This document shows, piece after piece, positions 1 through 62,096 of a DNA stretch of 62,096 nucleotides. A model generated the notes under the pieces. That model had not been told where the DNA came from, ran no database searches, and saw only the letters and a program-made list of their open reading frames with translations. This stretch comes from Bacteroidales bacterium (lineage in GTDB: Bacteria > Bacteroidota > Bacteroidia > Bacteroidales > Bacteroidaceae), in contig JALFUO010000045.1 of NCBI GenBank assembly GCA_022784065.1, positions 1 through 62,096 on the forward strand. Direction: 5' to 3'. Positions within the stretch are counted from its first letter, which is position 1. Each line of letters begins with the position of its first letter. The translations under genes were made by a program, and so were the position numbers.

Positions 1-1213
1 CTTTCTTCCAAGCTTTCCATATACACATGCGTATTCTACGTCTTAACCATTCGTCTGTTTCAAGCAAAAGACGTTTCATATTGGCAAGATGATAATAACC
101 GACCCACCCTCGTATGTATTCTTTCAGCATTTGCTTTCTCTTGGCATATCCCCACCCATTACTGCGACTTGTCAGTTCTTTTAGTCGTGATTTCATCTTG
201 GCTTTGGACTTTGGATGCACCGTGAGTTGGCATTTGACTTTCATCACATAAAAGGAGTAGCCGAGGTATTTCACTCCCCGCACATAAGACACTACGGTCT
301 TCTCCTTGTTGACTTTGAGATATAGAGCATTCTCTATAAATCGGGTTACACTCTCCTTTACTCGCATTGCAGCCCTTTTGGACTTGCAGAATATCATCGA
401 GTCATCAGCATAACGCACAAAGGGAAGCCCTCTGCGTTCAAGTTCTTTATCCAGTTCGTTGAGCATGATGTTACTCAACAACGGACTTAGCGGTCCTCCT
501 TGGGGAGTCCCTTCCTCGCTCGCTTCGAACAAGCCTTTGTTCATTACACCACTTCGGAGATATTTGTGTATAAGGCTGACAACTCTGCCGTCCTTGATGG
601 TGCGGCTGAGTATCTCTATGAGTTTGCTGTGGCTCACTGTGTCGAAGAAGCGTTCAAGGTCGAGGTCAACTACGTACTTGTAGCCTTCATCGACTATCTT
701 CTGCACTTCTCGCAATGCGTCAAGGCAGCCTCTCCTCGGGCGGAAGCCGAAGCTTCGTTTGGAGAATTGGGGGTCATAGATTATTGTCAGTGCTTGGTTG
801 ATGGCTTGTTGCACCATGCGGTCAACCACGGTGGGTATGCCCAACAGGCGCATCTTGCCGTTGTCCTTGGGTATCTCTACCCTACGGACAGGATTCGGAC
901 GGTATGTACCGTCAAGCAAGGAGCCTATCAGTTCATCCTTATTAGCCTTGAGCCATGGGAGCAGCTGCTCGCATGGCATCTTGTCGATACCGCCACATCC
1001 CTTGTTCCTCACTACTGCCAAGTAGGCTTTGTTGAAGTTGTCGGGGCTAAGGATTACTTCCAATAGGTGCTCCTTGTCAAATGGAACTTCCACGATGTTG
1101 TCTTCGGTAATCCACATGAAAGTCTGCACTCCCCCATACATTTCGGATTCCGTCCTATTTCTTTGGGGGCAGTCATTAGCAAAGGCTGATGTTTTCTGCA
1201 TTCTATCTTTCAT
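1..1213 (-). CDS. ltrA: Group II intron reverse transcriptase/maturase (partial, C-terminus off the edge)
   Basis: Retrotransposition and splicing protein of the intron. The minus frame is open from ATG at 1213 to base 2 (404 codons) and has no stop inside the window. Readable motifs in order: RNKGCGGIDKMP near residue 65, YRPNPVRRVEIPKDNGKMR near residue 105, PTVVDRMVQQAI, FGFRPRRGCLDAL, DLDLERFFDTVSH, EEGTPQGGPLSPLLSNI, and the catalytic YADD at about positions 402-413. Downstream VKYLGYSFY and GWVGYYHLA belong to the maturase-X region. This is a standard RT domain order and looks intact as far as visible. The start follows an in-frame stop at about 1253-1255. Intron class was not determined. 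Confidence 0.93.
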   Translation of the reverse strand, partial: MKDRMQKTSAFANDCPQRNRTESEMYGGVQTFMWITEDNIVEVPFDKEHLLEVILSPDNFNKAYLAVVRNKGCGGIDKMPCEQLLPWLKANKDELIGSLLDGTYRPNPVRRVEIPKDNGKMRLLGIPTVVDRMVQQAINQALTIIYDPQFSKRSFGFRPRRGCLDALREVQKIVDEGYKYVVDLDLERFFDTVSHSKLIEILSRTIKDGRVVSLIHKYLRSGVMNKGLFEASEEGTPQGGPLSPLLSNIMLNELDKELERRGLPFVRYADDSMIFCKSKRAAMRVKESVTRFIENALYLKVNKEKTVVSYVRGVKYLGYSFYVMKVKCQLTVHPKSKAKMKSRLKELTSRSNGWGYAKRKQMLKEYIRGWVGYYHLANMKRLLLETDEWLRRRIRMCIWKAWKK

Positions 1214-1760
1214 AAGGGATTCCGCGAAGCGCCTGACCAAAGGGAAGAACTTTCAATTACTAATCGTTTAATTGTTAGGTTCAGCCCTTCATGGAGCGTT
1301 ACCGATTACTCCACTACTATGGCTTCTGCTGACTTCTCACGGCAAGCTTTACTCCGTGGCTTTTGTAAGAGAAACTAATCACCACGTCCGTGAGACCTCC
1401 TCGGATAAGGGCATTGTCTTTCCATCTTATATCTGCTTGATTTACTATGTATGTTCCGGATAGTTATAGGACTTCAGTGCTTTTTGCCACCTTATCCACA
1501 TACTTTAGCCTTGTATCAAGTTTCTGTTCGTCAGACCAGATCTTTGCCGCTGACTTCTTTCAGATTCCACCTCGCGATGGACACCCTTGTCTCTCTGGCT
1601 ATACGATTCCCACTATCAGGGCTCGTTGGGGACTTGCACCCGTTAGACATTACTCATGCCGAGCATACAAAATCCCACTTCCGTCAATTTTAACGGAAGT
1701 GGGATGATAGTCAAATAGTACTAACCTAACGCTTCAACAATCGGAGCCAAAGTTACCTCG
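1..1760 (-). mobile_element. Group II intron, 5' part (truncated by window edge)
   Basis: The minus strand carries an intron-encoded reverse transcriptase (1-1213) preceded by about 550 bases of non-coding, structured sequence, the expected layout of ribozyme domains I-III followed by the ORF in domain IV. A 13-bp hairpin (1672-1684 with 1693-1705) lies in the likely domain I region. Domains V and VI and the 3' splice site would be left of the window. I could not place the 5' splice site exactly (no clear GUGYG), so 1760 is an estimate. The intron sits about 50-100 bases downstream of the terminator of mnmE and in the same orientation. Confidence 0.8.
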
Positions 1761-1803
1761 AAAAACTAGTATCAACAAATTACAAATGGAAAGTGTTAAA
1801 ACG

Positions 1804-1830
1804 AAAAAAGCCACCAAAATGGTGGCTTAT
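1804..1830 (-). terminator. Rho-independent terminator of mnmE
   Basis: Read on the minus strand, an 8-bp stem AAGCCACC/GGTGGCTT (1808-1828, five-base loop) is followed by a run of six T. It lies about 40 bases past the mnmE stop and separates that gene from the intron. Confidence 0.8.
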
Positions 1831-1870
1831 AAGCAGTTATAAAAACGTTTTGCAAGTATGGTCAGGCGGT

Positions 1871-3328
1871 CTATTTACCAATGCAAAAGCTTTTGAACAC
1901 GGAATGGAGGACTTCGTCGGAGGTGATGGCGCCGCCGGTGATTTCTGCAAGGTGAAAAAGCACGGAGCGGAGGTCTTGGCTGATGAGGTCGCCGGGCAGG
2001 CCGTCGCGCAGGCCGGAAGTAACGCGGTCGAGGTCGGCAAGGGCGGAGAGGATGGCGGCGTAATGGCGCTCGTTGGTGATGATGATGTCGTTTTGCGTGG
2101 CGGTGGCAGTTTGCGCCGCTGCTTTTTCCAAATAGGAAACGACGGGGGCGCAAGAAGAAGAGGCTTGCGCGGTGATAAAAAGATGCTCGGCCGAAATTTC
2201 GGCAAAGGCAGAAAGCATGGCTGCAGCGGCTTGCGGGACGTTCGTGCCTTTAGGGGCTGTAGGGTGTGCCAGGTCGTTCAAACCGATTAAGTCGGATTTG
2301 TTGAACAGTAGCAGCAGGGACTTGCCTGCGCAGAGCGGGAGGATTTCGTCTTTGAGCCGCAGGGACTTCTGCCAGTCTGTGCTGTCGATAACCCACAGCA
2401 CGATTTCTGCTTCTTCGAGTTTCTTGAAAGTGCGGTTGATGCCGATTTGCTCCACCTTGTCGTCCGACTGCCTGATGCCGGCCGTGTCGATGAAGCGGAA
2501 GAGCGTGCCGCCAATGTTCACCGTGTCCTCAATCGCGTCGCGCGTGGTGCCGTGCACGTCGCTCACGATGGCTTTCTCTTCTCCGAGCAGCGTGTTGAGC
2601 AAGGTAGATTTGCCCGCGTTTGTGTCGCCTACGATTGCCACGGGGATGCCGTTCTTGATGGCGTTGCCGAGGCGGAAGGAAGAAGCGAGGCGGGATAGTT
2701 TCTTGTGGATTTCGTCGGTGATGTCTTGCAGTTGGGTGCGGTCGGCAAATTCAAGGTCTTCGTGGTCGGAGAAGTCAAGTTCAAGTTCGAGGAGCGTGGT
2801 GAGATGGAGCAATTTCTCGCGCAGGTCCGCCAGTTCCTTGCTGAACTGCCCGCGCATCTGCTTGAGTGCGATGCGGTGGGTGGCAGCAGAGGTTGAGGCG
2901 ATGAGGTCGGCAACGGCTTCGGCGCGGCTAAGGTCCATCTTCCCGTTGAGAAAGGCCCGCTGCGTGAACTCGCCGGGACGGGCCATGCGGCAGCCTTTTG
3001 CTATGAGGCTTTGCAGCAGCCGCGAGACAATATAGGCGGAGCCGTGGCAGGAAATTTCCACGCTGTCTTCGCCGGTATAGGAGTGCGGCGCACGGAAGAG
3101 GGTGACCAGCACCTCGTCGAGCGTTTCCCCTTCTTCGTCCAATATGTCGCCAAACGCCACGGTGCCTGCCGCGCGTTGCGCAAGGCTTTTCCCGACTTTC
3201 TGCTTGAAAAGGCTGTTGGCGATTTCAACAGCTCTTTTGCCCGATATGCGTATCACGGAAATCGCGCCGCCTGCCGGCGTGGCGGGTGCGCAAATGGTAT
3301 CTTCGTAATAAAAAGCGGTGTCTGTCAT
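1871..3328 (-). CDS. mnmE: tRNA uridine-5-carboxymethylaminomethyl modification GTPase MnmE
   Basis: With MnmG this enzyme installs the cmnm5 group on U34 of several tRNAs. It is cytoplasmic and K+-activated. The N-terminal formyl-THF-binding domain begins TDTAFYYEDTICAPATP. The GTPase domain shows the P-loop GDTNAGKS, the switch II DTAG and the NKSD base-recognition motif. The C-terminus ends in the invariant C-[IL]-G-K (CIGK) needed for modification. Length 485 aa is normal (about 450-465 in E. coli-like proteins). An in-frame ATG nine codons upstream exists, but the internal one gives the conserved N-terminus. Confidence 0.96.
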   Translation of the reverse strand: MTDTAFYYEDTICAPATPAGGAISVIRISGKRAVEIANSLFKQKVGKSLAQRAAGTVAFGDILDEEGETLDEVLVTLFRAPHSYTGEDSVEISCHGSAYIVSRLLQSLIAKGCRMARPGEFTQRAFLNGKMDLSRAEAVADLIASTSAATHRIALKQMRGQFSKELADLREKLLHLTTLLELELDFSDHEDLEFADRTQLQDITDEIHKKLSRLASSFRLGNAIKNGIPVAIVGDTNAGKSTLLNTLLGEEKAIVSDVHGTTRDAIEDTVNIGGTLFRFIDTAGIRQSDDKVEQIGINRTFKKLEEAEIVLWVIDSTDWQKSLRLKDEILPLCAGKSLLLLFNKSDLIGLNDLAHPTAPKGTNVPQAAAAMLSAFAEISAEHLFITAQASSSCAPVVSYLEKAAAQTATATQNDIIITNERHYAAILSALADLDRVTSGLRDGLPGDLISQDLRSVLFHLAEITGGAITSDEVLHSVFKSFCIGK

Positions 3329-3438
3329 ATAAAAAAGACCTTGTTTTATTTGCAAATGAAATTTATTTGCAATTATTTTGCAATAAGAAAATCACGCGGC
3401 GCGTGCTTTTCCGCTTATTTATAATTAAATCCAACATT

Positions 3439-3894
3439 ATGAAAACTTACAGACTTCTTTCTCTGTGCGCCGCCTTGTTTATGGCTTCGCACATGCTTGC
3501 ACAGACAAGCAACCACCCGCTCGTAGGCCTTTGGCAGCAAGTTCAGCAAAGCGACGGGCACACCCACGGCGGCAAGCCCGGCTTTATCAAACTGCCCGTT
3601 TGGAAAGTGATTCAGCCCGACGGCAACTTCTTCATCTTCCTCATTGCCGCGCCCGATGCTACTTGTATCAAGACCAACGAGGGAGCGTATACCGTTAATT
3701 CCGACAGTGTCTACACGGAGCATATCAACGGTTCTGTCACCGACCCCACGCTTATCGGCAAAGATAACAAGATTTCCTATCGCTTTGAGACGCAGGACAT
3801 GCTCCACGTTTCTTACCACCACGAAAAGGCAGACAGGAAAGGCGAGGAACTTTGGATTCGTGTCAAGCTTGAAGTGCCCCGCAAGGAGCCGTAA
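3439..3894 (+). CDS. Small exported protein, DUF4488-like
   Basis: 151-residue protein starting with a Sec signal peptide (hydrophobic core LLSLCAALFMASHMLA, cleavage near AQ-TS). The mature part begins HPLVGLWQQVQ and contains GFIKLPVWKVIQPDGNFF, a lipocalin-like beforehand 'LxGxW' pattern reminiscent of DUF4488 proteins of Bacteroides. Function unknown. It is divergent from mnmE and ends just before a strong terminator, so it is probably monocistronic. The start at 3439 is chosen because it opens the signal peptide; the upstream extension lies in AT-rich promoter DNA. Confidence 0.75.
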   Translation: MKTYRLLSLCAALFMASHMLAQTSNHPLVGLWQQVQQSDGHTHGGKPGFIKLPVWKVIQPDGNFFIFLIAAPDATCIKTNEGAYTVNSDSVYTEHINGSVTDPTLIGKDNKISYRFETQDMLHVSYHHEKADRKGEELWIRVKLEVPRKEP

Positions 3895-3916
3895 GCCCAT
3901 ACATATAATATATATA

Positions 3917-3947
3917 GGTCTCACGAACATTCGTGAGACCTTTTTTT
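3917..3947 (+). terminator. Rho-independent terminator
   Basis: Perfect 10-bp stem GGTCTCACGA/TCGTGAGACC (3917-3926, 3931-3940), loop ACAT, then seven T. It closes the small exported protein gene and faces the convergent thioesterase gene. Confidence 0.9.
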
Positions 3948-3957
3948 GCCTGCAAGT

Positions 3958-4710
3958 TTAGCCGTTGTTGCTGCGATGCAGAATGCCGCGGCAAAGCAGG
4001 GTGCCGTCGTCGCGCTTGATGACATAGAGGCGGCGTGCGTCGTCGCTGTCGCGGTCAGCAAAGATTTGGAGACGATGGCCTGCGCCGCTTTCGGCGGCAT
4101 ATTGCATTTCGATGCGCGTCACGGGGTTGGCGGCATGCTCTTGCTTAGAAATTCTGTCGAGTAGCAGTTCGATGTAGCGAATGGAGTTGACATGGCCGTT
4201 GATGTCGAGGTCGGTATATGCCGCCTTATGTTCTGCCAAAAGTTCTGGCGTTTGCAGGCGCAGGCGGGTAGGGGGCGCGATGGGGGCTTCGCGCTCGGGC
4301 ACGATGCATTGCCATAGTTGGTCGTCGGGCATCTGCGAGAGGTCAACGGGCTGGCGCGTGTCAATGTTGATGAGTGCCCAAGTGGAAACGGCATGGCCGT
4401 AAGCCGTGCCGTCGGGGCGCATGATGGCGTAGTGGCGGTCGGTGAATTGCCGGTAAACGCTCTTCACCCACGTTTGGATTTCAAACTGTTCGCCCGTGCG
4501 GGGCATGGCGGGCACGTCGATGATGAGGCGCGAGAGCACCCACGCCAGCCGCCGCTGTACTACCTGCTCGTAACCGAAACCAAACGTGCCTGCGCTCAGG
4601 CTGGCGCAGCGCAGCAGCAGGTTGCCCAGCGTACCCCAAGAGAGGTTGCCGCGATAGTCTTCCGAGAAAGGCTCGACGGTGAAATGGTATTTTGAGATGT
4701 TGTTTTCCAT
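3958..4710 (-). CDS. Acyl-ACP thioesterase
   Basis: 250-residue cytoplasmic hotdog-fold thioesterase (FatA/FatB-like, PF01643 type) predicted to release fatty acids from acyl-ACP. Seen: N-terminal YHFTVEPFSEDYRGNLSW, central TGEQFEIQTWVKSVYRQFTDRHYAI, and the second hotdog with AAYTDLDINGHVNSIRYIELLLD, in which D-N-H correspond to the catalytic residues of plant-type thioesterases. The ATG at 4710 gives the family N-terminus. A longer in-frame reading to 4854 crosses a repeat and is not credible. Neighbouring genes give no pathway clue. Confidence 0.88.
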   Translation of the reverse strand: MENNISKYHFTVEPFSEDYRGNLSWGTLGNLLLRCASLSAGTFGFGYEQVVQRRLAWVLSRLIIDVPAMPRTGEQFEIQTWVKSVYRQFTDRHYAIMRPDGTAYGHAVSTWALINIDTRQPVDLSQMPDDQLWQCIVPEREAPIAPPTRLRLQTPELLAEHKAAYTDLDINGHVNSIRYIELLLDRISKQEHAANPVTRIEMQYAAESGAGHRLQIFADRDSDDARRLYVIKRDDGTLLCRGILHRSNNG

Positions 4711-4753
4711 GGTGTGTGTTTTTTGAAATGCAACGTTTTCGTTAAGCCAGATG

Positions 4754-4850
4754 AGCAAAGTCGAGTTTACTCGAACTTTGCTATGGCGAGAATTTTCGTG
4801 CAAGTGAGCGCAATCAAGTTTACTTGAATTGCCGAGCGCAGCCGAAAATG
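4754..4850. repeat. Structured intergenic hairpins, copy 1
   Basis: Two adjacent hairpins between the thioesterase and the kinase genes. The first pairs 4754-4765 with 4770-4782 around TTTA. The second has outer arms ATTTTCG (4792-4798) and CGAAAAT (4843-4849), conserved GTGCAAGTGAGCGCA and GAGCGCAGCC flanks, and an inner stem TCAAG-TTTA-CTTGA. The same architecture with a different inner stem occurs at 16487-16552. Confidence 0.7.
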
Positions 4851-4880
4851 TCAAAGAAAAACGTCTGTTGAAAACGAATC

Positions 4881-6365
4881 TTATTTTCCTGCCGCCGGTA
4901 GCACACGGCTGATACCCTGTTCGCGGTGGCAGAGGCGTACTTCGATGCCGAACTTTTTATTGAGATGCTCGGCGAGATGCTCGGCCGAGTAAACGCTGCG
5001 GTGCTGCCCGCCCGTGCAGCCGAAGGAGAACATAAGGTCGGTGAAACCGCGTTGCAGATAGCGGCTCACGTGGGCATCTGCGAGGCGATACACGCTGTCG
5101 AGAAAAACGAGTATCTCCCCGTCGTCTTCAAGGAACTTGATTACTGCCTCGTCGCGGCCCGTAAGTTTTTTGTACGGTTCGTACCGCCCGGGGTTGTGCG
5201 TGCTGCGGCAGTCGAACACGTAGCCGCCGCCGTTGCCGCTTTCGTCTTGCGGAATGCCTTTCTTATAACTGAAACTGAACACGCGCACCACGAGGTTCTT
5301 ATGCTCTTCCAGCCCTTTCCCGCAGGGTTGCTCGCCAGTCTGTCTCGGCGTGTTGAACTGCGGCAGGTCTGCCAGTTCCTGCAACGTCTGTTGCAGGTAA
5401 GGGTAGGGGGCGCACACGCCGTCGAGCAGTTGGCGGCGGAGGCTCTGGATAGCGCTGGGAATGCTGTCGAGGAAATATTTCTTGCGTTCGAAATAACCGC
5501 GAAGGCCGTATGCGCCGAGCACTTGCAGCATGCGGAACAATACGAAGAGCGACAGCCCCTTGCGAAACGCAGCGCGGTCCACGTTCGTTATTTTCGCCAG
5601 TTCTTCCAGATAGTCCTCAATCAGTGCTTCGCGCAGCGTTTGCGGATAGCGTGCCGAGGCTTGCCAGAGGAATGAGGCCACGTCGTATTGCAGCGGTCCC
5701 TGCATGCCGCCCTGAAAGTCGATGAACCACGGTTCACCATCGGGCGCGAGCATCACGTTGCGTGCCTGAAAGTCGCGATACAGAAAGCCCGCGTGCCCCT
5801 TGCCGCATGCCACGAGGTCGGCTGCCAGTTTCCTGAATTCTTCTTCGAGGAGCAGTTCGTCGTAGGGCAGGTCGGTGGTTTTGAGGAAGCAATATTTGAA
5901 ATAATGGAGGTCGAAGAGCGCAGCCTGCGTGTCAAACCTGCGGGGAGCGAGGCAGCGCGAGAAGTCCAGACCCGCTGCGCCTTCCACCTGTATGTGGGGC
6001 AGCAGGCAGAGCGTGCGCCTGATGAGCGCAATCTCTTCTTCGGAATATTGCGCCCCGGCGGTGCGTCCCTTTTCCAACGCCTGATAGAGCGAGCGGCAGC
6101 CGAGGTCTTGCTGGAGATAGCGCATGCCATCGTCGCTCACGGCGTAAACTTCGGGAAAGGGTAAACCCTTGCTGCGGAAATGCCCGGCAAGGTAGACGAA
6201 CTGCCTGTTCTCTTCCTCCGACTGCCCCACGACGCCGATTGCCGTGCCGCCGCTGTTGCCGGTAAAGCGCACGTAGACGCGGTTGCTGCCTGCCTTGGCA
6301 AGCGTTTCGGCTTTCAGCGGCGCAGCGCCGAAGTGCTGCTTGTATAGTTCTATAAGTTGCTGCAT
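4881..6365 (-). CDS. APH-family kinase fused to RapZ C-terminal domain
   Basis: 494-residue fusion. Residues 1-330 are an aminoglycoside-phosphotransferase/AmgK-like small-molecule kinase: AGSNRVYVRF near 26, YRDFQARN at 196-203 (catalytic loop) and IDFQGG at 215-220 (Mg-binding). Residues about 355-490 match the C-terminal domain of RapZ/YvcJ: VRVFSFSYKKGIP, FDCRSTHNPGRY, TGRD and the signature FGCTGGQHRSV. RapZ binds glucosamine-6-phosphate and a small RNA in E. coli; AmgK phosphorylates anomeric GlcNAc/MurNAc. A role in amino-sugar salvage or sensing is therefore inferred, not shown. The RapZ N-terminal P-loop domain is absent. The gene stands alone between two repeats. Confidence 0.85.
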   Translation of the reverse strand: MQQLIELYKQHFGAAPLKAETLAKAGSNRVYVRFTGNSGGTAIGVVGQSEEENRQFVYLAGHFRSKGLPFPEVYAVSDDGMRYLQQDLGCRSLYQALEKGRTAGAQYSEEEIALIRRTLCLLPHIQVEGAAGLDFSRCLAPRRFDTQAALFDLHYFKYCFLKTTDLPYDELLLEEEFRKLAADLVACGKGHAGFLYRDFQARNVMLAPDGEPWFIDFQGGMQGPLQYDVASFLWQASARYPQTLREALIEDYLEELAKITNVDRAAFRKGLSLFVLFRMLQVLGAYGLRGYFERKKYFLDSIPSAIQSLRRQLLDGVCAPYPYLQQTLQELADLPQFNTPRQTGEQPCGKGLEEHKNLVVRVFSFSYKKGIPQDESGNGGGYVFDCRSTHNPGRYEPYKKLTGRDEAVIKFLEDDGEILVFLDSVYRLADAHVSRYLQRGFTDLMFSFGCTGGQHRSVYSAEHLAEHLNKKFGIEVRLCHREQGISRVLPAAGK

Positions 6366-6374
6366 ATATTTTTT

Positions 6375-6416
6375 AGTAGACGAGTAGACGAGTAGACAAG
6401 TAGACGAGTAGACGAG
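6375..6416. repeat. AGTAGACR octamer array
   Basis: About five tandem units of AGTAGACG/AGTAGACA directly upstream of the kinase-RapZ gene, so partly in its leader. It is a short member of the family seen at 16556-16713 and 43034-43142, here without the inverted closing arm. Confidence 0.7.
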
Positions 6417-6454
6417 ATTTTACGACAACATGGAAAACAATAGGCAACAGTACT

Positions 6455-7249
6455 TCACTTTCTTTTGGCAAGGTTCATCAGATGCACTGCCGTCAGCGCG
6501 GCCGTTTCGGTGCGCAGGCGCGAGGGACCGAGGCTCACGGACTGGAAACCGAGGCTGAGGGCGAGCCTCACCTCCTCGATGCTGAAATCGCCCTCTGGCC
6601 CGATGAGCACGAGCGAGTCCTGAGTGGCGGAAAGGAGCATTTGCAGGTTGGGGTGTCCCGTGTCGAAACTCACGATGGCTTCTGCCTCGCTGCCTTGCGC
6701 TTCCTCGGCGGCGGGGTAGGGCGCGTTGACCGCGATGTCGGCCGCTGCATAGCAATGGGCTATGAACTTCTGCCCGTCGAAAGGCTGCTTCACGAAGTCG
6801 GCGAATTTTGTCATCGGGCGCAGCAGCGGCTTGCATGCCTTGCGGCTCTGCTTCATCGCGCTCACAATGATTTTGTCCAAGCGCTCCGTTTTCACCGCGC
6901 GGCGTTCCGAGTTGTCGCAGTCCAGCAGGGCGAGTTCGTCAAAGCCTATTTCAGTAGCCTTTTCTGCGAGCCACTCCATACGGTCCATGTTCTTCGTAGG
7001 CGCTACGGCGAGGCAGATGCGGCTTTGCCACGCAGGCAGTGTGTGCAGGCATCGCGTGATGTCGAGATAGCACGCGCCGCGAGAGGTCGCCGCTATGGTG
7101 GCTTCGTAGAGATTGCCCTTGCCGTCGGCCGCCACGAGTGCATCGCCCTCCTTCATGCGCAGCACGCGCACGGCGTGCGCCGCCTCTTCGGAAGGGAGGG
7201 CGCGTTCGGTGGCCACGTCGGGGGCGTAGAAGAAACGGATTTCTTTCAT
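6455..7249 (-). CDS. rsmE: 16S rRNA m3U1498 methyltransferase RsmE
   Basis: SPOUT-class methyltransferase, 264 aa, normal length. Motifs: N-terminal PUA-like MKEIRFFYAPDV, HAVRVLRMKEGD, then AVAPTKNMDRMEWLAEKATEIG and the knot motifs LIGPEGDF and LGPSRLRTETAALTAVH, the SAM-binding loops. It forms a probable minus-strand cluster with the downstream-oriented trmD and the nuclease-like gene (32-base gap to the latter). Confidence 0.95.
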   Translation of the reverse strand: MKEIRFFYAPDVATERALPSEEAAHAVRVLRMKEGDALVAADGKGNLYEATIAATSRGACYLDITRCLHTLPAWQSRICLAVAPTKNMDRMEWLAEKATEIGFDELALLDCDNSERRAVKTERLDKIIVSAMKQSRKACKPLLRPMTKFADFVKQPFDGQKFIAHCYAAADIAVNAPYPAAEEAQGSEAEAIVSFDTGHPNLQMLLSATQDSLVLIGPEGDFSIEEVRLALSLGFQSVSLGPSRLRTETAALTAVHLMNLAKRK

Positions 7250-7281
7250 CGCTGTTGCATTTATATGACCCCTCTGTTGAT

Positions 7282-7848
7282 TTATTCCTCTTTGCCTTCC
7301 CTGCGGCGCAACTCGTCGCGCAAGGCTTTCGCCAATTCGAAATCATCGCGCTTCACTGCGTCGTCCATAGCCTCTTCCAATAGTTTGGCGGGCATGGCAT
7401 TGAGCGGCACAGCCATAGCCTCCGGCGAGTTTGTGAGGCGATATTGCTCCTCGAAGGTTTTGCGCGGTATGAAGAGGCGGCAGTCCGTTTTTATGGCGGC
7501 GGCGATGCCGTTGCCGATGTCGGCCGACATCGATATCGAGTCGTGCGCCTCGTTGACGAAGAGCATCTCGGTGAGTTGCTTGCCGTCGCGTGCGCCAAGC
7601 AGTTTCACGCTCTCCAACTTGTAGCCCGCAGTCTTCACAAGGCGCATCATCATCTCCAACGTGGGATACGATTGGCGCATCATCGCGTTTTCAAGCACTT
7701 CGTATTCCTCCTCGTTCAGCAGCACGGGAAAGAGCCGTTCGCCCGCACTCTCTTGCAGCACGAGGATACGCGCATTGCTGAGCGACGTGTTGCCCGCAAG
7801 TCCTTTCACAAAGAGCGGTATGTTGTCTGTAACGTAGAATAATCCCAT
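7282..7848 (-). CDS. Bifunctional nuclease (DUF151) domain protein with UVR motif
   Basis: 188-residue cytoplasmic protein. Residues 1-135 match the BFN/DUF151 fold (LVLQESAGERLFPVLLNEEEYEVLENAM near 30-55, SADIGNGIAAAIKTDC near 110). Residues 150-185 form a UvrB/UvrC motif helix (AMDDAVKRDDFELAKALRDELRR). This two-domain form is common in Bacteroidetes. The biochemical activity in bacteria is not settled. It lies 32 bases upstream of rsmE, so the two are probably co-transcribed. Confidence 0.88.
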   Translation of the reverse strand: MGLFYVTDNIPLFVKGLAGNTSLSNARILVLQESAGERLFPVLLNEEEYEVLENAMMRQSYPTLEMMMRLVKTAGYKLESVKLLGARDGKQLTEMLFVNEAHDSISMSADIGNGIAAAIKTDCRLFIPRKTFEEQYRLTNSPEAMAVPLNAMPAKLLEEAMDDAVKRDDFELAKALRDELRRREGKEE

Positions 7849-7911
7849 AAATTCGTTGCTTATTGGTTAACTCGTTAATTCCTTTACCTGTCTACTAAAA
7901 AACTCATTGTC

Positions 7912-8589
7912 TTATTCTCCCAGCAGGTCGGGCCTTAGGCGGCGTGTCCGTTCGAGGCTTTGCGAGAGTTCCCATTCCTTGATTTTCGCCTCGTGTCCCG
8001 AGAGCAGCACATCGGGCACGCGCCAGCCCTTGTAGTCGGCGGGGCGGGTGTAGACGGGGGCTGCCAGGAGGTTGTCTTGAAAACTGTCGGAGAGTGCGCT
8101 TTGCTCGTCCGACAGCACGCCCGGCACGAGGCGCACCATGGCATCGGCCATCACGGCCGCCGCCAACTCGCCGCCCGTCAGCACAAAGTCGCCGATAGAA
8201 ACTTCTTTCGTGATGAGGTGCTCGCGGATGCGGTAGTCGATACCCTTGTAGTGCCCGCAAAGGATAATCACGTTGTTGAGCATCGAGAATGCGTTGGCCA
8301 TAGGCTGGTTGAACTGCTCGCCGTCGGGCGTGGTGAAAATCACCTCGTCGTAGTCGCGCTCCGCTTTCAGTGCCGTGATGCAAGCGTCGATGGGCTGGCA
8401 TTGCATCACCATTCCCGCCGAGCCGCCAAAGGGGTAGTCGTCCACGCGGCGGTGCTTGTCGGCGGTGTAGTCGCGCAGGTTGTGCAGGTGTATTTCCACC
8501 AGTCCTTTCTTTTGCGCGCGTGCAAGGATAGAGGTATTGATAAACCCGTCGAGCATTTCGGGCAGCACTGTGATAATGTCTATTCTCAT
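7912..8589 (-). CDS. trmD: tRNA (guanine-N1-)-methyltransferase TrmD
   Basis: 225-residue SPOUT methyltransferase making m1G37 in tRNA, which prevents frameshifting. Motifs: [38 protein letters not shown], and the trefoil-knot loop [19 protein letters not shown], then [19 protein letters not shown]. The start at 8589 is the conserved one; an upstream in-frame ATG (8646) would cross the predicted promoter. The short gap to the nuclease-like gene suggests one operon with rsmE. Confidence 0.96.
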
Positions 8590-8615
8590 ATAAGGCAAGT
8601 CTGTTTTGAAGATAT

Positions 8616-8651
8616 GCAAATTTACGCTTTTCTTATGAGATAGCAAGCAAA
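8616..8651 (-). promoter_or_regulatory. Putative promoter of trmD operon
   Basis: On the minus strand TAAATTTGC (8616-8624) fits the Bacteroidetes -7 box, with TTTG (8648-8651) upstream. The 23-base spacing is slightly long. Confidence 0.4.
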
Positions 8652-8731
8652 TAGGGCTTATTGATTGCTTGTATCGTAATGGTGTTGCGTTTTATAAATG
8701 CCCGCCGCGCATTCCCTTTCCCCGAGATAAA

Positions 8732-8905
8732 TCTTCCTTTCTGCCTGATATTTTTTCCTATCCTGTAAGAAAAAGTTTGTTACAAAGTTTGTAACACGCA
8801 TTACAAAGTTTGTAACACGTGTTAGCAAGTTTGTAACAAGCGTTACAAAGTTTGTAATAAAAAATTTCTGCTCAGATAGTAAAAAATATCTAGCAGAAAA
8901 GAAGA
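8732..8905. repeat. Palindrome array (4 x 17 bp, 21-bp period) within a long inverted repeat, copy 1
   Basis: Four near-identical 17-bp palindromes of consensus GTTACAAAGTTTGTAAC start at 8779, 8800, 8821 and 8842, exactly 21 bp apart with 4-base spacers. The third unit carries the variant GTTAGCAAG. The array is embedded in an imperfect inverted repeat: TCTTCCTTTCTG starts at 8732 and its complement ends at 8905, with GATATTTTTT and its complement further in. It lies in the divergent interval between trmD and the glycan operon. The rest of 8652-9113 shows no credible gene. Confidence 0.85.
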
Positions 8906-9113
8906 ATTTTCAAGGAGCCAGGAAGAAGTTGCTGCGTTTCAGGGCCGGTTGCAAAGGTGCGGCGAAGGGGCGGGGCGCGGGCTATGGCGCCGCCTTCGGC
9001 CGTCCTTTTCCAGGCCGTGAAGAGGGTGCGTAGCGCAAGGGGGCTTTTGCTTTGCCGCTTGCTCCTTTTGCCCCTTCCATATAGGATAATCGCGAATTTC
9101 ATAGGGACAAAAG

Positions 9114-9144
9114 TTTGCGGAACAAGAAAAATGCTTAACTTTGC
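9114..9144 (+). promoter_or_regulatory. Promoter of the glycan operon
   Basis: TTTG (9114-9117) and TAACTTTGC (9136-9144) separated by 18 bases match the Bacteroidetes sigma-ABfr consensus closely. The first gene starts 50 bases downstream. Confidence 0.65.
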
Positions 9145-9193
9145 ATAATTGTGCGCGGATTTCATGCCGTTTGGCACAGACTTTAACTGACCT

Positions 9194-9634
9194 ATGATAC
9201 AAGAAAAACCCATCGACGAGATATTGCCCGAGGCCAAAATCCTGAGCATCGCGACCCACACGGACGAGCGAGGCAACCTGACGTGCGTGCAAAACGGCGA
9301 CAACGCCCTGCCTTTCAAGTTCGAGCGCGTGTTTTGGATCACCGGCGTGCCGGCAGGCGCAACGCGCGGTTGCCATGCCCACCGCACCTGCCCGGAAGTC
9401 ATCGTGCCCGTGCATGGCTCCTTTTCCGTGAAAATCAACAACGGCAAAGACCCTGAAACCATCGTGCATCTCTCCAATCCCAACGAGGGCCTGTATGTGC
9501 CGCCTATGGTGTGGTGCACGCTCTTCGACTTCTCGGGTGATGCCGTGTGCCTCTGCCTCGCGCAGTACGACTACGACGAAAACGGCTATATCCAAACGTT
9601 CGGCGAGTTTGCCGAGGCGGTAAATGGAAACTAA
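9194..9634 (+). CDS. fdtA: dTDP-4-dehydro-6-deoxyhexose 3,4-ketoisomerase (FdtA/QdtA-like)
   Basis: 146-residue cupin of the WxcM-like family. It would move the keto group of dTDP-4-keto-6-deoxyglucose from C4 to C3, the first committed step to dTDP-Fuc3N or Qui3N sugars. Seen: GNLTCVQNGDNALPFKFERVFWI, the active-site RGCHAHRTCPEVIVPVHGSF (two catalytic His), and YVPPMVWCTL. It opens an operon: the next gene starts immediately after its stop, and a transaminase of the same pathway follows. Galacto versus gluco product cannot be told from sequence. Confidence 0.9.
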   Translation: MIQEKPIDEILPEAKILSIATHTDERGNLTCVQNGDNALPFKFERVFWITGVPAGATRGCHAHRTCPEVIVPVHGSFSVKINNGKDPETIVHLSNPNEGLYVPPMVWCTLFDFSGDAVCLCLAQYDYDENGYIQTFGEFAEAVNGN

Positions 9635-10630
9635 ATGATAACCGTTGCTCCATATATAAATAATGGGTCTACCCGAAAGGCTTGGGACGCTTTCGCGGCT
9701 GCTTCGCGCAACGGCACGTTCCTGTTTCGCCGCGACTTTATGGAGTACCACAGTGACCGTTTTGAAGACGCTTCGCTGCTGATTTACGACGACAAGAAAC
9801 TCATCGGTCTGCTGCCTGCCAATCGCTCGCGCCGCGATGCGGCAACCGTGGAAAGCCACGGCGGGCTGACTTACGGCGGACTGCTGCTGGGCGACAAGGC
9901 CACGGCGATGCTTACGGGCAAGATGCTCCATGCCGCCGCCGAATATTATCTCGCTCAGGGCTACGGGCAATTGGCGTATAAGCCCACGCCTTACATCTAT
10001 CACCGCCAGCCCACGGAAGAACCGCTCTATTGGCTCTACCGCGCCGGGGCAACGCTCGAAACGCGCAACGTGTCCACGGCTGTCAATCTGCGCGACCCGC
10101 TGCCGCTTTCGGAACTGCGTGAGCGCAAATGCCGAAAGGCGCAAAATGCTTGCTTGCTAATTCGTAGAGAGAAATGCGGGGCTTTGGCCGACGAGGATTA
10201 TCCCGTTTTTTGGGACTTGCTCACCGAAACTTTGGAGCAGCGGCACGGCGTTCGTCCCGTTCACTCTTTGGAAGAGATAAAGTTGCTTAAATCTTTCTTT
10301 CCCAACGAGATAAAACTTTATACGGCAGAGCGCGACGGGGCATTGCTTGCCGGCGTTTTGTGCTTTGATTGCGGCAAAGTGGTTCATGCGCAATACATTG
10401 CTGCCGGCTTGGAAGCCCGCGCTTGCGGTGCGCTCGACCTGCTCCTCGCTACCCTCTTGCAGATTTATTCCGACCGCGCCTATTTCGATTTCGGCATTTC
10501 CAATGACCCCGAGACGGGACGCATCAACGAGGGGCTTATCTTCCAGAAAGAAGGGTTTGGCGGCCGCGCGGTGTGCTATGACCGTTACCTCGTTTCGCTC
10601 GAAAGCCTCGTGACGGCGACGCCGAAGTAG
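9635..10630 (+). CDS. FemAB/GNAT-like acyltransferase in sugar locus
   Basis: 331-residue protein with a double GNAT-fold pattern (acetyltransferase GNAT type PF13480): FLFRRDFMEYHSDRF near residue 30, LLIYDDKKLIGLLPA near 48, and C-terminal FDFGISNDPETGRINEGL with EGFGGRAVCYDRY. Its ATG follows the fdtA stop with no gap, so it is translationally coupled. Placed between ketoisomerase and transaminase, it may acylate the 3-amino sugar in place of the left-handed beta-helix FdtC/QdtC. This is inferred from context only; it could instead act on another glycan substituent. Confidence 0.75.
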   Translation: MITVAPYINNGSTRKAWDAFAAASRNGTFLFRRDFMEYHSDRFEDASLLIYDDKKLIGLLPANRSRRDAATVESHGGLTYGGLLLGDKATAMLTGKMLHAAAEYYLAQGYGQLAYKPTPYIYHRQPTEEPLYWLYRAGATLETRNVSTAVNLRDPLPLSELRERKCRKAQNACLLIRREKCGALADEDYPVFWDLLTETLEQRHGVRPVHSLEEIKLLKSFFPNEIKLYTAERDGALLAGVLCFDCGKVVHAQYIAAGLEARACGALDLLLATLLQIYSDRAYFDFGISNDPETGRINEGLIFQKEGFGGRAVCYDRYLVSLESLVTATPK

Positions 10631-10693
10631 ACAATAAATTACCCGTTGGTTGAGGTAAAAAAACACGAGAATTGTTGAACTTGCGTGATATAA

Positions 10694-10872
10694 GGTCTCA
10701 CGAGTAGGGGCGTTTTGCAAAACGCCCGCCATGTGCGTCGAAATGTCGTGCAAACAGGCGTAGAACAGAGCTTGTTCGAACTATGCAGGTGCAACTGACA
10801 TTATGTAATGATAAAAGTAATGCAGTTAACCATTATCCGGGCGTTTTGCAAAACGCCCCTACTCGTGAGGCC
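10694..10872. mobile_element. MITE-like element with 34-bp inverted ends, copy A
   Basis: The ends 10694-10727 and 10839-10872 are inverted repeats identical at 33 of 34 positions; each contains the palindrome GGGCGTTTTGCAAAACGCCC. The 179-bp element holds no ORF. Its interior carries GACATTATGTAA, shared with the copy at 19877. It lies inside the glycan operon, between the acyltransferase and fdtB. Confidence 0.85.
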
Positions 10873-10919
10873 TGAGAACCCATAGATTTTTCAAATAGCT
10901 GATAAATAAATATTTCTCC

Positions 10920-12020
10920 GTGCACATTCCCTATTACGACTTGCAACAGATTTCAGCCTCCTTTGAGCCGCAGCTGTCTCAAAGGATACAGGCCGTTGTG
11001 GCGGGCGGACGCTATCTGTATGGGGAGGAGCTTGCCGCTTTCGAGCGCGACTTCGCCCGCTACGTGGGCGCAAGGCATTGCATCGGCGTGGCCAACGGAC
11101 TGGACGCGCTGACGCTCGTGCTTATGGCGTGGAAACGGCTGAAAGGCTGGGGCGACGGCGATGAAGTATGCGTGCCCGCGCTGACTTTCGTGGCAACAGC
11201 CGAGGCTGTGAACCGCGCAGGATTGCGCCCCGTGTTTTGCGATGTGGGCAAAGACTTCGTGATGACGGAGCAGACCCTCCTGCCGCACCTCACGCCGCAA
11301 ACGCGGGCGGTGATACCCGTGCACCTGTACGGCCACCCCTGTCCGATGGACTGCATCAACGCCCTTGCCCGCAGCCGGGGCATCATGGTGCTCGAAGACG
11401 CGGCGCAGGCGCACGGTGCAAGTACTGGCGGCCATAAGACCGGCAGCATGGGCGATGCCGCAGCGTTCAGCATGTATCCCGGCAAGAATCTCGGCGCACT
11501 CGGCGACGGCGGCTGCGTGACTACCGACGATGAGGAACTGGCGCAGGCGGTGCGCATGTTTGCCAACTACGGCGCACGGCAGAAATACGTGCACCGCGTG
11601 CAAGGCATCAACAGCCGCCTCTCCGAGATACAGGCGGCCGCGCTCAACGTGAAACTGCCCCGCCTCGATGCCGACAATGCCCGCCGCCGCAACGTGGCAC
11701 GCTTTTACAACACGCATATCGTGAACCCATTGGTGCGCCTGCCTTACGAAGGGCGCGTGGCGCAGAGCGTGTTCCACATCTACCCCGTGCTGTGCCGCCG
11801 TCGCGACAAGTTGCAGCAATATTTGCAGGAGCGCGGCATCGAAACCCTCATACATTATCCCATACCCGTACACAAGCAGGAAGCCTACGCCGCCTACAAC
11901 GCCCAGTCGTTTCCCGTGGCGGAACTCGCGGCGCGCGAAGTGCTCTCCCTGCCCATCACGCAGTTTCTCACCGAAGAAGAATTGCGCTACATCGTTTCTG
12001 CCGTCAACGCATTCAGGTAG
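10920..12020 (+). CDS. fdtB: dTDP-3-amino-3,6-dideoxyhexose transaminase (FdtB/DegT family)
   Basis: 366-residue PLP aminotransferase of the DegT/DnrJ/EryC1 family that would convert the 3-keto sugar made by FdtA to the 3-amino sugar using glutamate. Seen: YYDLQQISASFEPQ, GVANGLDALTLVL, VIPVHLYGHPCPMD, LEDAAQAHGA, and the PLP lysine in MYPGKNLGALGDGG, then RLSEIQAAAL. Start is GTG at 10920; no better ATG exists. A MITE-like element separates it from the acyltransferase, so it may need its own promoter or read-through. Confidence 0.9.
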   Translation: MHIPYYDLQQISASFEPQLSQRIQAVVAGGRYLYGEELAAFERDFARYVGARHCIGVANGLDALTLVLMAWKRLKGWGDGDEVCVPALTFVATAEAVNRAGLRPVFCDVGKDFVMTEQTLLPHLTPQTRAVIPVHLYGHPCPMDCINALARSRGIMVLEDAAQAHGASTGGHKTGSMGDAAAFSMYPGKNLGALGDGGCVTTDDEELAQAVRMFANYGARQKYVHRVQGINSRLSEIQAAALNVKLPRLDADNARRRNVARFYNTHIVNPLVRLPYEGRVAQSVFHIYPVLCRRRDKLQQYLQERGIETLIHYPIPVHKQEAYAAYNAQSFPVAELAAREVLSLPITQFLTEEELRYIVSAVNAFR

Positions 12021-12080
12021 AAATTATCCTTTTTGTATCTCACCTATTACATCGCACCTTCCAAATTCCCCCTCAATACC

Positions 12081-12890
12081 ATGACCTTAGAAGTTCTCAT
12101 CTGCTCACTCAACAAAGGCATTGTCCGCGTGCAGGAAGTGTTGCTTCCGCCCTGCGAAAACGTGCGCTACATCGTGTCGTACCAGTACACCGACGAGCGT
12201 TACCTCGACCTTATTCCCGAAAAACTCACGCAGCGCAGCGACGTGCAGATATTCCGATACAACGGGCAGGGGCTTTCTGCCAACCGCAACCTCGCCATCG
12301 AGAAAGCCACCGCCGACCTCATCATGTTTGCCGACGACGACTCGCACCTGCTGCCCGAAACGTTCGGCACCGTGTTTCGCGCCTTCGAGCAATACGAGGA
12401 TATGGATGCAGCCTTCTTTACCGCCACCACCTATACGGGCAAAAAACTCAAAGATTACCCCGACGAACCCTGCGTGCTTAAAGGAATGCCCAAGACTTAC
12501 AGCATCTCCGCCCTCGAAATGGTGTGCCGCCGCCGCAAGGTGCAAGGCAGAATGCGCTTCGACGAACGCTTTGGCCTCGGCACCAAATTCCTCACCTGCG
12601 GCGAAGAAGAGATTTGGATGGAAGATGCCGTCCGTGCGGGGCTGAATATGCGCTATTTCCCCGAGAAGATAATCGAAACCTCCACGCTCCTGAAAAAGTC
12701 GCTCGTATATGTAGACGCCGGCGTGCAACGCTCGCGCGGCGCAATCACTTACTACCTCTACGGCCCCACGGCGTGGTGGATCTGCTTCAAGTTCGCCTTC
12801 AATGGCGCACGCAGCGGGCTTTGCCATTTCGTGCCGATGATGCGGCATTTGGCAGAAGGCATTCGCTACATGAAACGCACCCAGTCGTAA
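12081..12890 (+). CDS. Family 2 glycosyltransferase
   Basis: 269-residue predicted GT2/GT-A enzyme without a signal peptide. LEVLICSLNKGI opens the fold, GLSANRNLAIEKATADLIMF is the donor-binding region, followed by the DxD-like ADDD (residues about 92-95). The C-terminal half has FDERFGLGTKFLTCGEEEIW and two hydrophobic segments near the end (WWICFKFAF). ATG at 12081 is preferred over the upstream TTG. It is paralogous to the next gene (shared FDERFGLG and CGEEEI blocks), indicating tandem duplication. Donor and acceptor unknown. Confidence 0.85.
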   Translation: MTLEVLICSLNKGIVRVQEVLLPPCENVRYIVSYQYTDERYLDLIPEKLTQRSDVQIFRYNGQGLSANRNLAIEKATADLIMFADDDSHLLPETFGTVFRAFEQYEDMDAAFFTATTYTGKKLKDYPDEPCVLKGMPKTYSISALEMVCRRRKVQGRMRFDERFGLGTKFLTCGEEEIWMEDAVRAGLNMRYFPEKIIETSTLLKKSLVYVDAGVQRSRGAITYYLYGPTAWWICFKFAFNGARSGLCHFVPMMRHLAEGIRYMKRTQS

Positions 12891-12896
12891 AAAGCC

Positions 12897-13742
12897 ATGC
12901 CGAAGATCGAGGTACTCTATTGCGTGCTTGACGGCGACATACTGCACATTGCTGAGCATCTGCCGCCGCCGCGCCCCGACGTGGCGTATCTCGTGGCATG
13001 GCAGCAAAGGGGAGGGGAGGAACAAAACGCGCCTGGCGCTTTGCTCCAACGGGAAGATGTGAAGATACTGGTACACAAAAGCATAGGACTATCTAAAAAC
13101 AGGAATTTCGCCCTTGCCAACGCAACGGGCGACCTTTTGATTTTGGCGGACGCAGACAATATATATATATATGAGTATTTCGACCGCCTCCTTGCCGCAG
13201 CAGCAGCCCAGCCCGAGGCGGACATCCTGCTCTTTCAGGCAATTACGCCCGAAGGCAACCTTTTGAAAAACTACCCCGAAGATTCTTGCACCTATGCCGA
13301 CCGTCCGCGCGGCCTCAGTTTCAGTTCGTGCGACATCGTGCTGCGCCGCAGCGCCGCCCTGCCGCGCTTCGACGAGCGTTTCGGCTTGGGCGCGGCGCAT
13401 TTGGGCTGCGGCGAGGAAGAAATATTCTTGGAAGAGGCTTCTCGCGGCGGCTGCCGCATCGTCTACACGCCGCAAGTAATCGTGACCACCCGCGCCGCAA
13501 CCACCGGCGACCGCTTTTGGAGTGACCCGAAAGTGCGGCGTGCCAAAGGCGCAGTGCTCTGCTACATGCACGGAGCCGCGGGCGCCGCGCTGCGCTGCCT
13601 TAAATTCGCCGCCGTGCAAGGCAAAGCCCCGCTCGCGCTCCGCATCAAGGCTTTCCGCGATATGGCCTGGGGAATATGGTATTCATTTACGACAAGCGCA
13701 AGGCCTCTTTCGAGAAATACGAAGCCGCCTTTGCCAAAATAG
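12897..13742 (+). CDS. Family 2 glycosyltransferase, possibly frameshifted at 3' end
   Basis: 281-residue paralogue of the preceding gene: GLSKNRNFALANATGDLLIL, DAD motif near residue 82, FDERFGLGAAHLGCGEEEIF. The last about 25 codons, after FRDMAWGI, change to codon usage unlike the rest. A +1 shift at the GGGG run (13669-13672) instead yields MVFIYDKRKASFEKYEAAF and more, with the usual codon bias, running on to a stop at 13853. Either the gene ends normally after an alignable GI-Y motif or one base is missing. Six bases separate it from the upstream paralogue. Confidence 0.8.
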   Translation: MPKIEVLYCVLDGDILHIAEHLPPPRPDVAYLVAWQQRGGEEQNAPGALLQREDVKILVHKSIGLSKNRNFALANATGDLLILADADNIYIYEYFDRLLAAAAAQPEADILLFQAITPEGNLLKNYPEDSCTYADRPRGLSFSSCDIVLRRSAALPRFDERFGLGAAHLGCGEEEIFLEEASRGGCRIVYTPQVIVTTRAATTGDRFWSDPKVRRAKGAVLCYMHGAAGAALRCLKFAAVQGKAPLALRIKAFRDMAWGIWYSFTTSARPLSRNTKPPLPK

Positions 13743-13769
13743 GATATGCCATCAGGAAGAAAGAAAATA

Positions 13770-14696
13770 ATGCTCGTTACTATTGTCATACCTTACCTCA
13801 ACCGCGCCGCCTTTCTCGAAAAGACGCTCGCCACGGTGCAGCGGCAGACGCATAGGCCGCTGCAAGCAGTGCTTGTGGACAACGGTTCGCAAGATGCCTC
13901 GCCTGAGATTTGCAAACGGTTCTGCGAGCAATATAACGCCGAAGATTTCGAGGTACTGCTGCTCAAGGAAGAAAAGGCGGGGGCTGCTTCGGCGCGCAAC
14001 AAAGGGCTGGCCGCGGCGAAAGGAGAGTATGTCTATTTCTTCGACTCCGACGACGAGATGTCGCCCGATTTTATCGCAGATGCCGTGGCCAAAGCCCGCG
14101 CCTGCGGCATGCCCGACATCGTGGCGGCGCACACCGTAGTCACTTTTCCCGATGGCGGCAAGCGTCCGCGCCGCATCTTGCGCAGCGCAAGCGTTCCCGC
14201 GCAGATTCTCACAGCCACCTATTCCACCCAAAGCCTCTTCCTGCGCACAGACTTTATGAGAAATGCCGGTGGCTGGGACGGGAACGTATTTCGCTGGGAC
14301 GACTGGGAACTTGGCGTGCGCCTGCTAACGTTTCACCCCAAAATAGTGTGGCTTGAAAAGAAGAAATACCACCGCATCTACCAACACCCCGCCAGCCTCA
14401 CGGGGGCTTCCGTTAGCGAAACGCTCGAAGGCACGCGCCCTGCCTTGGAGGCAGTGGCCAGGCTCGTGGCAGGCGATGCTGCAAGCCGCGCCGCCCTTCG
14501 GGGACAGAAATTAGCGATTGCCGGAGAGGTTTGGCGAGAGGGTAATCGCCGTCAGGCAGATGCCTTCGCCGCTGAGGCGTTTCAGGATGCCACTGCCCGC
14601 CAACGCTTTTTCCTCAAACTCTTCTACGCTTATAGCAAACATGTAGGCAAGGCTGCCCGGCGGCTATTCCTTTGGACGCTTTGGCTGTACAGATAA
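13770..14696 (+). CDS. Family 2 glycosyltransferase
   Basis: 308-residue GT2 with the classic start MLVTIVIPYLNRAAFLEKTL, donor-site LVDNGSQD, AGAASARNKGLAAAKGEYV and the metal-binding SDDE (DxD equivalent) near residue 96. A later RWDDWELGVRLL matches the catalytic ED/QXXRW-like region. A basic amphipathic C-terminus (SKHVGKAARRLF) may associate with the membrane. It is the last gene of the glycan locus and is followed by a strong terminator. Start at 13770 opens the conserved beta strand; an in-frame ATG eight codons upstream is less likely. Confidence 0.9.
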   Translation: MLVTIVIPYLNRAAFLEKTLATVQRQTHRPLQAVLVDNGSQDASPEICKRFCEQYNAEDFEVLLLKEEKAGAASARNKGLAAAKGEYVYFFDSDDEMSPDFIADAVAKARACGMPDIVAAHTVVTFPDGGKRPRRILRSASVPAQILTATYSTQSLFLRTDFMRNAGGWDGNVFRWDDWELGVRLLTFHPKIVWLEKKKYHRIYQHPASLTGASVSETLEGTRPALEAVARLVAGDAASRAALRGQKLAIAGEVWREGNRRQADAFAAEAFQDATARQRFFLKLFYAYSKHVGKAARRLFLWTLWLYR

Positions 14697-14699
14697 ACA

Positions 14700-14740
14700 A
14701 TGCCGGCTGTATCGGAATGCTTTCACGATACAGCCGGCAT
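14700..14740. terminator. Bidirectional terminator
   Basis: Perfect 15-bp stem ATGCCGGCTGTATCG/CGATACAGCCGGCAT (14700-14714, 14726-14740) with an 11-base loop, between the convergent last glycosyltransferase and mscL. The T-tract is weak on both sides. Confidence 0.75.
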
Positions 14741-14756
14741 TTCTATGCTTCAAAGT

Positions 14757-15185
14757 TTATTTCTTTTCCTTCAAAAGGTCTCGGATTTCAGCGAGCAATT
14801 CTTCCTCACGCGTAGGCTTCGGTTCTGCGGGAGGCGCGGGGGCTTCTTCTTTCTTGCGCTTAAGTTTCATCAGCGCACGCACCATCAGGAACACGCAGAA
14901 AGAGATAATAAGGAAGTCGAGGCAGGTCTGCAGAAACGCGCCGTAGTTGAGCGTTACTTCCGAAACCGTACCGTCTTCGGCAACCTTAGTTCCGATGAGC
15001 AGTTTCAGGTCTGTGAAGTTCACTCCGCCCGTAAGCCAGCCAATCGGCGGCATCACGAGGTCGTTGACGATCGACGTTACGATTTTGCCGAACGCGCCGC
15101 CCACAATTACGCCGACAGCCATGTCAATGGCGTTTCCTTTTACTGCAAATTCCTTGAATTCTTGCAAAAATTTCGTTTTTCCCAT
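14757..15185 (-). CDS. mscL: Large-conductance mechanosensitive channel MscL
   Basis: 143-residue inner-membrane channel that opens under extreme turgor. N-terminal [32 protein letters not shown] covers the amphipathic helix and TM1; TM2 is [19 protein letters not shown]; the C-terminal cytoplasmic bundle contains the basic KRKK and a final [15 protein letters not shown] helix. Start at 15185 gives the family N-terminus (MGKTKF); a longer in-frame reading crosses the predicted promoter. Divergent from gapA with back-to-back -7 boxes. Confidence 0.96.
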
Positions 15186-15217
15186 AAGAAAGTTATTTTT
15201 TATACGTTTTATCACGT

Positions 15218-15226
15218 GCAAAAATA
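15218..15226 (-). promoter_or_regulatory. Putative -7 box of mscL
   Basis: TATTTTTGC on the minus strand, 33 bases upstream of the mscL ATG, matches TAnnTTTG. No convincing -33 TTTG was found. It lies only 13 bases from the divergent gapA -7 box. Confidence 0.4.
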
Positions 15227-15238
15227 AAAACAAATTTG

Positions 15239-15246
15239 TACTTTTG
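15239..15246 (+). promoter_or_regulatory. Putative -7 box of gapA
   Basis: TACTTTTG matches TAnnTTTG and is followed by a leader of about 115 bases before the gapA start. The -33 element is not clear. Confidence 0.45.
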
Positions 15247-15360
15247 CGTTGGAAAAGGCAAAAATCATATATGGCAACTCATACTTTGCCGTATTAGCCG
15301 CTTCCACAGAGAGAATAAAACTTGAATACTAACCATTTTAACTGTTTATTTTTCAATTAA

Positions 15361-16377
<1,017 letters not shown>

Positions 16378-16410
16378 TAGCGTTCCCGGAACTTTGTTTC
16401 TGATCACTAA

Positions 16411-16447
16411 AAAGAGGATGCGCTCCGCAGAGTGCATCCTCTTTGCT
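16411..16447 (+). terminator. Rho-independent terminator of gapA
   Basis: 11-bp stem AAAGAGGATGC/GCATCCTCTTT (16411-16421, 16434-16444) with a 12-base loop, followed by GCTTTTTGC. Confidence 0.85.
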
Positions 16448-16486
16448 TTTTGCCTATTTCAAAAGTCATATATAAGTAGACGAGGA

Positions 16487-16552
16487 GATTTTCGTGCAAG
16501 CGAGCGCAGAGCCGAACTTGTTCGGGATATGCTGAGCGCAGCCGAAAATCAC
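16487..16552. repeat. Structured hairpin repeat, copy 2
   Basis: Outer arms GATTTTCG and CGAAAATC, conserved GTGCAAGCGAGCGCA and GAGCGCAGCC flanks, inner stem CCGAAC/GTTCGG. The flanks match the element at 4785-4850 while the inner stem differs but still pairs. Confidence 0.75.
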
Positions 16553-16555
16553 GAA

Positions 16556-16713
16556 GTAAACAAGTAAACGAGTAAACAAGTAAACGAGTAAACAAGTAAA
16601 CGAGTAAACAAGTATACAAGTAAACGAGTAAACAAGATAAGTTTCTCCTAAAGAATATAGTTTGCAAGACACTTCTGTCTCGTATACTTGTCAACTTGTT
16701 TACTCGTCTACTA
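16556..16713. repeat. AGTAAACR octamer array with inverted closing arm
   Basis: About ten tandem AGTAAACA/AGTAAACG units (16556-16637), a 40-base interior, then an inverted arm ending in TTGTTTACTCGTCTACT (to 16713). The same arrangement and related interior (CTGTCTCGT) occur upstream of lepB at 43034-43142. It forms the purD leader region. Confidence 0.8.
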
Positions 16714-16734
16714 TAAAAACAAAAAACATTCCCC

Positions 16735-18006
16735 ATGAACATCCTTTTGCTCGGCAGCGGCGGCCGCGAACATGCGCTGGCATGGAAAATCGCCCAAAGC
16801 AACAAAGTAGACCAACTCTTTATCGCGCCCGGCAATGCCGGCACGGCGCAGGCTGGCACGAATGTGCCGGAACTCAAAGCCACCGACTTCGACGGCGTGG
16901 CACGCTTTGCCCTCGACCATAATATTAATATGGTAGTCGTAGGGCCGGAGGACCCGCTCGTGAAAGGCATTTACGATTATTTCCAAAACAATGAGGCCTT
17001 GCGCGGCATTCCTGTTATCGGTCCTTCGAAAGCCGGTGCGCAGCTGGAAGGTTCGAAAGATTTTGCCAAGGCTTTCATGCTGCGCCACAATATCCCCACT
17101 GCGGCTTACGCCACCTTCGACGGCGAGCATCTTGAAGAGGGCTTGCGCTTTCTCGAAACGCTCCGCGCACCCTATGTGCTGAAAGCCGACGGCCTTTGCG
17201 CCGGCAAGGGCGTGCTGATTCTCGAAACGCTCGAAGAGGCCAAGCGCGAGTTGAAAGAAATGCTGGGCGGCATGTTCGGCAACGCTTCTTCAAAGGTGGT
17301 GATCGAGGAGTTCCTGAGCGGCATCGAGTGCTCCGTCTTCGTGCTCACCGACGGCAAGAGCTATAAAATCCTGCCCGAAGCCAAGGACTACAAGCGCATC
17401 GGCGAGGGCGACACGGGTCTGAACACGGGCGGCATGGGCAGTGTCTCGCCCGTACCGTTTGCCACCAAGGAATGGATGGAAAAGGTGGAGTGCGAGATTA
17501 TCCGTCCCACCGTGGAAGGCCTTGCCGCCGAGGGCATCGACTATAAGGGCTTCATCTTCTTCGGCCTCATCAACTGTGACGGGCAACCGAAGGTCATCGA
17601 ATACAACTGCCGCATGGGCGACCCCGAAACGGAAACCGTGATGCTGCGTCTGAAAAGCGACCTCGTGGACCTCTTCGAAGGCGTGGCCGAAGGCACGCTG
17701 GCGGAAAAGGAGATTGAGTTCGACGAGCGGGTTGCCGTGTGCGTGATGTGCGTTTCGGGCGGCTATCCCGGCGCATACGGCAAGGGCTATCCCATCACGG
17801 GCGCAGACATTCCGGGCAGCGTGGTGTTCCACGCCGGCACGGCGTTCGGCGCAGACGGGCAAATCGTCACGGCTGGCGGCCGAGTCATTGCCGTCAGCTC
17901 CTATGGCGCAACGAAAGAAGAGGCTTTGCAGAAGTCTATGCAGGGCGCCCGCAACATACAGTTTGAGAAAAAGTATTTCAGAACTGACATCGGCAAGGAT
18001 TTGTAG
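16735..18006 (+). CDS. purD: Phosphoribosylamine-glycine ligase (GARS)
   Basis: 423-residue ATP-grasp enzyme, second step of de novo purine synthesis. N-terminal [19 protein letters not shown], the A-domain lysine in [25 protein letters not shown], the metal-binding [13 protein letters not shown] and C-terminal [17 protein letters not shown]. Length is typical. The gene is flanked by repeats on both sides and is probably monocistronic. No purine riboswitch is visible in the leader. Confidence 0.97.
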
Positions 18007-18033
18007 AATAGGTCTGTTGGTTGAATTAAGATA

Positions 18034-18410
18034 AAAACCATTAAAAACCGCTTGTTCTGTGTGGGCTGTCGCTTGCCTTATCGGATAGTCCCCGAGCCTG
18101 TGAGCCTGTCGGCTCCCGTCTCGCGTCCTATCCGATAAGGCGGCGGTCGGTGCCCGCCCGCCCCACACAGAACAAGGGAAAAACCAGGAAAAACCCGTTG
18201 TTAATGAAGTACCCAGTCATGTCTATATCCACGGCATCAAGGTCTCACGGTTTTTTATGGTTTTTTCCTTGCGACGTTTGAAGCGGGCGGGCACCGACCG
18301 CAGCCGCAGGGATTAAGGGCGAGCGTGAGCCGATTAGGCTCACAGGCTCGGCGTTAAGACCTGCGGCGTAGCCCAAAGGCTTCAAACGAAGCAAGATGTT
18401 TTTACTGGTT
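18034..18410. repeat. Paired ~125-nt hairpin elements, site 1
   Basis: Element 1a (18051-18176) is bounded by CTTGTTCTGTGTGGGC and GCCCCACACAGAACAAG and contains inverted CCTTATCGGATA/TATCCGATAAGG. Element 1b (18267-18394) is bounded by CTTGCGACGTTTGAAGC and GCTTCAAACGAAGCAAG. Both contain GCGGTCGGTGCCCGCCCG (1b inverted). Each is edged by an A-rich AAAAACCATTAAAAACCG tract. The 460-base gap between purD and the next gene is filled by these elements and shows no credible gene. Confidence 0.8.
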
Positions 18411-18473
18411 TTTATCAATATCATTTGATTAATTCGACCAACGAGTAAAAAGATATTTTCCAAGAAATAACGC

Positions 18474-19415
18474 ATGATGCAGACTTTCCGCAACAAAATG
18501 GCGACGAGCACGTTTACGCTGCCCGTGGTTTCGGTGCTCACGCTTATCGTGTGGGTGGCCGATGCTGCGGGCAGCCGCGCAATGTGGATAAGCCTGCTCC
18601 TCGCCGCGCTCACGGCCTACGCCCTCGCGGAATGGAACAACCGCTACGGCCTGCTGCGCATACGCTCGCGCTTCGTCAGCACGTCGTTTCTGTTGCTGAT
18701 GTGCGCCAGCCCCTTCCTGCACACTGCCGCCGAAGGTTTGGCACCCGCGCTGTGCCTTGCGGTCAGTTACCTGCTGCTTTTTGCCTGCTACCAGCAACCG
18801 CGCTCGCAAGGCAAGGCGTTCCACGCCTTTCTCTCCACCGGCATCGCCACGATGCTCACCCCCGTGGCGTGGCTGCTCGTTGCGCCGCAATATATCTTCA
18901 TGACTTTCCAGCTGCGCTGCCTCACGTGGCGCACGTTTGTGGCGGGACTGCTTGGCCTGGCCGTGCCCTATTGGTGCAGTTTCGTGTGGGCGGTCTTTAC
19001 GGGCGACCTTGCCACCGCCGCCCTGGCATTCGCGGGCAACGTTGCGGGCGCGTGCCATGCGCCCCTGCTTGCAGTGCCCGACTATGCGCTGCTCTCCCTG
19101 CCCGAAAAGGTGGTAGGCATCTACCTCGCCGCGCTCTCGATCATCGGCATCTTCCATTATTTCCGCACCTCCTACAACGACCGCATCCGCGTCAGGATGT
19201 TTTTCCACAGCATCATCATCACCGAGATTTTCCTGCTCGCCGCCGCCTTCATGCTGCCGCAGCACTTTGCGTGGACCTTCCCCCTGCTCCTCGTGAACAG
19301 CGCGCCGCTCATCGCGCACTACTGGACGCTGGCACGCGGGCGCGGCATCGAGATTTGGTTTTGGGCAATGACTATATTATATATATGTATAGCCGTCGCC
19401 ACCCATATTTTATAG
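18474..19415 (+). CDS. Polytopic membrane protein of unknown function
   Basis: 313-residue integral membrane protein with about eight hydrophobic helices: VSVLTLIVWVADAAG, MWISLLLAALTAYALA, LLLMCASPFLHT, LCLAVSYLLLFAC, TMLTPVAWLLVA, TFVAGLLGLAVPYW, IYLAALSIIGIF and later ones to the end. No catalytic motif was recognised. It resembles conserved membrane proteins of Bacteroides annotated only as hypothetical. Four bases separate it from the DedA-like gene, so the two are likely co-transcribed. The start could be 18474 or the adjacent ATG at 18477. Confidence 0.75.
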   Translation: MMQTFRNKMATSTFTLPVVSVLTLIVWVADAAGSRAMWISLLLAALTAYALAEWNNRYGLLRIRSRFVSTSFLLLMCASPFLHTAAEGLAPALCLAVSYLLLFACYQQPRSQGKAFHAFLSTGIATMLTPVAWLLVAPQYIFMTFQLRCLTWRTFVAGLLGLAVPYWCSFVWAVFTGDLATAALAFAGNVAGACHAPLLAVPDYALLSLPEKVVGIYLAALSIIGIFHYFRTSYNDRIRVRMFFHSIIITEIFLLAAAFMLPQHFAWTFPLLLVNSAPLIAHYWTLARGRGIEIWFWAMTILYICIAVATHIL

Positions 19416-19419
19416 AAGA

Positions 19420-19875
19420 ATGGAACAACTTGTAGAATATCTCATCAGCTACGGCAGTTACGGCATGTTTGTCGCCGCCTTCCTTGCGGGGAGCTTCTTC
19501 CCGTTCAGCTCCGAACTGGTGATGCTCGGGCTGCTCGGCATCGGCGCCGCGCCCGACGACTTGCTGGTTTGGGCCACGGCGGGCAACACGCTCGGCGGAG
19601 CGTTCAACTACGGCATCGGTTCCTTGGGACGCGAGGAATGGATTACGCGCTGGTGCAAGGTGTCGCCCGAGCGGCTCCACAAGAGCCTCAGCGGCGTGCG
19701 CCGCTACGGCGCGTGGGCGGGTCTGCTGGCGTGGGTGCCGATACTCGGCAGCGTCATCACCGTGGCGATGGGTTTTCTGCGCGTGCGCTTCATCTACGCC
19801 ATAGCCACCGTAGCCGCAGGCAAATACGTGCGCTACTGGCTGCTCATCCAGGCTTATTTCCAAGCCGCTGCCTAA
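19420..19875 (+). CDS. YqaA/DedA-like VTT-domain membrane protein
   Basis: 151-residue inner-membrane protein. The re-entrant-loop signature is visible: FVAAFLAGSFFPFSSELVMLGLL (DedA E/R region), GNTLGGAFNYGIGSLG, RYGAWAGLLAWVPILGSVITVAMGFLRV, ending in two hydrophobic stretches. DedA/YqaA proteins are linked to lipid scrambling and proton-motive-force maintenance. Short length matches the YqaA subfamily. The stop codon is followed at once by a MITE-like repeat. Confidence 0.88.
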   Translation: MEQLVEYLISYGSYGMFVAAFLAGSFFPFSSELVMLGLLGIGAAPDDLLVWATAGNTLGGAFNYGIGSLGREEWITRWCKVSPERLHKSLSGVRRYGAWAGLLAWVPILGSVITVAMGFLRVRFIYAIATVAAGKYVRYWLLIQAYFQAAA

Positions 19876-19876
19876 G

Positions 19877-20006
19877 GTAGGGGCGTTTGGCAAAACGCCC
19901 GCCCAAGTTCTGATTATGCTGAGTGCAGCCGACATTATGTAAATGGTTGACTGCATTTTGTTTGCCATTCGGCGCACACGGCGGGCATTTTGCAAAACGC
20001 CCCTAC
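19877..20006. mobile_element. MITE-like element, copy B
   Basis: Inverted ends GTAGGGGCGTTTGGCAAAACG... (19877-19900) and the complement (19983-20006), 24 bp with two or three mismatches. The 130-bp element contains TATGCTGAGTGCAGCCGACATTATG-like interior sequence related to copy A and to the hairpin family at 16487. It begins two bases after the stop of the DedA-like gene. Confidence 0.85.
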
Positions 20007-20039
20007 TTGCAAGTCCTCAACAGGTAACTTATAGAATCT

Positions 20040-20912
20040 ATGAAATCAATTATATCCCTCCTTTCCATAAGCAGCCTCCTGCTGGTCCTCTGCCTCGCAG
20101 GCTGCAAAGGTGCCGCCGAGCGCAGCCCCGGGCGCACCATCACCGTGAGCATTGCGCCGCTCTCGGGCTTGGCCGCCGCCATCGCCGGCGAGCAGTATGG
20201 CATAAGCACGCTGATGCCCGACGGCATGAGCCCCGAGACCTACGAGCTTACGCCGCGCCGCGTGCTCGAACTGGGCAACAGCAGCCTGCTCCTGCGCGTG
20301 GGCAGCCTCGGCTTTGAGCAGACGCTCACGGAACGGCTCGGCGGCGCGATGCCTGCCACGCGTATCGTGAGCCTCGGCAGCAATATCGAAAAACTCGGCG
20401 ATAAGGACTGCGACCACGCCTCGGGCGAAGACCCGCACCTGTGGATGTCGCCGCGCAACATGCAAGCCATGGCCGACAACCTGTGCCAAACGCTTTGCGA
20501 AACCGACACCACCAACGCCGCAGCCTATCGCGCCGCCGCCGTCCGCTATAAAGCGCATCTCGACAGCGTGGCAGCGGAAGTGGCCCGTCGCCTCAGCGCG
20601 GCCACGTGCCGCACATTCCTCATCCATCACCCCGCGCTCGGCTACTTTGCCCGCGACTTCGGCCTGCGGCAGATAGCCGTGGAGCGCAATGGCAAAGAGC
20701 CCTCGCCCCGCCAGTTGCAGCAAATCGCGCAGATGTGCCAGGCTGAGGGCGTACGCGTGGTGTTCGTGTCGCGTGAGCACTCTGGCAAGACCGCCCGCCG
20801 CATAGCCGAGTCCATCGGGGCAAAGGTCGTGGAAATCAATCCCCTGTCGGCAAACGTCGAAGAAGAGTGGATAAAGATTGCCGAGGCATTGCAGCAAACC
20901 CCTACCCCTTGA
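20040..20912 (+). CDS. znuA: Zinc-type ABC transporter substrate-binding lipoprotein
   Basis: 290-residue cluster A-I solute-binding protein. Lipobox LCLAGC (Cys22) puts it on the periplasmic face as a lipoprotein. Metal-ligand regions: SPETYELTP at 64-72 with Glu66 where ZnuA normally has His, EDPHLW with His133, and HHPALGYFARDFGL with His196/197. The fourth site reads EINPL where an Asp is usual. The His/Asp-rich loop is reduced to CDHASGED. Metal specificity is therefore uncertain between Zn and Mn. The ATPase gene follows after 4 bases; no permease is adjacent. Confidence 0.88.
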   Translation: MKSIISLLSISSLLLVLCLAGCKGAAERSPGRTITVSIAPLSGLAAAIAGEQYGISTLMPDGMSPETYELTPRRVLELGNSSLLLRVGSLGFEQTLTERLGGAMPATRIVSLGSNIEKLGDKDCDHASGEDPHLWMSPRNMQAMADNLCQTLCETDTTNAAAYRAAAVRYKAHLDSVAAEVARRLSAATCRTFLIHHPALGYFARDFGLRQIAVERNGKEPSPRQLQQIAQMCQAEGVRVVFVSREHSGKTARRIAESIGAKVVEINPLSANVEEEWIKIAEALQQTPTP

Positions 20913-20916
20913 CGCT

Positions 20917-21600
20917 ATGTTTCTCAAAAAGATATTTTCTCCTGCAAACAACCTCCTTCCTGCCGGCGGCGACACGCTGCTCGAAATCGACAACGCGTGC
21001 CTGAGTTACGGGCAGCGCCACGTGCTGTGCCACCTGCACCGCACGGTGAAATCGGCTGATTTCATCGTGCTGACGGGCGCAAACGGAGGCGGCAAGACCA
21101 CGCTGCTGCGGCTCATGGCGGGACTACTGCCGCCCACGGCGGGGAGCATACGCCGCCGCGAGGGACTGGCCGTGGGCTACCTGCCGCAATATCGCCACAT
21201 CGACCGCCGCTTCCCCACCACGGTGCGCGAAACGGTGCTCTCGGGCTGCTTCGGCACGGGCTGCCTCGGCGGACGCCTCACGGCGGCACACCGCAGCGAG
21301 ACCGACCGCCTGCTGCAAACGTTCCACCTGTCGGACCTCGCCGAGCGCCCCATTGCCGAATTGAGCGGCGGGCAGTGGCAGCGCACGCTCATAGCCCGCG
21401 CCTTGGCGGGCAAGGCAGACCTCCTTTTGCTCGACGAGCCCGACACGCATCTCGACACGCTGATGAAGGCGCGGTTCATCGACGAACTGAAACTGCGCCG
21501 AGCCACGACCGCCATCGTTATGGTGAGCCACGACGAGACCCTCCTCTCCGCTTTCGGCAACGTGGAGGAATGGCACGTGGGCGAAGGGGGCGTGAGCTAA
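20917..21600 (+). CDS. znuC: ABC transporter ATPase, ZnuC-like
   Basis: 227-residue ATP-binding subunit. Walker A TGANGGGKTT near residue 48, Q-loop YLPQYRHID, signature LSGGQWQR, Walker B LLLLDEPDTHLD and the switch His in VMVSHDE. The ERRFPTTVRETVLSG-like stretch (RRFPTTVRETVLSG) is typical of Zn/Mn ATPases. It starts 4 bases after the lipoprotein gene; an in-frame ATG at 20878 overlaps znuA and is less likely. A terminator follows, so the membrane subunit must be encoded elsewhere. Confidence 0.9.
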   Translation: MFLKKIFSPANNLLPAGGDTLLEIDNACLSYGQRHVLCHLHRTVKSADFIVLTGANGGGKTTLLRLMAGLLPPTAGSIRRREGLAVGYLPQYRHIDRRFPTTVRETVLSGCFGTGCLGGRLTAAHRSETDRLLQTFHLSDLAERPIAELSGGQWQRTLIARALAGKADLLLLDEPDTHLDTLMKARFIDELKLRRATTAIVMVSHDETLLSAFGNVEEWHVGEGGVS

Positions 21601-21675
21601 ACCGCTTTGACAGCCAGCGGCACAACTTGGCGCCTTTTGGAGAAACCGAAGAAAAACCATACATTTGCATCAGCA

Positions 21676-21708
21676 AAAAGAGGAAGAGCGCAAGCGCTTC
21701 CTCTTTTT
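21676..21708 (+). terminator. Rho-independent terminator of znuAC
   Basis: Stem AAAAAGAGGAAG...CTTCCTCTTTTT with a short CGCAAGCG apex (21676-21708) and a T5 arm. Confidence 0.8.
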
Positions 21709-21712
21709 GCGT

Positions 21713-22389
21713 TTTTGGGGCTAACTATCCTATATGAGCGGAAAAATTATCTTATATGAGCGTGAAAATTATAAGCAAGCCCGTAAAAATTTGCTCCTTT
21801 ATAATTTTTCCGATGTGCTTTTAAGTGAAAATCTCCTTGATTTCTGTCGAAATTATCACGGAGCAAATTTCCCTTTTCTTAATTATCCCTAAATCTTTGC
21901 GCCGCGTCGCCTTAACGATTGCAAACGCGCCGTGAACGCTCTGCGCAGAGCGTGGAGCGGCATTAACAAGTTTTGAATTTCTTCTGAGTCGGAATATTTT
22001 TGTTGATGGTTAAATCTACCTTAAAATCGGGGGGGGGTAGAAGTTGATATATAAAAATTCATACATTTGCAAGGAAAACATATCCGAAAAAGAATAACTA
22101 CTCAAAAGCATTTATTATCTGAAACATTTTACTGCTTATCTCTTCCCCTGCCTGCCCTTTGCCTTGATGAGCGGCGGGAGCGAAAAGGCTCAAGAATGGA
22201 ATTGTTACATAACAAATGGCACTACGGAGGCGCACCTCTCGGTTGGCGCACCTCCGATTTGTATGCCAAAGAGCCGAGAAGCCGCTTAACGCACAGGCAA
22301 AACGCACGGAAAACGTTGCAAAACTGTTATATTTTGCTCAAAAAAGCGCACTATCATAGCACAAAGTGCACGATTTCAATAGTTTTTCG
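21713..22389. other. Long AT-rich intergenic region without gene
   Basis: No credible coding sequence. It holds an imperfect tandem pair of 24-mers (21727-21750, 21749-21772; core TATATGAGCG), an inverted repeat AAATTTGCTCC (21787-21797) with GGAGCAAATTT (21860-21870), a nine-G run near 22030, and a paired GGCGCACCTC motif near 22230-22255. Confidence 0.6.
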
Positions 22390-22397
22390 TAACTTTG
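22390..22397 (+). promoter_or_regulatory. Putative -7 box for the first giant secreted protein
   Basis: TAACTTTG, a perfect TAnnTTTG match, 63 bases upstream of the start. No good -33 TTTG was seen. Confidence 0.45.
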
Positions 22398-22459
22398 GCA
22401 GCCTATATGCGCTATTATTGGCAATCAATATTATATCAAATCCATAAAACCACAAAAAC

Positions 22460-25400
22460 ATGAAGATGAAAACACTTCTCAGAAGCATTTCCCTGGTGCT
22501 CGTTGCCGTGATTTCTGCCTTCCTGCCGCAAAACGCTGCGGCGCAAGGCACGGCGGCAGAACAGCGCAACCAGGAACTCGCGCGCAGAGCCGCCGTCAAG
22601 GCACAGCGGCAGGCCGCACCACCCACAATGAGAGTTGTAGAAAACGCCCCGGCGCTCTATGGCTACATCTACGACTCGTATGGCGCGTACTACAGCGGCG
22701 CAGGCATCTATTCTCTCGATATCAACGATGCCTCGAATATGTCGGCAGTAGCCGTGGGCAAGAAAGCCTACGCCGGCGGCACCTACGGCAACAAGACGTA
22801 TTACGCCCTCGACTATAAGGAAAGCGGCTCGCAAATCACGTTCCCCGCCACCCTCACGCTCTACGACACGCAGACATGGGAGGTAAAGGAGCGGATGTAT
22901 TCTGCAACGAGCAACTTCAACAACCTCGGCGCAGACATCACCTTCGACCCCACGTCGGGCTCAATTTACGGCATCTTCGACGATGAGGTAACGGCATACG
23001 CCTTCAACGTCTTCGGACGCATCAAGATGCACTCGCCCGTAGACAACGGCTATGAAGTGGACGCGATTGCCACACTGCCCGAACGCATGGTGGCCATTGC
23101 CTGCAACAAGGACGGCGTGATTTACTCTATCGGCGTATCGCGCAAACTTTATACAATCGACAAGAGCACGGGCGCAGCTACAGAAATTGGCACTATCAAC
23201 GTACCCGCAATCAAAACTTGGAAGCAATCCGCATGCTGCGACATGGAAACGGGCGTTATCTATTGGACCACCATCTATGAATACGCCACCGCATACTACG
23301 AATTTGGCCTGTGGATGATAGATCCCGCCACGGCGCAAGCCACTCTGATAGGCGACTATGGGGAAAACGGCACATACAACGAAGACTATATTTGCGGCCT
23401 GACCACTTTCCAAGACGTAGCGACGCAAACCGCGCCCGCGCCGATCACAACGATTAGCGCCGCCTTTGTGAACGATGCCCTCACGGGTACGATTTCCTTC
23501 ACGATGCCCGCAACCGATGCCGACGGCGCAGCCCTCGCAGGCACGCTGGGCTACGACCTCATGATTGACGGCACGACAGCCGCCAGCGGCACAGCCGAAG
23601 CAGGCAGCACCGTGACGGAAACCGTGAGCGTGGCAGCAGCCGGCTTGCACACGGTGACGGTGGTCATCTCGAAGGGCACGGCATTGAGCGCGCCCTACAC
23701 CGTTCAGGGCTGGATTGGCGAAGACTCGCCGGCTAAGCCCAGCACCGTGACCGCCACGCTGACCGGCACCGACAACGCAGGCAGCCACATCAACATCAGC
23801 TGGACCGCAGGCACGCGCGGCGAGCACGGCGGCTACATCGATGCCGCGCAGCTCACCTACACCGTGACGCGCCAGCCCGACGGCGTAACCGTATACACGG
23901 GCGCAGACAAGACCTGCACCGACCTCATCACCTCAGACATCAAGACGGCTTATACCTACGACGTCGTGGCCAACTACAAGGGGCAGAGCAGCGAGGCCAA
24001 GACCTCCAACGCCCTGCAACTGGGCACTTATCAGGGCGTGCCTTATACGCAGAACTTCGATGCAGCTAACGCCCTCGAAGGCTGGGTCATCACAGACAAC
24101 AACAGCGACGGCTCGACTTGGGAACTCAACGGCGGCCGCATCTCCTATAAGTACAACACGAAGAACGCAGCCGACGACTGGGCATTCACGCCCGGGCTGA
24201 AACTCGAAGCCGGCAACCTCTATCACCTCTCCTTCACCGCCTACAACACGTCGCTCGACGAGGCTGTGGCAGGCTACGTGGGACGCGAGGCAACGCCCGC
24301 AGCCATGACGACCGAGTTGATTGCGCCCACCGTCATCACATACGAACCCCGCATGCACTACCTGCGCGGCTCGTTCAAGCCCACCGAAACGGGCGTCTAC
24401 TACTTTGCCGTCAAGGCTTGCAGCCCTGCCGACATGAGTACCGTCTACGTGGACGATGTGGCTGTGACAGTCACCCCCGCCACGGCTCCAGGCAAACCCG
24501 AAAACCTCCTTGTAACCCCGGGCGAGCGCGGTGCGCTTTCTGCCACCATCGCCTTCAATGCGCCCTCAAAAGCCATCAACGGCAGCACGCTCGCCAGCCT
24601 CGACTGCTGCGTGGTTGAGCGCGACGGCACGGAAATAGCCCGCATCACCGACGTTACGCCGGGGCAGGCCATCAGCGTGAGCGACACGGAGGGCGTGAGC
24701 CAAGACACGCATACATATAAAATATATAGCATCGCCGGCGGCGTGACGGGCGACTTCGACACGCAGAGCAAGTACATCGGCCTCGACGCACCGGGACCCG
24801 TGCGCAACCTCAAAGCAACGGAAGACCTTAGCGACCCGGGCACCGTGGTGCTCACGTGGGACGCGCCCGACACTGGCCAGCACGGCGGCTACATCGACCC
24901 CGCCGGCCTGCTCTATGAAGTGTCCGTAGGTTACTCTTCCGATGAGTACGGCACAAGCGAAACGACCTTCCGCGACAAGCTCGACATCTCGGGCGGACAG
25001 GCTTACCAAGGCTACTCTGTGTATGCCCTCAACAACGCAGGCAGCGGCCGCTACGTGTGGAAGACGGTGGTTGCCATTGCCGGCGCACCCTATGAAGCAC
25101 CGCTCACGGAAAGCTTCGCCGGCGTGCACATGACCTATGCGCCGTGGCTGCCAGAAATGGCCATCGGCGAAATCGGCGAAGCCCGCTGGACACCGTGCGA
25201 CGGTTCTGCAACGCAAGCCGGCACGCAGGACGGCGACGGCGGCGTGATTGCTTTCAGCACAAGCAAACTCGGCGTTTCGAGCCGCATCATCTCCCCCAAA
25301 ATCGACATCTCGAAGATGAGCAAGCCGCAACTCTCGAGCTGGATTTACCTCACGGGCAAGTCCGACCAAGTGCGCATCGAAATCAGCGTTGAGCACGGCG

Positions 25401-26998
25401 ACTACCAGCAACTCAAACTCATCACGCTCAATCAGGACACCAAGGGCTGGCACCGCTTCACAGCCGACCTCACGCCCTATAAGGACTCGCAATTCGTGCG
25501 CATCGCCTTCACGGGCATCTCGGTTGAAAGCACGGCGGACATCACCTCGTTCGACAACTTTGCCATTACCGAGGCCATCGACTACGACTTGCAGGCAGGC
25601 ACGCTCACCGCACCCGAAAAGATTAAGGTGGGCGAACAGGGCACCTTCACCTTCCAGCTCCGCAACTCGGGCAACAAGGCTCTGCGCGGCAGCGGCTACG
25701 AAGTGGAACTCTATAAGAACGGCAAACTTTGCAGCACCACTGCGGGCAAGGACATCGCCGTAGGCGCCACCCTGACGCTCACGCTCACCGACACGCCCAC
25801 TATCCTCGACGAGGAAATCAGCCTGTACTCCGCCAAAATCAACTGTACGCTCGATGAGAACAGCGCCAACAATGAAAGCAACAGCACAAGCGTTGAAATC
25901 ATCATGCCGCAATATCCCCGCGTAAGCGGACTGACGGGCGAATGCGTGGGTAACGCCGTAAAACTCCTTTGGGAAGAACCCGACTTTGCCGACATGCCCG
26001 CAACGAGCGTCACGGAACGCTTCGAAACCTACGAGGCATTCGCTATCGCCAACATCGGCGACTGGAAAGTGATCGACCGCGACGGACAAAACACGATTAA
26101 GATAACGCTGGACGCTTCGTTCGGCCCGCTGGAATACCCCAACGCCGGCGCACCGATGGCATTCCAGGTGTTCAACTCTCTTGAAGCCGGTATCCCCTTC
26201 AGCACTTGGGACGCACACAGCGGCGACCAGATGCTCGTGGCCTTCAAATGTGCCTCGCCCGACGAGGGACAGACTGAAACGCCCAACGACGACTGGCTCA
26301 TCTCGCCCGAACTCAACGGCGCGGCACAGACCATTTCGTTCTACGCCAAGACGGGAATGGGCGGCGTTTACACGCCCGAAAGCTTCGAGGTGCTCTACTC
26401 CACGACCACGCCGACCGTAGAAGCCTTCACGAAGATTGGCGACACCTACGACATCGCCAACGTATCGGGTTGGGAAGAGTTTAAGGTGGAACTGCCCGAA
26501 GGCGCACGCTACTTCGCTATCCGCTGCGTTTCGGACAGCAAGTTTGCCCTCATGCTCGACGACATCACCTACATTCCCGTAGGCGCAACGACGGAGGAAC
26601 TCTCGCTCGTGGGCTACAACGTTTACCGCGACGGCGTGAAGGCCAACGCCGAGCCTCTGCCCGAAACCGTGTGGTATGACGACCACGTGACGGAAGGCAC
26701 GAGCTACTCTTATCAGGTGACCGCCGTTTACGACAAGGGCGAGTCGCAGCTCTCCGAAGCCCTGCAGATTGTGGCAACAGGCATTAACCGCCTCACCTCG
26801 CAGCAGATGCGCATCGGCACAGCCAAGGGCTGCATCGTGGTGCAAGGCGCTAACGGTCTGCCCGTAGAAGTATTTGCCACCGACGGCCGCCGCATCAGCA
26901 GCCTCAGCGGCAATGCCTCCAACCGCATCGCCACGGGCAGCGGCATCTACGTGGTTCGTATCGGCGGCGGCAAGGGCGTCACGGTGCGCGTGCCGTAA
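22460..26998 (+). CDS. Giant secreted multidomain protein (propeller-like, FN3, choice-of-anchor J), probable T9SS substrate
   Basis: 1512 residues. Signal peptide 1-28 (SLVLVAVISAFLPQNAAAQ). Residues about 45-320 have repeated LYxID-type blades like a beta-propeller. Fibronectin-III-like segments follow (about 330-520 and 680-870). Choice-of-anchor J/MAM-like lectin folds start near 528 (YTQNFDAANALEGW), 882 (TESFAG) and 1184 (TERFETYEAF), with a CARDB-like domain near 1042. The tail from 1443 (VEVFATDGRRISSL...GIYVVRIGGGKGVTV) resembles the type IX secretion C-terminal domain. No catalytic motif. It is a paralogue of the next gene. Adhesin or glycan/peptide binding is inferred. Confidence 0.85.
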   Translation: MKMKTLLRSISLVLVAVISAFLPQNAAAQGTAAEQRNQELARRAAVKAQRQAAPPTMRVVENAPALYGYIYDSYGAYYSGAGIYSLDINDASNMSAVAVGKKAYAGGTYGNKTYYALDYKESGSQITFPATLTLYDTQTWEVKERMYSATSNFNNLGADITFDPTSGSIYGIFDDEVTAYAFNVFGRIKMHSPVDNGYEVDAIATLPERMVAIACNKDGVIYSIGVSRKLYTIDKSTGAATEIGTINVPAIKTWKQSACCDMETGVIYWTTIYEYATAYYEFGLWMIDPATAQATLIGDYGENGTYNEDYICGLTTFQDVATQTAPAPITTISAAFVNDALTGTISFTMPATDADGAALAGTLGYDLMIDGTTAASGTAEAGSTVTETVSVAAAGLHTVTVVISKGTALSAPYTVQGWIGEDSPAKPSTVTATLTGTDNAGSHINISWTAGTRGEHGGYIDAAQLTYTVTRQPDGVTVYTGADKTCTDLITSDIKTAYTYDVVANYKGQSSEAKTSNALQLGTYQGVPYTQNFDAANALEGWVITDNNSDGSTWELNGGRISYKYNTKNAADDWAFTPGLKLEAGNLYHLSFTAYNTSLDEAVAGYVGREATPAAMTTELIAPTVITYEPRMHYLRGSFKPTETGVYYFAVKACSPADMSTVYVDDVAVTVTPATAPGKPENLLVTPGERGALSATIAFNAPSKAINGSTLASLDCCVVERDGTEIARITDVTPGQAISVSDTEGVSQDTHTYKIYSIAGGVTGDFDTQSKYIGLDAPGPVRNLKATEDLSDPGTVVLTWDAPDTGQHGGYIDPAGLLYEVSVGYSSDEYGTSETTFRDKLDISGGQAYQGYSVYALNNAGSGRYVWKTVVAIAGAPYEAPLTESFAGVHMTYAPWLPEMAIGEIGEARWTPCDGSATQAGTQDGDGGVIAFSTSKLGVSSRIISPKIDISKMSKPQLSSWIYLTGKSDQVRIEISVEHGDYQQLKLITLNQDTKGWHRFTADLTPYKDSQFVRIAFTGISVESTADITSFDNFAITEAIDYDLQAGTLTAPEKIKVGEQGTFTFQLRNSGNKALRGSGYEVELYKNGKLCSTTAGKDIAVGATLTLTLTDTPTILDEEISLYSAKINCTLDENSANNESNSTSVEIIMPQYPRVSGLTGECVGNAVKLLWEEPDFADMPATSVTERFETYEAFAIANIGDWKVIDRDGQNTIKITLDASFGPLEYPNAGAPMAFQVFNSLEAGIPFSTWDAHSGDQMLVAFKCASPDEGQTETPNDDWLISPELNGAAQTISFYAKTGMGGVYTPESFEVLYSTTTPTVEAFTKIGDTYDIANVSGWEEFKVELPEGARYFAIRCVSDSKFALMLDDITYIPVGATTEELSLVGYNVYRDGVKANAEPLPETVWYDDHVTEGTSYSYQVTAVYDKGESQLSEALQIVATGINRLTSQQMRIGTAKGCIVVQGANGLPVEVFATDGRRISSLSGNASNRIATGSGIYVVRIGGGKGVTVRVP

Positions 26999-27036
26999 TG
27001 AATACAAACCACTAATTGCAAAATAGCCTTTCTAAA

Positions 27037-27129
27037 GTAGGGGCGTTTTGCAAAACGCCCGGTTGATGATTGCCTCATTGATTGATGCCTTGCGGCGCAT
27101 TTGTCGAGCGTTTTGCGAAACGTCCCTAC
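27037..27129. mobile_element. MITE-like element, copy C
   Basis: Inverted ends GTAGGGGCGTTTTGC... (27037-27060) and complement (27106-27129), 93 bp in all, filling the gap between the two paralogous secreted-protein genes and ending 21 bases before the second start. Confidence 0.85.
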
Positions 27130-27150
27130 TCCTTAATTCAAAACCCTAAT

Positions 27151-30100
27151 ATGCAGAACTATCTACTCAAAATCGCCTGTCTCCTGCTTTGCTGCTTCGC
27201 AGGCGCAGGGCGCGGCATCGCGCAGACCGCCGACTACCCCACACTTTACGGCGGCGTGATTTTTGCCTACGGTTGGGGCGACATGCAGCAACCGCCGTAT
27301 GGCGTATATTCTATTCCCGCCAACGACGGCACGGCACCGCAGGCCGTACACATCTCGCCCGAACTCAAAGCCAACGGCGGCGGCGTGTATATCGACGGCA
27401 TATATTATATCGTCAGTTATGAAACATATTCTGACGCGATTACCGTTTCGCTGCGTGCCTACGACACCCGTGACAATTGGAAACTCATCAGCGACACGCC
27501 GCTCGAAAACACCACGGGCATTGCCTCCGACCTCACCTACGACCCCGTGACCGACCAGGTGTTCGGCTGCTTCGGACTGGGTAACGACGAAACGGGGCGC
27601 AGCTATTACCTCGGCACACTCAACGTGTTCACAGGCGAAGTGACGCCTATCGGCAACCTTTCGCAAAAACTCTTCACCCTTTCCTGCAACAGGGAGGGCG
27701 AACTCTACGGCATCGGCGAATATGCCGAACTGATGCGCGTTGACAAGGAAACCGCCGCGCTGACGCTCATCGGCACCACGGGCAAGAACATCAAATACGA
27801 CCAGTCCGCCACGTTCGACTATGCCACGGGCCGCCTCTTCTGGGTGATGACGCCGCACGGCACGGAGAAGGACGTTGAGGTATGCGAAGTGAACCTCTCA
27901 ACGGGCGCAGCCGAGAAACTCACGGTTGTAGACAAGCACATGGAGTTTGTGGGGCTTTACACCACCTCTCCCTTCACCCCCGCCGGCGCTCCCGGGCGCA
28001 TCGGCAGCGTTGCCGCCGACTTTCCCCAAGGCGCGACGAGCGGCACCGTGCGCTTCACGCTGCCAAGCCAAACCTTTGGCGGCGATGCCCTTTCGGGAAC
28101 ACTCGCTTACCGCGTGCGCATTGACGGCAACGTCATTGCCGAAGGCACCGCAGCCGCAGGCAGCAGCGTCGGCGTGCCTGCCACGATGGCCGAAGGCGCA
28201 CACATTATTAAAATAGATGCCAGCAACGCCGCCGGCCGCTGCCCCGTGTACGTGCTGCGCGAATGGATAGGGCGCGACACGCCCAAGGCTGTCAACCCCA
28301 CCGCCACGCTCGGCGCAGACAATCTTGTCACGGTGGCTTGGGGCGCGGCGCAGGGCACGCACGGCGGTTACGTGGACGGCACGGCCGTTACCTATAAAGT
28401 GGTGCGCCAACCCGACGGCGCAACCATCTACGAGGGCAACGCCACCTCCTGCACCGAGGCGGCAGAGATTGCGCGCTTCGGCGTTTACACCTACGACGTG
28501 GAAACCTATTGGAGCAGCATGAAAGGCGAAACCGCCACGACGGAAGAAATAGTGCTCGGCAAGGAAGTGCCCCTGCCCTACAAGGAAACGTTCAACACGC
28601 CGAGCAGTCTGATGTCGTTTACGATTGAAGACACCAATGGCGACAACAATACTTGGTTCTACGAAGCAGGCAGCGTGACGTATGCCTACGCCGAAGCATC
28701 GATGCTCGACGGCGACGACTGGCTCATTTCGCCGCCCTTCCTCCTCGACACGGAGCACGTTTACGAACTCTCGTTCAAGGCAGCCTCGGGCGACGGCTAC
28801 GCCGACATCATCTCCGCCTGGCTCGGCACGCGCCCGCAGTCGGGGGCAATGGCGCAGAACGTCCTGCCCGAAACGGAGGTAAACAAGGCTTCTGCCACCA
28901 CACTCACTGCCATGTTCCGTCCCGAAGCAGACGGCCGCGCCTGCATCGGCCTGCACGCTACAAGCACTTACGAAGCGGGCTATTTCCTCACCATCGATGA
29001 TTTGCAGCTCCGCGAATTGGCTTCCGTGCATGCCCCCGCAGCAGCAACGGACGTGCAGGTAACGGCAGCCGCTGCCGGCGCACTGGGCGCAACGATTACC
29101 TGCACGCTGCCGCTGACCGACATCGGCGGCGCACCGCTCGATGCGCTCACGCAGGTTGTGGTGAAACGCAGCACGCAGACCATCGCCACGCTCACCGACG
29201 TCACGCCCGGACAAACTATTACGGTGAACGACACGCCGACCTCCAACGGCAATTTCTCTTATACCGTCATCGCCTCTAACGCCTACGGCCCAGGCCTTGT
29301 AGCAAAGGCAACAGCCTATGTGGGCGAGGATACGCCGGGCAATGTTGAGAACATCAAGGTGAACTGCGATGCCTCCGGCAACATCTCGCTTTCTTGGGAC
29401 GCACCGTCGGTCGGCACGCACGGCGGCTACGTCAATGCCTCGACGCTCTCCTACACCGTCACCGACATGCAGGGACAGAAGACCGAAACCACCGACCGCA
29501 CCTTCTCTACCACCGTCACGCCCACTGCGGGCAAGCAGACGCTGGCATGGTTCGGCATCCAGGCGCGCGGCCTGAAAGGCAACGGCCCCGTCACGCCCGC
29601 CGACACGGTATTTGTGGGCGACGCCTATGCCCAGCCCTACGCCGAGTCGTTCAGCAAACGCGGCATCGACTGCGGGCCGTGGGTTATTCAGGAAAGCGAT
29701 GTGTTTGAATGGAAATACCTCGCCATGGGCAGTTACAGCGACGCGCAGGACGGCGACGGCGGTCTCATGGCTTACATCAACGGTGCGGAAGGCACCACAG
29801 GCGCACTGATTTCTCCGAAAATTTCGCTCGCCGGCGCAGAAAATCCCACGTTGCGCTTCCATTTCTTCCGCCACCACGGCGCGATGAACGAACTGGCAGT
29901 CATTATCCGCGACGGCGCTGGCAATCGCCACGAAGTGCTGCGCCTCAAAGAGAACGAGATGAGCGGCGCAGACGTTGAAAAGGAATGGACGCGCCATTAC
30001 GTTTCGCTCGCGCCCTATGCCGCCGCCGGTCCCATACAAGTGCAGTTCCAAGCCCTCGGGCATCTTTCGCCCGAACTGATGAACGTGCTTTATGTAGACA

Positions 30101-31410
30101 ACATCTCCGTCTTCGACTGGCACGAGCACGACCTCATCGCAGGCACACTCGCGGCCGAAAAGAGCGAAGTGAAAGTGGGCGAGACCAACATGTTTACCCT
30201 CTCCTATCGCAACAACGGCTCGCTGCCTGCTACGGATTACAGCGTAGAACTGCTGCGCGACGGCAAGGTGGTCTGCACCGCCGAGGGCGCGGAAGTAGCC
30301 CCCGACGCGCTGGCAAGCATCACGCTCACCGACACGCCCAACTCCGACGCCGCCGAATCGAGCGTTTATAGCGCGCGCATCGTGGCAGAGCATGATTTCA
30401 GCGATACGGACAATCTCTCCAACGCCGTCACCGTCACCGTGCTGCCCGGCCTGCCGTTTGTGAGCAACGTCACAGCGAATTATGCCGATGGCGTTTGCAC
30501 GCTTTCTTGGGAAAAACCTTTCTTCAACGAGTCGTCCGAAGCCACCGACGTGGTAGAAGATTTTGAGTCGTACACCGCCTTCACTATCCAAAACCTCGGG
30601 CAATGGACGCTCTACGACGGCGACGGCCGCCTCACGGCTGGCATACAGAACGGCTATGGCGATTACATCGACTACCCCAACGCCGGCGCCGCCATGGCTT
30701 ATCAGGTGTTCAATCCCTCGAAGGCTGGCCTTACCTCTTTCACTTGGCAACCGCACTCTGGCCAGCAGGTGCTTGCCGCCTTCACCAGCGGTCGCCTTGC
30801 TGTCAACAACGACTGGCTTATCTCGCCGCCCGTCAACGGCAGCCAGACCGTGACGTTCTGGGCTAAGAGCCCCAGCAACACCACCTACGGCACCGTGGAG
30901 AGCATCGAGGTACTCTATTCAGAGGGCAGCACTGATGCCGCCGACTTTACCAAGATAGGCAGCACCATCACCGTGCCGGGCTCTTGGCGGCAAATCTCTT
31001 TCGACCTGCCAGAGAGTGCCCAGCGGTTTGCTATCCGCTGCGTGTCGGACGACCAGTATATATTATATATCGACGACATCGCCTACCGCCGCGCCGCCGA
31101 CGGCCTCACTTTCGTGGGCTACAATGTTTACCGCGACGGCGAGAAACTCACCGCTGCGCCCATTGCCGAGCCTGCTTACAGCGAGACGATGCCTGCCGGC
31201 GAGCACAACTATGCCGTTTCGGTGGTTTACACTACCGGCGAGTCAATCCTCTCGCCTGCCACCTTCGTGAGCCCCACGGGCATCAGCACTATCCTCATGC
31301 CTGAAAGATCCAGCCAGCCCGTACCCGTCTACGACCTTAGCGGCCGCCGCGTCACCCGCGCAGGCAAAGGCATCTATATCGTTGGCGGCAAGAAAGTTTT
31401 TGTGAAATAA
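27151..31410 (+). CDS. Giant secreted multidomain protein, paralogue of the preceding one
   Basis: 1419 residues with signal peptide (LKIACLLLCCFAGAGRGIAQ). Same order as its neighbour: propeller-like N-terminus, FN3-like segments, choice-of-anchor J folds starting near 475 (YKETFNTPSSL), 830 (YAESFSKRG) and 1134 (VEDFESYTAF), CARDB-like domain near 992, then VGYNVYRDG. It ends with YDLSGRRVTRAGKGIYIVGGKKVFVK-type tail (last 37 residues), the short C-terminal signal frequent in Prevotella exported proteins. Start at 27151 opens the signal peptide; the longer reading to 27082 would translate repeat DNA. Confidence 0.86.
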   Translation: MQNYLLKIACLLLCCFAGAGRGIAQTADYPTLYGGVIFAYGWGDMQQPPYGVYSIPANDGTAPQAVHISPELKANGGGVYIDGIYYIVSYETYSDAITVSLRAYDTRDNWKLISDTPLENTTGIASDLTYDPVTDQVFGCFGLGNDETGRSYYLGTLNVFTGEVTPIGNLSQKLFTLSCNREGELYGIGEYAELMRVDKETAALTLIGTTGKNIKYDQSATFDYATGRLFWVMTPHGTEKDVEVCEVNLSTGAAEKLTVVDKHMEFVGLYTTSPFTPAGAPGRIGSVAADFPQGATSGTVRFTLPSQTFGGDALSGTLAYRVRIDGNVIAEGTAAAGSSVGVPATMAEGAHIIKIDASNAAGRCPVYVLREWIGRDTPKAVNPTATLGADNLVTVAWGAAQGTHGGYVDGTAVTYKVVRQPDGATIYEGNATSCTEAAEIARFGVYTYDVETYWSSMKGETATTEEIVLGKEVPLPYKETFNTPSSLMSFTIEDTNGDNNTWFYEAGSVTYAYAEASMLDGDDWLISPPFLLDTEHVYELSFKAASGDGYADIISAWLGTRPQSGAMAQNVLPETEVNKASATTLTAMFRPEADGRACIGLHATSTYEAGYFLTIDDLQLRELASVHAPAAATDVQVTAAAAGALGATITCTLPLTDIGGAPLDALTQVVVKRSTQTIATLTDVTPGQTITVNDTPTSNGNFSYTVIASNAYGPGLVAKATAYVGEDTPGNVENIKVNCDASGNISLSWDAPSVGTHGGYVNASTLSYTVTDMQGQKTETTDRTFSTTVTPTAGKQTLAWFGIQARGLKGNGPVTPADTVFVGDAYAQPYAESFSKRGIDCGPWVIQESDVFEWKYLAMGSYSDAQDGDGGLMAYINGAEGTTGALISPKISLAGAENPTLRFHFFRHHGAMNELAVIIRDGAGNRHEVLRLKENEMSGADVEKEWTRHYVSLAPYAAAGPIQVQFQALGHLSPELMNVLYVDNISVFDWHEHDLIAGTLAAEKSEVKVGETNMFTLSYRNNGSLPATDYSVELLRDGKVVCTAEGAEVAPDALASITLTDTPNSDAAESSVYSARIVAEHDFSDTDNLSNAVTVTVLPGLPFVSNVTANYADGVCTLSWEKPFFNESSEATDVVEDFESYTAFTIQNLGQWTLYDGDGRLTAGIQNGYGDYIDYPNAGAAMAYQVFNPSKAGLTSFTWQPHSGQQVLAAFTSGRLAVNNDWLISPPVNGSQTVTFWAKSPSNTTYGTVESIEVLYSEGSTDAADFTKIGSTITVPGSWRQISFDLPESAQRFAIRCVSDDQYILYIDDIAYRRAADGLTFVGYNVYRDGEKLTAAPIAEPAYSETMPAGEHNYAVSVVYTTGESILSPATFVSPTGISTILMPERSSQPVPVYDLSGRRVTRAGKGIYIVGGKKVFVK

Positions 31411-31415
31411 AAAAA

Positions 31416-31442
31416 GTAGGGGCGTTTTGCAAACGCCCCTAC
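31416..31442. repeat. Collapsed MITE-like palindrome
   Basis: Perfect 12-bp arms GTAGGGGCGTTT/AAACGCCCCTAC around TGC. It is a solo, interior-less member of the family, six bases after the stop of the second giant gene and 18 bases before the M6 protease start. It could also act as a hairpin in the mRNA. Confidence 0.8.
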
Positions 31443-31459
31443 TCAAAAAATCCTTCCCC

Positions 31460-34255
31460 ATGAACACCCGCAACCTCCTTCTCTCCCTGCTGCTCTTCGC
31501 CGCCGCGCCCATGCTCCGCGCCCTACCGGCCGACCCCGCGCCGCGCCGCGTAGTGCAGCCCGACGGCAGCACCCTCATCGTGCGCCTCTGCGGCGATGAG
31601 CATTTCCATTACCACCTTTCCCTCGACAGCCTACCCCTGGTGCAGCGCGAAGGGTTCTTCTATTACGCCACGGTGGGCGAGGGCAACCTCAACGCCACCG
31701 CCCTCCGCGCCCGCAACATCGCCGAGCGCACGCCCGAGGAAATCTCTTTTGTAAAGAATTTCAACAAAACCGCCGCGCTCGATGCCCTGCGGCAAACACG
31801 CGCAGCCCTGCGCCGCGCCCCCGGCAAGCGGTTGGGCATCAAGGCCGGCACAATCGGCACGCAGGCCTACCCCACCACGGGCGCACAGCGCGCACTGGCC
31901 ATTCTCGTGAGTTTCCCCAAGACCACAGCCGACGGCGAGGCAACGGATTTCACCGTGCCCAATCCCCGGCAGACGTTCAGCGATATGCTTAACAAGGAAG
32001 GCTTCGACTACGACGGCGCAACGGGCAGCGTACACGACTACTTCATCGACGGTTCCGGCGGCAAGTTCAACCTCACCTTTGACGTCTACGGCCCGGTAGT
32101 CCTCAGCAAGGACATCAGCTTCTACGGACAGAGCGTGCAGGGCGAAGACCTCAACGCCTGGAACATGGCCATAGAGGCTTGCACGCAACTCGACGACGAA
32201 ATTGATTTCTCCATTTACGACCGCGACAAGGACGGGGCGGTAGACAATATATATATATTCTACGCCGGACAAGGCGAGGCCACGGGCGGCCCTGCCTACA
32301 CCGTGTGGCAGCACGCGGCAGAAATCGAGGCCATCACGGGCAAGCAGTATGTCTTCGACGGCGTGCGCGTGAACCGCTACGCCTGCTCCAACGAGTTGCG
32401 CCCCATCGTCAATCCCGCCACGGGCGCGTCGGAGATGCACCTCGAAGGCATCGGCACCGTGTGCCACGAGTTCACCCACGTACTCGGTTTCCCCGACCTC
32501 TACGACACCTCCGGCTCGGGCTATCTCACGCCCGGCAACTGGACCATCATGGACGTGGGTTCGCACAACAACCATGCGCACACGCCGCCCACCTACTCCG
32601 CCTACGAGCGCCTCTCGCTCGGCTGGCTCACGCCAGAAGACATCGATGCCACGCCGCGCAACATCGTGCTCGAAAATGTCACCACGGGCCACGCCCTGCG
32701 CATAGCCACGCAACAGGGAGCCGACGAGTATTTCTTGCTCGAAAACCGCCAGCAAACGGGCTGGGACACCTATCTGCCCGGACACGGCATGCTCGTTTGG
32801 CACATCACGTACGATGCTGACCTTTGGCAGTCCAACAAGGTGAACTCCACGCCATGGCTGCAAGGCGTGGACCTCGTGGAAGCCGATGGCAGTGCGGGCG
32901 ATGCTACGCGCCCTGCCGATGCCTTCCCCGGCACGGACAACGTCACTTCCCTCACCGACGACACCACGCCCTCGCTGCGCGACAGCGACGGACTCCCCAC
33001 GGGCGTGCCTATTACGGAGATTAAGGAAAAGAGCGGACTCATTGAACTTAAAATCGCAGGCGGCAAGCCCACGCTGCCCGCCGTAGAGAATGCCCGCGCC
33101 GACGACGTCACGCCCATCGGCTTCACCGCCCGTTGGGACGCCGTGGAGAGCGCAACGGCCTATGCCGTGGACGTTTGGACACGCACGGACCGGGGCAATC
33201 GCTACGTAGACGGTTTCCACCCCTGCACCGTCACCGCCACGCATTGCGCCGTAACGGGCCTGCAAGCCGAGACAGAATATTTCTTCACCGTCAAGGCACA
33301 AAGCGCATCGGCCACCGGCAGCACGATGGAAGCCGTGAGCGTCACCACGCCCGCTGCCACCTTTGCCTACTCCGCCCCCACAGCCTTAGAGCCCGCCGAC
33401 GTGACTGCCACGGGTTTCACCGCCCGCTGGGAGGCTATGCCGGAAGCCACGGGCTACGCCCTCGACGTGCTCACGCGCACCCTCTCCGACCCTGAAAGCA
33501 GTACGGTCGACTTTACCGACGGTCTTAAAAACCTGCCCGCAGGCTGGACCACGAATTGCAAGATGACGCTCTCCACCGCCGGTGCTTATGGCGAGGCGGC
33601 CCCGTCTGCCTCCCTCTCTGCCGACAATATGTACATCGAGAGTGCGCCCTACGCCGACGGCATCCGCGCCCTCACCTTCTGGTATCGCGAGCGCAACGCT
33701 CCCTGTGGCGAGAACTATGTGGTAATCGACGCCCTCTGTGGCGGCAGTGCCGACTGGCAGCACGCCGACACGCTGTGGCTCACCGACACCGCGCCTGCCT
33801 CGGGCAGCACTTACACCCTCGCCTGCGCCGCCGACGCACCAGCCGGCAGCACGAGCCTCTTGCCCGACAGCTGCATCGCCGTGCGCCTCACCTACCGCCG
33901 CGTCGGCAGCGGCGGCTTGGCAGTCGATGACATTCGCCTCCGCCACGGCGGCGAACCCGTGTGGCACGCCGTGCCACCCTACGACCGCCTGAATGTGGGC
34001 ACCGCCACGCAGTATGCCGTGAGCGGCCTTTCCGCCTCCGGGCAATATTATTACCGCGTTTACGGCACGCAGGGCGACCTCTTCTCCCTGCCCTCCGCCC
34101 CCATCGCCGTACCCGCGCCGCAGAGCGGCATCGCCGCCCTACCTGCCGCGCCCGCCGCGCGCCCCGCCGCTCCGGCTTACGACCTTAGCGGCCGCCGCAC
34201 CGTGCCTAATGCAAAAGGCATATATATAATAGATGGTAAGAAGTTTGCAAAGTAG
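31460..34255 (+). CDS. Secreted M6-family metalloprotease with FN3-like domains
   Basis: 931-residue exported zinc protease (immune-inhibitor-A-like). Signal peptide 1-21. Pro-region to about 130, catalytic domain about 140-500 with HEFTHVLGFPDLYD at 336-349 (HExxHxxGxxD zinc site) and Met-turn-like WTIMD at 361. Two FN3-like modules begin near 537 and 640 (both with GFTARW), then a lectin-like fold about 680-830. The last 27 residues (YDLSGRRTVPNAKGIYIID...) match the tail of the upstream giant protein, implying the same export and anchoring route. Calcium-type DRDKDGAVD is at 254-262. The stop codon lies inside the following repeat. Confidence 0.92.
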   Translation: MNTRNLLLSLLLFAAAPMLRALPADPAPRRVVQPDGSTLIVRLCGDEHFHYHLSLDSLPLVQREGFFYYATVGEGNLNATALRARNIAERTPEEISFVKNFNKTAALDALRQTRAALRRAPGKRLGIKAGTIGTQAYPTTGAQRALAILVSFPKTTADGEATDFTVPNPRQTFSDMLNKEGFDYDGATGSVHDYFIDGSGGKFNLTFDVYGPVVLSKDISFYGQSVQGEDLNAWNMAIEACTQLDDEIDFSIYDRDKDGAVDNIYIFYAGQGEATGGPAYTVWQHAAEIEAITGKQYVFDGVRVNRYACSNELRPIVNPATGASEMHLEGIGTVCHEFTHVLGFPDLYDTSGSGYLTPGNWTIMDVGSHNNHAHTPPTYSAYERLSLGWLTPEDIDATPRNIVLENVTTGHALRIATQQGADEYFLLENRQQTGWDTYLPGHGMLVWHITYDADLWQSNKVNSTPWLQGVDLVEADGSAGDATRPADAFPGTDNVTSLTDDTTPSLRDSDGLPTGVPITEIKEKSGLIELKIAGGKPTLPAVENARADDVTPIGFTARWDAVESATAYAVDVWTRTDRGNRYVDGFHPCTVTATHCAVTGLQAETEYFFTVKAQSASATGSTMEAVSVTTPAATFAYSAPTALEPADVTATGFTARWEAMPEATGYALDVLTRTLSDPESSTVDFTDGLKNLPAGWTTNCKMTLSTAGAYGEAAPSASLSADNMYIESAPYADGIRALTFWYRERNAPCGENYVVIDALCGGSADWQHADTLWLTDTAPASGSTYTLACAADAPAGSTSLLPDSCIAVRLTYRRVGSGGLAVDDIRLRHGGEPVWHAVPPYDRLNVGTATQYAVSGLSASGQYYYRVYGTQGDLFSLPSAPIAVPAPQSGIAALPAAPAARPAAPAYDLSGRRTVPNAKGIYIIDGKKFAK

Positions 34256-34278
34256 GGGCGTTCCGCAGAACACCCTAC
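34252..34278. repeat. Degenerate MITE-like palindrome overlapping a stop codon
   Basis: GTAGGGGCGTTCCGCAGAAC... with CACCCTAC at the far end. The TAG of GTAGGGG is the stop codon of the M6 protease gene. Confidence 0.7.
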
Positions 34279-34287
34279 TTCTTATAA

Positions 34288-34336
34288 CAATTGCGGTCGG
34301 TTCAAAACAGGATTGAACCGACCGCAATTGTTTTTG
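34288..34336 (+). terminator. Rho-independent terminator of the secreted-protein cluster
   Basis: Perfect 18-bp stem CAATTGCGGTCGGTTCAA with its complement (34288-34305, 34314-34331), 8-base loop, then TTTTT. Confidence 0.92.
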
Positions 34337-34344
34337 CTTATATC

Positions 34345-34375
34345 TTAAGGTGCGAATTTATAGAACCCACCTTAA
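34345..34375. repeat. AACCCACCTTAA repeat end
   Basis: Hairpin TTAAGGTG...CACCTTAA overlapping the stop of the caspase gene. Read on the minus strand, AAGGTGGGTTCTATAAATTCGC matches the repeat upstream of sufC (61938-61960) with one difference. Confidence 0.55.
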
Positions 34376-35889
34376 AACATCAAGGATCTCCAAATTTCGC
34401 TGACAGAGGGCGAGGCGGAGGTAGAAGGGGTTTGCGGCTTGCGCTGCTTGAGCTCTAAGGCGCGCTTGCTCACATTGGCACGCAGGATGTCGGAGAGTTC
34501 GCCGAAAGTAACGTAACCCGAGGTATATTGCAGCGATTTGAGCAGGTAGTAGGTGAAGAGGCCGTGTCCCTGTTCCTGATACCCCTGCGCCGTTTCATTG
34601 CCCTGCGCGGCAGAGAACACGATGACGTTGCCAGAAGTGAGCGTGCCTTCCTCTGCGGCGATTTCCACGCCGCGCTCACCCTCGTTCACGCTTCGGTTGT
34701 CGCGGTCGATGCCGCTGAAGCAGGCGTCAAGGAATACGCAGGTCTGGCTGAAAGCCAAGTCGCCGATGCGGGCATAGAAGTCGTCGAGCGCAATGCCGTT
34801 AGCCGGCTTCGTGCCGCGCACGTCGGTGGGGAGGAGATATGCCTTGTTCTTCTGGCTCACGTCGGGCACACCGTGCCCGGCATAATAAACGATAAGTTTC
34901 TTGCTGTCGCGATTGGGTATCGATTCGAGCCAGGGGAGTTCATCTTCAAGGATAATCTGCTTGGTGGCGTCTTCGCAAATATGGATGTGTTCGGCGGGCA
35001 GGCCAAGCGTCTGCTCGCAGTACTGGCGGAACACGCGGGCATCGTGTATAGCATAAGGTACCTGCGGCACGAAGCGGTAGTTTTCGTTGCCAATAATGAG
35101 GGCGTAGGTGTCGCGCTTCACGTAGATATTGCTCGGGATAATGCTGTCTACCTCGGAGGTGATGTAGTCGTAGTCGGCGAGGGCGTTAGAGTTGCCGCCC
35201 TTGCGATAGCGTTCGATGGCGTCTTTGGAGAAGCCGTAGGTGTGGCCGTTGCGCGAGTTGATTTGAATGGGCAGGCGGCGCACCTCGTCGTTGTAGAGCG
35301 TGTGGCGCACCTTTCCGTCCACCCTTATTTCGGAGGCGAAGACGTAGCGGCCGAGGGTAGCGGTGGGGCTAACCTCAATGGAGCGGACGCTGCTACAGTT
35401 TAAGAAGGCCTGGTCCTGCACGTGGCACTGGTCGGGCACTTTCACGGAGGTGAGTGAGCGGCAGTTGGCAAAGGCTATGGTGCCGATGCTTTTGAGTTGT
35501 TTGGGCAGAGAGATATTCACGAGGCGTTCACAGTCCATGAATGCGCCCCAGCCGATTTTGTTGCAAACGTTGTCGTCGAAGATGACTTCCGTGAGGACGC
35601 GGCAGCCGGCAAAGGCGCACGAACCGATGTTTTCTATGCCGCGACCCACGCGCACGGCCTGCACGTTGAGTTTTTTCTTTATCCACGGCGCGAGGTGCTT
35701 CTGCGCGTCGTAGTTGTCCATAATGGCCGTGAAGCCTTTGGTGTTGGTATTTGTGAGCGTGAGTGTTTTGCCATCGAAGGTCCACGCTACGTCTTTGCCG
35801 CACTTACCATCGGTTGTGATGTAATCCTGTGCGGAGAGGCCGGTCGCACCGAGCAACGCGGCAATGAGGAGTGCAAATATCTTTTTCAT
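34372..35889 (-). CDS. Exported caspase-like (C14) peptidase with BspA-type LRR
   Basis: 505 residues. Sec signal 1-20. Residues about 25-75 are a small beta region (TFDGKTLTLTNTNTKG); 80-190 are BspA/TpLRR leucine-rich repeats (IGSCAFAGCRVLTEV, IGWGAFMDCERLVNI, IGTIAFANCRSLTSV). The caspase fold spans about 258-495: YALIIGNENY, catalytic His339 in YYAGHG and catalytic Cys390 in FLDACFSG, both present. A periplasmic or surface location for a caspase-like protease is unusual. It is the last gene of a six-gene operon with a CHASE2 sensor. P1 specificity and substrate unknown; C14 members usually cut after Arg/Lys or Asp. Confidence 0.9.
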   Translation of the reverse strand: MKKIFALLIAALLGATGLSAQDYITTDGKCGKDVAWTFDGKTLTLTNTNTKGFTAIMDNYDAQKHLAPWIKKKLNVQAVRVGRGIENIGSCAFAGCRVLTEVIFDDNVCNKIGWGAFMDCERLVNISLPKQLKSIGTIAFANCRSLTSVKVPDQCHVQDQAFLNCSSVRSIEVSPTATLGRYVFASEIRVDGKVRHTLYNDEVRRLPIQINSRNGHTYGFSKDAIERYRKGGNSNALADYDYITSEVDSIIPSNIYVKRDTYALIIGNENYRFVPQVPYAIHDARVFRQYCEQTLGLPAEHIHICEDATKQIILEDELPWLESIPNRDSKKLIVYYAGHGVPDVSQKNKAYLLPTDVRGTKPANGIALDDFYARIGDLAFSQTCVFLDACFSGIDRDNRSVNEGERGVEIAAEEGTLTSGNVIVFSAAQGNETAQGYQEQGHGLFTYYLLKSLQYTSGYVTFGELSDILRANVSKRALELKQRKPQTPSTSASPSVSEIWRSLMF

Positions 35890-35913
35890 GATTTCAGTAA
35901 ACGGGTTTTAATT

Positions 35914-36882
35914 TTACCAAAAGAAGGTGAGGCCGATGCGGCTGCTGGTGGCGTTAAACTTTTCTTTCTGCGAACCGAAGATTTTTGTCTCAACCGATTT
36001 GTGCTTCCAGTCGCCTTTTGTGATTTCGTAGGAGATACCGATGAATTTCCAGTTGATGCGGAAGCCGAGTTGCGTGTAGAGGCCGTGCGCCCACGTGATA
36101 AGGCTACTGCTGTTCACCTTGTCGTAAGCTGTTTGTGCCGCTGTGCCATTGTAGGCAGGATCGTTGATGTCGCCCGCCTCTGCCTCTGGGTCGTTGACGT
36201 CTTTGTCCTTGTCGCTGCTGCGAAACATGATGTCGAAGCGATAGCCGAGGGCGAAATAGGCTTGTAGGCGCAGGTGTGCCAGTCCTTTGCTTTTCAAGGC
36301 GGTGAAAGGCGCAACGGTGATTGAGGGACCGATGTGCATGCCATAGGAGATGTCGTACATTTCCAGTCCCCAGGGCGAATAATAGATGAGGTTTTTCGTG
36401 TCGGAGCCGTCTTTTACGATACTGCTGTTGTAAGCAAAGTCGGGCATCTGCTTGTAGTGGTTCACCGAAAGGTTGAGCGGCGAGAACTCGAGTCCGAACG
36501 CCACGGTGTTGGCAATAGGCTTTTTGTGCAGGCGGAAGGTGTTGGCGCTTTGCAGTGAGAAGCCCCAATCGCTCTCAAATTTGTAGCTTTTCACATTGTA
36601 GGCGTCTTCCTTTGCCTCGTAGAAAGGCACTTTTCTGGCTGTCAGTCTTGATGTGTTGTAGCTCACGGAAAAGGTTTTCTTGCGCTTCCACACTTGCTGG
36701 AGGTTTTCGCGGTTGTAGTTTTTGCTATAAACCTCCTGCTGCATCTTTAAGATGTCGGCGAGTGACACCACGTTGGCTGTGTCTTCCTCGTAATCGAGAA
36801 GCTGCTGTTTGTTCTCGTCGATTTGTGCCGCGGCGGTCAGTGCGAAGAGCAAGGCCGCCAGCAGGGTTAGTTGTTTTTTCAT
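35914..36882 (-). CDS. Predicted outer-membrane beta-barrel protein
   Basis: 322 residues with a Sec signal peptide (TLLAALLFALTAAAQ). The mature part shows many alternating amphipathic strands (WGFSLQSANTFRL, NTVAFGLEFSPLNLSVNHY, GPSITVAPFTAL, HGLYTQLGFRINWKFIGISYEITKG) and ends with an aromatic residue after SSRIGLTFFW, as barrels assembled by BAM do. No family recognised. An N-terminal stretch of about 80 residues precedes the strands. It lies 24 bases upstream of the caspase gene and 12 bases after the DUF4384-like gene. It may anchor the system in the outer membrane. Confidence 0.75.
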   Translation of the reverse strand: MKKQLTLLAALLFALTAAAQIDENKQQLLDYEEDTANVVSLADILKMQQEVYSKNYNRENLQQVWKRKKTFSVSYNTSRLTARKVPFYEAKEDAYNVKSYKFESDWGFSLQSANTFRLHKKPIANTVAFGLEFSPLNLSVNHYKQMPDFAYNSSIVKDGSDTKNLIYYSPWGLEMYDISYGMHIGPSITVAPFTALKSKGLAHLRLQAYFALGYRFDIMFRSSDKDKDVNDPEAEAGDINDPAYNGTAAQTAYDKVNSSSLITWAHGLYTQLGFRINWKFIGISYEITKGDWKHKSVETKIFGSQKEKFNATSSRIGLTFFW

Positions 36883-36894
36883 TGTGATTAGGTA

Positions 36895-37782
36895 TTATTG
36901 TTTGTTATATATTTTAATCCATTTGTTGCGGTCTACCACCATATCGTCGTCCTGCTGCTTGAGGCGTTTGAGCCACGCCTCGAAGTCGTCGATGCTCAAC
37001 GAGTTGGGGTGCCGGCGGTCTCCGGTGATTTCGTTGCACTTGGTGAACTTGTTGGGCGAGAAAATTAGCACCACCTGATCCATTTCGAGCGGCATGCTCG
37101 TGGTAAGGCAATAGGGAATGGCGCGGGGGTCGGACTCTTTGTCGAAGAAGATGTAGTCTTTGCCGCCCATCACCTCGTGCCGCCCCATGACGTTGTGCTT
37201 GTAGGGCAGGAGGCAGGAGGCTTCCTTGTTGGTGCTGTCGAGCAGATAAATGGCGAGGAAGCCCGACACGGGTGCGCGGAATTTGATGTAAATCCTTTCT
37301 TTATGCCTGAACTCGTCGCTTTCGTCGCTGTCGGCCGTACCGCCGCAGAGCACTTTCCAGTCCAGTTCTATGGCGGCGCTTGTAATGGGCCGCGCCATAC
37401 CCCATACTTCTGCCGTGAAGACGATGCGCTCGCCGTCGGAGTCGTATTTCACCACCGGCTCTTTCGTGTCTTCCACCCACTCAGCCTTTGCGCTCAGCGT
37501 GGTTTCTTCCACGAAGTTGGAGATGTCCGTGCCGTTCACCGTGCCTTCCACGATGTTGGTCGTAGACGAGAGGCTTTCGCCAAAGGCTTCCTTAATGGCC
37601 TCGTAGCGGGCGCGTTTGACGCACTCGCGCTTGGCTTCGATGAGCGTCATATTGTCGTTTTCGGAGAGTATCAGCGTAGCCTTGCCGTGCACTTTACGCG
37701 GTTTTGTGTCCTTATCGGCGTAAGCGGCGGCAGTGGCAGTAAGGAGCAATATATATATAAATGTATAGAGTCGGCGCATCAT
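36895..37782 (-). CDS. Exported DUF4384-like protein
   Basis: 295 residues with a signal peptide (YIYILLLTATAAAYA). Residues about 30-140 look like the LPP20/FlgT-type fold: EAKRECVKRARYEAIKEAFGESL then a strand-rich part. Residues about 165-255 (KERIYIKFRAPVSGFLAIYLLD ... CLLPY ... YIFFDKES) match the DUF4384 pattern, which recurs beside or fused to bacterial caspases. The start overlaps the stop of the upstream gene (ATGA), showing translational coupling. Function unknown. Confidence 0.75.
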   Translation of the reverse strand: MMRRLYTFIYILLLTATAAAYADKDTKPRKVHGKATLILSENDNMTLIEAKRECVKRARYEAIKEAFGESLSSTTNIVEGTVNGTDISNFVEETTLSAKAEWVEDTKEPVVKYDSDGERIVFTAEVWGMARPITSAAIELDWKVLCGGTADSDESDEFRHKERIYIKFRAPVSGFLAIYLLDSTNKEASCLLPYKHNVMGRHEVMGGKDYIFFDKESDPRAIPYCLTTSMPLEMDQVVLIFSPNKFTKCNEITGDRRHPNSLSIDDFEAWLKRLKQQDDDMVVDRNKWIKIYNKQ

Positions 37783-39725
37783 AGCGGTATCAGTGTTACG
37801 TTGGTGTTATCTATCTGAGGCATTTCCATACCCACACGTGCATTGATATAGGTAGGGTCGCAGAGGGAGTAGTCTTTGCCGTTGAGTGAGTAGCACACGC
37901 CGGTCGGCGTTTGGGCAAAGCGCACGGCGGCGGCGAGGTGTCCGGGATAGTAAATCAGCGCGCAGTCCAGCCCAAGCAGGTCGCGCACGAGGCGGGTGAA
38001 GAGAATGGCGCGGTCTTCGCAGTCGCAGAAGGGATAGTAGAGACTTTCCTCGGCAAAGAACACGCGGTCGCCGCCCCACACCTTATCGTCGTACTCATAT
38101 TCCAGCCCGGTCTGCACGAGGTTGAGCAGCCGCTCCACAGCTTCCAACTCGCCCAAGCCTTTGAGGCGTTCGCGCAGGGCAGGATACACCTGTTCTTTCA
38201 CCGCCTCGTTCATGGGCGTGTTGGCATACATCACCCAGCGCGAAGTAACGTCTTGATTGACGATAGAGGCGGGGTAAGAGTCGTAGAAGTCGATGAGGTT
38301 CTTATTCACCTGCACTTTGCATTCGAGACCGTCGTAGCGGTGCGAGGCAATGGTCCGCTCATCCGCTGGGGCGGTTTCGGCAAAGGCGGGACTTTGGGGG
38401 ATGAAGAGCGAAAGACTTTGCTCCTTGGGGAAAGAGGCACGGCAGATGCTGAGGTTGCCGCCTACGTCCTCGAGGGGATAGAAGCGTTCGCCGTCCACAA
38501 TGACCGACTCCTTGTCGTAAATGAAATGGCGCGAGGCCACGAGCAGGTAAATCCTGTCGGCCACGCTGCCGAAGCGCACTTTATAGCCCGACTGATAGTA
38601 GAGATAACCTGCCAAGAGGGCGGCCTCGTTGGTCTGCGCGCCGCAGAATTGGTCGGCAATGGTCTGCACGAGGAGCAGATACGCCCAGTCGCAGAGCTTG
38701 CGGTTCTTGCGTATTTGCAGGCAGTCGTAGAGCAGGTTGTCGTAGTCGCCGCCGGAGAAATATTCCAAGGCATCGGCCACGCGGTCGGGCGAGATTTCGC
38801 CAAGGTTGATGCGCTGGTCTTCGCCGAGGTGCACGCGCAGCTCCGTTCCGAAGAAAGTGACGGGCATGTTTTGGTATTCTTTGTCCTCCTCACCGATGGG
38901 CAGGGGCTTTATCTTAAAGGGCGGCATCACCTTGGGGGCAACGCGCTCGGGGTCGGCGGGCACGAGGTTCACTTTTTGCGGCAGGCGTTTCACAGGCGCC
39001 TTGCCGATCGCTATGGTCTGCCGCGCCGTGTCACTGCACACCACGGGTTTCACCCGCAGCTCCTGCGGCCGCCGCACGGGCGGTTCCATGCCAAACTCTG
39101 CCCACGCCTCGCGCACGAAGGCGAGATATTCGCGGTTGCACTTTTCGCGGAAGTCGTCGAACTCCTTATTGGCCTGTTTCTTGAATTTCTGAAACTCTTC
39201 TTCAAAGGGGTTTTTCTTCTTGCCCGGCTTCTGGGCTGCTGCCACGGAGTCGCGCTCGCGCGTCACGCAGGCAAAGTCGCTGTAACGCTGCTTGGACACG
39301 AGCCCTTTCTTGGTCATTTGTTTCTTGACATACTGCACATAGCCCAGCGACAGGGCGGCGATGCTGTTGTTCTTGTTCTCGCTCAGCACCTTGACCGTTC
39401 CCTTTCCGGCTTTCTTGATGGTGATGCGGCGGGCGTTCTTTTCGTCGAGCAACTCCACCTTGCCGGCATAGGGCACATTGATCACGTCGCCCCACTCCAC
39501 CGCCGCGTTCATCACGAGCGGCTGCGCCTTGCCGTCCTTATAGCGCACCACGTCGCCTACCACGTGATAGGCAATAAGTTTCTGCGCCAGGGCCGTGCCG
39601 GCAAACGTCATAGCCAAGCAGGCGAGGCATACATATTTAATTTTAATGGAAGCCTTGCGGATAAATGGGCGGGCGTTTTGCAGAACGCCCCTACCCCATT
39701 CTGCGCATATATAGAAGTTTCTCAT
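37779..39725 (-). CDS. Exported protein with FecR-like N-terminus and transglutaminase-like C-terminus
   Basis: 648 residues. After a signal segment ending FAGTALAQ (48), residues 50-115 read as a FecR-like beta fold (YHVVGDVVRYKDG ... VEWGDVINVPYAGKVELLD). A charged coiled-coil-like linker (170-210) follows. Residues 360-425 resemble a degenerate papain-like half (NEAALLAGYLYYQSGYKVRFG). The C-terminal part has an intact transglutaminase triad: Cys569 in DCEDRAILF, His596 in PGHLAAAV, Asp623 in CDPTY. The first 25 codons are partly MITE repeat, yet the ATG overlaps the CHASE2 stop (ATGA), which supports this start; a non-ATG start nearer the signal peptide is the alternative. Confidence 0.82.
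   Translation of the reverse strand: MRNFYICAEWGRGVLQNARPFIRKASIKIKYVCLACLAMTFAGTALAQKLIAYHVVGDVVRYKDGKAQPLVMNAAVEWGDVINVPYAGKVELLDEKNARRITIKKAGKGTVKVLSENKNNSIAALSLGYVQYVKKQMTKKGLVSKQRYSDFACVTRERDSVAAAQKPGKKKNPFEEEFQKFKKQANKEFDDFREKCNREYLAFVREAWAEFGMEPPVRRPQELRVKPVVCSDTARQTIAIGKAPVKRLPQKVNLVPADPERVAPKVMPPFKIKPLPIGEEDKEYQNMPVTFFGTELRVHLGEDQRINLGEISPDRVADALEYFSGGDYDNLLYDCLQIRKNRKLCDWAYLLLVQTIADQFCGAQTNEAALLAGYLYYQSGYKVRFGSVADRIYLLVASRHFIYDKESVIVDGERFYPLEDVGGNLSICRASFPKEQSLSLFIPQSPAFAETAPADERTIASHRYDGLECKVQVNKNLIDFYDSYPASIVNQDVTSRWVMYANTPMNEAVKEQVYPALRERLKGLGELEAVERLLNLVQTGLEYEYDDKVWGGDRVFFAEESLYYPFCDCEDRAILFTRLVRDLLGLDCALIYYPGHLAAAVRFAQTPTGVCYSLNGKDYSLCDPTYINARVGMEMPQIDNTNVTLIPL
39671..39694. 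repeat. MITE-like repeat end inside a coding start
   Basis: GGGCGTTTTGCAGAACGCCC followed by CTAC, a single family palindrome located within the first 20 codons of the transglutaminase-like gene. Confidence 0.75.
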
Positions 39726-41020
39726 TTCTCTTTATTATGCTTTATACGTTGTTGCATTCTCTTACACCGTGGCCCGCATGCCTCTTTCCCTTCTTTGATT
39801 TTGCGCACCACGAAATTGAAGAAGCGGTGAATATAGCCTGTTTCGTGCTGCTCGCGCAGTGCCAACACGTAGTTTTTCAGGGCGGTGTACATGCTGCGCG
39901 AGGTGCCGAGGAAGGTAATCACTGTGAGTGCCCACGCGAGGTTGAAGCTGATGTAGAACTGCTTGAACACGATGTAAGAGATGCCGAGGAACACGGAGGT
40001 GAAGAGGAAGGTGAGCACCGTGAGGAAATATGTGGAGCCCACGATGTACTTCACGAACACGCTCTTCGAGGCCTGCGTGCGCCCGAGGTAGCCCGACTGC
40101 AACACCTCCACCAGGAAGATGACCAGCAGCGAGATGACGCAAAGCAACACAAAGGGCACATTGTACACCTCGTTGCGGTCGATGATGCTTTGCAGGGCGT
40201 ATGCCCAGATGTTCACGCCCGCCATGCGTCCGTGGGGCGTCCAGTGCATATCACTGCCCTCGTACATCGCGCCGTAGAGCACGATTTGCCCCTCTATCAG
40301 CTCGGGATGCTGCTTCACCTCCTCGGGTCGCAACACGCGGAAGCAGGTGGGGGAGAAATTGATGTTCACCTCGTCGGTGCGGTCGCCGAGCACGTCCTCG
40401 CCGGCATACTTGTTGATGATTTGCCGCGCGAACGAAGGGTAATTCTGCCCCTCGTAACGCTCTGCGAGCGACACTTTGCGCTTCATGTTGTCGTAAAGAG
40501 CGCGGGGCATATTGCTCGCTCCCTCGGTGATGGGCAGCACGTCATAGAAAAAAGAGTGCACAGCCGTGGTCCAGCCGCGCTCCTCGTTTTTCCAGTCATA
40601 GAACTTCATGGCGAACACAATATTATCATAGGTCTCCGCCACGTGTATGAGGGAGTCATTGCCGCCGATGTCGCCGCGCTCGCCCTCAAAGCACACGTCG
40701 ACACCCACCACCGTGGGGCGGCAGGCTTCAATGTCTAATAAAGTCTGGGCCATTTCGGCGCGCGTCTGCTGCTCGGTAATGTCTACAATGGTGATGACGC
40801 GGCTTGTGTCTGCGCTGCTCGTCTCCTTTTGTATCTCGTAGTAAATATCTGTAAAGGAAAACTCACTGACGGCGCGGCGGATAGGGTCGAGCGGCTTGGC
40901 CTTCACCGCAATCAGGGCGAAGAAGCCGGTGATGGCAATCGCAAGAAAAGTCACTCCCAAATGCTTTCTCAGATCCGTCTTGGGAGGCTGCACGCTATTA
41001 TGGTCGCTTGCGTTATTCAT
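39722..41020 (-). CDS. CHASE2-domain membrane sensor without output domain
   Basis: 432 residues. TM1 at 21-40, a periplasmic CHASE2 domain about 50-285 (VITIVDITEQ, VVGVDVCFEGERG, IVLYGAMYEGSDMHWTPHG, AGVNIWAYALQ), then three helices at about 288-306, 322-346 and 348-372. CHASE2 proteins normally continue into a kinase, cyclase, caspase or HTH module; here only a basic 58-residue cytoplasmic tail rich in Lys/Arg follows. Its stop overlaps the next start (ATGA). The signal is therefore likely passed to the separately encoded periplasmic partners or an unlinked cytoplasmic protein. Confidence 0.88.
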   Translation of the reverse strand: MNNASDHNSVQPPKTDLRKHLGVTFLAIAITGFFALIAVKAKPLDPIRRAVSEFSFTDIYYEIQKETSSADTSRVITIVDITEQQTRAEMAQTLLDIEACRPTVVGVDVCFEGERGDIGGNDSLIHVAETYDNIVFAMKFYDWKNEERGWTTAVHSFFYDVLPITEGASNMPRALYDNMKRKVSLAERYEGQNYPSFARQIINKYAGEDVLGDRTDEVNINFSPTCFRVLRPEEVKQHPELIEGQIVLYGAMYEGSDMHWTPHGRMAGVNIWAYALQSIIDRNEVYNVPFVLLCVISLLVIFLVEVLQSGYLGRTQASKSVFVKYIVGSTYFLTVLTFLFTSVFLGISYIVFKQFYISFNLAWALTVITFLGTSRSMYTALKNYVLALREQHETGYIHRFFNFVVRKIKEGKEACGPRCKRMQQRIKHNKEK

Positions 41021-41041
41021 GGCAGGCAGGCACAGATGCTG

Positions 41042-41716
41042 TTACTCTGCTCCGTCGAGCAATTTCTCGAGTTTCGCTTTCAGTTCTTTTTCTTCCTCGC
41101 CAAAGAGTTTGAGGATTTCTGCCTTGGCACGGCCGCCGTCGCAGCTCACGGCGATTTGCACTTCTGCCTTGCCGTCTTTCTCTCTATATATCTCCATGAT
41201 AGCGTCGGTGCGTCCGAGGCTCTGCTGCACCATCGCCTTGCTTGTCTCCACGGTCTTGGCAATGGTCTCAGCCTCTCCGCCGGTGAGTTCCGTGGTGCTC
41301 TCGGTGCTTTCGGTCAGGGCTGCAATTTCTACCGCCATGGTCGAGGCCACGTCTACGCGGGCACGGGCAAGGGCTTGCTTGCGTGCCATGCCGGGCGTGG
41401 CGGCTACCGACGAGCCGCGCCCCACAATGTATTTCGGGAATTTGCCGGCGAGCGCATATTGTCTGAAACGCACTTCGGACAACTGCTGTGCCAAATCTGT
41501 CGTTCCCGGCATGGGTTTCCAGCCCTCGCGTGCCAACGCCTTGGCATCTTTGCGGGCATTCTTCGTCACCCGGGCTTTAAGGTCGGCCTCGGTCAGATTT
41601 TGCAGGTTCTTGCGCTCTGCAATTACGGTTTCCTGTTCTTCCAAATTGCTCTGTGCATAGAGGCTACCGCCCCCAAACGGGATAAAAAATAAAATCAGAG
41701 GGACAATCCGTTTCAT
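41042..41716 (-). CDS. Exported LPP20-like protein, first gene of caspase/CHASE2 operon
   Basis: 224 residues with signal peptide (PLILFFIPFGGGSLYAQ) but no lipobox Cys. The central part GMARKQALARARVDVASTMAVEIAALTESTES fits the LPP20-type repeat of small Ala-rich helices, followed by EIYREKDGKAEVQIAVSCDGGRA. A charged C-terminal helix (LFGEEEKELKAKLEKLL) may be a coiled coil. It lies 21 bases upstream of the CHASE2 gene and directly after the operon promoter. Function unknown. Confidence 0.75.
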   Translation of the reverse strand: MKRIVPLILFFIPFGGGSLYAQSNLEEQETVIAERKNLQNLTEADLKARVTKNARKDAKALAREGWKPMPGTTDLAQQLSEVRFRQYALAGKFPKYIVGRGSSVAATPGMARKQALARARVDVASTMAVEIAALTESTESTTELTGGEAETIAKTVETSKAMVQQSLGRTDAIMEIYREKDGKAEVQIAVSCDGGRAKAEILKLFGEEEKELKAKLEKLLDGAE

Positions 41717-41756
41717 GATTACAAAATAATTAAGAATATAACGTCTGCAAATGTAT

Positions 41757-41784
41757 GCAAATTTATTTAATGAAACAACACAAA
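41757..41784 (-). promoter_or_regulatory. Putative promoter of the caspase/CHASE2 operon
   Basis: On the minus strand TAAATTTGC (41757-41765) with TTTG (41781-41784), spacing 15 bases, somewhat short for the Bacteroidetes consensus. The first gene starts 40 bases downstream. It is the only candidate I see for six genes. Confidence 0.45.
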
Positions 41785-41965
41785 ACTTAATAATTTGTCA
41801 TTTGCTGCCTTTACGATGAATCATAACGCAGCCCGCTTATTTCTGTCCCGCTGCTGTGCCGCCTATCTGCTATGGCTGTCCGCGCGGCCTGCACGGCAAA
41901 TATCCATTTTAAGCGAGATATTTTTTACTAAGCCCAAGCAATTTTTCGCTTTCTGCGCAGACAGA

Positions 41966-42139
41966 TTTTCCTTTCTGCCAAGAAAAGTTTGTTACAAAGT
42001 TTCTAATACATGTTACAAACTTTGTAACGCGTGTTAGCAAGTTTGTAATACATGTTACAAAGTTTGTAACAAAAACTTTCTTATAGGAAAGGAAAAATTT
42101 TCAAGGAGAAAGAAGAAAATGTCTTGGCAGAAAGGAAAA
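41966..42139. repeat. Palindrome array (4 x 17 bp, 21-bp period) within inverted repeat, copy 2
   Basis: Four 17-bp palindromes at 41991, 42012, 42033 and 42054, exactly 21 bp apart, with the same GTTAGCAAG variant in the third unit as copy 1. The array is flanked by a perfect 17-bp inverted repeat TTTTCCTTTCTGCCAAG (41966-41982) and its complement (42123-42139). Located between the caspase/CHASE2 operon and dapB, again a divergent interval. AATTTTCAAGGAG follows both copies. Confidence 0.88.
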
Positions 42140-42229
42140 ATTTTCAAGGAGCAACGAAAAATCATCTTGGCAGGAAGCGAAAACGGCCACGTTGGATACT
42201 TCGAGGGCGCTTATATGAAAAAGAATTTA

Positions 42230-42238
42230 TAACTTTGC
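42230..42238 (+). promoter_or_regulatory. Putative -7 box of dapB
   Basis: TAACTTTGC, 43 bases upstream of the dapB start, a perfect Bacteroidetes -7 match. No clear -33. Confidence 0.5.
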
Positions 42239-42280
42239 CTCGTTATCCTATATATAATATATTGTATACCCTCAAAGAAG

Positions 42281-43036
42281 ATGAAATTCGCGCTTATCGG
42301 TTACGGCAAAATGGGGCGTATGATTGAAAGCATCGCCCGCGAACGCGGCCACGAGATTGTGGCGATTATTGACGTTGACAACCCCCAAGATTTCGACACC
42401 GATGCTTTCCGCTCGGCCGATGTGGCCATTGAGTTCACCTCGCCCGCCGCTGCTTATGGCAATTACCTGAAATCCTTCGCACAGGGCGTAAAGGTGGTAA
42501 GCGGCTCTACGGGCTGGCGCGCAGAGCATGAGGACGACGTGCGCCGCCTCTGCACGCAAGAGGGGCACACGCTCTTCTGGGCCTCGAACTTCTCGCTCGG
42601 CATGGCGATTTTCTCGGCGGTGAATAAATATCTCGCACGCATCATGAACCGCTTCCCGGCCTACGACGTGAGCATCGAGGAGACGCACCACGTACACAAA
42701 CTCGACGCGCCGAGCGGCACGGCCATCACGCTCGCCGAACAGGTGTGCGCCGCCCTCGACCGCAAGGAGGGCTGGGCGCGCGGCACGCTCCTCCTGCCCG
42801 ACGGCACCGTGGAGGGCACGAAGCAGACGCCGGGCGAAAAGCTCCGCATCGACGCGGTGCGCCACGGCGAGGTGCCGGGCATTCACACCGTGAGCTACGA
42901 CAGCGAGGCGGACTGCATCAGCATTACCCACGACGCGCACAACCGCAAGGGCTTTGCCCTCGGCGCAGTGCTCGCCGCCGAGTTCACCGCCACGCACTCG
43001 GGACTGCTCACGATGGACGATTTGTTTGACTTTTAG
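42281..43036 (+). CDS. dapB: 4-hydroxy-tetrahydrodipicolinate reductase
   Basis: 251-residue NAD(P)H-dependent enzyme of the lysine/diaminopimelate pathway. Dinucleotide motif FALIGYGKMGRMIE, then EFTSPAAAYGNY, VSGSTGW, SNFSLGMAIF, and the active-site block EETHHVHKLDAPSGTAITLA with catalytic His and Lys. Length normal. The order dapB-lepB-wbqC is seen in other Bacteroidales, which suggests an ancestral cluster, though a repeat lies between dapB and lepB here. Confidence 0.96.
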   Translation: MKFALIGYGKMGRMIESIARERGHEIVAIIDVDNPQDFDTDAFRSADVAIEFTSPAAAYGNYLKSFAQGVKVVSGSTGWRAEHEDDVRRLCTQEGHTLFWASNFSLGMAIFSAVNKYLARIMNRFPAYDVSIEETHHVHKLDAPSGTAITLAEQVCAALDRKEGWARGTLLLPDGTVEGTKQTPGEKLRIDAVRHGEVPGIHTVSYDSEADCISITHDAHNRKGFALGAVLAAEFTATHSGLLTMDDLFDF

Positions 43037-43142
43037 TAAACAAGTAAACGAGTAGACAAGTAAACAAGACAAGTTACTCGTATAAATATATTTTTCATAA
43101 CATTCCTGTCTCGTTTACTCGTTTACTTGTCAACTCGTTTAC
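43034..43142. repeat. AGTAAACR octamer array with inverted closing arm, short copy
   Basis: Four AGTAAACA/AGTAAACG/AGTAGACA units (43035-43068), a 38-base interior, and an inverted arm TCGTTTACTCGTTTACTTG... to 43142. The TAG stop of dapB overlaps the first unit. The interior CTGTCTCGT matches the copy at 16678. Confidence 0.8.
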
Positions 43143-43157
43143 TAAAATTAATTTCTT

Positions 43158-44618
43158 ATGCCTTACGTAAAATTCGCGCTTTACCTTATCCCCTACCTTG
43201 CCTTCCTCTACTGGGTGGAATCGTGGTGGGGACTGATTGTCGTGCCCTTTATCTTCGACAGCTGCATCACGAAAAAAATAAAATGGGGCTGGTGGAAAGA
43301 GCCTGAAGTAGGCCCCGCCACGCGCTTCATCATGAGTTGGGTCGACGCCATAGTGTTCGCACTCATCGGCGTGTATTTCCTCACGCAGTTCTTCTTCCAA
43401 AACTTCGTTATCCCCTCATCATCGCTCGAGAAGACGCTGCTCACGGGCGACTACCTCCTCGTGAGCAAGCTCGCCTACGGCCCGCGCATTCCGCAAACGC
43501 CGCTCACTATGCCCATGACGCAGCACACGCTGCCTATCGTGGGCTGCAAAAGCTACATCGAGCACCCGCACTGGGACTACCGCCGCGTGAAGGGACTGGG
43601 CAATGTGGAAGTGAACGACATCGTGGTGTTCAACTATCCTGCCGGCGACACCGTAGCGCTCGCGCAGCAAAATCAAGACTACTACCGCCTCGCCTATCAG
43701 ATTGGCGACCAGCTGCTGGGCACGCAGACGGCAGACACTACGTCGATTTTCCCGCAAACCATCGTCATTCCCGCCACCGCCTCGCTCCTGCCAGAGACAA
43801 GCTACGAGGAGCAGCAACGTATATATAATAATGTGTACGCCGCCGGAGCAGCCTATATGCGCCAGCACCCCGAGGAGTTCGGCGGAATTACAAGCCGCCC
43901 CACAGACCGCCGCGAGAACTACGTGAAACGCTGCGTGGGCCTGCCGGGACAGACGCTGCAAATCAAGAACGACACGGTTTATCTCGACGGGAAGCCCAAC
44001 CCCGAGCCGGAGAACGTGCAGTATGCCTATGAGGTGACCTTCAAGCAAGACCTCCCCGACGAACTGAAACGCGAGCTGGGCATCACGGAAGAGGACCTCT
44101 ACGCGCAGCGCAACGGCAACACGGTGTGGATGCCGCTGACGCACAAGGTGCGCAAGGAACTGGAAGCGCGTAAGGACATCGTGGCATCAATCACCCGCGC
44201 CGTGCCCGAAGCAGGTTGGCTCTATCCGCAGAATATGGCAAAGGACTGGACGACGGCCAACTACGGGCCGCTGTGGATTCCCAAAAAGGGCGAAACGCTG
44301 CGCCTCACGCTCGCCAACCTGCCGATTTACGAGCGACCTATCCGCGTGTACGAGGGCAACAGCCTCGAAGTGCGCGGCGGCAAAATCTATATAAACGGAA
44401 AAGAGGCCAACTCCTATACCTTTAAGTTAGACTACTACTGGATGCAGGGCGACAACCGCGACAACTCCGCCGACTCGCGCTTCTGGGGCTTCGTGCCGGA
44501 AGACCACATTGTGGGCAAACCGCTCTTTATCTGGATTTCGCTCGACCCGGACTACGGCCTCTTCGACGGCAAGATGCGCTGGAGCCGCTTCTTCAAGTGG
44601 GTGGGGGATATCAAGTAG
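43158..44618 (+). CDS. lepB: Signal peptidase I
   Basis: 486-residue inner-membrane Ser/Lys peptidase, the long form typical of Bacteroidetes. Two N-terminal hydrophobic segments; catalytic Ser in FVIPSSSLEKTLLTGDYLLV near residue 93; catalytic Lys in RRENYVKRCVGLPGQTL near 257; boxes D-E in YYWMQGDNRDNSADSRFWGFVP. A large insertion (about 130-240 and 290-400) separates the boxes. The stop TAG is part of a GTAGGGGC fragment of the MITE-like family. Start at 43158 follows the octamer repeat. Confidence 0.95.
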   Translation: MPYVKFALYLIPYLAFLYWVESWWGLIVVPFIFDSCITKKIKWGWWKEPEVGPATRFIMSWVDAIVFALIGVYFLTQFFFQNFVIPSSSLEKTLLTGDYLLVSKLAYGPRIPQTPLTMPMTQHTLPIVGCKSYIEHPHWDYRRVKGLGNVEVNDIVVFNYPAGDTVALAQQNQDYYRLAYQIGDQLLGTQTADTTSIFPQTIVIPATASLLPETSYEEQQRIYNNVYAAGAAYMRQHPEEFGGITSRPTDRRENYVKRCVGLPGQTLQIKNDTVYLDGKPNPEPENVQYAYEVTFKQDLPDELKRELGITEEDLYAQRNGNTVWMPLTHKVRKELEARKDIVASITRAVPEAGWLYPQNMAKDWTTANYGPLWIPKKGETLRLTLANLPIYERPIRVYEGNSLEVRGGKIYINGKEANSYTFKLDYYWMQGDNRDNSADSRFWGFVPEDHIVGKPLFIWISLDPDYGLFDGKMRWSRFFKWVGDIK

Positions 44619-44640
44619 GGGCTTGCCATTCGGCACGTTA
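44615..44640. repeat. Fragment of MITE-like element
   Basis: GTAGGGGC followed by TTGCCATTCGGCACG. The second part matches TTGCCATTCGGCGCAC inside copy B (near 19960-19975), so this is a chimeric or deleted remnant overlapping the lepB stop. Confidence 0.5.
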
Positions 44641-44708
44641 GTTCCCTCACCATTATTTTGTCTCAAGAACTTTTTAGTCGAACTTGTCTAATATAACAAA
44701 GGTATTAA

Positions 44709-44930
44709 CTGCCTGGAAGGCAGTACGGAGCGAAGCGACGATAACCGGGGACGAAGTCCTCGGAACAGGCAGTTGCAAAAGTTCTGCCTGGAAGGCAGTA
44801 CGCCTGTGGAAATGTTTAAGAGCCTGTCCTGTGGCGTAGTGCCTTCCAGGCACATCGTCCATGCATCGTCCTTCCGGGCACTGCGTACCCGGTTATCGTC
44901 GCTACGCTCCGTAGTGCCTTCCAGGCACTT
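44709..44930. repeat. Nested inverted repeat built from GCCTGGAAGGC motifs
   Basis: The outer arms (44710-44749 and 44890-44929) share TGCCTGGAAGGCA(G/C)TACGGAGCG...GCGACGATAACCGG. An inner pair (44785-44804, 44833-44852) repeats the same TGCCTGGAAGGCAGTACGCC end. Four copies of an 18-mer in two orientations make a 220-bp double hairpin between lepB and wbqC. No ORF. Confidence 0.8.
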
Positions 44931-44971
44931 AGCACATATTCAACCAACACGTTAAGTAAGTATTGAGGTCC

Positions 44972-45628
44972 ATGCTCGTTCTGCTTTCTTCCGCCTACTT
45001 TGCGCCGATAGAATATTACTGTCACCTCTATGCCGCCGACGCGGCCATTGAGGAGCGGCACGAGCATTATCTGAAACAGACGTATCGCAACCGCTGCCTG
45101 ATAGCCACGCCCACCGGGCCGCTGCCGCTGACTGTGCCCGTGGAGCGGAGCGGCGCGTCGCACACGCCGATCGGCGAGGTGCGCCTCAGCGACCACGGCG
45201 GCTGGAAGCGGCTGCATTGGCAGGCCATTGCCTCTGCTTACGAGAGCAGCCCTTTCTTTGAATATTACGAAGACGACCTGCGCGGGGCATTCTTTGGAGA
45301 ATATGAGTTTTTGGTTGATTTCAACGCCGCCCTGCGCGACGTGTGCTGCGAACTGCTGGGACTGCACACGCCCGTAACGCCCTCCACGCATTATATAAAT
45401 GCCGCATCGGAATATCCCGACGCGCTCGACCTGCGTACCGCCATCAGTCCCAAGAAAAGTGCGGCGGCGGAGAGCGGTTTTATGGCGCGACCCTATTATC
45501 AGGTGTTCCAAGAGCGCACCGGCTTTCTGCCGAACCTCAGCATACTCGACCTTTTGTGCAACCTCGGTCCAGAGGCCCGCCTTGTGCTGCGCGATGGGCT
45601 GCAAGCGCAAGCAAGTAGCGACAATTAA
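44972..45628 (+). CDS. WbqC-like family protein
   Basis: 218-residue protein of the WbqC family (PF08889 type) found in many LPS/O-antigen or lepB-linked loci. Seen: LLSSAYFAPIEYYCHL, HYLKQTYRNRCLIATPTGPLPLTVPV, and HWQAIASAYESSPFFEYYEDDL. No validated biochemical function; it has been proposed to act in glycan synthesis. No signal peptide or TM segment. Start is ATG at 44972. Located downstream of lepB after a nested repeat. Confidence 0.85.
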   Translation: MLVLLSSAYFAPIEYYCHLYAADAAIEERHEHYLKQTYRNRCLIATPTGPLPLTVPVERSGASHTPIGEVRLSDHGGWKRLHWQAIASAYESSPFFEYYEDDLRGAFFGEYEFLVDFNAALRDVCCELLGLHTPVTPSTHYINAASEYPDALDLRTAISPKKSAAAESGFMARPYYQVFQERTGFLPNLSILDLLCNLGPEARLVLRDGLQAQASSDN

Positions 45629-45744
45629 CGCTTAAATGGCAAGAAAAGACGTTTTGATTGTTCGCAAACGCTACAAAAACATTCAAAAATTCTTCTTAGA
45701 AGAAAAGTCAAAACACATCTTAGCACCTTTAATAAAACAATTTG

Positions 45745-45752
45745 TAATTTTG
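45745..45752 (+). promoter_or_regulatory. Putative -7 box of ino1
   Basis: TAATTTTG, 42 bases upstream of the ino1 start. The -33 element is not evident. Confidence 0.4.
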
Positions 45753-45794
45753 TGCTTTGCATAGTACAAAATCTAATATTCACATAAACTTATT

Positions 45795-47087
45795 ATGGAA
45801 TCAGCAAAAGGAAAACTCGGTGTGATGTGCGTCGGCCTCGGCGCCGTGACCACCACATTCATCACCGGCGTGCTTATGACACGCAAGGGCCTCGCTAAGC
45901 CCGTCGGCTCTATGACGCAGTACGACAAAATCCGCGTAGGCCGCGGTGAAAACAAGAAATATCTGCACTACGGCGAAATCGTGCCGCTCACAGATTTGAA
46001 AGACATCGTGTTCGGCGCGTGGGACGTATATCCCGCCAACGCCTTTGAAAGCGCCGTGAACGCCGAAGTGCTCAAAGCCAAAGACATTCTCCCCGTTGAA
46101 GACGAGCTGAAAGCCATTAAGCCGATGAAGGCCGCTTTCGACCGCGACTACGCCAAGCGCCTCGACGGCGACAACGTGAAAGATTGCGCCACGCGCTGGG
46201 ATATGGTTGAAGCCCTGCGCGAGGACATTCGCAAGTTCAAGGCAGAGAACGGCTGCGACCGCATCGTCGTTATCTGGGCCGCGTCGACCGAAATCTATGT
46301 ACCCGTAGACGAAGAGGTGCACGGCACGCTCGCCGCCCTCGAAGCAGCCATGAAGGCAGACGACCGCAAGCACATCGCCCCCTCTATGTGCTACGCCTAC
46401 GCCGCCCTCGCAGAAGGCGCACCGTTCATTATGGGCGCACCCAACACGACGGTGGACATCCCCGCTATGTGGGAGATGGCTGAAAAGACCAAGATGCCTA
46501 TTGCCGGCAAGGACTTCAAGACGGGCCAGACGCTCGTGAAGTCGGGCTTCGCCCCGATTATCGGCACGCGCTGCCTCGGCCTAAGCGGCTGGTTCTCCAC
46601 AAATATCCTCGGTAACCGAGATGGCCTCGTGCTCGACGAACCTGCCAATTTCCACACAAAGGAAGTGAGCAAGCTCTCTACGCTCGAAAGCATTCTCGTG
46701 CCGGAAGAACAGCCCGACCTCTACACGGACTACTATCACAAGGTGCGTATCAACTACTACCCGCCGCGCAACGACAACAAGGAAGGCTGGGATAATATCG
46801 ACATCTTCGGTTGGATGGGCTATCCCATGCAGATCAAGATCAACTTCCTCTGCCGCGACTCTATCCTCGCAGCACCGCTGCTGCTCGACCTCGTGTTGCT
46901 CTCCGACCTCGCCGCACGCAAAGGCCGCTACGGTACGCAGCGCTTCCTGAGCTTCTTCTTGAAGAGCCCGATGCACGACTACACAAAGGGCGAAGTGCCC
47001 GTGAACCACCTCTTCCAGCAGTACGTGATGCTGAAAAACGCTATCCGCGAAATGGGCGGATACGAGGCTGACGAAGATATTGACTAA
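45795..47087 (+). CDS. ino1: Inositol-3-phosphate synthase (MIPS)
   Basis: 430-residue NAD-dependent isomerase turning glucose-6-phosphate into inositol-3-phosphate. NAD-binding GVMCVGLGAVTTTFITG, then IVVIWAASTEIYVP, FIMGAPNTTVDIP, AGKDFKTGQTLVKS with the catalytic lysines, LSGWFSTNILGNRDG and YYPPRNDNKEGWDNIDI. Length matches bacterial MIPS rather than the longer eukaryotic form. In Bacteroidetes MIPS feeds inositol phospho-sphingolipid/phosphatidylinositol synthesis. The inositol-lipid genes usually clustered with it in Bacteroides are not adjacent here. It has its own promoter and terminator. Confidence 0.95.
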   Translation: MESAKGKLGVMCVGLGAVTTTFITGVLMTRKGLAKPVGSMTQYDKIRVGRGENKKYLHYGEIVPLTDLKDIVFGAWDVYPANAFESAVNAEVLKAKDILPVEDELKAIKPMKAAFDRDYAKRLDGDNVKDCATRWDMVEALREDIRKFKAENGCDRIVVIWAASTEIYVPVDEEVHGTLAALEAAMKADDRKHIAPSMCYAYAALAEGAPFIMGAPNTTVDIPAMWEMAEKTKMPIAGKDFKTGQTLVKSGFAPIIGTRCLGLSGWFSTNILGNRDGLVLDEPANFHTKEVSKLSTLESILVPEEQPDLYTDYYHKVRINYYPPRNDNKEGWDNIDIFGWMGYPMQIKINFLCRDSILAAPLLLDLVLLSDLAARKGRYGTQRFLSFFLKSPMHDYTKGEVPVNHLFQQYVMLKNAIREMGGYEADEDID

Positions 47088-47097
47088 GAAAAAATAG

Positions 47098-47148
47098 CGA
47101 ATTAGGGGCTTGAAAACGAAAAAGCAGCGTTTTTAAGCCCCTAATTCG
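47098..47148 (+). terminator. Very long terminator hairpin after ino1
   Basis: 21-bp stem (47098-47118 with 47128-47148, one G-U pair) containing AATTAGGGGCTT and its complement, 9-base loop, then TTTG. Unusually long for a terminator. Confidence 0.75.
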
Positions 47149-47159
47149 TTTGTAAATAC

Positions 47160-47168
47160 TAACTTTGC
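47160..47168 (+). promoter_or_regulatory. Putative -7 box of SLC13 transporter gene
   Basis: TAACTTTGC, 110 bases upstream of the start codon and only 12 bases after the ino1 terminator stem. Confidence 0.45.
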
Positions 47169-47174
47169 GCGCAG

Positions 47175-47209
47175 CAAGAGGCGTTTCGTCCTGAATGAGA
47201 CGCCTCTTG
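47175..47209 (+). promoter_or_regulatory. Leader hairpin upstream of SLC13 transporter
   Basis: CAAGAGGCGTTTC (47175-47187) pairs with GAGACGCCTCTTG (47197-47209), one G-U, 9-base loop, followed by TGCTGTTTTAT. It lies just after the -7 box, so it would be at the very 5' end of the mRNA, as an attenuator or stabilising stem. A second terminator for ino1 is the alternative. Confidence 0.5.
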
Positions 47210-47278
47210 TGCTGTTTTATCGAAAGACCAAACCTTACAACCTAAATCTAATTATTATTATCATTCCCAAAAATCGAA

Positions 47279-49177
47279 ATGGAAACGATTACGGAAATCC
47301 TTAATTTCATTTTCCCCTTCCTCGACACGCAGCAGGCCATCGTGGTGCTCACGTTCCTGCTGACCATCGTGGCGTTCATGGCCGACAAAGTGCGCTCCGA
47401 CATTGTGGCGCTCTGCTCCATGGCCATTCTGCTTACCACCAACGTTATCACGCCCTCCGAGGCACTCGCCGGCTTCTCCAACTCGGCCGTAGTGATGATG
47501 ATCGGCCTGTTCATCGTGGGCGGCGCGGTGTTCCAAACCGGCCTTGCCAAGACCATCAGCGGCAAGCTGCTGCGCCTCGCCGGCACGGACGAGAAGAGGC
47601 TCTTCTTCCTCGTGATGATCGTGACCGCCGTGGTGGCAGCCTTCGTGAGCAACACGGGTACCGTGGCGCTGCTGCTGCCCATTATCCTCGCCATGTCGAA
47701 AACCTCCGGCACAAACCCCGCCAAACTGATGATGCCCCTCGCCTTTGCCAGCAGCATGGGCGGCGTGCTCACGCTCATCGGTACGCCGCCTAACCTCATC
47801 GTGGACGGCTACCTGCGCGACAACAACCTGCCGGGCTTCAGCTTCTTCGACTTCACGCCCATCGGCATCATCTGCCTCCTCACGGGTTTGCTTCTCCTCT
47901 ATCCGCTTTGCAAATTCTTCCTTAACAAGAACGACCGCGACGGTGCAGAAAAGGGCGACGACCGAAGCATAGCCGCGCTTCTGCAAGAATACCACTTAGG
48001 CGACTGCGTGTTCCGCCTGCAAGTCGACGAGGGGCACTCGCTGCTCGAAGGCCGCTCGGTAGGCGAGCTTAACATACGCCACAACTACGGCATCACGCTA
48101 CTCGAAATCCGACGCGCCAACAAGTCGATGTTCAGCACGAAGATACAGGAACTGGTCAAGGCCGACACGGTGTTCCAAAAGGGCGACACGCTCTTTGTGC
48201 TCGGCCAATACGACCGCGTGCACACCTTCGCCGATGCGCACAACCTCATCATTCACGAAGACAAGGAGCGCGGCACGAAAGCAAAGCTCGACTTCTACGA
48301 AATAGGCCTTTCCGAAGTGCTCATCACGCCCGAATCGGCACTTATCAACCGCCCGCTGCGCGCCGCCAACTTCAACGAGCGCTTCAACCTCAACGTGCTC
48401 GCCGTGAAGCGCAACGGCAAATATATTTTCGACGATATGCTCGATGCGCCCGTGAAGGCCGGCGATATGATTTTGGTACACGGCTCGTGGAAAGGCATTG
48501 AAAGCATGGCCAAAAAGAGCCGCGAGTGGGTTGTCTTCGGCGACCCGAAGGCAGATGCCGAGAGCGTTGCGCTCGACCACAAGGCACCGCTTGCCGCAGG
48601 CATTATGGTGGCTATGGTGTTCTGCATGGTATTTGCCGACCAAATCGGCATCAAGCCCGTGGCCTCGGTAATCATCGCCGGCTTGGTGATGGTGCTGACG
48701 CGCTGCGTGCGCAGCGTCGATGCCGCCTACAAGATGATCGGTTGGGAAAGCATCGTGCTGATTGCTGCCATGATGCCGATGAGCACGGCACTCTCCAAGA
48801 CGGGGCTTTCGGCCGCTATCGCCACCTCGCTCGTCGAAATGCTGCGCGACTACGGACCTATCGCCGCCATGGCAGGCGTATATTTCGTCACGTCGCTGCT
48901 CTCCACCTTTATCAGCAACTCGGCAACGGCTATCCTCGTAGCCCCCATCGCCTGGGTATCGGCCCAGCAACTCGGAGTATCGCCCACGCCGTTCATGATG
49001 TGCGCCGCCGTGGCTGCCAGCTGCTGCTTCGCCACGCCGATTTGCACGCCGCCCAACGCCATGGTGATGAACGCTGGCCATTACACCTTTGCCGACTACG
49101 TGAAGGTAGGCTTGCCGCTGCAAATCATTATGGGAATTGTGGCCATCTTCATGATACCGCTCTTCTTCCCATTCTAA
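47279..49177 (+). CDS. SLC13/DASS-family carrier with two RCK_C domains
   Basis: 632-residue inner-membrane transporter. The N-terminal membrane half includes the substrate/sodium signature VSNTGTVALLLP near residue 124; a cytoplasmic insert about 220-420 holds two TrkA-C/RCK_C-like domains (GRSVGELNIRHNYGITLLEIRR and NRPLRAANFNERFNLNVLAVKR); the C-terminal half has ISNSATAILVAPIAW and ATPICTPPNAMVM. Such proteins move divalent anions (sulfate, dicarboxylates) with Na+. Substrate not predictable. RCK_C domains suggest ligand gating. Confidence 0.92.
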   Translation: METITEILNFIFPFLDTQQAIVVLTFLLTIVAFMADKVRSDIVALCSMAILLTTNVITPSEALAGFSNSAVVMMIGLFIVGGAVFQTGLAKTISGKLLRLAGTDEKRLFFLVMIVTAVVAAFVSNTGTVALLLPIILAMSKTSGTNPAKLMMPLAFASSMGGVLTLIGTPPNLIVDGYLRDNNLPGFSFFDFTPIGIICLLTGLLLLYPLCKFFLNKNDRDGAEKGDDRSIAALLQEYHLGDCVFRLQVDEGHSLLEGRSVGELNIRHNYGITLLEIRRANKSMFSTKIQELVKADTVFQKGDTLFVLGQYDRVHTFADAHNLIIHEDKERGTKAKLDFYEIGLSEVLITPESALINRPLRAANFNERFNLNVLAVKRNGKYIFDDMLDAPVKAGDMILVHGSWKGIESMAKKSREWVVFGDPKADAESVALDHKAPLAAGIMVAMVFCMVFADQIGIKPVASVIIAGLVMVLTRCVRSVDAAYKMIGWESIVLIAAMMPMSTALSKTGLSAAIATSLVEMLRDYGPIAAMAGVYFVTSLLSTFISNSATAILVAPIAWVSAQQLGVSPTPFMMCAAVAASCCFATPICTPPNAMVMNAGHYTFADYVKVGLPLQIIMGIVAIFMIPLFFPF

Positions 49178-49190
49178 AATAAACCTAACC

Positions 49191-49223
49191 GCGAGGGCGT
49201 GCACGAAGCATGCCCTCGCTTTT
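49191..49223 (+). terminator. Rho-independent terminator of SLC13 gene
   Basis: 12-bp stem GCGAGGGCGTGC/GCATGCCCTCGC (one G-U; 49191-49202, 49208-49219) followed by TTTTC. Confidence 0.85.
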
Positions 49224-49254
49224 CTTTTCCCCCACCCCATACAATATTATATAT

Positions 49255-50322
49255 ATGGACATCAAGTTGCAGAAAGCGCCAAGGCAGATGAACGTAGAAC
49301 TGCTGCGCGTGGTGTGCATGATGATGGTGCTCGCGCTGCACGCTAACTTTTACCCCTTCGGCATGCCCGACAAACAAGAATGCCTCCACGCCGCCCTACC
49401 CTCCTTCACGCGCTGCTGGATTGAGACGATGACGATTGTGGCAGTCGATGTGTTCGTAATGATTTCCGGCTGGTTCGGCCTGAACGCCCGCCGCCGCAGC
49501 TACACGTCGTTTATCTTCACCGCCCTGTTCTTCTCAATCGGTTCGGCGGTGTTCTTCGCCGCCACAGGCTACGTGACATTCGACAAAGACCTCGTGCTGG
49601 ACGCCTTGCAGCTAAGCAAATGCCTGTGGTTCGTGAAGGCATATCTGATGCTGCTTATCCTTTCGCCGATACTCAACGCTTTCGTCGCGCACACCGACCG
49701 CCGCACCTTTGCCGCCACGCTGATAGGTTTCTTCATCTTTCAAACGGTGTTCAACTTCTTCGGCGACGGCGGGCAGCAGTTCTTCTCAGACGGCTATTCG
49801 CCCCTTTCGTTCATCGGGCTTTATCTGCTGGCACGCTACATGCGCCTCTATCGGCCGCGCTGGACGCAACTGCGGGCGCGCACCGACCTGCTCATCTACC
49901 TTGCCTGCGGCACGCTCTTGGGCACGCTGCTTTTTCTCTGCATCGGCTGGCACGTCTTGCCATTTTTAAGAAAGATTGCCCTGCACTACACCAACCCGCT
50001 CACCATTGCCGGCGCGACTTTCCTGCTCTTAGCCTTCACAAAATTGCGCATCAATAGAGGCAACCGCCTCATCGGCATCTGCGCCACGGCCTCGTTTGCG
50101 GTCTACGTGCTGCACTGCACCGCGCCGTTCATCGAAACGGTCTATCACCCCATTGTAAAGGACATCTACAAAAATTATTCGGGCATCGCCTGCCCGCTCC
50201 TGATATTCAGCACGATGTGCTGCGTATATCTGCTCTGCACCCTGCTCGACCAGGCAAGGCAATGGTGCTGGAAGCAACTGACGCGCACCGTGCCGTGGCT
50301 GGCGGGCGCGAAGGCGGAATAA
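49255..50322 (+). CDS. Membrane acyltransferase (acyltransferase 3 family)
   Basis: 355-residue integral membrane protein with about ten helices. N-terminal RQMNVELLRVVCMMMVLALHANFYP contains the conserved R and H of the Acyl_transf_3 (OafA-like) active site; AVDVFVMISGWFGL and the late FAVYVLHCTAPFIE are family blocks. Such enzymes O-acylate surface glycans using acyl-CoA. Start ATG at 49255 is preferred; an in-frame ATG at 49210 lies inside the upstream terminator. Substrate unknown. Confidence 0.9.
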   Translation: MDIKLQKAPRQMNVELLRVVCMMMVLALHANFYPFGMPDKQECLHAALPSFTRCWIETMTIVAVDVFVMISGWFGLNARRRSYTSFIFTALFFSIGSAVFFAATGYVTFDKDLVLDALQLSKCLWFVKAYLMLLILSPILNAFVAHTDRRTFAATLIGFFIFQTVFNFFGDGGQQFFSDGYSPLSFIGLYLLARYMRLYRPRWTQLRARTDLLIYLACGTLLGTLLFLCIGWHVLPFLRKIALHYTNPLTIAGATFLLLAFTKLRINRGNRLIGICATASFAVYVLHCTAPFIETVYHPIVKDIYKNYSGIACPLLIFSTMCCVYLLCTLLDQARQWCWKQLTRTVPWLAGAKAE

Positions 50323-50368
50323 CGCACGGCGGGCAAGCAATGCTTCTGCATTTCTTGCCCGCCGCGCG
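50323..50368. terminator. Bidirectional terminator
   Basis: 21-base arms (50323-50343, 50348-50368; two mismatches) centred on TTCT between the convergent acyltransferase and nadB genes. Core GGCGGGCAAG/CTTGCCCGCC. Confidence 0.75.
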
Positions 50369-50385
50369 TTATAGATTGAGGCTTT

Positions 50386-51975
50386 TTACTTCTGGTCGTA
50401 GGCGTGCTTGGGATAATTGATGGTGTAGTGCAGCCCGCGGCTCTCCTTGCGCTCCATGGCCTGGCGCGTGATAAGATAGCCCACGTTAATCATATTGCGG
50501 AGCTCGCAGATGTCGCGCGTGGCTTTCACGCGCTTAAAGAGTTCTTCCGTCTCTTCGTAAAGCAGGTCGAGGCGCGTCCAGGCGCGTTTCAGGCGCAAGT
50601 CGCTGCGCACGATGCCCACATACGACGACATTACTTGCCCCACCTCGCGGACGTCTTGCGCAATGAGCACTTTCTCCTCATTGGAAAGCGTGCCCTCGTC
50701 GTTCCATTCGGGCACGGCGGTGTTGAACTCGTACTCGCCGACATGCTCAAGGCTGTGCTTCGCCGCCGCCTCGGCATACACCACGGCTTCGATGAGCGAG
50801 TTGCTGGCGAGGCGGTTGCCGCCGTGCAGTCCCGTGCAGGAACATTCGCCTATGGCATAGAGGCGGCGTATGCTCGAGCAGGCGTTGAGGTCTACCTTGA
50901 TGCCGCCGCACAGATAATGGGCGCAAGGCGCGACGGGGATATACTCTTTGGTGATGTCGATGCCGATGGAGAGGCATTTGGCGTAGATATTCGGGAAATG
51001 GCGGCGCGTCTCTTCCGCCGGCTTGTGGGTAACGTCGAGGCACACGTGGTCGATGCCATGCTTCTTCATCTCTTTGTCGATGGCACGCGCCACGATGTCG
51101 CGCGGAGCCAATGAGAGGCGCTTGTCGTACTTCTGCATGAACTCCTCGCCGTTGGGCAGGCGCAGTATGCCGCCGTAGCCGCGCATGGCCTCGGTGATAA
51201 GATAGGCGGGGTGCGTCTCGCCGGGGTGGAACAGGGCAGTGGGGTGGAATTGTATGAACTCCATGTCCTGCACGGTGGCTTTGGCGCGATACGCCATGGC
51301 GATGCCGTCACCCGTGGCAATGTTGGGGTTGGTCGTCGTGGCATACACCGCGCCGCAGCCGCCGGTGGCGAGCACCGTGACACGCGAGAGCACTGTATCG
51401 ATCTTGTGCGTATCGGGGTCGAGCACGTACGCGCCGAAACATTCGATGTCGGGCGTGCGGCGGGTCACCTCTACGCCGAGGTGGTGCTGCGTGATGATTT
51501 CCACGGCAAAGTGATTTTCGAGCAGCGTAATATTAGGGTGGCGGCGCACTGCTTCAATCAGGCCGCGCTGTATCTCGAAGCCTGTGTCGTCGGCATGGTG
51601 CAGGATACGGAACTCGGAGTGTCCGCCTTCGCGATGCAGGTCAAACTGCCCGTCTTCTTTCTTATCGAAATTCACGCCCCACTGCACGAGCCGGCGTATG
51701 CCTTCGGGCGCACCTTTTACCACCTGCTCCACGGCGCGGCGGTCGCTGATATAGTCGCCCGCGATGAGCGTGTCTTTGATGTGCTTCTCGAAATCGTCTA
51801 CTTCGAGGTTGGTCACGGAGGCGATACCGCCTTGTGCCTTTGCAGTGTTGGCTTCTTCGATTGATGTTTTGCAAACGAGTGCCACTTTGCCCTTGCCGGC
51901 TTCTGCCACTTGCAGGGCGTAACTCATTCCGGCAACGCCGGAACCGATAATCAGAAAATCAAATTTGCGTACCAT
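50386..51975 (-). CDS. nadB: L-aspartate oxidase
   Basis: 529-residue FAD enzyme oxidising L-aspartate to iminoaspartate for quinolinate and NAD synthesis. FAD motif FDFLIIGSGVAGMSYAL, NTAKAQGGIAS, HREGGHSEFRILHHADDTG, VLATGGCGAVYATTTNP, QFHPTALFHPG, RDIVARAI, and LHGGNRLASNSLIEAVVY. C-terminal helical domain present. Start ATG at 51975 gives the family N-terminus; the longer reading to 52020 is unlikely. nadA/nadC are not in the window. Upstream lie a -7 box and an operator-like palindrome. Confidence 0.95.
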   Translation of the reverse strand: MVRKFDFLIIGSGVAGMSYALQVAEAGKGKVALVCKTSIEEANTAKAQGGIASVTNLEVDDFEKHIKDTLIAGDYISDRRAVEQVVKGAPEGIRRLVQWGVNFDKKEDGQFDLHREGGHSEFRILHHADDTGFEIQRGLIEAVRRHPNITLLENHFAVEIITQHHLGVEVTRRTPDIECFGAYVLDPDTHKIDTVLSRVTVLATGGCGAVYATTTNPNIATGDGIAMAYRAKATVQDMEFIQFHPTALFHPGETHPAYLITEAMRGYGGILRLPNGEEFMQKYDKRLSLAPRDIVARAIDKEMKKHGIDHVCLDVTHKPAEETRRHFPNIYAKCLSIGIDITKEYIPVAPCAHYLCGGIKVDLNACSSIRRLYAIGECSCTGLHGGNRLASNSLIEAVVYAEAAAKHSLEHVGEYEFNTAVPEWNDEGTLSNEEKVLIAQDVREVGQVMSSYVGIVRSDLRLKRAWTRLDLLYEETEELFKRVKATRDICELRNMINVGYLITRQAMERKESRGLHYTINYPKHAYDQK

Positions 51976-52052
51976 TTTACCAGATTTTGGGAAATAGGCT
52001 GCGGCGCGGCACTGAAACAAGCATCGTTTTGCCTCCGCGCGTTATTTTTGGT

Positions 52053-52061
52053 GCAAATCTA
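52053..52061 (-). promoter_or_regulatory. Putative -7 box of nadB
   Basis: TAGATTTGC on the minus strand, 77 bases upstream of the nadB start. Confidence 0.45.
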
Positions 52062-52075
52062 CAAATGTTTTTCCA

Positions 52076-52101
52076 TTATCTGCCCTTATAATAGCAGATA
52101 A
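52076..52101. promoter_or_regulatory. Operator-like palindrome between nadB and M16 gene
   Basis: TTATCTGC (52076-52083) and GCAGATAA (52094-52101), perfect 8-bp arms with a 10-base spacer. It lies immediately upstream of the nadB -7 box (region of the -33 element) and immediately before the plus-strand TAATTTTGC. Binding protein unknown. Confidence 0.45.
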
Positions 52102-52105
52102 TGCG

Positions 52106-52114
52106 TAATTTTGC
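52106..52114 (+). promoter_or_regulatory. Putative -7 box of M16 peptidase gene
   Basis: TAATTTTGC. The start codon is 161 bases downstream, implying a long leader or a second promoter closer to the gene. Confidence 0.35.
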
Positions 52115-52275
52115 AGGCAGATTATATTCGCAAAGTGCGCCCTTTATGCAAAATAGCGGCTTTGAGTACCTATATTAATATTGTATCGCAAGTTTTTCAT
52201 CTTATCTTGTAGCAAACCGCGCGTTTGCTGCGTCTAACCACTAGGAAACTCTTAATCAACTAATATTTTACCATT

Positions 52276-55119
52276 ATGAACATCAAGAAAATCCTCCTGT
52301 CGCTCTTTGCACTGGCTGTCCTCGCGCCGGCGCAGCGCATCGACGCACAGGGAATGCCGCAGATGCCGAAGCTGCCGATTGACAAGGAAGTGCGCTACGG
52401 CAAACTGCCCAACGGACTGACGTATTACATCCGTCACAACGAACTGCCGAAGGATCGCGCCAGTTTCTACATCGCGCAAAAGGTAGGTTCGGTGCAGGAA
52501 GAAGAGTCGCAGCGCGGCCTTGCCCACTTCCTCGAACACATGTGCTTCAACGGCACGCAGCATTTCCCCGGCAACCGCATCGTGGGCTTCTGCGAAAGCA
52601 TCGGCGTTAAGTTCGGTGAGAACCTCAATGCCTACACCTCTACCGACGAGACGGTTTACAACATCAACGACGTGCCCGTTTCGGCCACGAACGTCGATTC
52701 CTGCCTCTACATCTTGCACGACTGGGCCGACGGCCTGCTGCTCGAAGAGAGCGAAATCGACAAGGAGCGCGGCGTAATCCACGAAGAGTGGCGCATGCGT
52801 TCTTCCGGCTCAATGCGCATTATGGAGCGCTGCCTGCCGAAACTCTATCCCGGTTCTCGCTACGGCGAACGCTTCCCCATCGGCCTTATGAGCGTCATCG
52901 ACAACTTCAAGCCGCAGGAACTGCGCAACTATTACGAGAAGTGGTATCGCCCCGACCTCCAAGGCATTATCGTGGTCGGCGACATCGACGTCAATCAAGT
53001 AGAGCAGCGCATCAAGGAAATCTTCTCTTCCATCAAGATGCCTGAAAACGCTGCCGCTTACGAGCACTACCCCGTGCCCGACAACAAGCAGCCGATTTAC
53101 ATTGTGGATAAGGACAAGGAACAGGCTTCCGGCGTTATGCAGGTATTCTTCAAGTCCGACCCCATGCCCGACGAGATTCGCGGCACGCAGATGCAGTACG
53201 TCATGGAAATGATGATCAACCTCGGTTGCTCTGTCATCAACGCCCGTCTTAACGAACTGACGCAAAAGGCCGACTGCCCCTTCTCCGCCGCCGGTTGCGA
53301 CCATGGCAATTATATTGTCAGCAAGACTAAAGACGCGCTTTCTGTATACATTCTTCCCAAACCCGGCAAAGACGCCGAGGCGCTCAACGTAGTGATGCAG
53401 GAACTCGTGCGCGTAAGCCAGCACGGCGTGACCGAAACGGAATTGCTCCGTGCCCGCGATGAGTTTATGAGCCAAATCGAGAAGATTTACAACAACCGCG
53501 ACAAGCAGTACAACAGCTTCTATATCCCGCAGTACGTGCGCCACTTCCTCGAAGACGAGCCTATTCCCGGCATCGAACTGGAGTATCAGCTTTATCAGGC
53601 GCTTGCTACCCAGATGCCCGTTGCCGCTCTCAAGCAGGGCATCGACGAGATGTTTAAGGAAAATTCTACGGAAGAGAACTTCGTTGTCTTCGGCATGTAT
53701 CCCGATAAGGAAGGTTATGCCGTACCCACCGCCGACGCTTTGAAGCAGGCTGTCGAAAAGGCCGCCAAGGCTAAGCTCGAAGCCTACGTGGACAACGTGA
53801 AGAACGAGCCGCTCGTGCCCGTAGTTCCCCAGAAGGGCGACATCATCAGCGTAAAGCCCGCTGCCTTCGGTTACACCTGCTGGACGCTCGGCAACGGCGC
53901 CAAGGTTTATTTCAAGAAGACGGACTTCAACGACAGCGAGGTGCTCTTCTCCGCCACCAGCTTCGGCGGCGAATACAAGGTGAGCGAGAAAGACCAGCTT
54001 AACCTCGACCTCTTCGACATGGTGATGAGCTCCACGGGCTTAGGAAACTTCAAGAGCACGGAACTCGAAAAGAAACTCGCAGGCAAGCAGGCAAGCTGCT
54101 CGCCCGCTCTCGGCGCCGTGACCGACAACCTCTCGGGTTCGTCCACGCCGAAAGACCTCCGCACGCTCTTCGAACTGATTTACCTCCGCTTCCAGAAGCC
54201 CTGCAACGATGTAGACGCTTACAACAACCTCATCTCCCTGCTCAAATCGCAGCTTGAAAATGCAGAGAAATTGCCCGAAATGGCTTTCTCCGACTCTGTC
54301 AAGTCTACAATCTACCAGCACCACCCGCGCCATAAGACGATGAAGGCTGCCGACCTCGACAAGGTCAGCTTCGAGCGCATCAAGCAGATTTATCAGGAAC
54401 GCTTCGCCACGGGCGCAGACTTCGACTTCTACTTCACGGGCAACTTCGACGAAGACAGCCTCCGCCTCTTCGTGGAAACCTACATCGCATCTATGCCCGC
54501 CGTTGCCAAGCGCGAGGAAATGACGAACCTCAACATCAAACCTGCAAAGGGCAAGGTGGACAACCTCTTCACCCGCGCCATGGAAACGCCTAAGGCCAAC
54601 ATCGTTCAGGTTTGGTGGGGCGACCTGCCTTACACGATGAAGGATGGCGTAGTGGCCAACGCACTTGGCGAAATCCTTTCGCAGCGTTATCTCAAGAGCA
54701 TCCGCGAAGAAGGCAGCATGGCTTACAGCGTGGGCGCAGCCGGCGGTGCTTACTTCGGCAAGAACCAAATGTATCAGCTGCAAATCTATTGCCCCGTGAA
54801 ACCCGAAAAGCGCGACTCTGCCCTCTTGCTCATGAAGCAGGGCATCATGGACATCGCAGCCAAGGGCGTAACGGCCGAAGAACTCGATAAGTTCCAGAAA
54901 TTCGAACTGAAAGACTTTGCCGACAAGCAGAAGAAGAACGGCTACTGGCAGAACCTCATCGAAAGCAAGAACATGTGGGGCTTCGATGAGCAGACCGGCT
55001 ATGAAGCCACCATCAGCGGCTTGAAGTCTGAAGATATCCAGAACTTCGTGAAGAACCACTTGCTCAAAGACGGAAACTGCATCACCATTTCGATGCTCCC
55101 CGCCGACTTCAAGGAATAA
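52276..55119 (+). CDS. Exported M16-family zinc peptidase (PqqL-like)
   Basis: 947-residue inverzincin. Signal peptide 1-25 (LLSLFALAVLAPAQRIDAQ). The inverted zinc motif HFLEH is at residues 84-88 and the distal Glu at 164 (IDKERGVIHEE), exactly 76 residues on, as in the family. Two M16 and two M16_C half-domains fill the length (second half begins near residue 545). Probably periplasmic, degrading peptides imported through the outer membrane. Codon use is rather like a well-expressed gene. Monocistronic with its own terminator. Confidence 0.94.
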   Translation: MNIKKILLSLFALAVLAPAQRIDAQGMPQMPKLPIDKEVRYGKLPNGLTYYIRHNELPKDRASFYIAQKVGSVQEEESQRGLAHFLEHMCFNGTQHFPGNRIVGFCESIGVKFGENLNAYTSTDETVYNINDVPVSATNVDSCLYILHDWADGLLLEESEIDKERGVIHEEWRMRSSGSMRIMERCLPKLYPGSRYGERFPIGLMSVIDNFKPQELRNYYEKWYRPDLQGIIVVGDIDVNQVEQRIKEIFSSIKMPENAAAYEHYPVPDNKQPIYIVDKDKEQASGVMQVFFKSDPMPDEIRGTQMQYVMEMMINLGCSVINARLNELTQKADCPFSAAGCDHGNYIVSKTKDALSVYILPKPGKDAEALNVVMQELVRVSQHGVTETELLRARDEFMSQIEKIYNNRDKQYNSFYIPQYVRHFLEDEPIPGIELEYQLYQALATQMPVAALKQGIDEMFKENSTEENFVVFGMYPDKEGYAVPTADALKQAVEKAAKAKLEAYVDNVKNEPLVPVVPQKGDIISVKPAAFGYTCWTLGNGAKVYFKKTDFNDSEVLFSATSFGGEYKVSEKDQLNLDLFDMVMSSTGLGNFKSTELEKKLAGKQASCSPALGAVTDNLSGSSTPKDLRTLFELIYLRFQKPCNDVDAYNNLISLLKSQLENAEKLPEMAFSDSVKSTIYQHHPRHKTMKAADLDKVSFERIKQIYQERFATGADFDFYFTGNFDEDSLRLFVETYIASMPAVAKREEMTNLNIKPAKGKVDNLFTRAMETPKANIVQVWWGDLPYTMKDGVVANALGEILSQRYLKSIREEGSMAYSVGAAGGAYFGKNQMYQLQIYCPVKPEKRDSALLLMKQGIMDIAAKGVTAEELDKFQKFELKDFADKQKKNGYWQNLIESKNMWGFDEQTGYEATISGLKSEDIQNFVKNHLLKDGNCITISMLPADFKE

Positions 55120-55137
55120 AGACACCGACAGTTTAGT

Positions 55138-55173
55138 AAAAAGGAGGAGGAGCACACGCTCTTCCTCCTTTTT
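55138..55173 (+). terminator. Rho-independent terminator of M16 gene
   Basis: 16-base arms AAAAAGGAGGAGGAGC/GCTCTTCCTCCTTTTT (one mismatch) around ACAC. Confidence 0.88.
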
Positions 55174-55241
55174 GGTTGATAAAAAGCCTTGAAGAAATCT
55201 ACAAAGACTGCGGGTTAGATGAATTAGTTGTAGATTTTGAC

Positions 55242-55592
55242 AAAAACCATAAAAACCGCTTGCATCGTTTGAAGCCCAAGGGCACGCCGCCGGGCTTAAC
55301 GCCGAGCCTGAAAGCCTCTTGGCTTTCGCTCGCCCTTAAGCCCAGCGGCTGCGGTCGGTGCCCGCCCGCTTCAAACGCCGCAAGCAAAAAACAGGAAAAA
55401 GTGGACATTTACTTTTTACTGTAAATAGTAAGGACGAGATGCTTTACTTTTTTCTGTTTTTTGCTTGTTCTGTGTGGGCGGGCGGGAACCGACCGCAGCC
55501 TTAACGGATAAAACACGAGGCGAAAGCTCTGCTTTCTGGCTCGGGTTGTATCCGATAAGGCGAGCCGCAGGCCACACAGAACAAGCGGTTTT
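55242..55592. repeat. Paired ~125-nt hairpin elements, site 2
   Basis: Element 2a (55258-55384) is bounded by GCTTGCATCGTTTGAAGC and GCTTCAAACGCCGCAAGC and is an inverted relative of 1b at 18267. Element 2b (55464-55585) is bounded by CTTGTTCTGTGTGGGC and GCCACACAGAACAAGC and is an inverted relative of 1a. Both hold the GCGGTCGGTGCCCGCCCG core (2b inverted). AAAAACCATAAAAACCGC borders the left edge. The 540-base gap between the M16 and deaminase genes contains only this. Confidence 0.8.
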
Positions 55593-55664
55593 GACTGTTT
55601 TTGTTTCATCCACCCAACGAGCAGAGACTATCAACATCATAGCCACTATTAAAAACCTCATACC

Positions 55665-56132
55665 ATGAATCAAGAAGAACTTATGCGCGAGGCCATACGC
55701 CTTGCCTCGGCAAACGTTGAAAACGGCGGCGGACCCTTCGGCGCCGTCATAGCGCGCGGCGGAGAAATCATCGCCACAGGCGTGAACCGCGTCACTGCCA
55801 ACTGCGACCCAACGGCACACGCCGAAGTGTCGGCCATACGTGCGGCGGCGCAGAAACTCGGCACGTTCAACCTCTCCGGCTGCGACATCTACTCTTCCTG
55901 CGAACCCTGCCCCATGTGCCTCGGCGCGATTTACTGGGCACGCCTCGACCGCCTCTTCTACGGCAACACCAAGGCCGACGCCGCCCGCATCGGTTTCGAC
56001 GACGCCTTTATCTACAAAGAACTCGCCCTGCCGCTTTCCGAGCGCACCCTCCGCGCAGAGCAACTCCTCGGAAAGGAAGCCATCGCCACCTTTGAGGCAT
56101 GGGAGCAGAAAACGGACAAAACACCGTATTAA
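55665..56132 (+). CDS. guaD: Guanine deaminase-like nucleoside/nucleobase deaminase
   Basis: 155-residue zinc deaminase of the CDA fold. Zn motifs HAEVSAIRAA (His plus proton-shuttling Glu) and SCEPCPMCLGAI. The later YGNTKADAARIGFDDAFIYKEL and the C-terminal FEAWEQKTDKTPY follow the B. subtilis GuaD pattern (C-terminal swapped segment) rather than tRNA deaminase TadA. Predicted reaction: guanine to xanthine. Cytoplasmic; alone between a repeat pair and gpmI. Confidence 0.82.
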   Translation: MNQEELMREAIRLASANVENGGGPFGAVIARGGEIIATGVNRVTANCDPTAHAEVSAIRAAAQKLGTFNLSGCDIYSSCEPCPMCLGAIYWARLDRLFYGNTKADAARIGFDDAFIYKELALPLSERTLRAEQLLGKEAIATFEAWEQKTDKTPY

Positions 56133-56191
56133 CCACACGCAAAAGACAACTCTCTGCCTACAAAATCGCACTTTTTGCCCCGTAGCCGCGT

Positions 56192-56219
56192 TTTGCGTGT
56201 GAAAGAATTACTAACTTTG
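56192..56219 (+). promoter_or_regulatory. Promoter of gpmI
   Basis: TTTG (56192-56195) and TAACTTTG (56212-56219) with 16-base spacing. Start codon 48 bases downstream. Confidence 0.55.
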
Positions 56220-56267
56220 TAAACGTAAAGTATTCTGTAAGAAAACCTCTAAATTTCTATTCAAAAT

Positions 56268-57803
56268 ATGGCAAAGAAAGCTCTGCTGATGATCCTCGAT
56301 GGTTGGGGCATCGGCACACACGGCAAAGGCGACGTAATCTATCAGACGCCCACGCCTTTCATGGATTCATTGGACGCCGATTATCCGCACTCCCAGCTCC
56401 TCGCCTCGGGCGAGAACGTAGGTTTGCCCGACGGGCAGATGGGTAACTCCGAAGTGGGTCACCTCAACATCGGCGCAGGACGCATCGTCTACCAAGACCT
56501 TGTAAAGATCAACCGCGCCTGCAAGGACGGCAGCATTCTCCAAAATCCCGAAATCGTAAGTGCTTACAGCTACGCCAAGGAGCACGGCAAGAACCTGCAC
56601 CTCATGGGCCTCACCTCCACGGGCGGCGTGCACTCATCGCTCGACCACCTGTTCAAACTCGTGGAAATCTCTAAGGAATACGGCGTTGCCGAGCGCACCT
56701 TCGTGCACTGCTTCATGGACGGCCGCGACACCGACCCGAAGAGCGGCAAGGGCTTCATCGAACTCCTCGACAAGCATTGCGCCGCCAACGGCGCGCACAT
56801 CGCCAGCATCATCGGCCGCTTCTACGCTATGGACCGCGACAAGCGTTGGAACCGCGTGAAGGTGGCTTACGACCAGCTCGTCCACGGCGTTGGACGCAAG
56901 GTGGAAGATATGGTGGAAGGCGTGCAAAGCTGCTACGACACCGACTCCGAAGACCACAAGAACACCGACGAATTTATGGAACCGCTCGTAAATGCGCACG
57001 TAGACGGACGCATTCAAGAGGGCGACGTGGTCATTTTCTTCAACTACCGTAACGACCGCGCCAAGGAACTTACCGTGGTGCTCACCCAGCAGGACATGCC
57101 TGAGGAAGGCATGGCTACCATTCCCGGCCTGCAATATTACTGCATGACGCCTTATGACGCTTCCTTCACCGGCGTGCATATCCTCTTCCCGAAGGAAAAT
57201 GTGGAGAACACGCTCGGCGAATACCTTTCCTCTAAGGGTTTGAAGCAGCTCCACACCGCCGAGACGGAGAAGTACGCCCACGTTACGTTCTTCTTCAACG
57301 GCGGTCGCGAAACGCCTTACGAGGGCGAGGACCGCATTCTCGTGGCTTCGCCTAAGGTGGCTACCTATGACCTGCAGCCCGAAATGTCGGCCTACGAGGT
57401 GAAAGATAAGCTCGTAGCCGCTATCCGCGAGAACAAGTACGACTTCATCGTGGTGAACTTCGCCAACGGCGACATGGTGGGCCACACGGGCATCTATCCC
57501 GCCATCGAAAAGGCTGTAACGGCTGTCGATGCCTGCGTGCGCGACGTGGTGACCGCCGCCAACGAGACGGACTACGAGACCATCATCATTGCCGACCACG
57601 GCAACGCCGACAACGCCCTCAACGAGGACGGCACGCCCAACACGGCGCACTCGCTCAACCCCGTGCCTTTCATCTACGTGACGAAAAACAAGGGCGCAAA
57701 GGTGCAAAACGGCGTTCTGGCCGACGTGGCCCCGAGCATCCTGCACATCATGGGCTTGGAGCAGCCTGCCGAAATGACGGGCAAGAACCTGATTGAAGAT
57801 TAA
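56268..57803 (+). CDS. gpmI: 2,3-bisphosphoglycerate-independent phosphoglycerate mutase
   Basis: 511-residue Mn-dependent glycolytic mutase of the alkaline-phosphatase superfamily. [11 protein letters not shown] provides the first metal Asp, [17 protein letters not shown] the phosphorylated Ser, [14 protein letters not shown] and [12 protein letters not shown] follow, and the C-terminal metal block is [12 protein letters not shown] with [11 protein letters not shown]. Length typical. Single-gene unit with its own promoter and palindromic terminator. Confidence 0.97.
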
Positions 57804-57823
57804 AGGTAGATAATTAGTATTGC

Positions 57824-57863
57824 AAACGCGGTGCCTGGAAATTTCCAGGCACCGCGTTTTTTG
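57824..57863. terminator. Bidirectional terminator
   Basis: Perfect 18-bp loopless palindrome (57824-57841/57842-57859) with core GCGGTGCCTGGAAA and complement, then a T run. Sits between convergent gpmI and rnhB. Confidence 0.88.
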
Positions 57864-57902
57864 TATCTGCGTTAAAGTTTTGAGACCCATAGGGCAAATT
57901 TA

Positions 57903-58481
57903 TCATCCCCGACGAAACGTGAGGCGATGGTAAGGGGTGAGACCGTGGAGCTTGATGCCTTCGCGATGCTCTTTGGTGGGATAGCCTGCGTTGCGGTCCC
58001 AGCCGTAATGGGGATATTCCTCGTGAAGCTGCTTCATATAGTCGTCGCGGTAGGTCTTGGCAAGGATAGAGGCGGCGGCTATCGACATGTATTTGCCGTC
58101 GCCTTTCACTATTGTGTTCCAAGGCGTAAGGCCGTAAGGCGAGAAGCGGTTGCCATCGACGATGATGCGCTCGGGGCGCGGGTCAAGCTGGTCGAGGGCG
58201 CGGTGCATCGCAAGGATAGAGGCACGCAAGATATTGATTTCATCGATTTCCTGCGCCGTAGCGATGCCTATGCCCCAAGCCAAAGCCACGCGTTCTATCT
58301 CTTCGCGCAGCGCGTAGCGCACCGCAGGGGAGAGCTGTTTGGAGTCGTTGAGCAGTTCGTTCTTATAGTCGGGCGGCAGGATAACTGCGGCGGCATACAC
58401 GCTGCCTGCCAAGCAGCCGCGACCGGCTTCGTCGCAGCCGGCTTCGAGCAAAATGTCGGGATTGTAGCGGGCGAGGAGCAT
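57903..58481 (-). CDS. rnhB: Ribonuclease HII
   Basis: 192-residue enzyme removing RNA from RNA-DNA hybrids and single misincorporated ribonucleotides. The catalytic [17 protein letters not shown] motif is at residues 12-28; [19 protein letters not shown] and [21 protein letters not shown] complete the active site. Length typical. It lies 64 bases downstream of sufS on the same strand, so it may share its transcript. Confidence 0.95.
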
Positions 58482-58545
58482 TTTTTAGAGGGGGGTATTT
58501 GAAAGCCGGAAAATCCAGAATATACGGATAATCGGGGCTCTTTTC

Positions 58546-59760
58546 TTAAAACATCTTTCTGACGCGGTCGATACCGGCGACGAGCGCGTCCACTTCGGCG
58601 CGGGTGTTGTAGAGCGCGAAAGAGGCGCGTGCCATAGACTCTACGCCGCAGCGTGCCATGAGCGGCTGGGCGCAATGGTGGCCTGTGCGGATTGCGATGC
58701 CGAGGCGGTCGAGCAGCGTGCCGAGGTCGAGGGGGTGGATATCGCCCACGTTGAAAGAGATGACGGCTTCCTTCTCGCGCGCCGTGCCGTAAATTTTCAT
58801 TCCAGGGATACGGCTCATCTGTTCCATGGCGTAGCGCGTGAGATCTGCTTCATGCGCGGCTATGATGTCCTGCCCTATGCCCCTCACGTAGTCCAAAGCC
58901 ACGGCGAGGGCGTGCGAGCCGACAAAGTCGGGCGTACCTGCTTCAAACTTAAAAGGCAACCGCTCGTAAGTAGTCTTTTCAAACGACACGCGGGCTATCA
59001 TCTCGCCGCCGCCCTGATATGGCGGCATCTTTTCCAAAAGTTCCTCGCGGCCGTAAAGCACGCCGATGCCCGTGGGCCCATATATTTTATGGCCAGAAAA
59101 AGTGAGGAAGTCGCAACCGATGTCTTGCACGTCCACGCGGCGATGGGGCACGCTCTGCGCTCCGTCCACCAGCACCTTTGCGCCATGGGCGTGGGCGATT
59201 GCAGCCATTTCTTTCACGGGGTTCACCGTACCGAGCACATTGCTTACGTGGGCGATGCAAACCAGCCGCGTGCGCGGTGAAAACAGGCTTTTATAGGTTT
59301 CGAGGTCAATCTCGCCCTCGTCGGTCATCGGGACAACTTTGAGAACGATGCCTTTTCGCTCGCGGAGCATCTGCCAAGGCACGATGTTGGAATGGTGCTC
59401 CATCACGCTCACGAGCACTTCGTCGCCCTCTTTAAGGAAAGCCTCGCCAAAGGAGAAAGCCACGAGGTTGAGGCTTTCGGTAGTACCGCGCGTGAAGATA
59501 ATTTCCGCCTCGCTGCGGGCATTGATAAAATTCTGCACATTGGCACGCGCCTGCTCGTGGAGATCCGTGGCCTGCTGCGAAAGATAATGCACGCCCCGAT
59601 GCACGTTGGCGTTCACCGAATAATATTCTTCGGTCATCGCCTCCACCACGGCGCGGGGTTTCTGCGTAGTGGCCGCGTTGTCGAGGTAGACCAGCGGGCG
59701 GTTGTAGACCGTGCGGGAGAGTATGGGAAAATCCTTGCGTATTTCTTCGATGTTGAGCAT
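58546..59760 (-). CDS. sufS: Cysteine desulfurase SufS
   Basis: 404-residue PLP enzyme supplying sulfur for Fe-S cluster assembly. FPILSRTVYNRPLVYLDNAAT, VMEHHSNIVPWQ, VDGAQSVPH, the PLP lysine in SGHKIYGPTGIGVLYG and the catalytic Cys in RTGHHCAQPLM. Group II desulfurase typical of SUF systems. Six bases separate it from sufD, so it belongs to the sufC-sufD-sufS operon. Confidence 0.96.
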   Translation of the reverse strand: MLNIEEIRKDFPILSRTVYNRPLVYLDNAATTQKPRAVVEAMTEEYYSVNANVHRGVHYLSQQATDLHEQARANVQNFINARSEAEIIFTRGTTESLNLVAFSFGEAFLKEGDEVLVSVMEHHSNIVPWQMLRERKGIVLKVVPMTDEGEIDLETYKSLFSPRTRLVCIAHVSNVLGTVNPVKEMAAIAHAHGAKVLVDGAQSVPHRRVDVQDIGCDFLTFSGHKIYGPTGIGVLYGREELLEKMPPYQGGGEMIARVSFEKTTYERLPFKFEAGTPDFVGSHALAVALDYVRGIGQDIIAAHEADLTRYAMEQMSRIPGMKIYGTAREKEAVISFNVGDIHPLDLGTLLDRLGIAIRTGHHCAQPLMARCGVESMARASFALYNTRAEVDALVAGIDRVRKMF

Positions 59761-59766
59761 TGTGGG

Positions 59767-61170
59767 CTATTGGTTATTGGGTTTGCACAGCGTGCATGAG
59801 CCGCATTGCTTCAAGCGGCGGCGGAAGCGCATTTCCACCAAATAGGAAAGGCGCTCGCGCAAAGGTTCTGGCTCAATGCGTGCCAGCACTTCGTTCACAA
59901 AGGCGTGTTGCAGCAGCAAGCGGGCTTCGGTTTCGGGAATGCCGCGCTGGCGCATATAGAAAAGCGCGTTTTCATCGAGTTTGCCGATAGTCGAGCCGTG
60001 GCTGCACTGCACGTCTTCGGCATAGATTTCGAGCACGGGGCGCGAGAGGATGCGCGCCGCATCGGAGGTGAGCAGGTTGGCGTTGGATTGTTCCGAATGA
60101 ATGCGCTGCGCGTCCTTGCCCACATACACCTCGCCCGTGAAAGCCGCCGTGGAACTGCCGCCGAGCACGTACTTCATCAGCATACGGCTCTCATTATCTA
60201 TGCCGCCGAGGTGGTGTACCTTCACATAGTTGTCGAAATGTTCGGTTTCATCGGTAATGGCCACGCCGTTCACCTCGGCGTATGCGCCTTGCGTGCCGTT
60301 TTGGAAAATATTGATTGTGTTGCGCGACAGCCCAGTGTGGAGCGAGAGCACGTTGCACACGAAACGGCTGCCGTCTCCTTGGTTCACCTTCACGTTGTTG
60401 AAGCGAGTGGCTGTAGAGGCGTTCTCCTCGATAAACGTGAGGCGCAGCGTCGCGCCGCTTCCGAGGCAGATGTGCATGCTTTGCGTGGAAAGCGTGTCGC
60501 AGTGGCTAACGCTGTGGTCGCAGACGATGAGGTCGAGCGCGGCGCCCGCACCCACGTTCACGGCGATACGGCGGTTCATCATCATCGGCACCCGCGCGTC
60601 GGCCACGTTCACTATTTGCAGGGGCACGCCGCACGCCACGCCGTCCGCCACGTCTGCCACAAACGCGTCTTGCGAGAGCAACTGGCAAAGCGCATCGGAA
60701 GGGTCGCGTGGGTCGAAGATGGGGAGCGCACCATTATTATATATATATGTATGTGCGAGGGCGGCCAGACTTTCGTCTTCCGAGGCAGCGCCGAAGCGCA
60801 CGCCGTCGGGCAGGGGCGCAGCGGCGGCATCGGGGGCGGGCACATCGTTGGCCACATAGCGCGTCCGAGCACCCAGCGAGGGCACGTTGCAGTGATAGCG
60901 CTTCTCAGGGTTGTCGGTGGCAGGCGTGCGTTTCAGGTTCAGTCCGTAGTCAGCCGCGAGGGCCTGCATGATGTCGGTATATTTGAAGCACTCATCGCGG
61001 AAACCCTTTTGGCAAAGGTTGTCAAGATACGCCAATATCTCCCCGTCGCCCCTTTGGCGCAAGGCGGCCGGCGTGTGGGCGGCCAGGAGTTCGCCTTGCT
61101 CCTTGTAGAGCGCGGCATACTGCTGCAAGGCAGCGGCTGCGCGTTTTATGTTGTCGGCAGGAATGCTCAT
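59767..61170 (-). CDS. sufD: Fe-S cluster assembly protein SufD
   Basis: 467-residue scaffold subunit that forms the SufBC2D complex. The beta-helix core is visible in the long strand-rich middle (VNVGAGAALDLIVCDHSVSH, NTINIFQNGTQGAYAEVNGVAI, HHLGGIDNESRMLMKYVLGG), and the C-terminal SEQSNANLLTSDAARILSRP, YAEDVQCSHGSTIGKLDE and MRQRGIPETEARLLLQHAF blocks are characteristic. Its ATG overlaps the sufC stop by four bases. Confidence 0.93.
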   Translation of the reverse strand: MSIPADNIKRAAAALQQYAALYKEQGELLAAHTPAALRQRGDGEILAYLDNLCQKGFRDECFKYTDIMQALAADYGLNLKRTPATDNPEKRYHCNVPSLGARTRYVANDVPAPDAAAAPLPDGVRFGAASEDESLAALAHTYIYNNGALPIFDPRDPSDALCQLLSQDAFVADVADGVACGVPLQIVNVADARVPMMMNRRIAVNVGAGAALDLIVCDHSVSHCDTLSTQSMHICLGSGATLRLTFIEENASTATRFNNVKVNQGDGSRFVCNVLSLHTGLSRNTINIFQNGTQGAYAEVNGVAITDETEHFDNYVKVHHLGGIDNESRMLMKYVLGGSSTAAFTGEVYVGKDAQRIHSEQSNANLLTSDAARILSRPVLEIYAEDVQCSHGSTIGKLDENALFYMRQRGIPETEARLLLQHAFVNEVLARIEPEPLRERLSYLVEMRFRRRLKQCGSCTLCKPNNQ

Positions 61171-61919
61171 TGCGCGATTTCGTTTTTAATCCAGTCAAAG
61201 CCTTTCTCTTCTATTTCGTAGCCGAGCGCGGCTGTGCCTTCGCGCACCACGCGGCCATCGACGAGCACATGCACGAAGTCGGGTTTCAGATAGTCAAGCA
61301 TTCGCTGGTAATGGGTAATCACCATAGCCGAGGTGCGCTCGCCGCGCAGCGTGTTGAAGCCTTCAGCCACAATGCGCAGCGCGTCCACGTCGAGCCCCGA
61401 GTCGGTCTCGTCGAGAATGGAAAAGAGCGGTTCGAGCACGGCCATTTGGAAGATTTCGTTACGCTTGCGCTCGCCGCCCGAGAAGCCTTCGTTCACGCCG
61501 CGGCTCATAAAGTGCGCGTCGAGCCCCACGAGCTTGCGCTTCTCGCGCAGCAGTTTCAGGAAATCGGGGGCGGGCATCGGGTCGAGCCCCTGATATTTGC
61601 GGCGGGCATTGACGGCTGCGCGCAGGAAGTTCGTCATCGACACGCCGGGTATTTCAATCGGCGACTGAAACGACATGAAGATGCCTTCGTGCGAGCGGTC
61701 CTCGGGCGAAAGCGCGAGCAGGTCCTTGCCGTTGAAGATGATGCTGCCTTGCGTCACTTCGTATTTAGGGTTGCCAACGAGCACATTGCTCAGCGTGCTT
61801 TTGCCCGAGCCGTTAGGCCCCATGAGCACGTGTACTTCGCCGTCGCGGATTGTGAGGTTCACGCCGCGCAGGATTTCTTTGCCTTCGATGCCGGCGTGCA
61901 GGTCTTTTATTTCAAGCAT
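61167..61919 (-). CDS. sufC: Fe-S cluster assembly ATPase SufC
   Basis: 250-residue ABC-type ATPase. Walker A LMGPNGSGKSTLSNVL, signature GFSGGERKRNE, Walker B with FSILDETDSGLDVDAL, switch His in VITHYQRMLDYL. First visible gene of the SUF operon. sufB, normally directly upstream, does not end within the 177 bases left of the window, which are occupied by repeat-like DNA. Confidence 0.96.
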   Translation of the reverse strand: MLEIKDLHAGIEGKEILRGVNLTIRDGEVHVLMGPNGSGKSTLSNVLVGNPKYEVTQGSIIFNGKDLLALSPEDRSHEGIFMSFQSPIEIPGVSMTNFLRAAVNARRKYQGLDPMPAPDFLKLLREKRKLVGLDAHFMSRGVNEGFSGGERKRNEIFQMAVLEPLFSILDETDSGLDVDALRIVAEGFNTLRGERTSAMVITHYQRMLDYLKPDFVHVLVDGRVVREGTAALGYEIEEKGFDWIKNEIAQ

Positions 61920-61934
61920 GGTTATTTGGGTATA

Positions 61935-62096
61935 ATCTTTAAGGTGGGTTCTATTAATTCGCTTTGGCAGATTTTGGATTTATTTTCGAGGATAAATTGT
62001 AAGTTGAAGAGGGAGCGTAGCGGGCTACGTGACCGATGAGACTTACGATTGAGACCGAAAAGAAAACAAAAGATGACAAAACGTCAACCCAACATT
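61935..62096. repeat. Repeat-like DNA upstream of sufC
   Basis: Contains AAGGTGGGTTCTATTAATTCGC (61942 onward), matching the minus strand of 34350-34376, and GTAAGT...ACTTAC arms around GTAGCGGGCTAC (about 62000-62045). On the minus strand a frame stays open for about 48 codons but has no start or recognisable domain. Confidence 0.5.

Follow-up and report, generated by a model that had tools for sequence, protein, structure and literature searches.

Work on bacterial caspases has centred on their part in cell death or defence in the cytoplasm, and CHASE2 receptors are known chiefly for feeding signals into cytoplasmic kinases and cyclases. The joining of CHASE2 receptors that lack an output domain with exported caspase-fold proteases in a recurrent module would represent an unexpected role for both families. 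According to the accessible parts of the respective reports, a caspase-CHASE2 fusion is encoded by Trichodesmium erythraeum (PMC3501461, PMC2853523), and EACC2-caspase-CHASE2 proteins have been described (PMC8195603). The NsrA protein of Sinorhizobium meliloti, as presented in the available portion of its report, provides a published precedent for an outer-membrane barrel working with CHASE2 (PMC13001267).

The locus described here was found in a gut-type Bacteroidales bacterium (GCA_022784065.1, contig JALFUO010000045.1), in a stretch of DNA of 62,096 nt that is referred to in full as the window. Six consecutive minus-strand open reading frames occupy positions 34372-41716, with intergenic gaps of 21, -4, -4, 12 and 24 nt; both frames and gaps were recomputed and agreed with the six-gene operon proposed by a first-pass annotation. 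The features are as follows.

41042..41716, minus strand: g1, first gene, 224 aa, exported and LPP20-like (open reading frame; weak Pfam LPP20 match)
39722..41020, minus strand: g2, 432 aa, membrane protein with a CHASE2 domain and about four transmembrane segments (Pfam CHASE2, hydropathy)
40118..40882, minus strand: CHASE2 domain of g2 (Pfam and genome search)
37779..39725, minus strand: g3, exported fusion of a 'FecR-like' partner domain with a transglutaminase-like (TG) domain, 648 aa
39276..39590, minus strand: 'FecR-like' partner domain, N-terminus of g3 (profile match to standalone CHASE2 neighbours)
37782..38153, minus strand: transglutaminase-like catalytic domain of g3 (profile match, C/H/D triad)
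36895..37782, minus strand: g4, DUF4384-like exported protein, 295 aa (sub-threshold Pfam DUF4384 match)
35914..36882, minus strand: g5, possible outer-membrane beta-barrel, 322 aa (aromatic last residue, alignment of nine)
34372..35889, minus strand: g6, exported LRR_5-caspase (C14), 505 aa, last gene (Pfam LRR_5 and Peptidase_C14)
35332..35667, minus strand: BspA-type leucine-rich repeats of g6 (Pfam LRR_5)
34414..35106, minus strand: caspase domain of g6 with H339 and C390 (Pfam, alignment)
34286..34332, no strand assigned: strong hairpin in the spacer that separates the operon from a convergent M6 peptidase gene (fold z-score)

The region 34256-34371 had a fold z-score of -8.5, and the T run on the plus strand indicates that the hairpin mainly terminates the plus-strand gene; since the operon strand carries no U run there, we make no claim that the hairpin terminates the operon itself. 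Upstream of g1, a search with what we take to be the Bacteroides-type promoter motif returned one pair with a spacing of 15, hence no promoter is claimed.

The receptor candidate, g2, scored 59.6 bits against Pfam CHASE2 (PF05226; cut-off 26.3, E 4.5e-16), and its domain scored 60.9 bits in the genome search. At most 76 residues followed the last hydrophobic segment in 63 of the 64 CHASE2 proteins of the surveyed loci (63 of them distinct), and these 63 lack the cytoplasmic output domain of classical CHASE2 receptors (kinase, cyclase or GGDEF). A FecR-like partner gene lay immediately downstream of CHASE2 in 52 of the 64, whilst in L187, L189 and L019 a caspase gene sits between the two. The window's genome, which is 85% complete, yielded one CHASE2 gene and one C14 caspase gene, both in the operon, and no CHAT gene was found in it.

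The caspase domain of g6 matched Peptidase_C14 (PF00656) at 58.9 bits (cut-off 21.4, E 7.7e-16), and its repeats matched LRR_5 above the cut-off (E 1.8e-21). H339 (in YYAGHG) and C390 (in DACFSG) were invariant across 12 aligned sequences including the window's own, and stand where the first-pass annotation had placed an intact catalytic dyad, as do the TG-like residues C569, H596 and D623. Against solved structures, the caspase-family profile retrieved LRR proteins only and the caspase domain alone matched nothing; among the search results listed, no bacterial orthocaspase or C14 peptidase appeared in this operon setting. The five Sec signals listed by the same annotation were read from the sequence by eye, in agreement with a home-made heuristic applied across the families, which (duplicates removed) flagged 46/53 caspases, 6/6 CHAT proteins, 122/127 TG proteins and 66/70 FecR-like proteins, along with 259 of 553 (47%) unlabelled open reading frames of at least 300 aa. 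At the level of sequence, the caspase-fold, CHAT and TG enzymes look exported.

This bears on an anti-phage or regulated cell-death system with the caspase as the killing effector, a reading made attractive by the PADLOC caspase model, which matched the g6 caspase domain (1.5e-12), by the co-occurrence of caspase and CHASE2 domains in described conflict systems (PMC8195603, in the parts available) and by the patchy spread of CHASE2, found in 17 of 393 genomes of the order. We nevertheless consider it very unlikely, as enzymes that look exported would be away from the usual cytoplasmic targets, and no other PADLOC model matched among the six proteins (E up to 0.1), nor were partner genes of described caspase systems found among them. 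Moreover, housekeeping genes (dapB, signal peptidase and inositol phosphate synthase) flank the operon on one side, and the CHASE2 protein had zero matches in 50,697 phage records. Among the six, nothing but the caspase domain match speaks for defence, and the phage sensing suggested in the first-pass annotation is not supported. A phage or plasmid origin, for which TG was searched in both kinds of record and CHASE2 in phage records, was likewise unsupported, the only matches being two partial TG matches in one plasmid and one unannotated phage-collection record.

The first-pass annotation had called the N-terminal part of g3 FecR-like. Membership of the FecR family (PF04773) was rejected at the sequence level by three tests: Pfam FecR was listed in 0 of 18 partner proteins at E up to 0.1, with window g3 unmatched even at E up to 1, and the partner-domain profile compared at only 1.2-2.7% with general Pfam FecR proteins and at 0.5-0.6% with FecR proteins adjoining CHASE2 receptors (L299, one of the 17 rows and a wrong-strand frame, left out). 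The g3 N-terminal profile instead matched the standalone neighbours of CHASE2 (probability 99.6, E 2e-23; 18 rows, the window protein among them), the partner domain being a separate gene beside CHASE2 in other genera.

Against Pfam Transglut_core (PF01841), g3 fell below the cut-off (12.5 bits against 23, E 0.18); 32 of 48 family members matched at E up to 0.1, the best at 1.4e-4. The C569/H596/D623 triad was invariant in the alignment of these 48 sequences, the window's own included. In domain-limited hhalign comparisons, the TG domain matched Pfam-positive Transglut_core proteins with a probability of 79 and an E of 1.5e-5, a value that holds for a single comparison and in which Cys and Asp were aligned, whereas six other family profiles gave 1.2% or less under the same conditions; on full-length alignments TG reached 5.5% and unrelated pairs up to 5.1%. 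The ordered triad and the profile similarity together place the C-terminal part of g3, as a predicted member, in the transglutaminase-like superfamily. A TG paralogue in the window's genome scored 21.6 bits against Transglut_core, and it adjoins other exported-looking proteins, one of which is a DUF6175 protein.

The remaining genes were assigned less readily. The LPP20 match (PF02169) of g1 was below the cut-off (14.9 bits against 25.9, E 0.038), with 2 of 22 family members matching weakly, though LPP20-like relatives lie near 37 of 42 genes that fuse the partner and TG domains. For g4, the DUF4384 match (PF14326) was also below the cut-off (17 bits against 27, E 0.0064), and DUF4384 was matched at E up to 0.1 by 21 of the 24 proteins in the family, g4 among them, the best at 1.4e-7. 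No Pfam match, and no barrel family at E up to 1, was obtained for g5; an aromatic C-terminus is present in g5 and some of its eight relatives, others ending in GK, K or R. Profiles of the TG, CHASE2, DUF4384-like, FecR-like, LPP20-like and barrel families gave no credible match to solved structures at E up to 1.

All six families occurred together in nine further loci, as two cassettes with swapped order, and the sub-order was constant across the ten loci; this recurrence indicates that the operon is not a chance cluster, and the co-inherited envelope module envisaged by the first-pass annotation stands. Its link between CHASE2 and an exported-looking caspase-fold protease was also upheld. 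A C14 or CHAT gene lay within 8 kb of 21 of 29 CHASE2 genes (25 genomes of the same order) against 0.68 expected, the maximum being 7 in 200,000 simulated runs; the 8 kb limit was chosen after some loci had been seen, the loci are not independent given the relatedness of the genomes, and proteases may be undercounted in both terms of the comparison since the genome C14 search missed L190. The negatives include G030 and G275 (contigs under 6 kb), G064 (a weak partial CHASE2) and L190 itself, a CHASE2-caspase fusion (CHASE2 5.8e-24, C14 1.4e-12) that constitutes a 22nd linked case and in which a signal-peptide-like stretch, seen by eye, precedes the protease part. No C14 or CHAT gene was found within 8 kb of CHASE2 and its partner in G389, G322 and G233, which belong to one genus. 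The family-label counts are lower bounds, in that the gene calling, which was greedy, left real genes masked by other frames in L015 (DUF4384-like, barrel), L016 (CHASE2), L019 (FecR-like) and L202 (caspase); the first three were checked afterwards and the L202 caspase was seen by Pfam.

The partner domain followed CHASE2 closely. Amongst 79 TG loci (L093, which has no TG label, left out; full flanks in only 44), CHASE2 was near 38 of the 42 TG genes carrying the partner domain and 0 of the 37 without it. That the genes are a loose set of exported neighbours, brought together by chance or shared expression with no common pathway, would fit the observation that the parts recombine and that several are found without the others; the co-location far above chance, the L190 fusion, the tracking of CHASE2 by the partner domain and the constant sub-order make it most improbable.

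The first-pass annotation had named homologues of the caspase or CHASE2 protein found consistently without the others as evidence against its reading, and here the outcome was divided: 41 of the 79 TG loci have no CHASE2 within 8 kb, comprising all 37 TG-alone loci and four of the 42 fused ones, and CHASE2 with its FecR-like partner occurs without TG in, for example, L017, L018, L185, L187 and L191-L193. An obligatory caspase cascade, as then inferred, did not hold up, for C14 or CHAT genes were near just 11 of 26 fused loci with full flanks, and the caspase is optional there. Other combinations include G436:C1, with TG alone beside CHASE2 and partner, L314, likewise without a nearby C14 or CHAT gene, and L315, from another class, with the order CHASE2, FecR-like, papain protein, small protein and C14. 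On a CHASE2 tree of 64 rows the protease labels were scattered (CHAT 3 changes, C14 18, none 15), though protease swaps are not counted from it, as 30 of the 64 rows have no protease label, some owing to short contigs or a mis-called gene. The system is modular, with the six-gene operon as one of its configurations.

An alternative is a maturation or assembly machine for surface proteins, in which an outer-membrane complex would be built from the LPP20-like, DUF4384-like and barrel proteins, CHASE2 would be a scaffold and not a sensor, and the caspase and TG enzymes would act on cargo (BspA/LRR surface proteins, for instance) by processing or attaching it. The remaining parts look exported, the 37 CHASE2-free TG loci retain LPP20-like (22), DUF4384-like (10) and caspase (13) genes, and the TG paralogue of the same genome has the exported-looking neighbours noted above. 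However, CHASE2 serves in other systems as a receptor domain (PMC5192318, PMC13001267, in the parts available), it pairs with both CHAT and C14 proteases in loci where the TG/LPP20/DUF4384 set is absent, and the caspase is near fused TG genes less often than CHASE2 is (16 against 38 of 42); we regard this machine as unlikely.

We favour, at about an even chance of being correct, an arrangement in which an output-less CHASE2 receptor acts with a small exported partner and with a protein of the outer membrane to control exported cysteine proteases, that is, a trans-envelope signalling module with its output outside the cytoplasm. By its sequence, the CHASE2 protein sits in the inner membrane with a periplasmic sensor domain, and the exported partner encoded adjacent to it probably binds it, as the frequent gene adjacency suggests. 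The signal may be relayed or taken up by a barrel in the outer membrane, for which g5, together with g1 and g4, is a candidate in this operon. On sensing a ligand or envelope change, the receptor complex would release or activate one or more exported enzymes, either cysteine proteases or papain-like; in this operon these would be the g6 LRR-caspase and the partner-fused TG-like domain, and in other loci CHAT, papain or further C14 proteases. The enzymes may then cut (or cross-link) envelope or surface proteins. In CHAT loci, outer-membrane proteins were found upstream of CHASE2 in all four tested of seven (L017, L018, L020 and L185); the tested neighbour in L193 was no known outer-membrane protein.

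These outer-membrane neighbours would also suit nutrient or host-protein sensing in the manner of NsrA-CHASE2, with the proteases trimming or clearing an incoming protein ligand and not carrying the signal. The S. meliloti CHASE2 cyclases answer a plant protein via an outer-membrane barrel (PMC13001267, as far as the available text goes), and the LRR domain could bind protein ligands. We think this improbable, since an output-less CHASE2 and the lack of a recognisable regulator among the six proteins (Pfam) leave no known signal route to genes.

That CHASE2 usually adjoins secreted proteases in related bacteria suggests a previously undescribed form of signalling by extracytoplasmic protein cleavage. 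It is a tentative further step, somewhat short of an even bet, to propose a new class of signal transduction in which output-less CHASE2 receptors switch on exported caspase- or papain-fold proteases entirely within the periplasm and outer membrane. If so, a single adaptor would work with CHAT, C14 caspase, papain or TG-like enzymes as effectors that can replace one another, and the operon would represent the first extracytoplasmic caspase pathway in bacteria. For the exported caspases, CHAT and TG-like proteins of gut and rumen Bacteroidales, the module would suggest a function that can be tested.

Compared with described systems, as far as their accessible accounts extend, the locus shares the coupling of a caspase to CHASE2 with the T. 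erythraeum fusion and the EACC2-caspase-CHASE2 proteins; these are single polypeptides, and cytoplasmic action was inferred for the T. erythraeum caspase by its authors, whereas in this operon the caspase has a gene of its own and a signal peptide, and is accompanied by partner-domain, TG, DUF4384-like and barrel-like proteins. An exported FecR-type protein also lies beside a CHASE2 receptor in the Burkholderia BiofilmReg operon (PMC5192318), which includes a response regulator and a CHASE2 histidine kinase with cytoplasmic output; the available part of that report mentions no protease, and the partner here is no detectable FecR. Loci L296-L312, from other Bacteroidota classes, similarly place CHASE2 near a small leader-exported protein, but there the CHASE2 proteins are 729-920 aa long (the single one that was tested carries a guanylate cyclase domain), the neighbour is a Pfam FecR, and the survey profiles gave no caspase or CHAT label. 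The S. meliloti NsrA/CHASE2 cyclases resemble the locus in pairing an outer-membrane beta-barrel (putative here) with a CHASE2 inner-membrane receptor, their output being cAMP in the cytoplasm (PMC13001267, available portion). Lastly, g6 has the Pfam C14 domain and intact His-Cys dyad of bacterial orthocaspases and C14 peptidases, and differs from them in being exported and in carrying BspA-type leucine-rich repeats.

The operon at 34372..41716 (minus strand) consists of six genes, g1 to g6, encoding an LPP20-like protein, a CHASE2 membrane protein, a fusion of a FecR-like and a transglutaminase-like (TG) domain, a DUF4384-like protein, a possible barrel and an LRR-caspase of the Peptidase_C14 family (C14). 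The six ORFs, their intergenic gaps and five catalytic residues (caspase H339 and C390 in g6; C569, H596 and D623 of the TG domain in g3) were found exactly as given in the first-pass annotation. CHASE2, the LRR_5 repeats and the caspase scored above the Pfam cut-off, DUF4384, LPP20 and transglutaminase appeared as hints below it, and neither FecR nor a barrel family was matched by any of the six proteins. Profile searches of the source genome, a 2.23 Mb assembly of 103 contigs and 85% completeness, retrieved one CHASE2 and one C14 gene, both within this operon, and no gene for CHAT, another caspase-fold protease. Convergent to the operon, the plus strand encodes an M6 peptidase of the immune-inhibitor-A type with an Fn3 domain (31427-34255). 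Elsewhere on the plus strand are two adjoining very large proteins (22460-26998 and 27082-31410) with an identical set of matches, comprising CARDB above the cut-off and RGI_lyase and DUF4394 below it.

Among 81 genomes, including that of the window, CHASE2 was present in nine, and full-length relatives of the LRR-caspase were encoded by the window and four others. Three of these 81 genomes (G045, G013 and G024) were found to hold all six families together when their loci were read and then checked with profiles. A TG search of public genomes, from which 80 of 250 relatives were kept, placed the nearest relatives on contigs of Prevotellaceae, Bacteroidaceae and Bacteroidales MAGs, and profile labelling identified all six families in a further six loci (L084, L097, L112, L116, L138 and L146). 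The six-family set thus occurs in ten loci, window included; in genome G030 the families are split over two contigs (L013 and L023). In all ten, the DUF4384, barrel and caspase genes were consecutive and CHASE2 adjoined the FecR-like+TG gene, with these two cassettes occurring in either order. One TG/caspase locus of Bacteroidales type (L161, JAMPEL010000005.1) lies in a record titled Roseburia, the bin of which may be contaminated or mislabelled.

The linkage of CHASE2 to caspase-fold proteases was assessed with 29 CHASE2 genes from 25 genomes of one order, for which C14 and CHAT genes were also listed. For 21 of the 29, a protease gene was located no more than 8 kb away on the contig that carries CHASE2. 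Gene numbers and genome sizes predicted 0.68 such cases, and the maximum in 200,000 simulations was seven; the loci are mutually related, and the 8 kb limit was fixed after some had been inspected. One negative, L190, is a 1307 aa CHASE2-caspase fusion, scored in this way since its C14 domain was missing from the genome-search results. The other seven were from G030 and G275 (contigs shorter than 6 kb), G064 (a weak partial CHASE2 match), G436:C1, where a TG adjoins CHASE2 and its partner, and three genomes belonging to a single genus. The link extends beyond the tested order, to another order of the same class (L313) and another class of the phylum (L315); a further locus, L314, carried CHASE2 and FecR-like genes only.

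L190:6134-10057 (G425:C10), CHASE2-caspase fusion with a weak Sel1 match between the two domains
L313:2334-10597 (G618:C7), a pair of adjacent C14 proteins, each with a signal-like start, preceding CHASE2 and FecR-like
L315:312-5890 (G588:C32), CHASE2, FecR-like, a papain (Peptidase_C1) protein weakly matching DUF4384, a small protein and C14, encoded consecutively

Downstream of CHASE2 and FecR-like, L313 also gave an M48 hint below the cut-off, and the small protein of L315 has a signal-like start. In L193, the caspase adjoining CHASE2 bears a C-terminal DUF4384 domain above the cut-off.

The FecR-like domain was fused to TG in 42 of 79 TG loci (the 80 retained, minus L093, which received no TG label), and CHASE2 lay within 8 kb of 38 of these 42 genes, whereas neither CHASE2 nor FecR-like was found near any of the 37 TGs occurring alone; full 8 kb flanks were available for 26 and 18 of these loci, respectively. 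In other genera the FecR-like protein is a standalone gene beside CHASE2, and the fused and standalone forms matched in a profile comparison (probability 99.6, the window protein being one of the profile's 18 rows). In 52 of 64 cases the FecR-like sequence immediately followed CHASE2; in L187, L189 and L019 a caspase is situated between the two. Given this co-occurrence, profile match and adjacency, the domain at the N terminus of g3 most probably serves as the CHASE2 partner; its earlier assignment to FecR gained no support from Pfam or profile comparisons. A C14 or CHAT gene was present in 11 of the 26 FecR-like+TG loci with full flanks, so the caspase is optional there. The caspase cascade initially proposed is therefore upheld as regards the linkage of CHASE2 to caspase-fold genes, but not as regards an obligatory caspase, and it is possible that TG is itself the effector where the caspase is absent.

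A TG fold is predicted for g3 from its sequence, and the domain may cleave, cross-link or simply bind. The window protein scored below the Pfam cut-off for Transglut_core, which 32 of 48 family members matched at E-values up to 0.1 (best 1.4e-4), and C569, H596 and D623 were invariant in an alignment of 48 TG sequences. Comparison with a profile of 23 Pfam-positive Transglut_core proteins gave a probability of 79 (E 1.5e-5) with the Cys and Asp aligned, and six other family profiles reached at most 1.2% in the same comparison. Elsewhere, the source genome encodes a TG paralogue beside exported-looking proteins:

L204:644-7195 (G000:C19), TG paralogue after six exported-looking genes, one of them DUF6175

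Similar sets were observed in L108 and L124, and a TG relative of 35% identity (MT839828.1:454-1890) occurs in a record of 4 kb titled ‘Bacteriophage sp.’, which has no annotation and is possibly bacterial DNA.

Hydropathy placed one transmembrane segment before the CHASE2 domain of the window protein and about three after it. CHASE2 proteins of these loci carry no cytoplasmic output domain: in 63 of 64, at most 76 residues follow the final hydrophobic segment, the L190 fusion being the exception. Since a signal-peptide-like stretch follows the fourth transmembrane segment of this one sequence, its protease part may be outside the cytoplasm. With duplicates and cut starts removed, our own signal-peptide heuristic scored as exported 46 of 53 caspases, 6 of 6 CHATs, 122 of 127 TGs and 66 of 70 FecR-like proteins, compared with 259 of 553 unlabelled ORFs of at least 300 aa. 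From its sequence, g5 may adopt a barrel fold. In L017, L018, L020 and L185, the four examined of seven CHAT loci (the others being L021, L192 and L195), the region upstream of CHASE2 encodes proteins that Pfam assigns to outer-membrane barrels or OmpA. In the TPR-caspase loci L092 and L102, partners of 584-586 aa also matched a barrel family, the 616 aa protein in L107 was LPP20-like (below cut-off), and the tested neighbours in L193 and L126 gave no Pfam match. We suggest that CHASE2 and its partner would control the enzymes, with the barrel supplying the signal and proteolysis in the envelope being the output.

Among the open-licence literature matches listed for CHASE2, caspase, FecR, CHAT, DUF4384 and periplasmic caspase themes, no title described this composition. 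The proximity of a caspase gene to one for an outer-membrane protein has a precedent in outline, since PMC3501461 records OmpA in 14 metacaspase operons and, in 23, domains for signalling, sensing or regulation. FecR proteins encoded next to a CHASE2 receptor in Burkholderia (PMC5192318) resemble the g3 partner domain in position only, as do the FecR proteins of 17 loci (L296-L312) picked for Pfam FecR near CHASE2. The latter loci are ordered FecR, a protein of 794-918 aa and a long CHASE2 protein, which in L296, the one tested, contains a guanylate cyclase domain; the large middle proteins of L296 and L309 gave no Pfam match. The module is best regarded as a novel form of CHASE2 signalling, and there is a fair chance that it represents a separate type.
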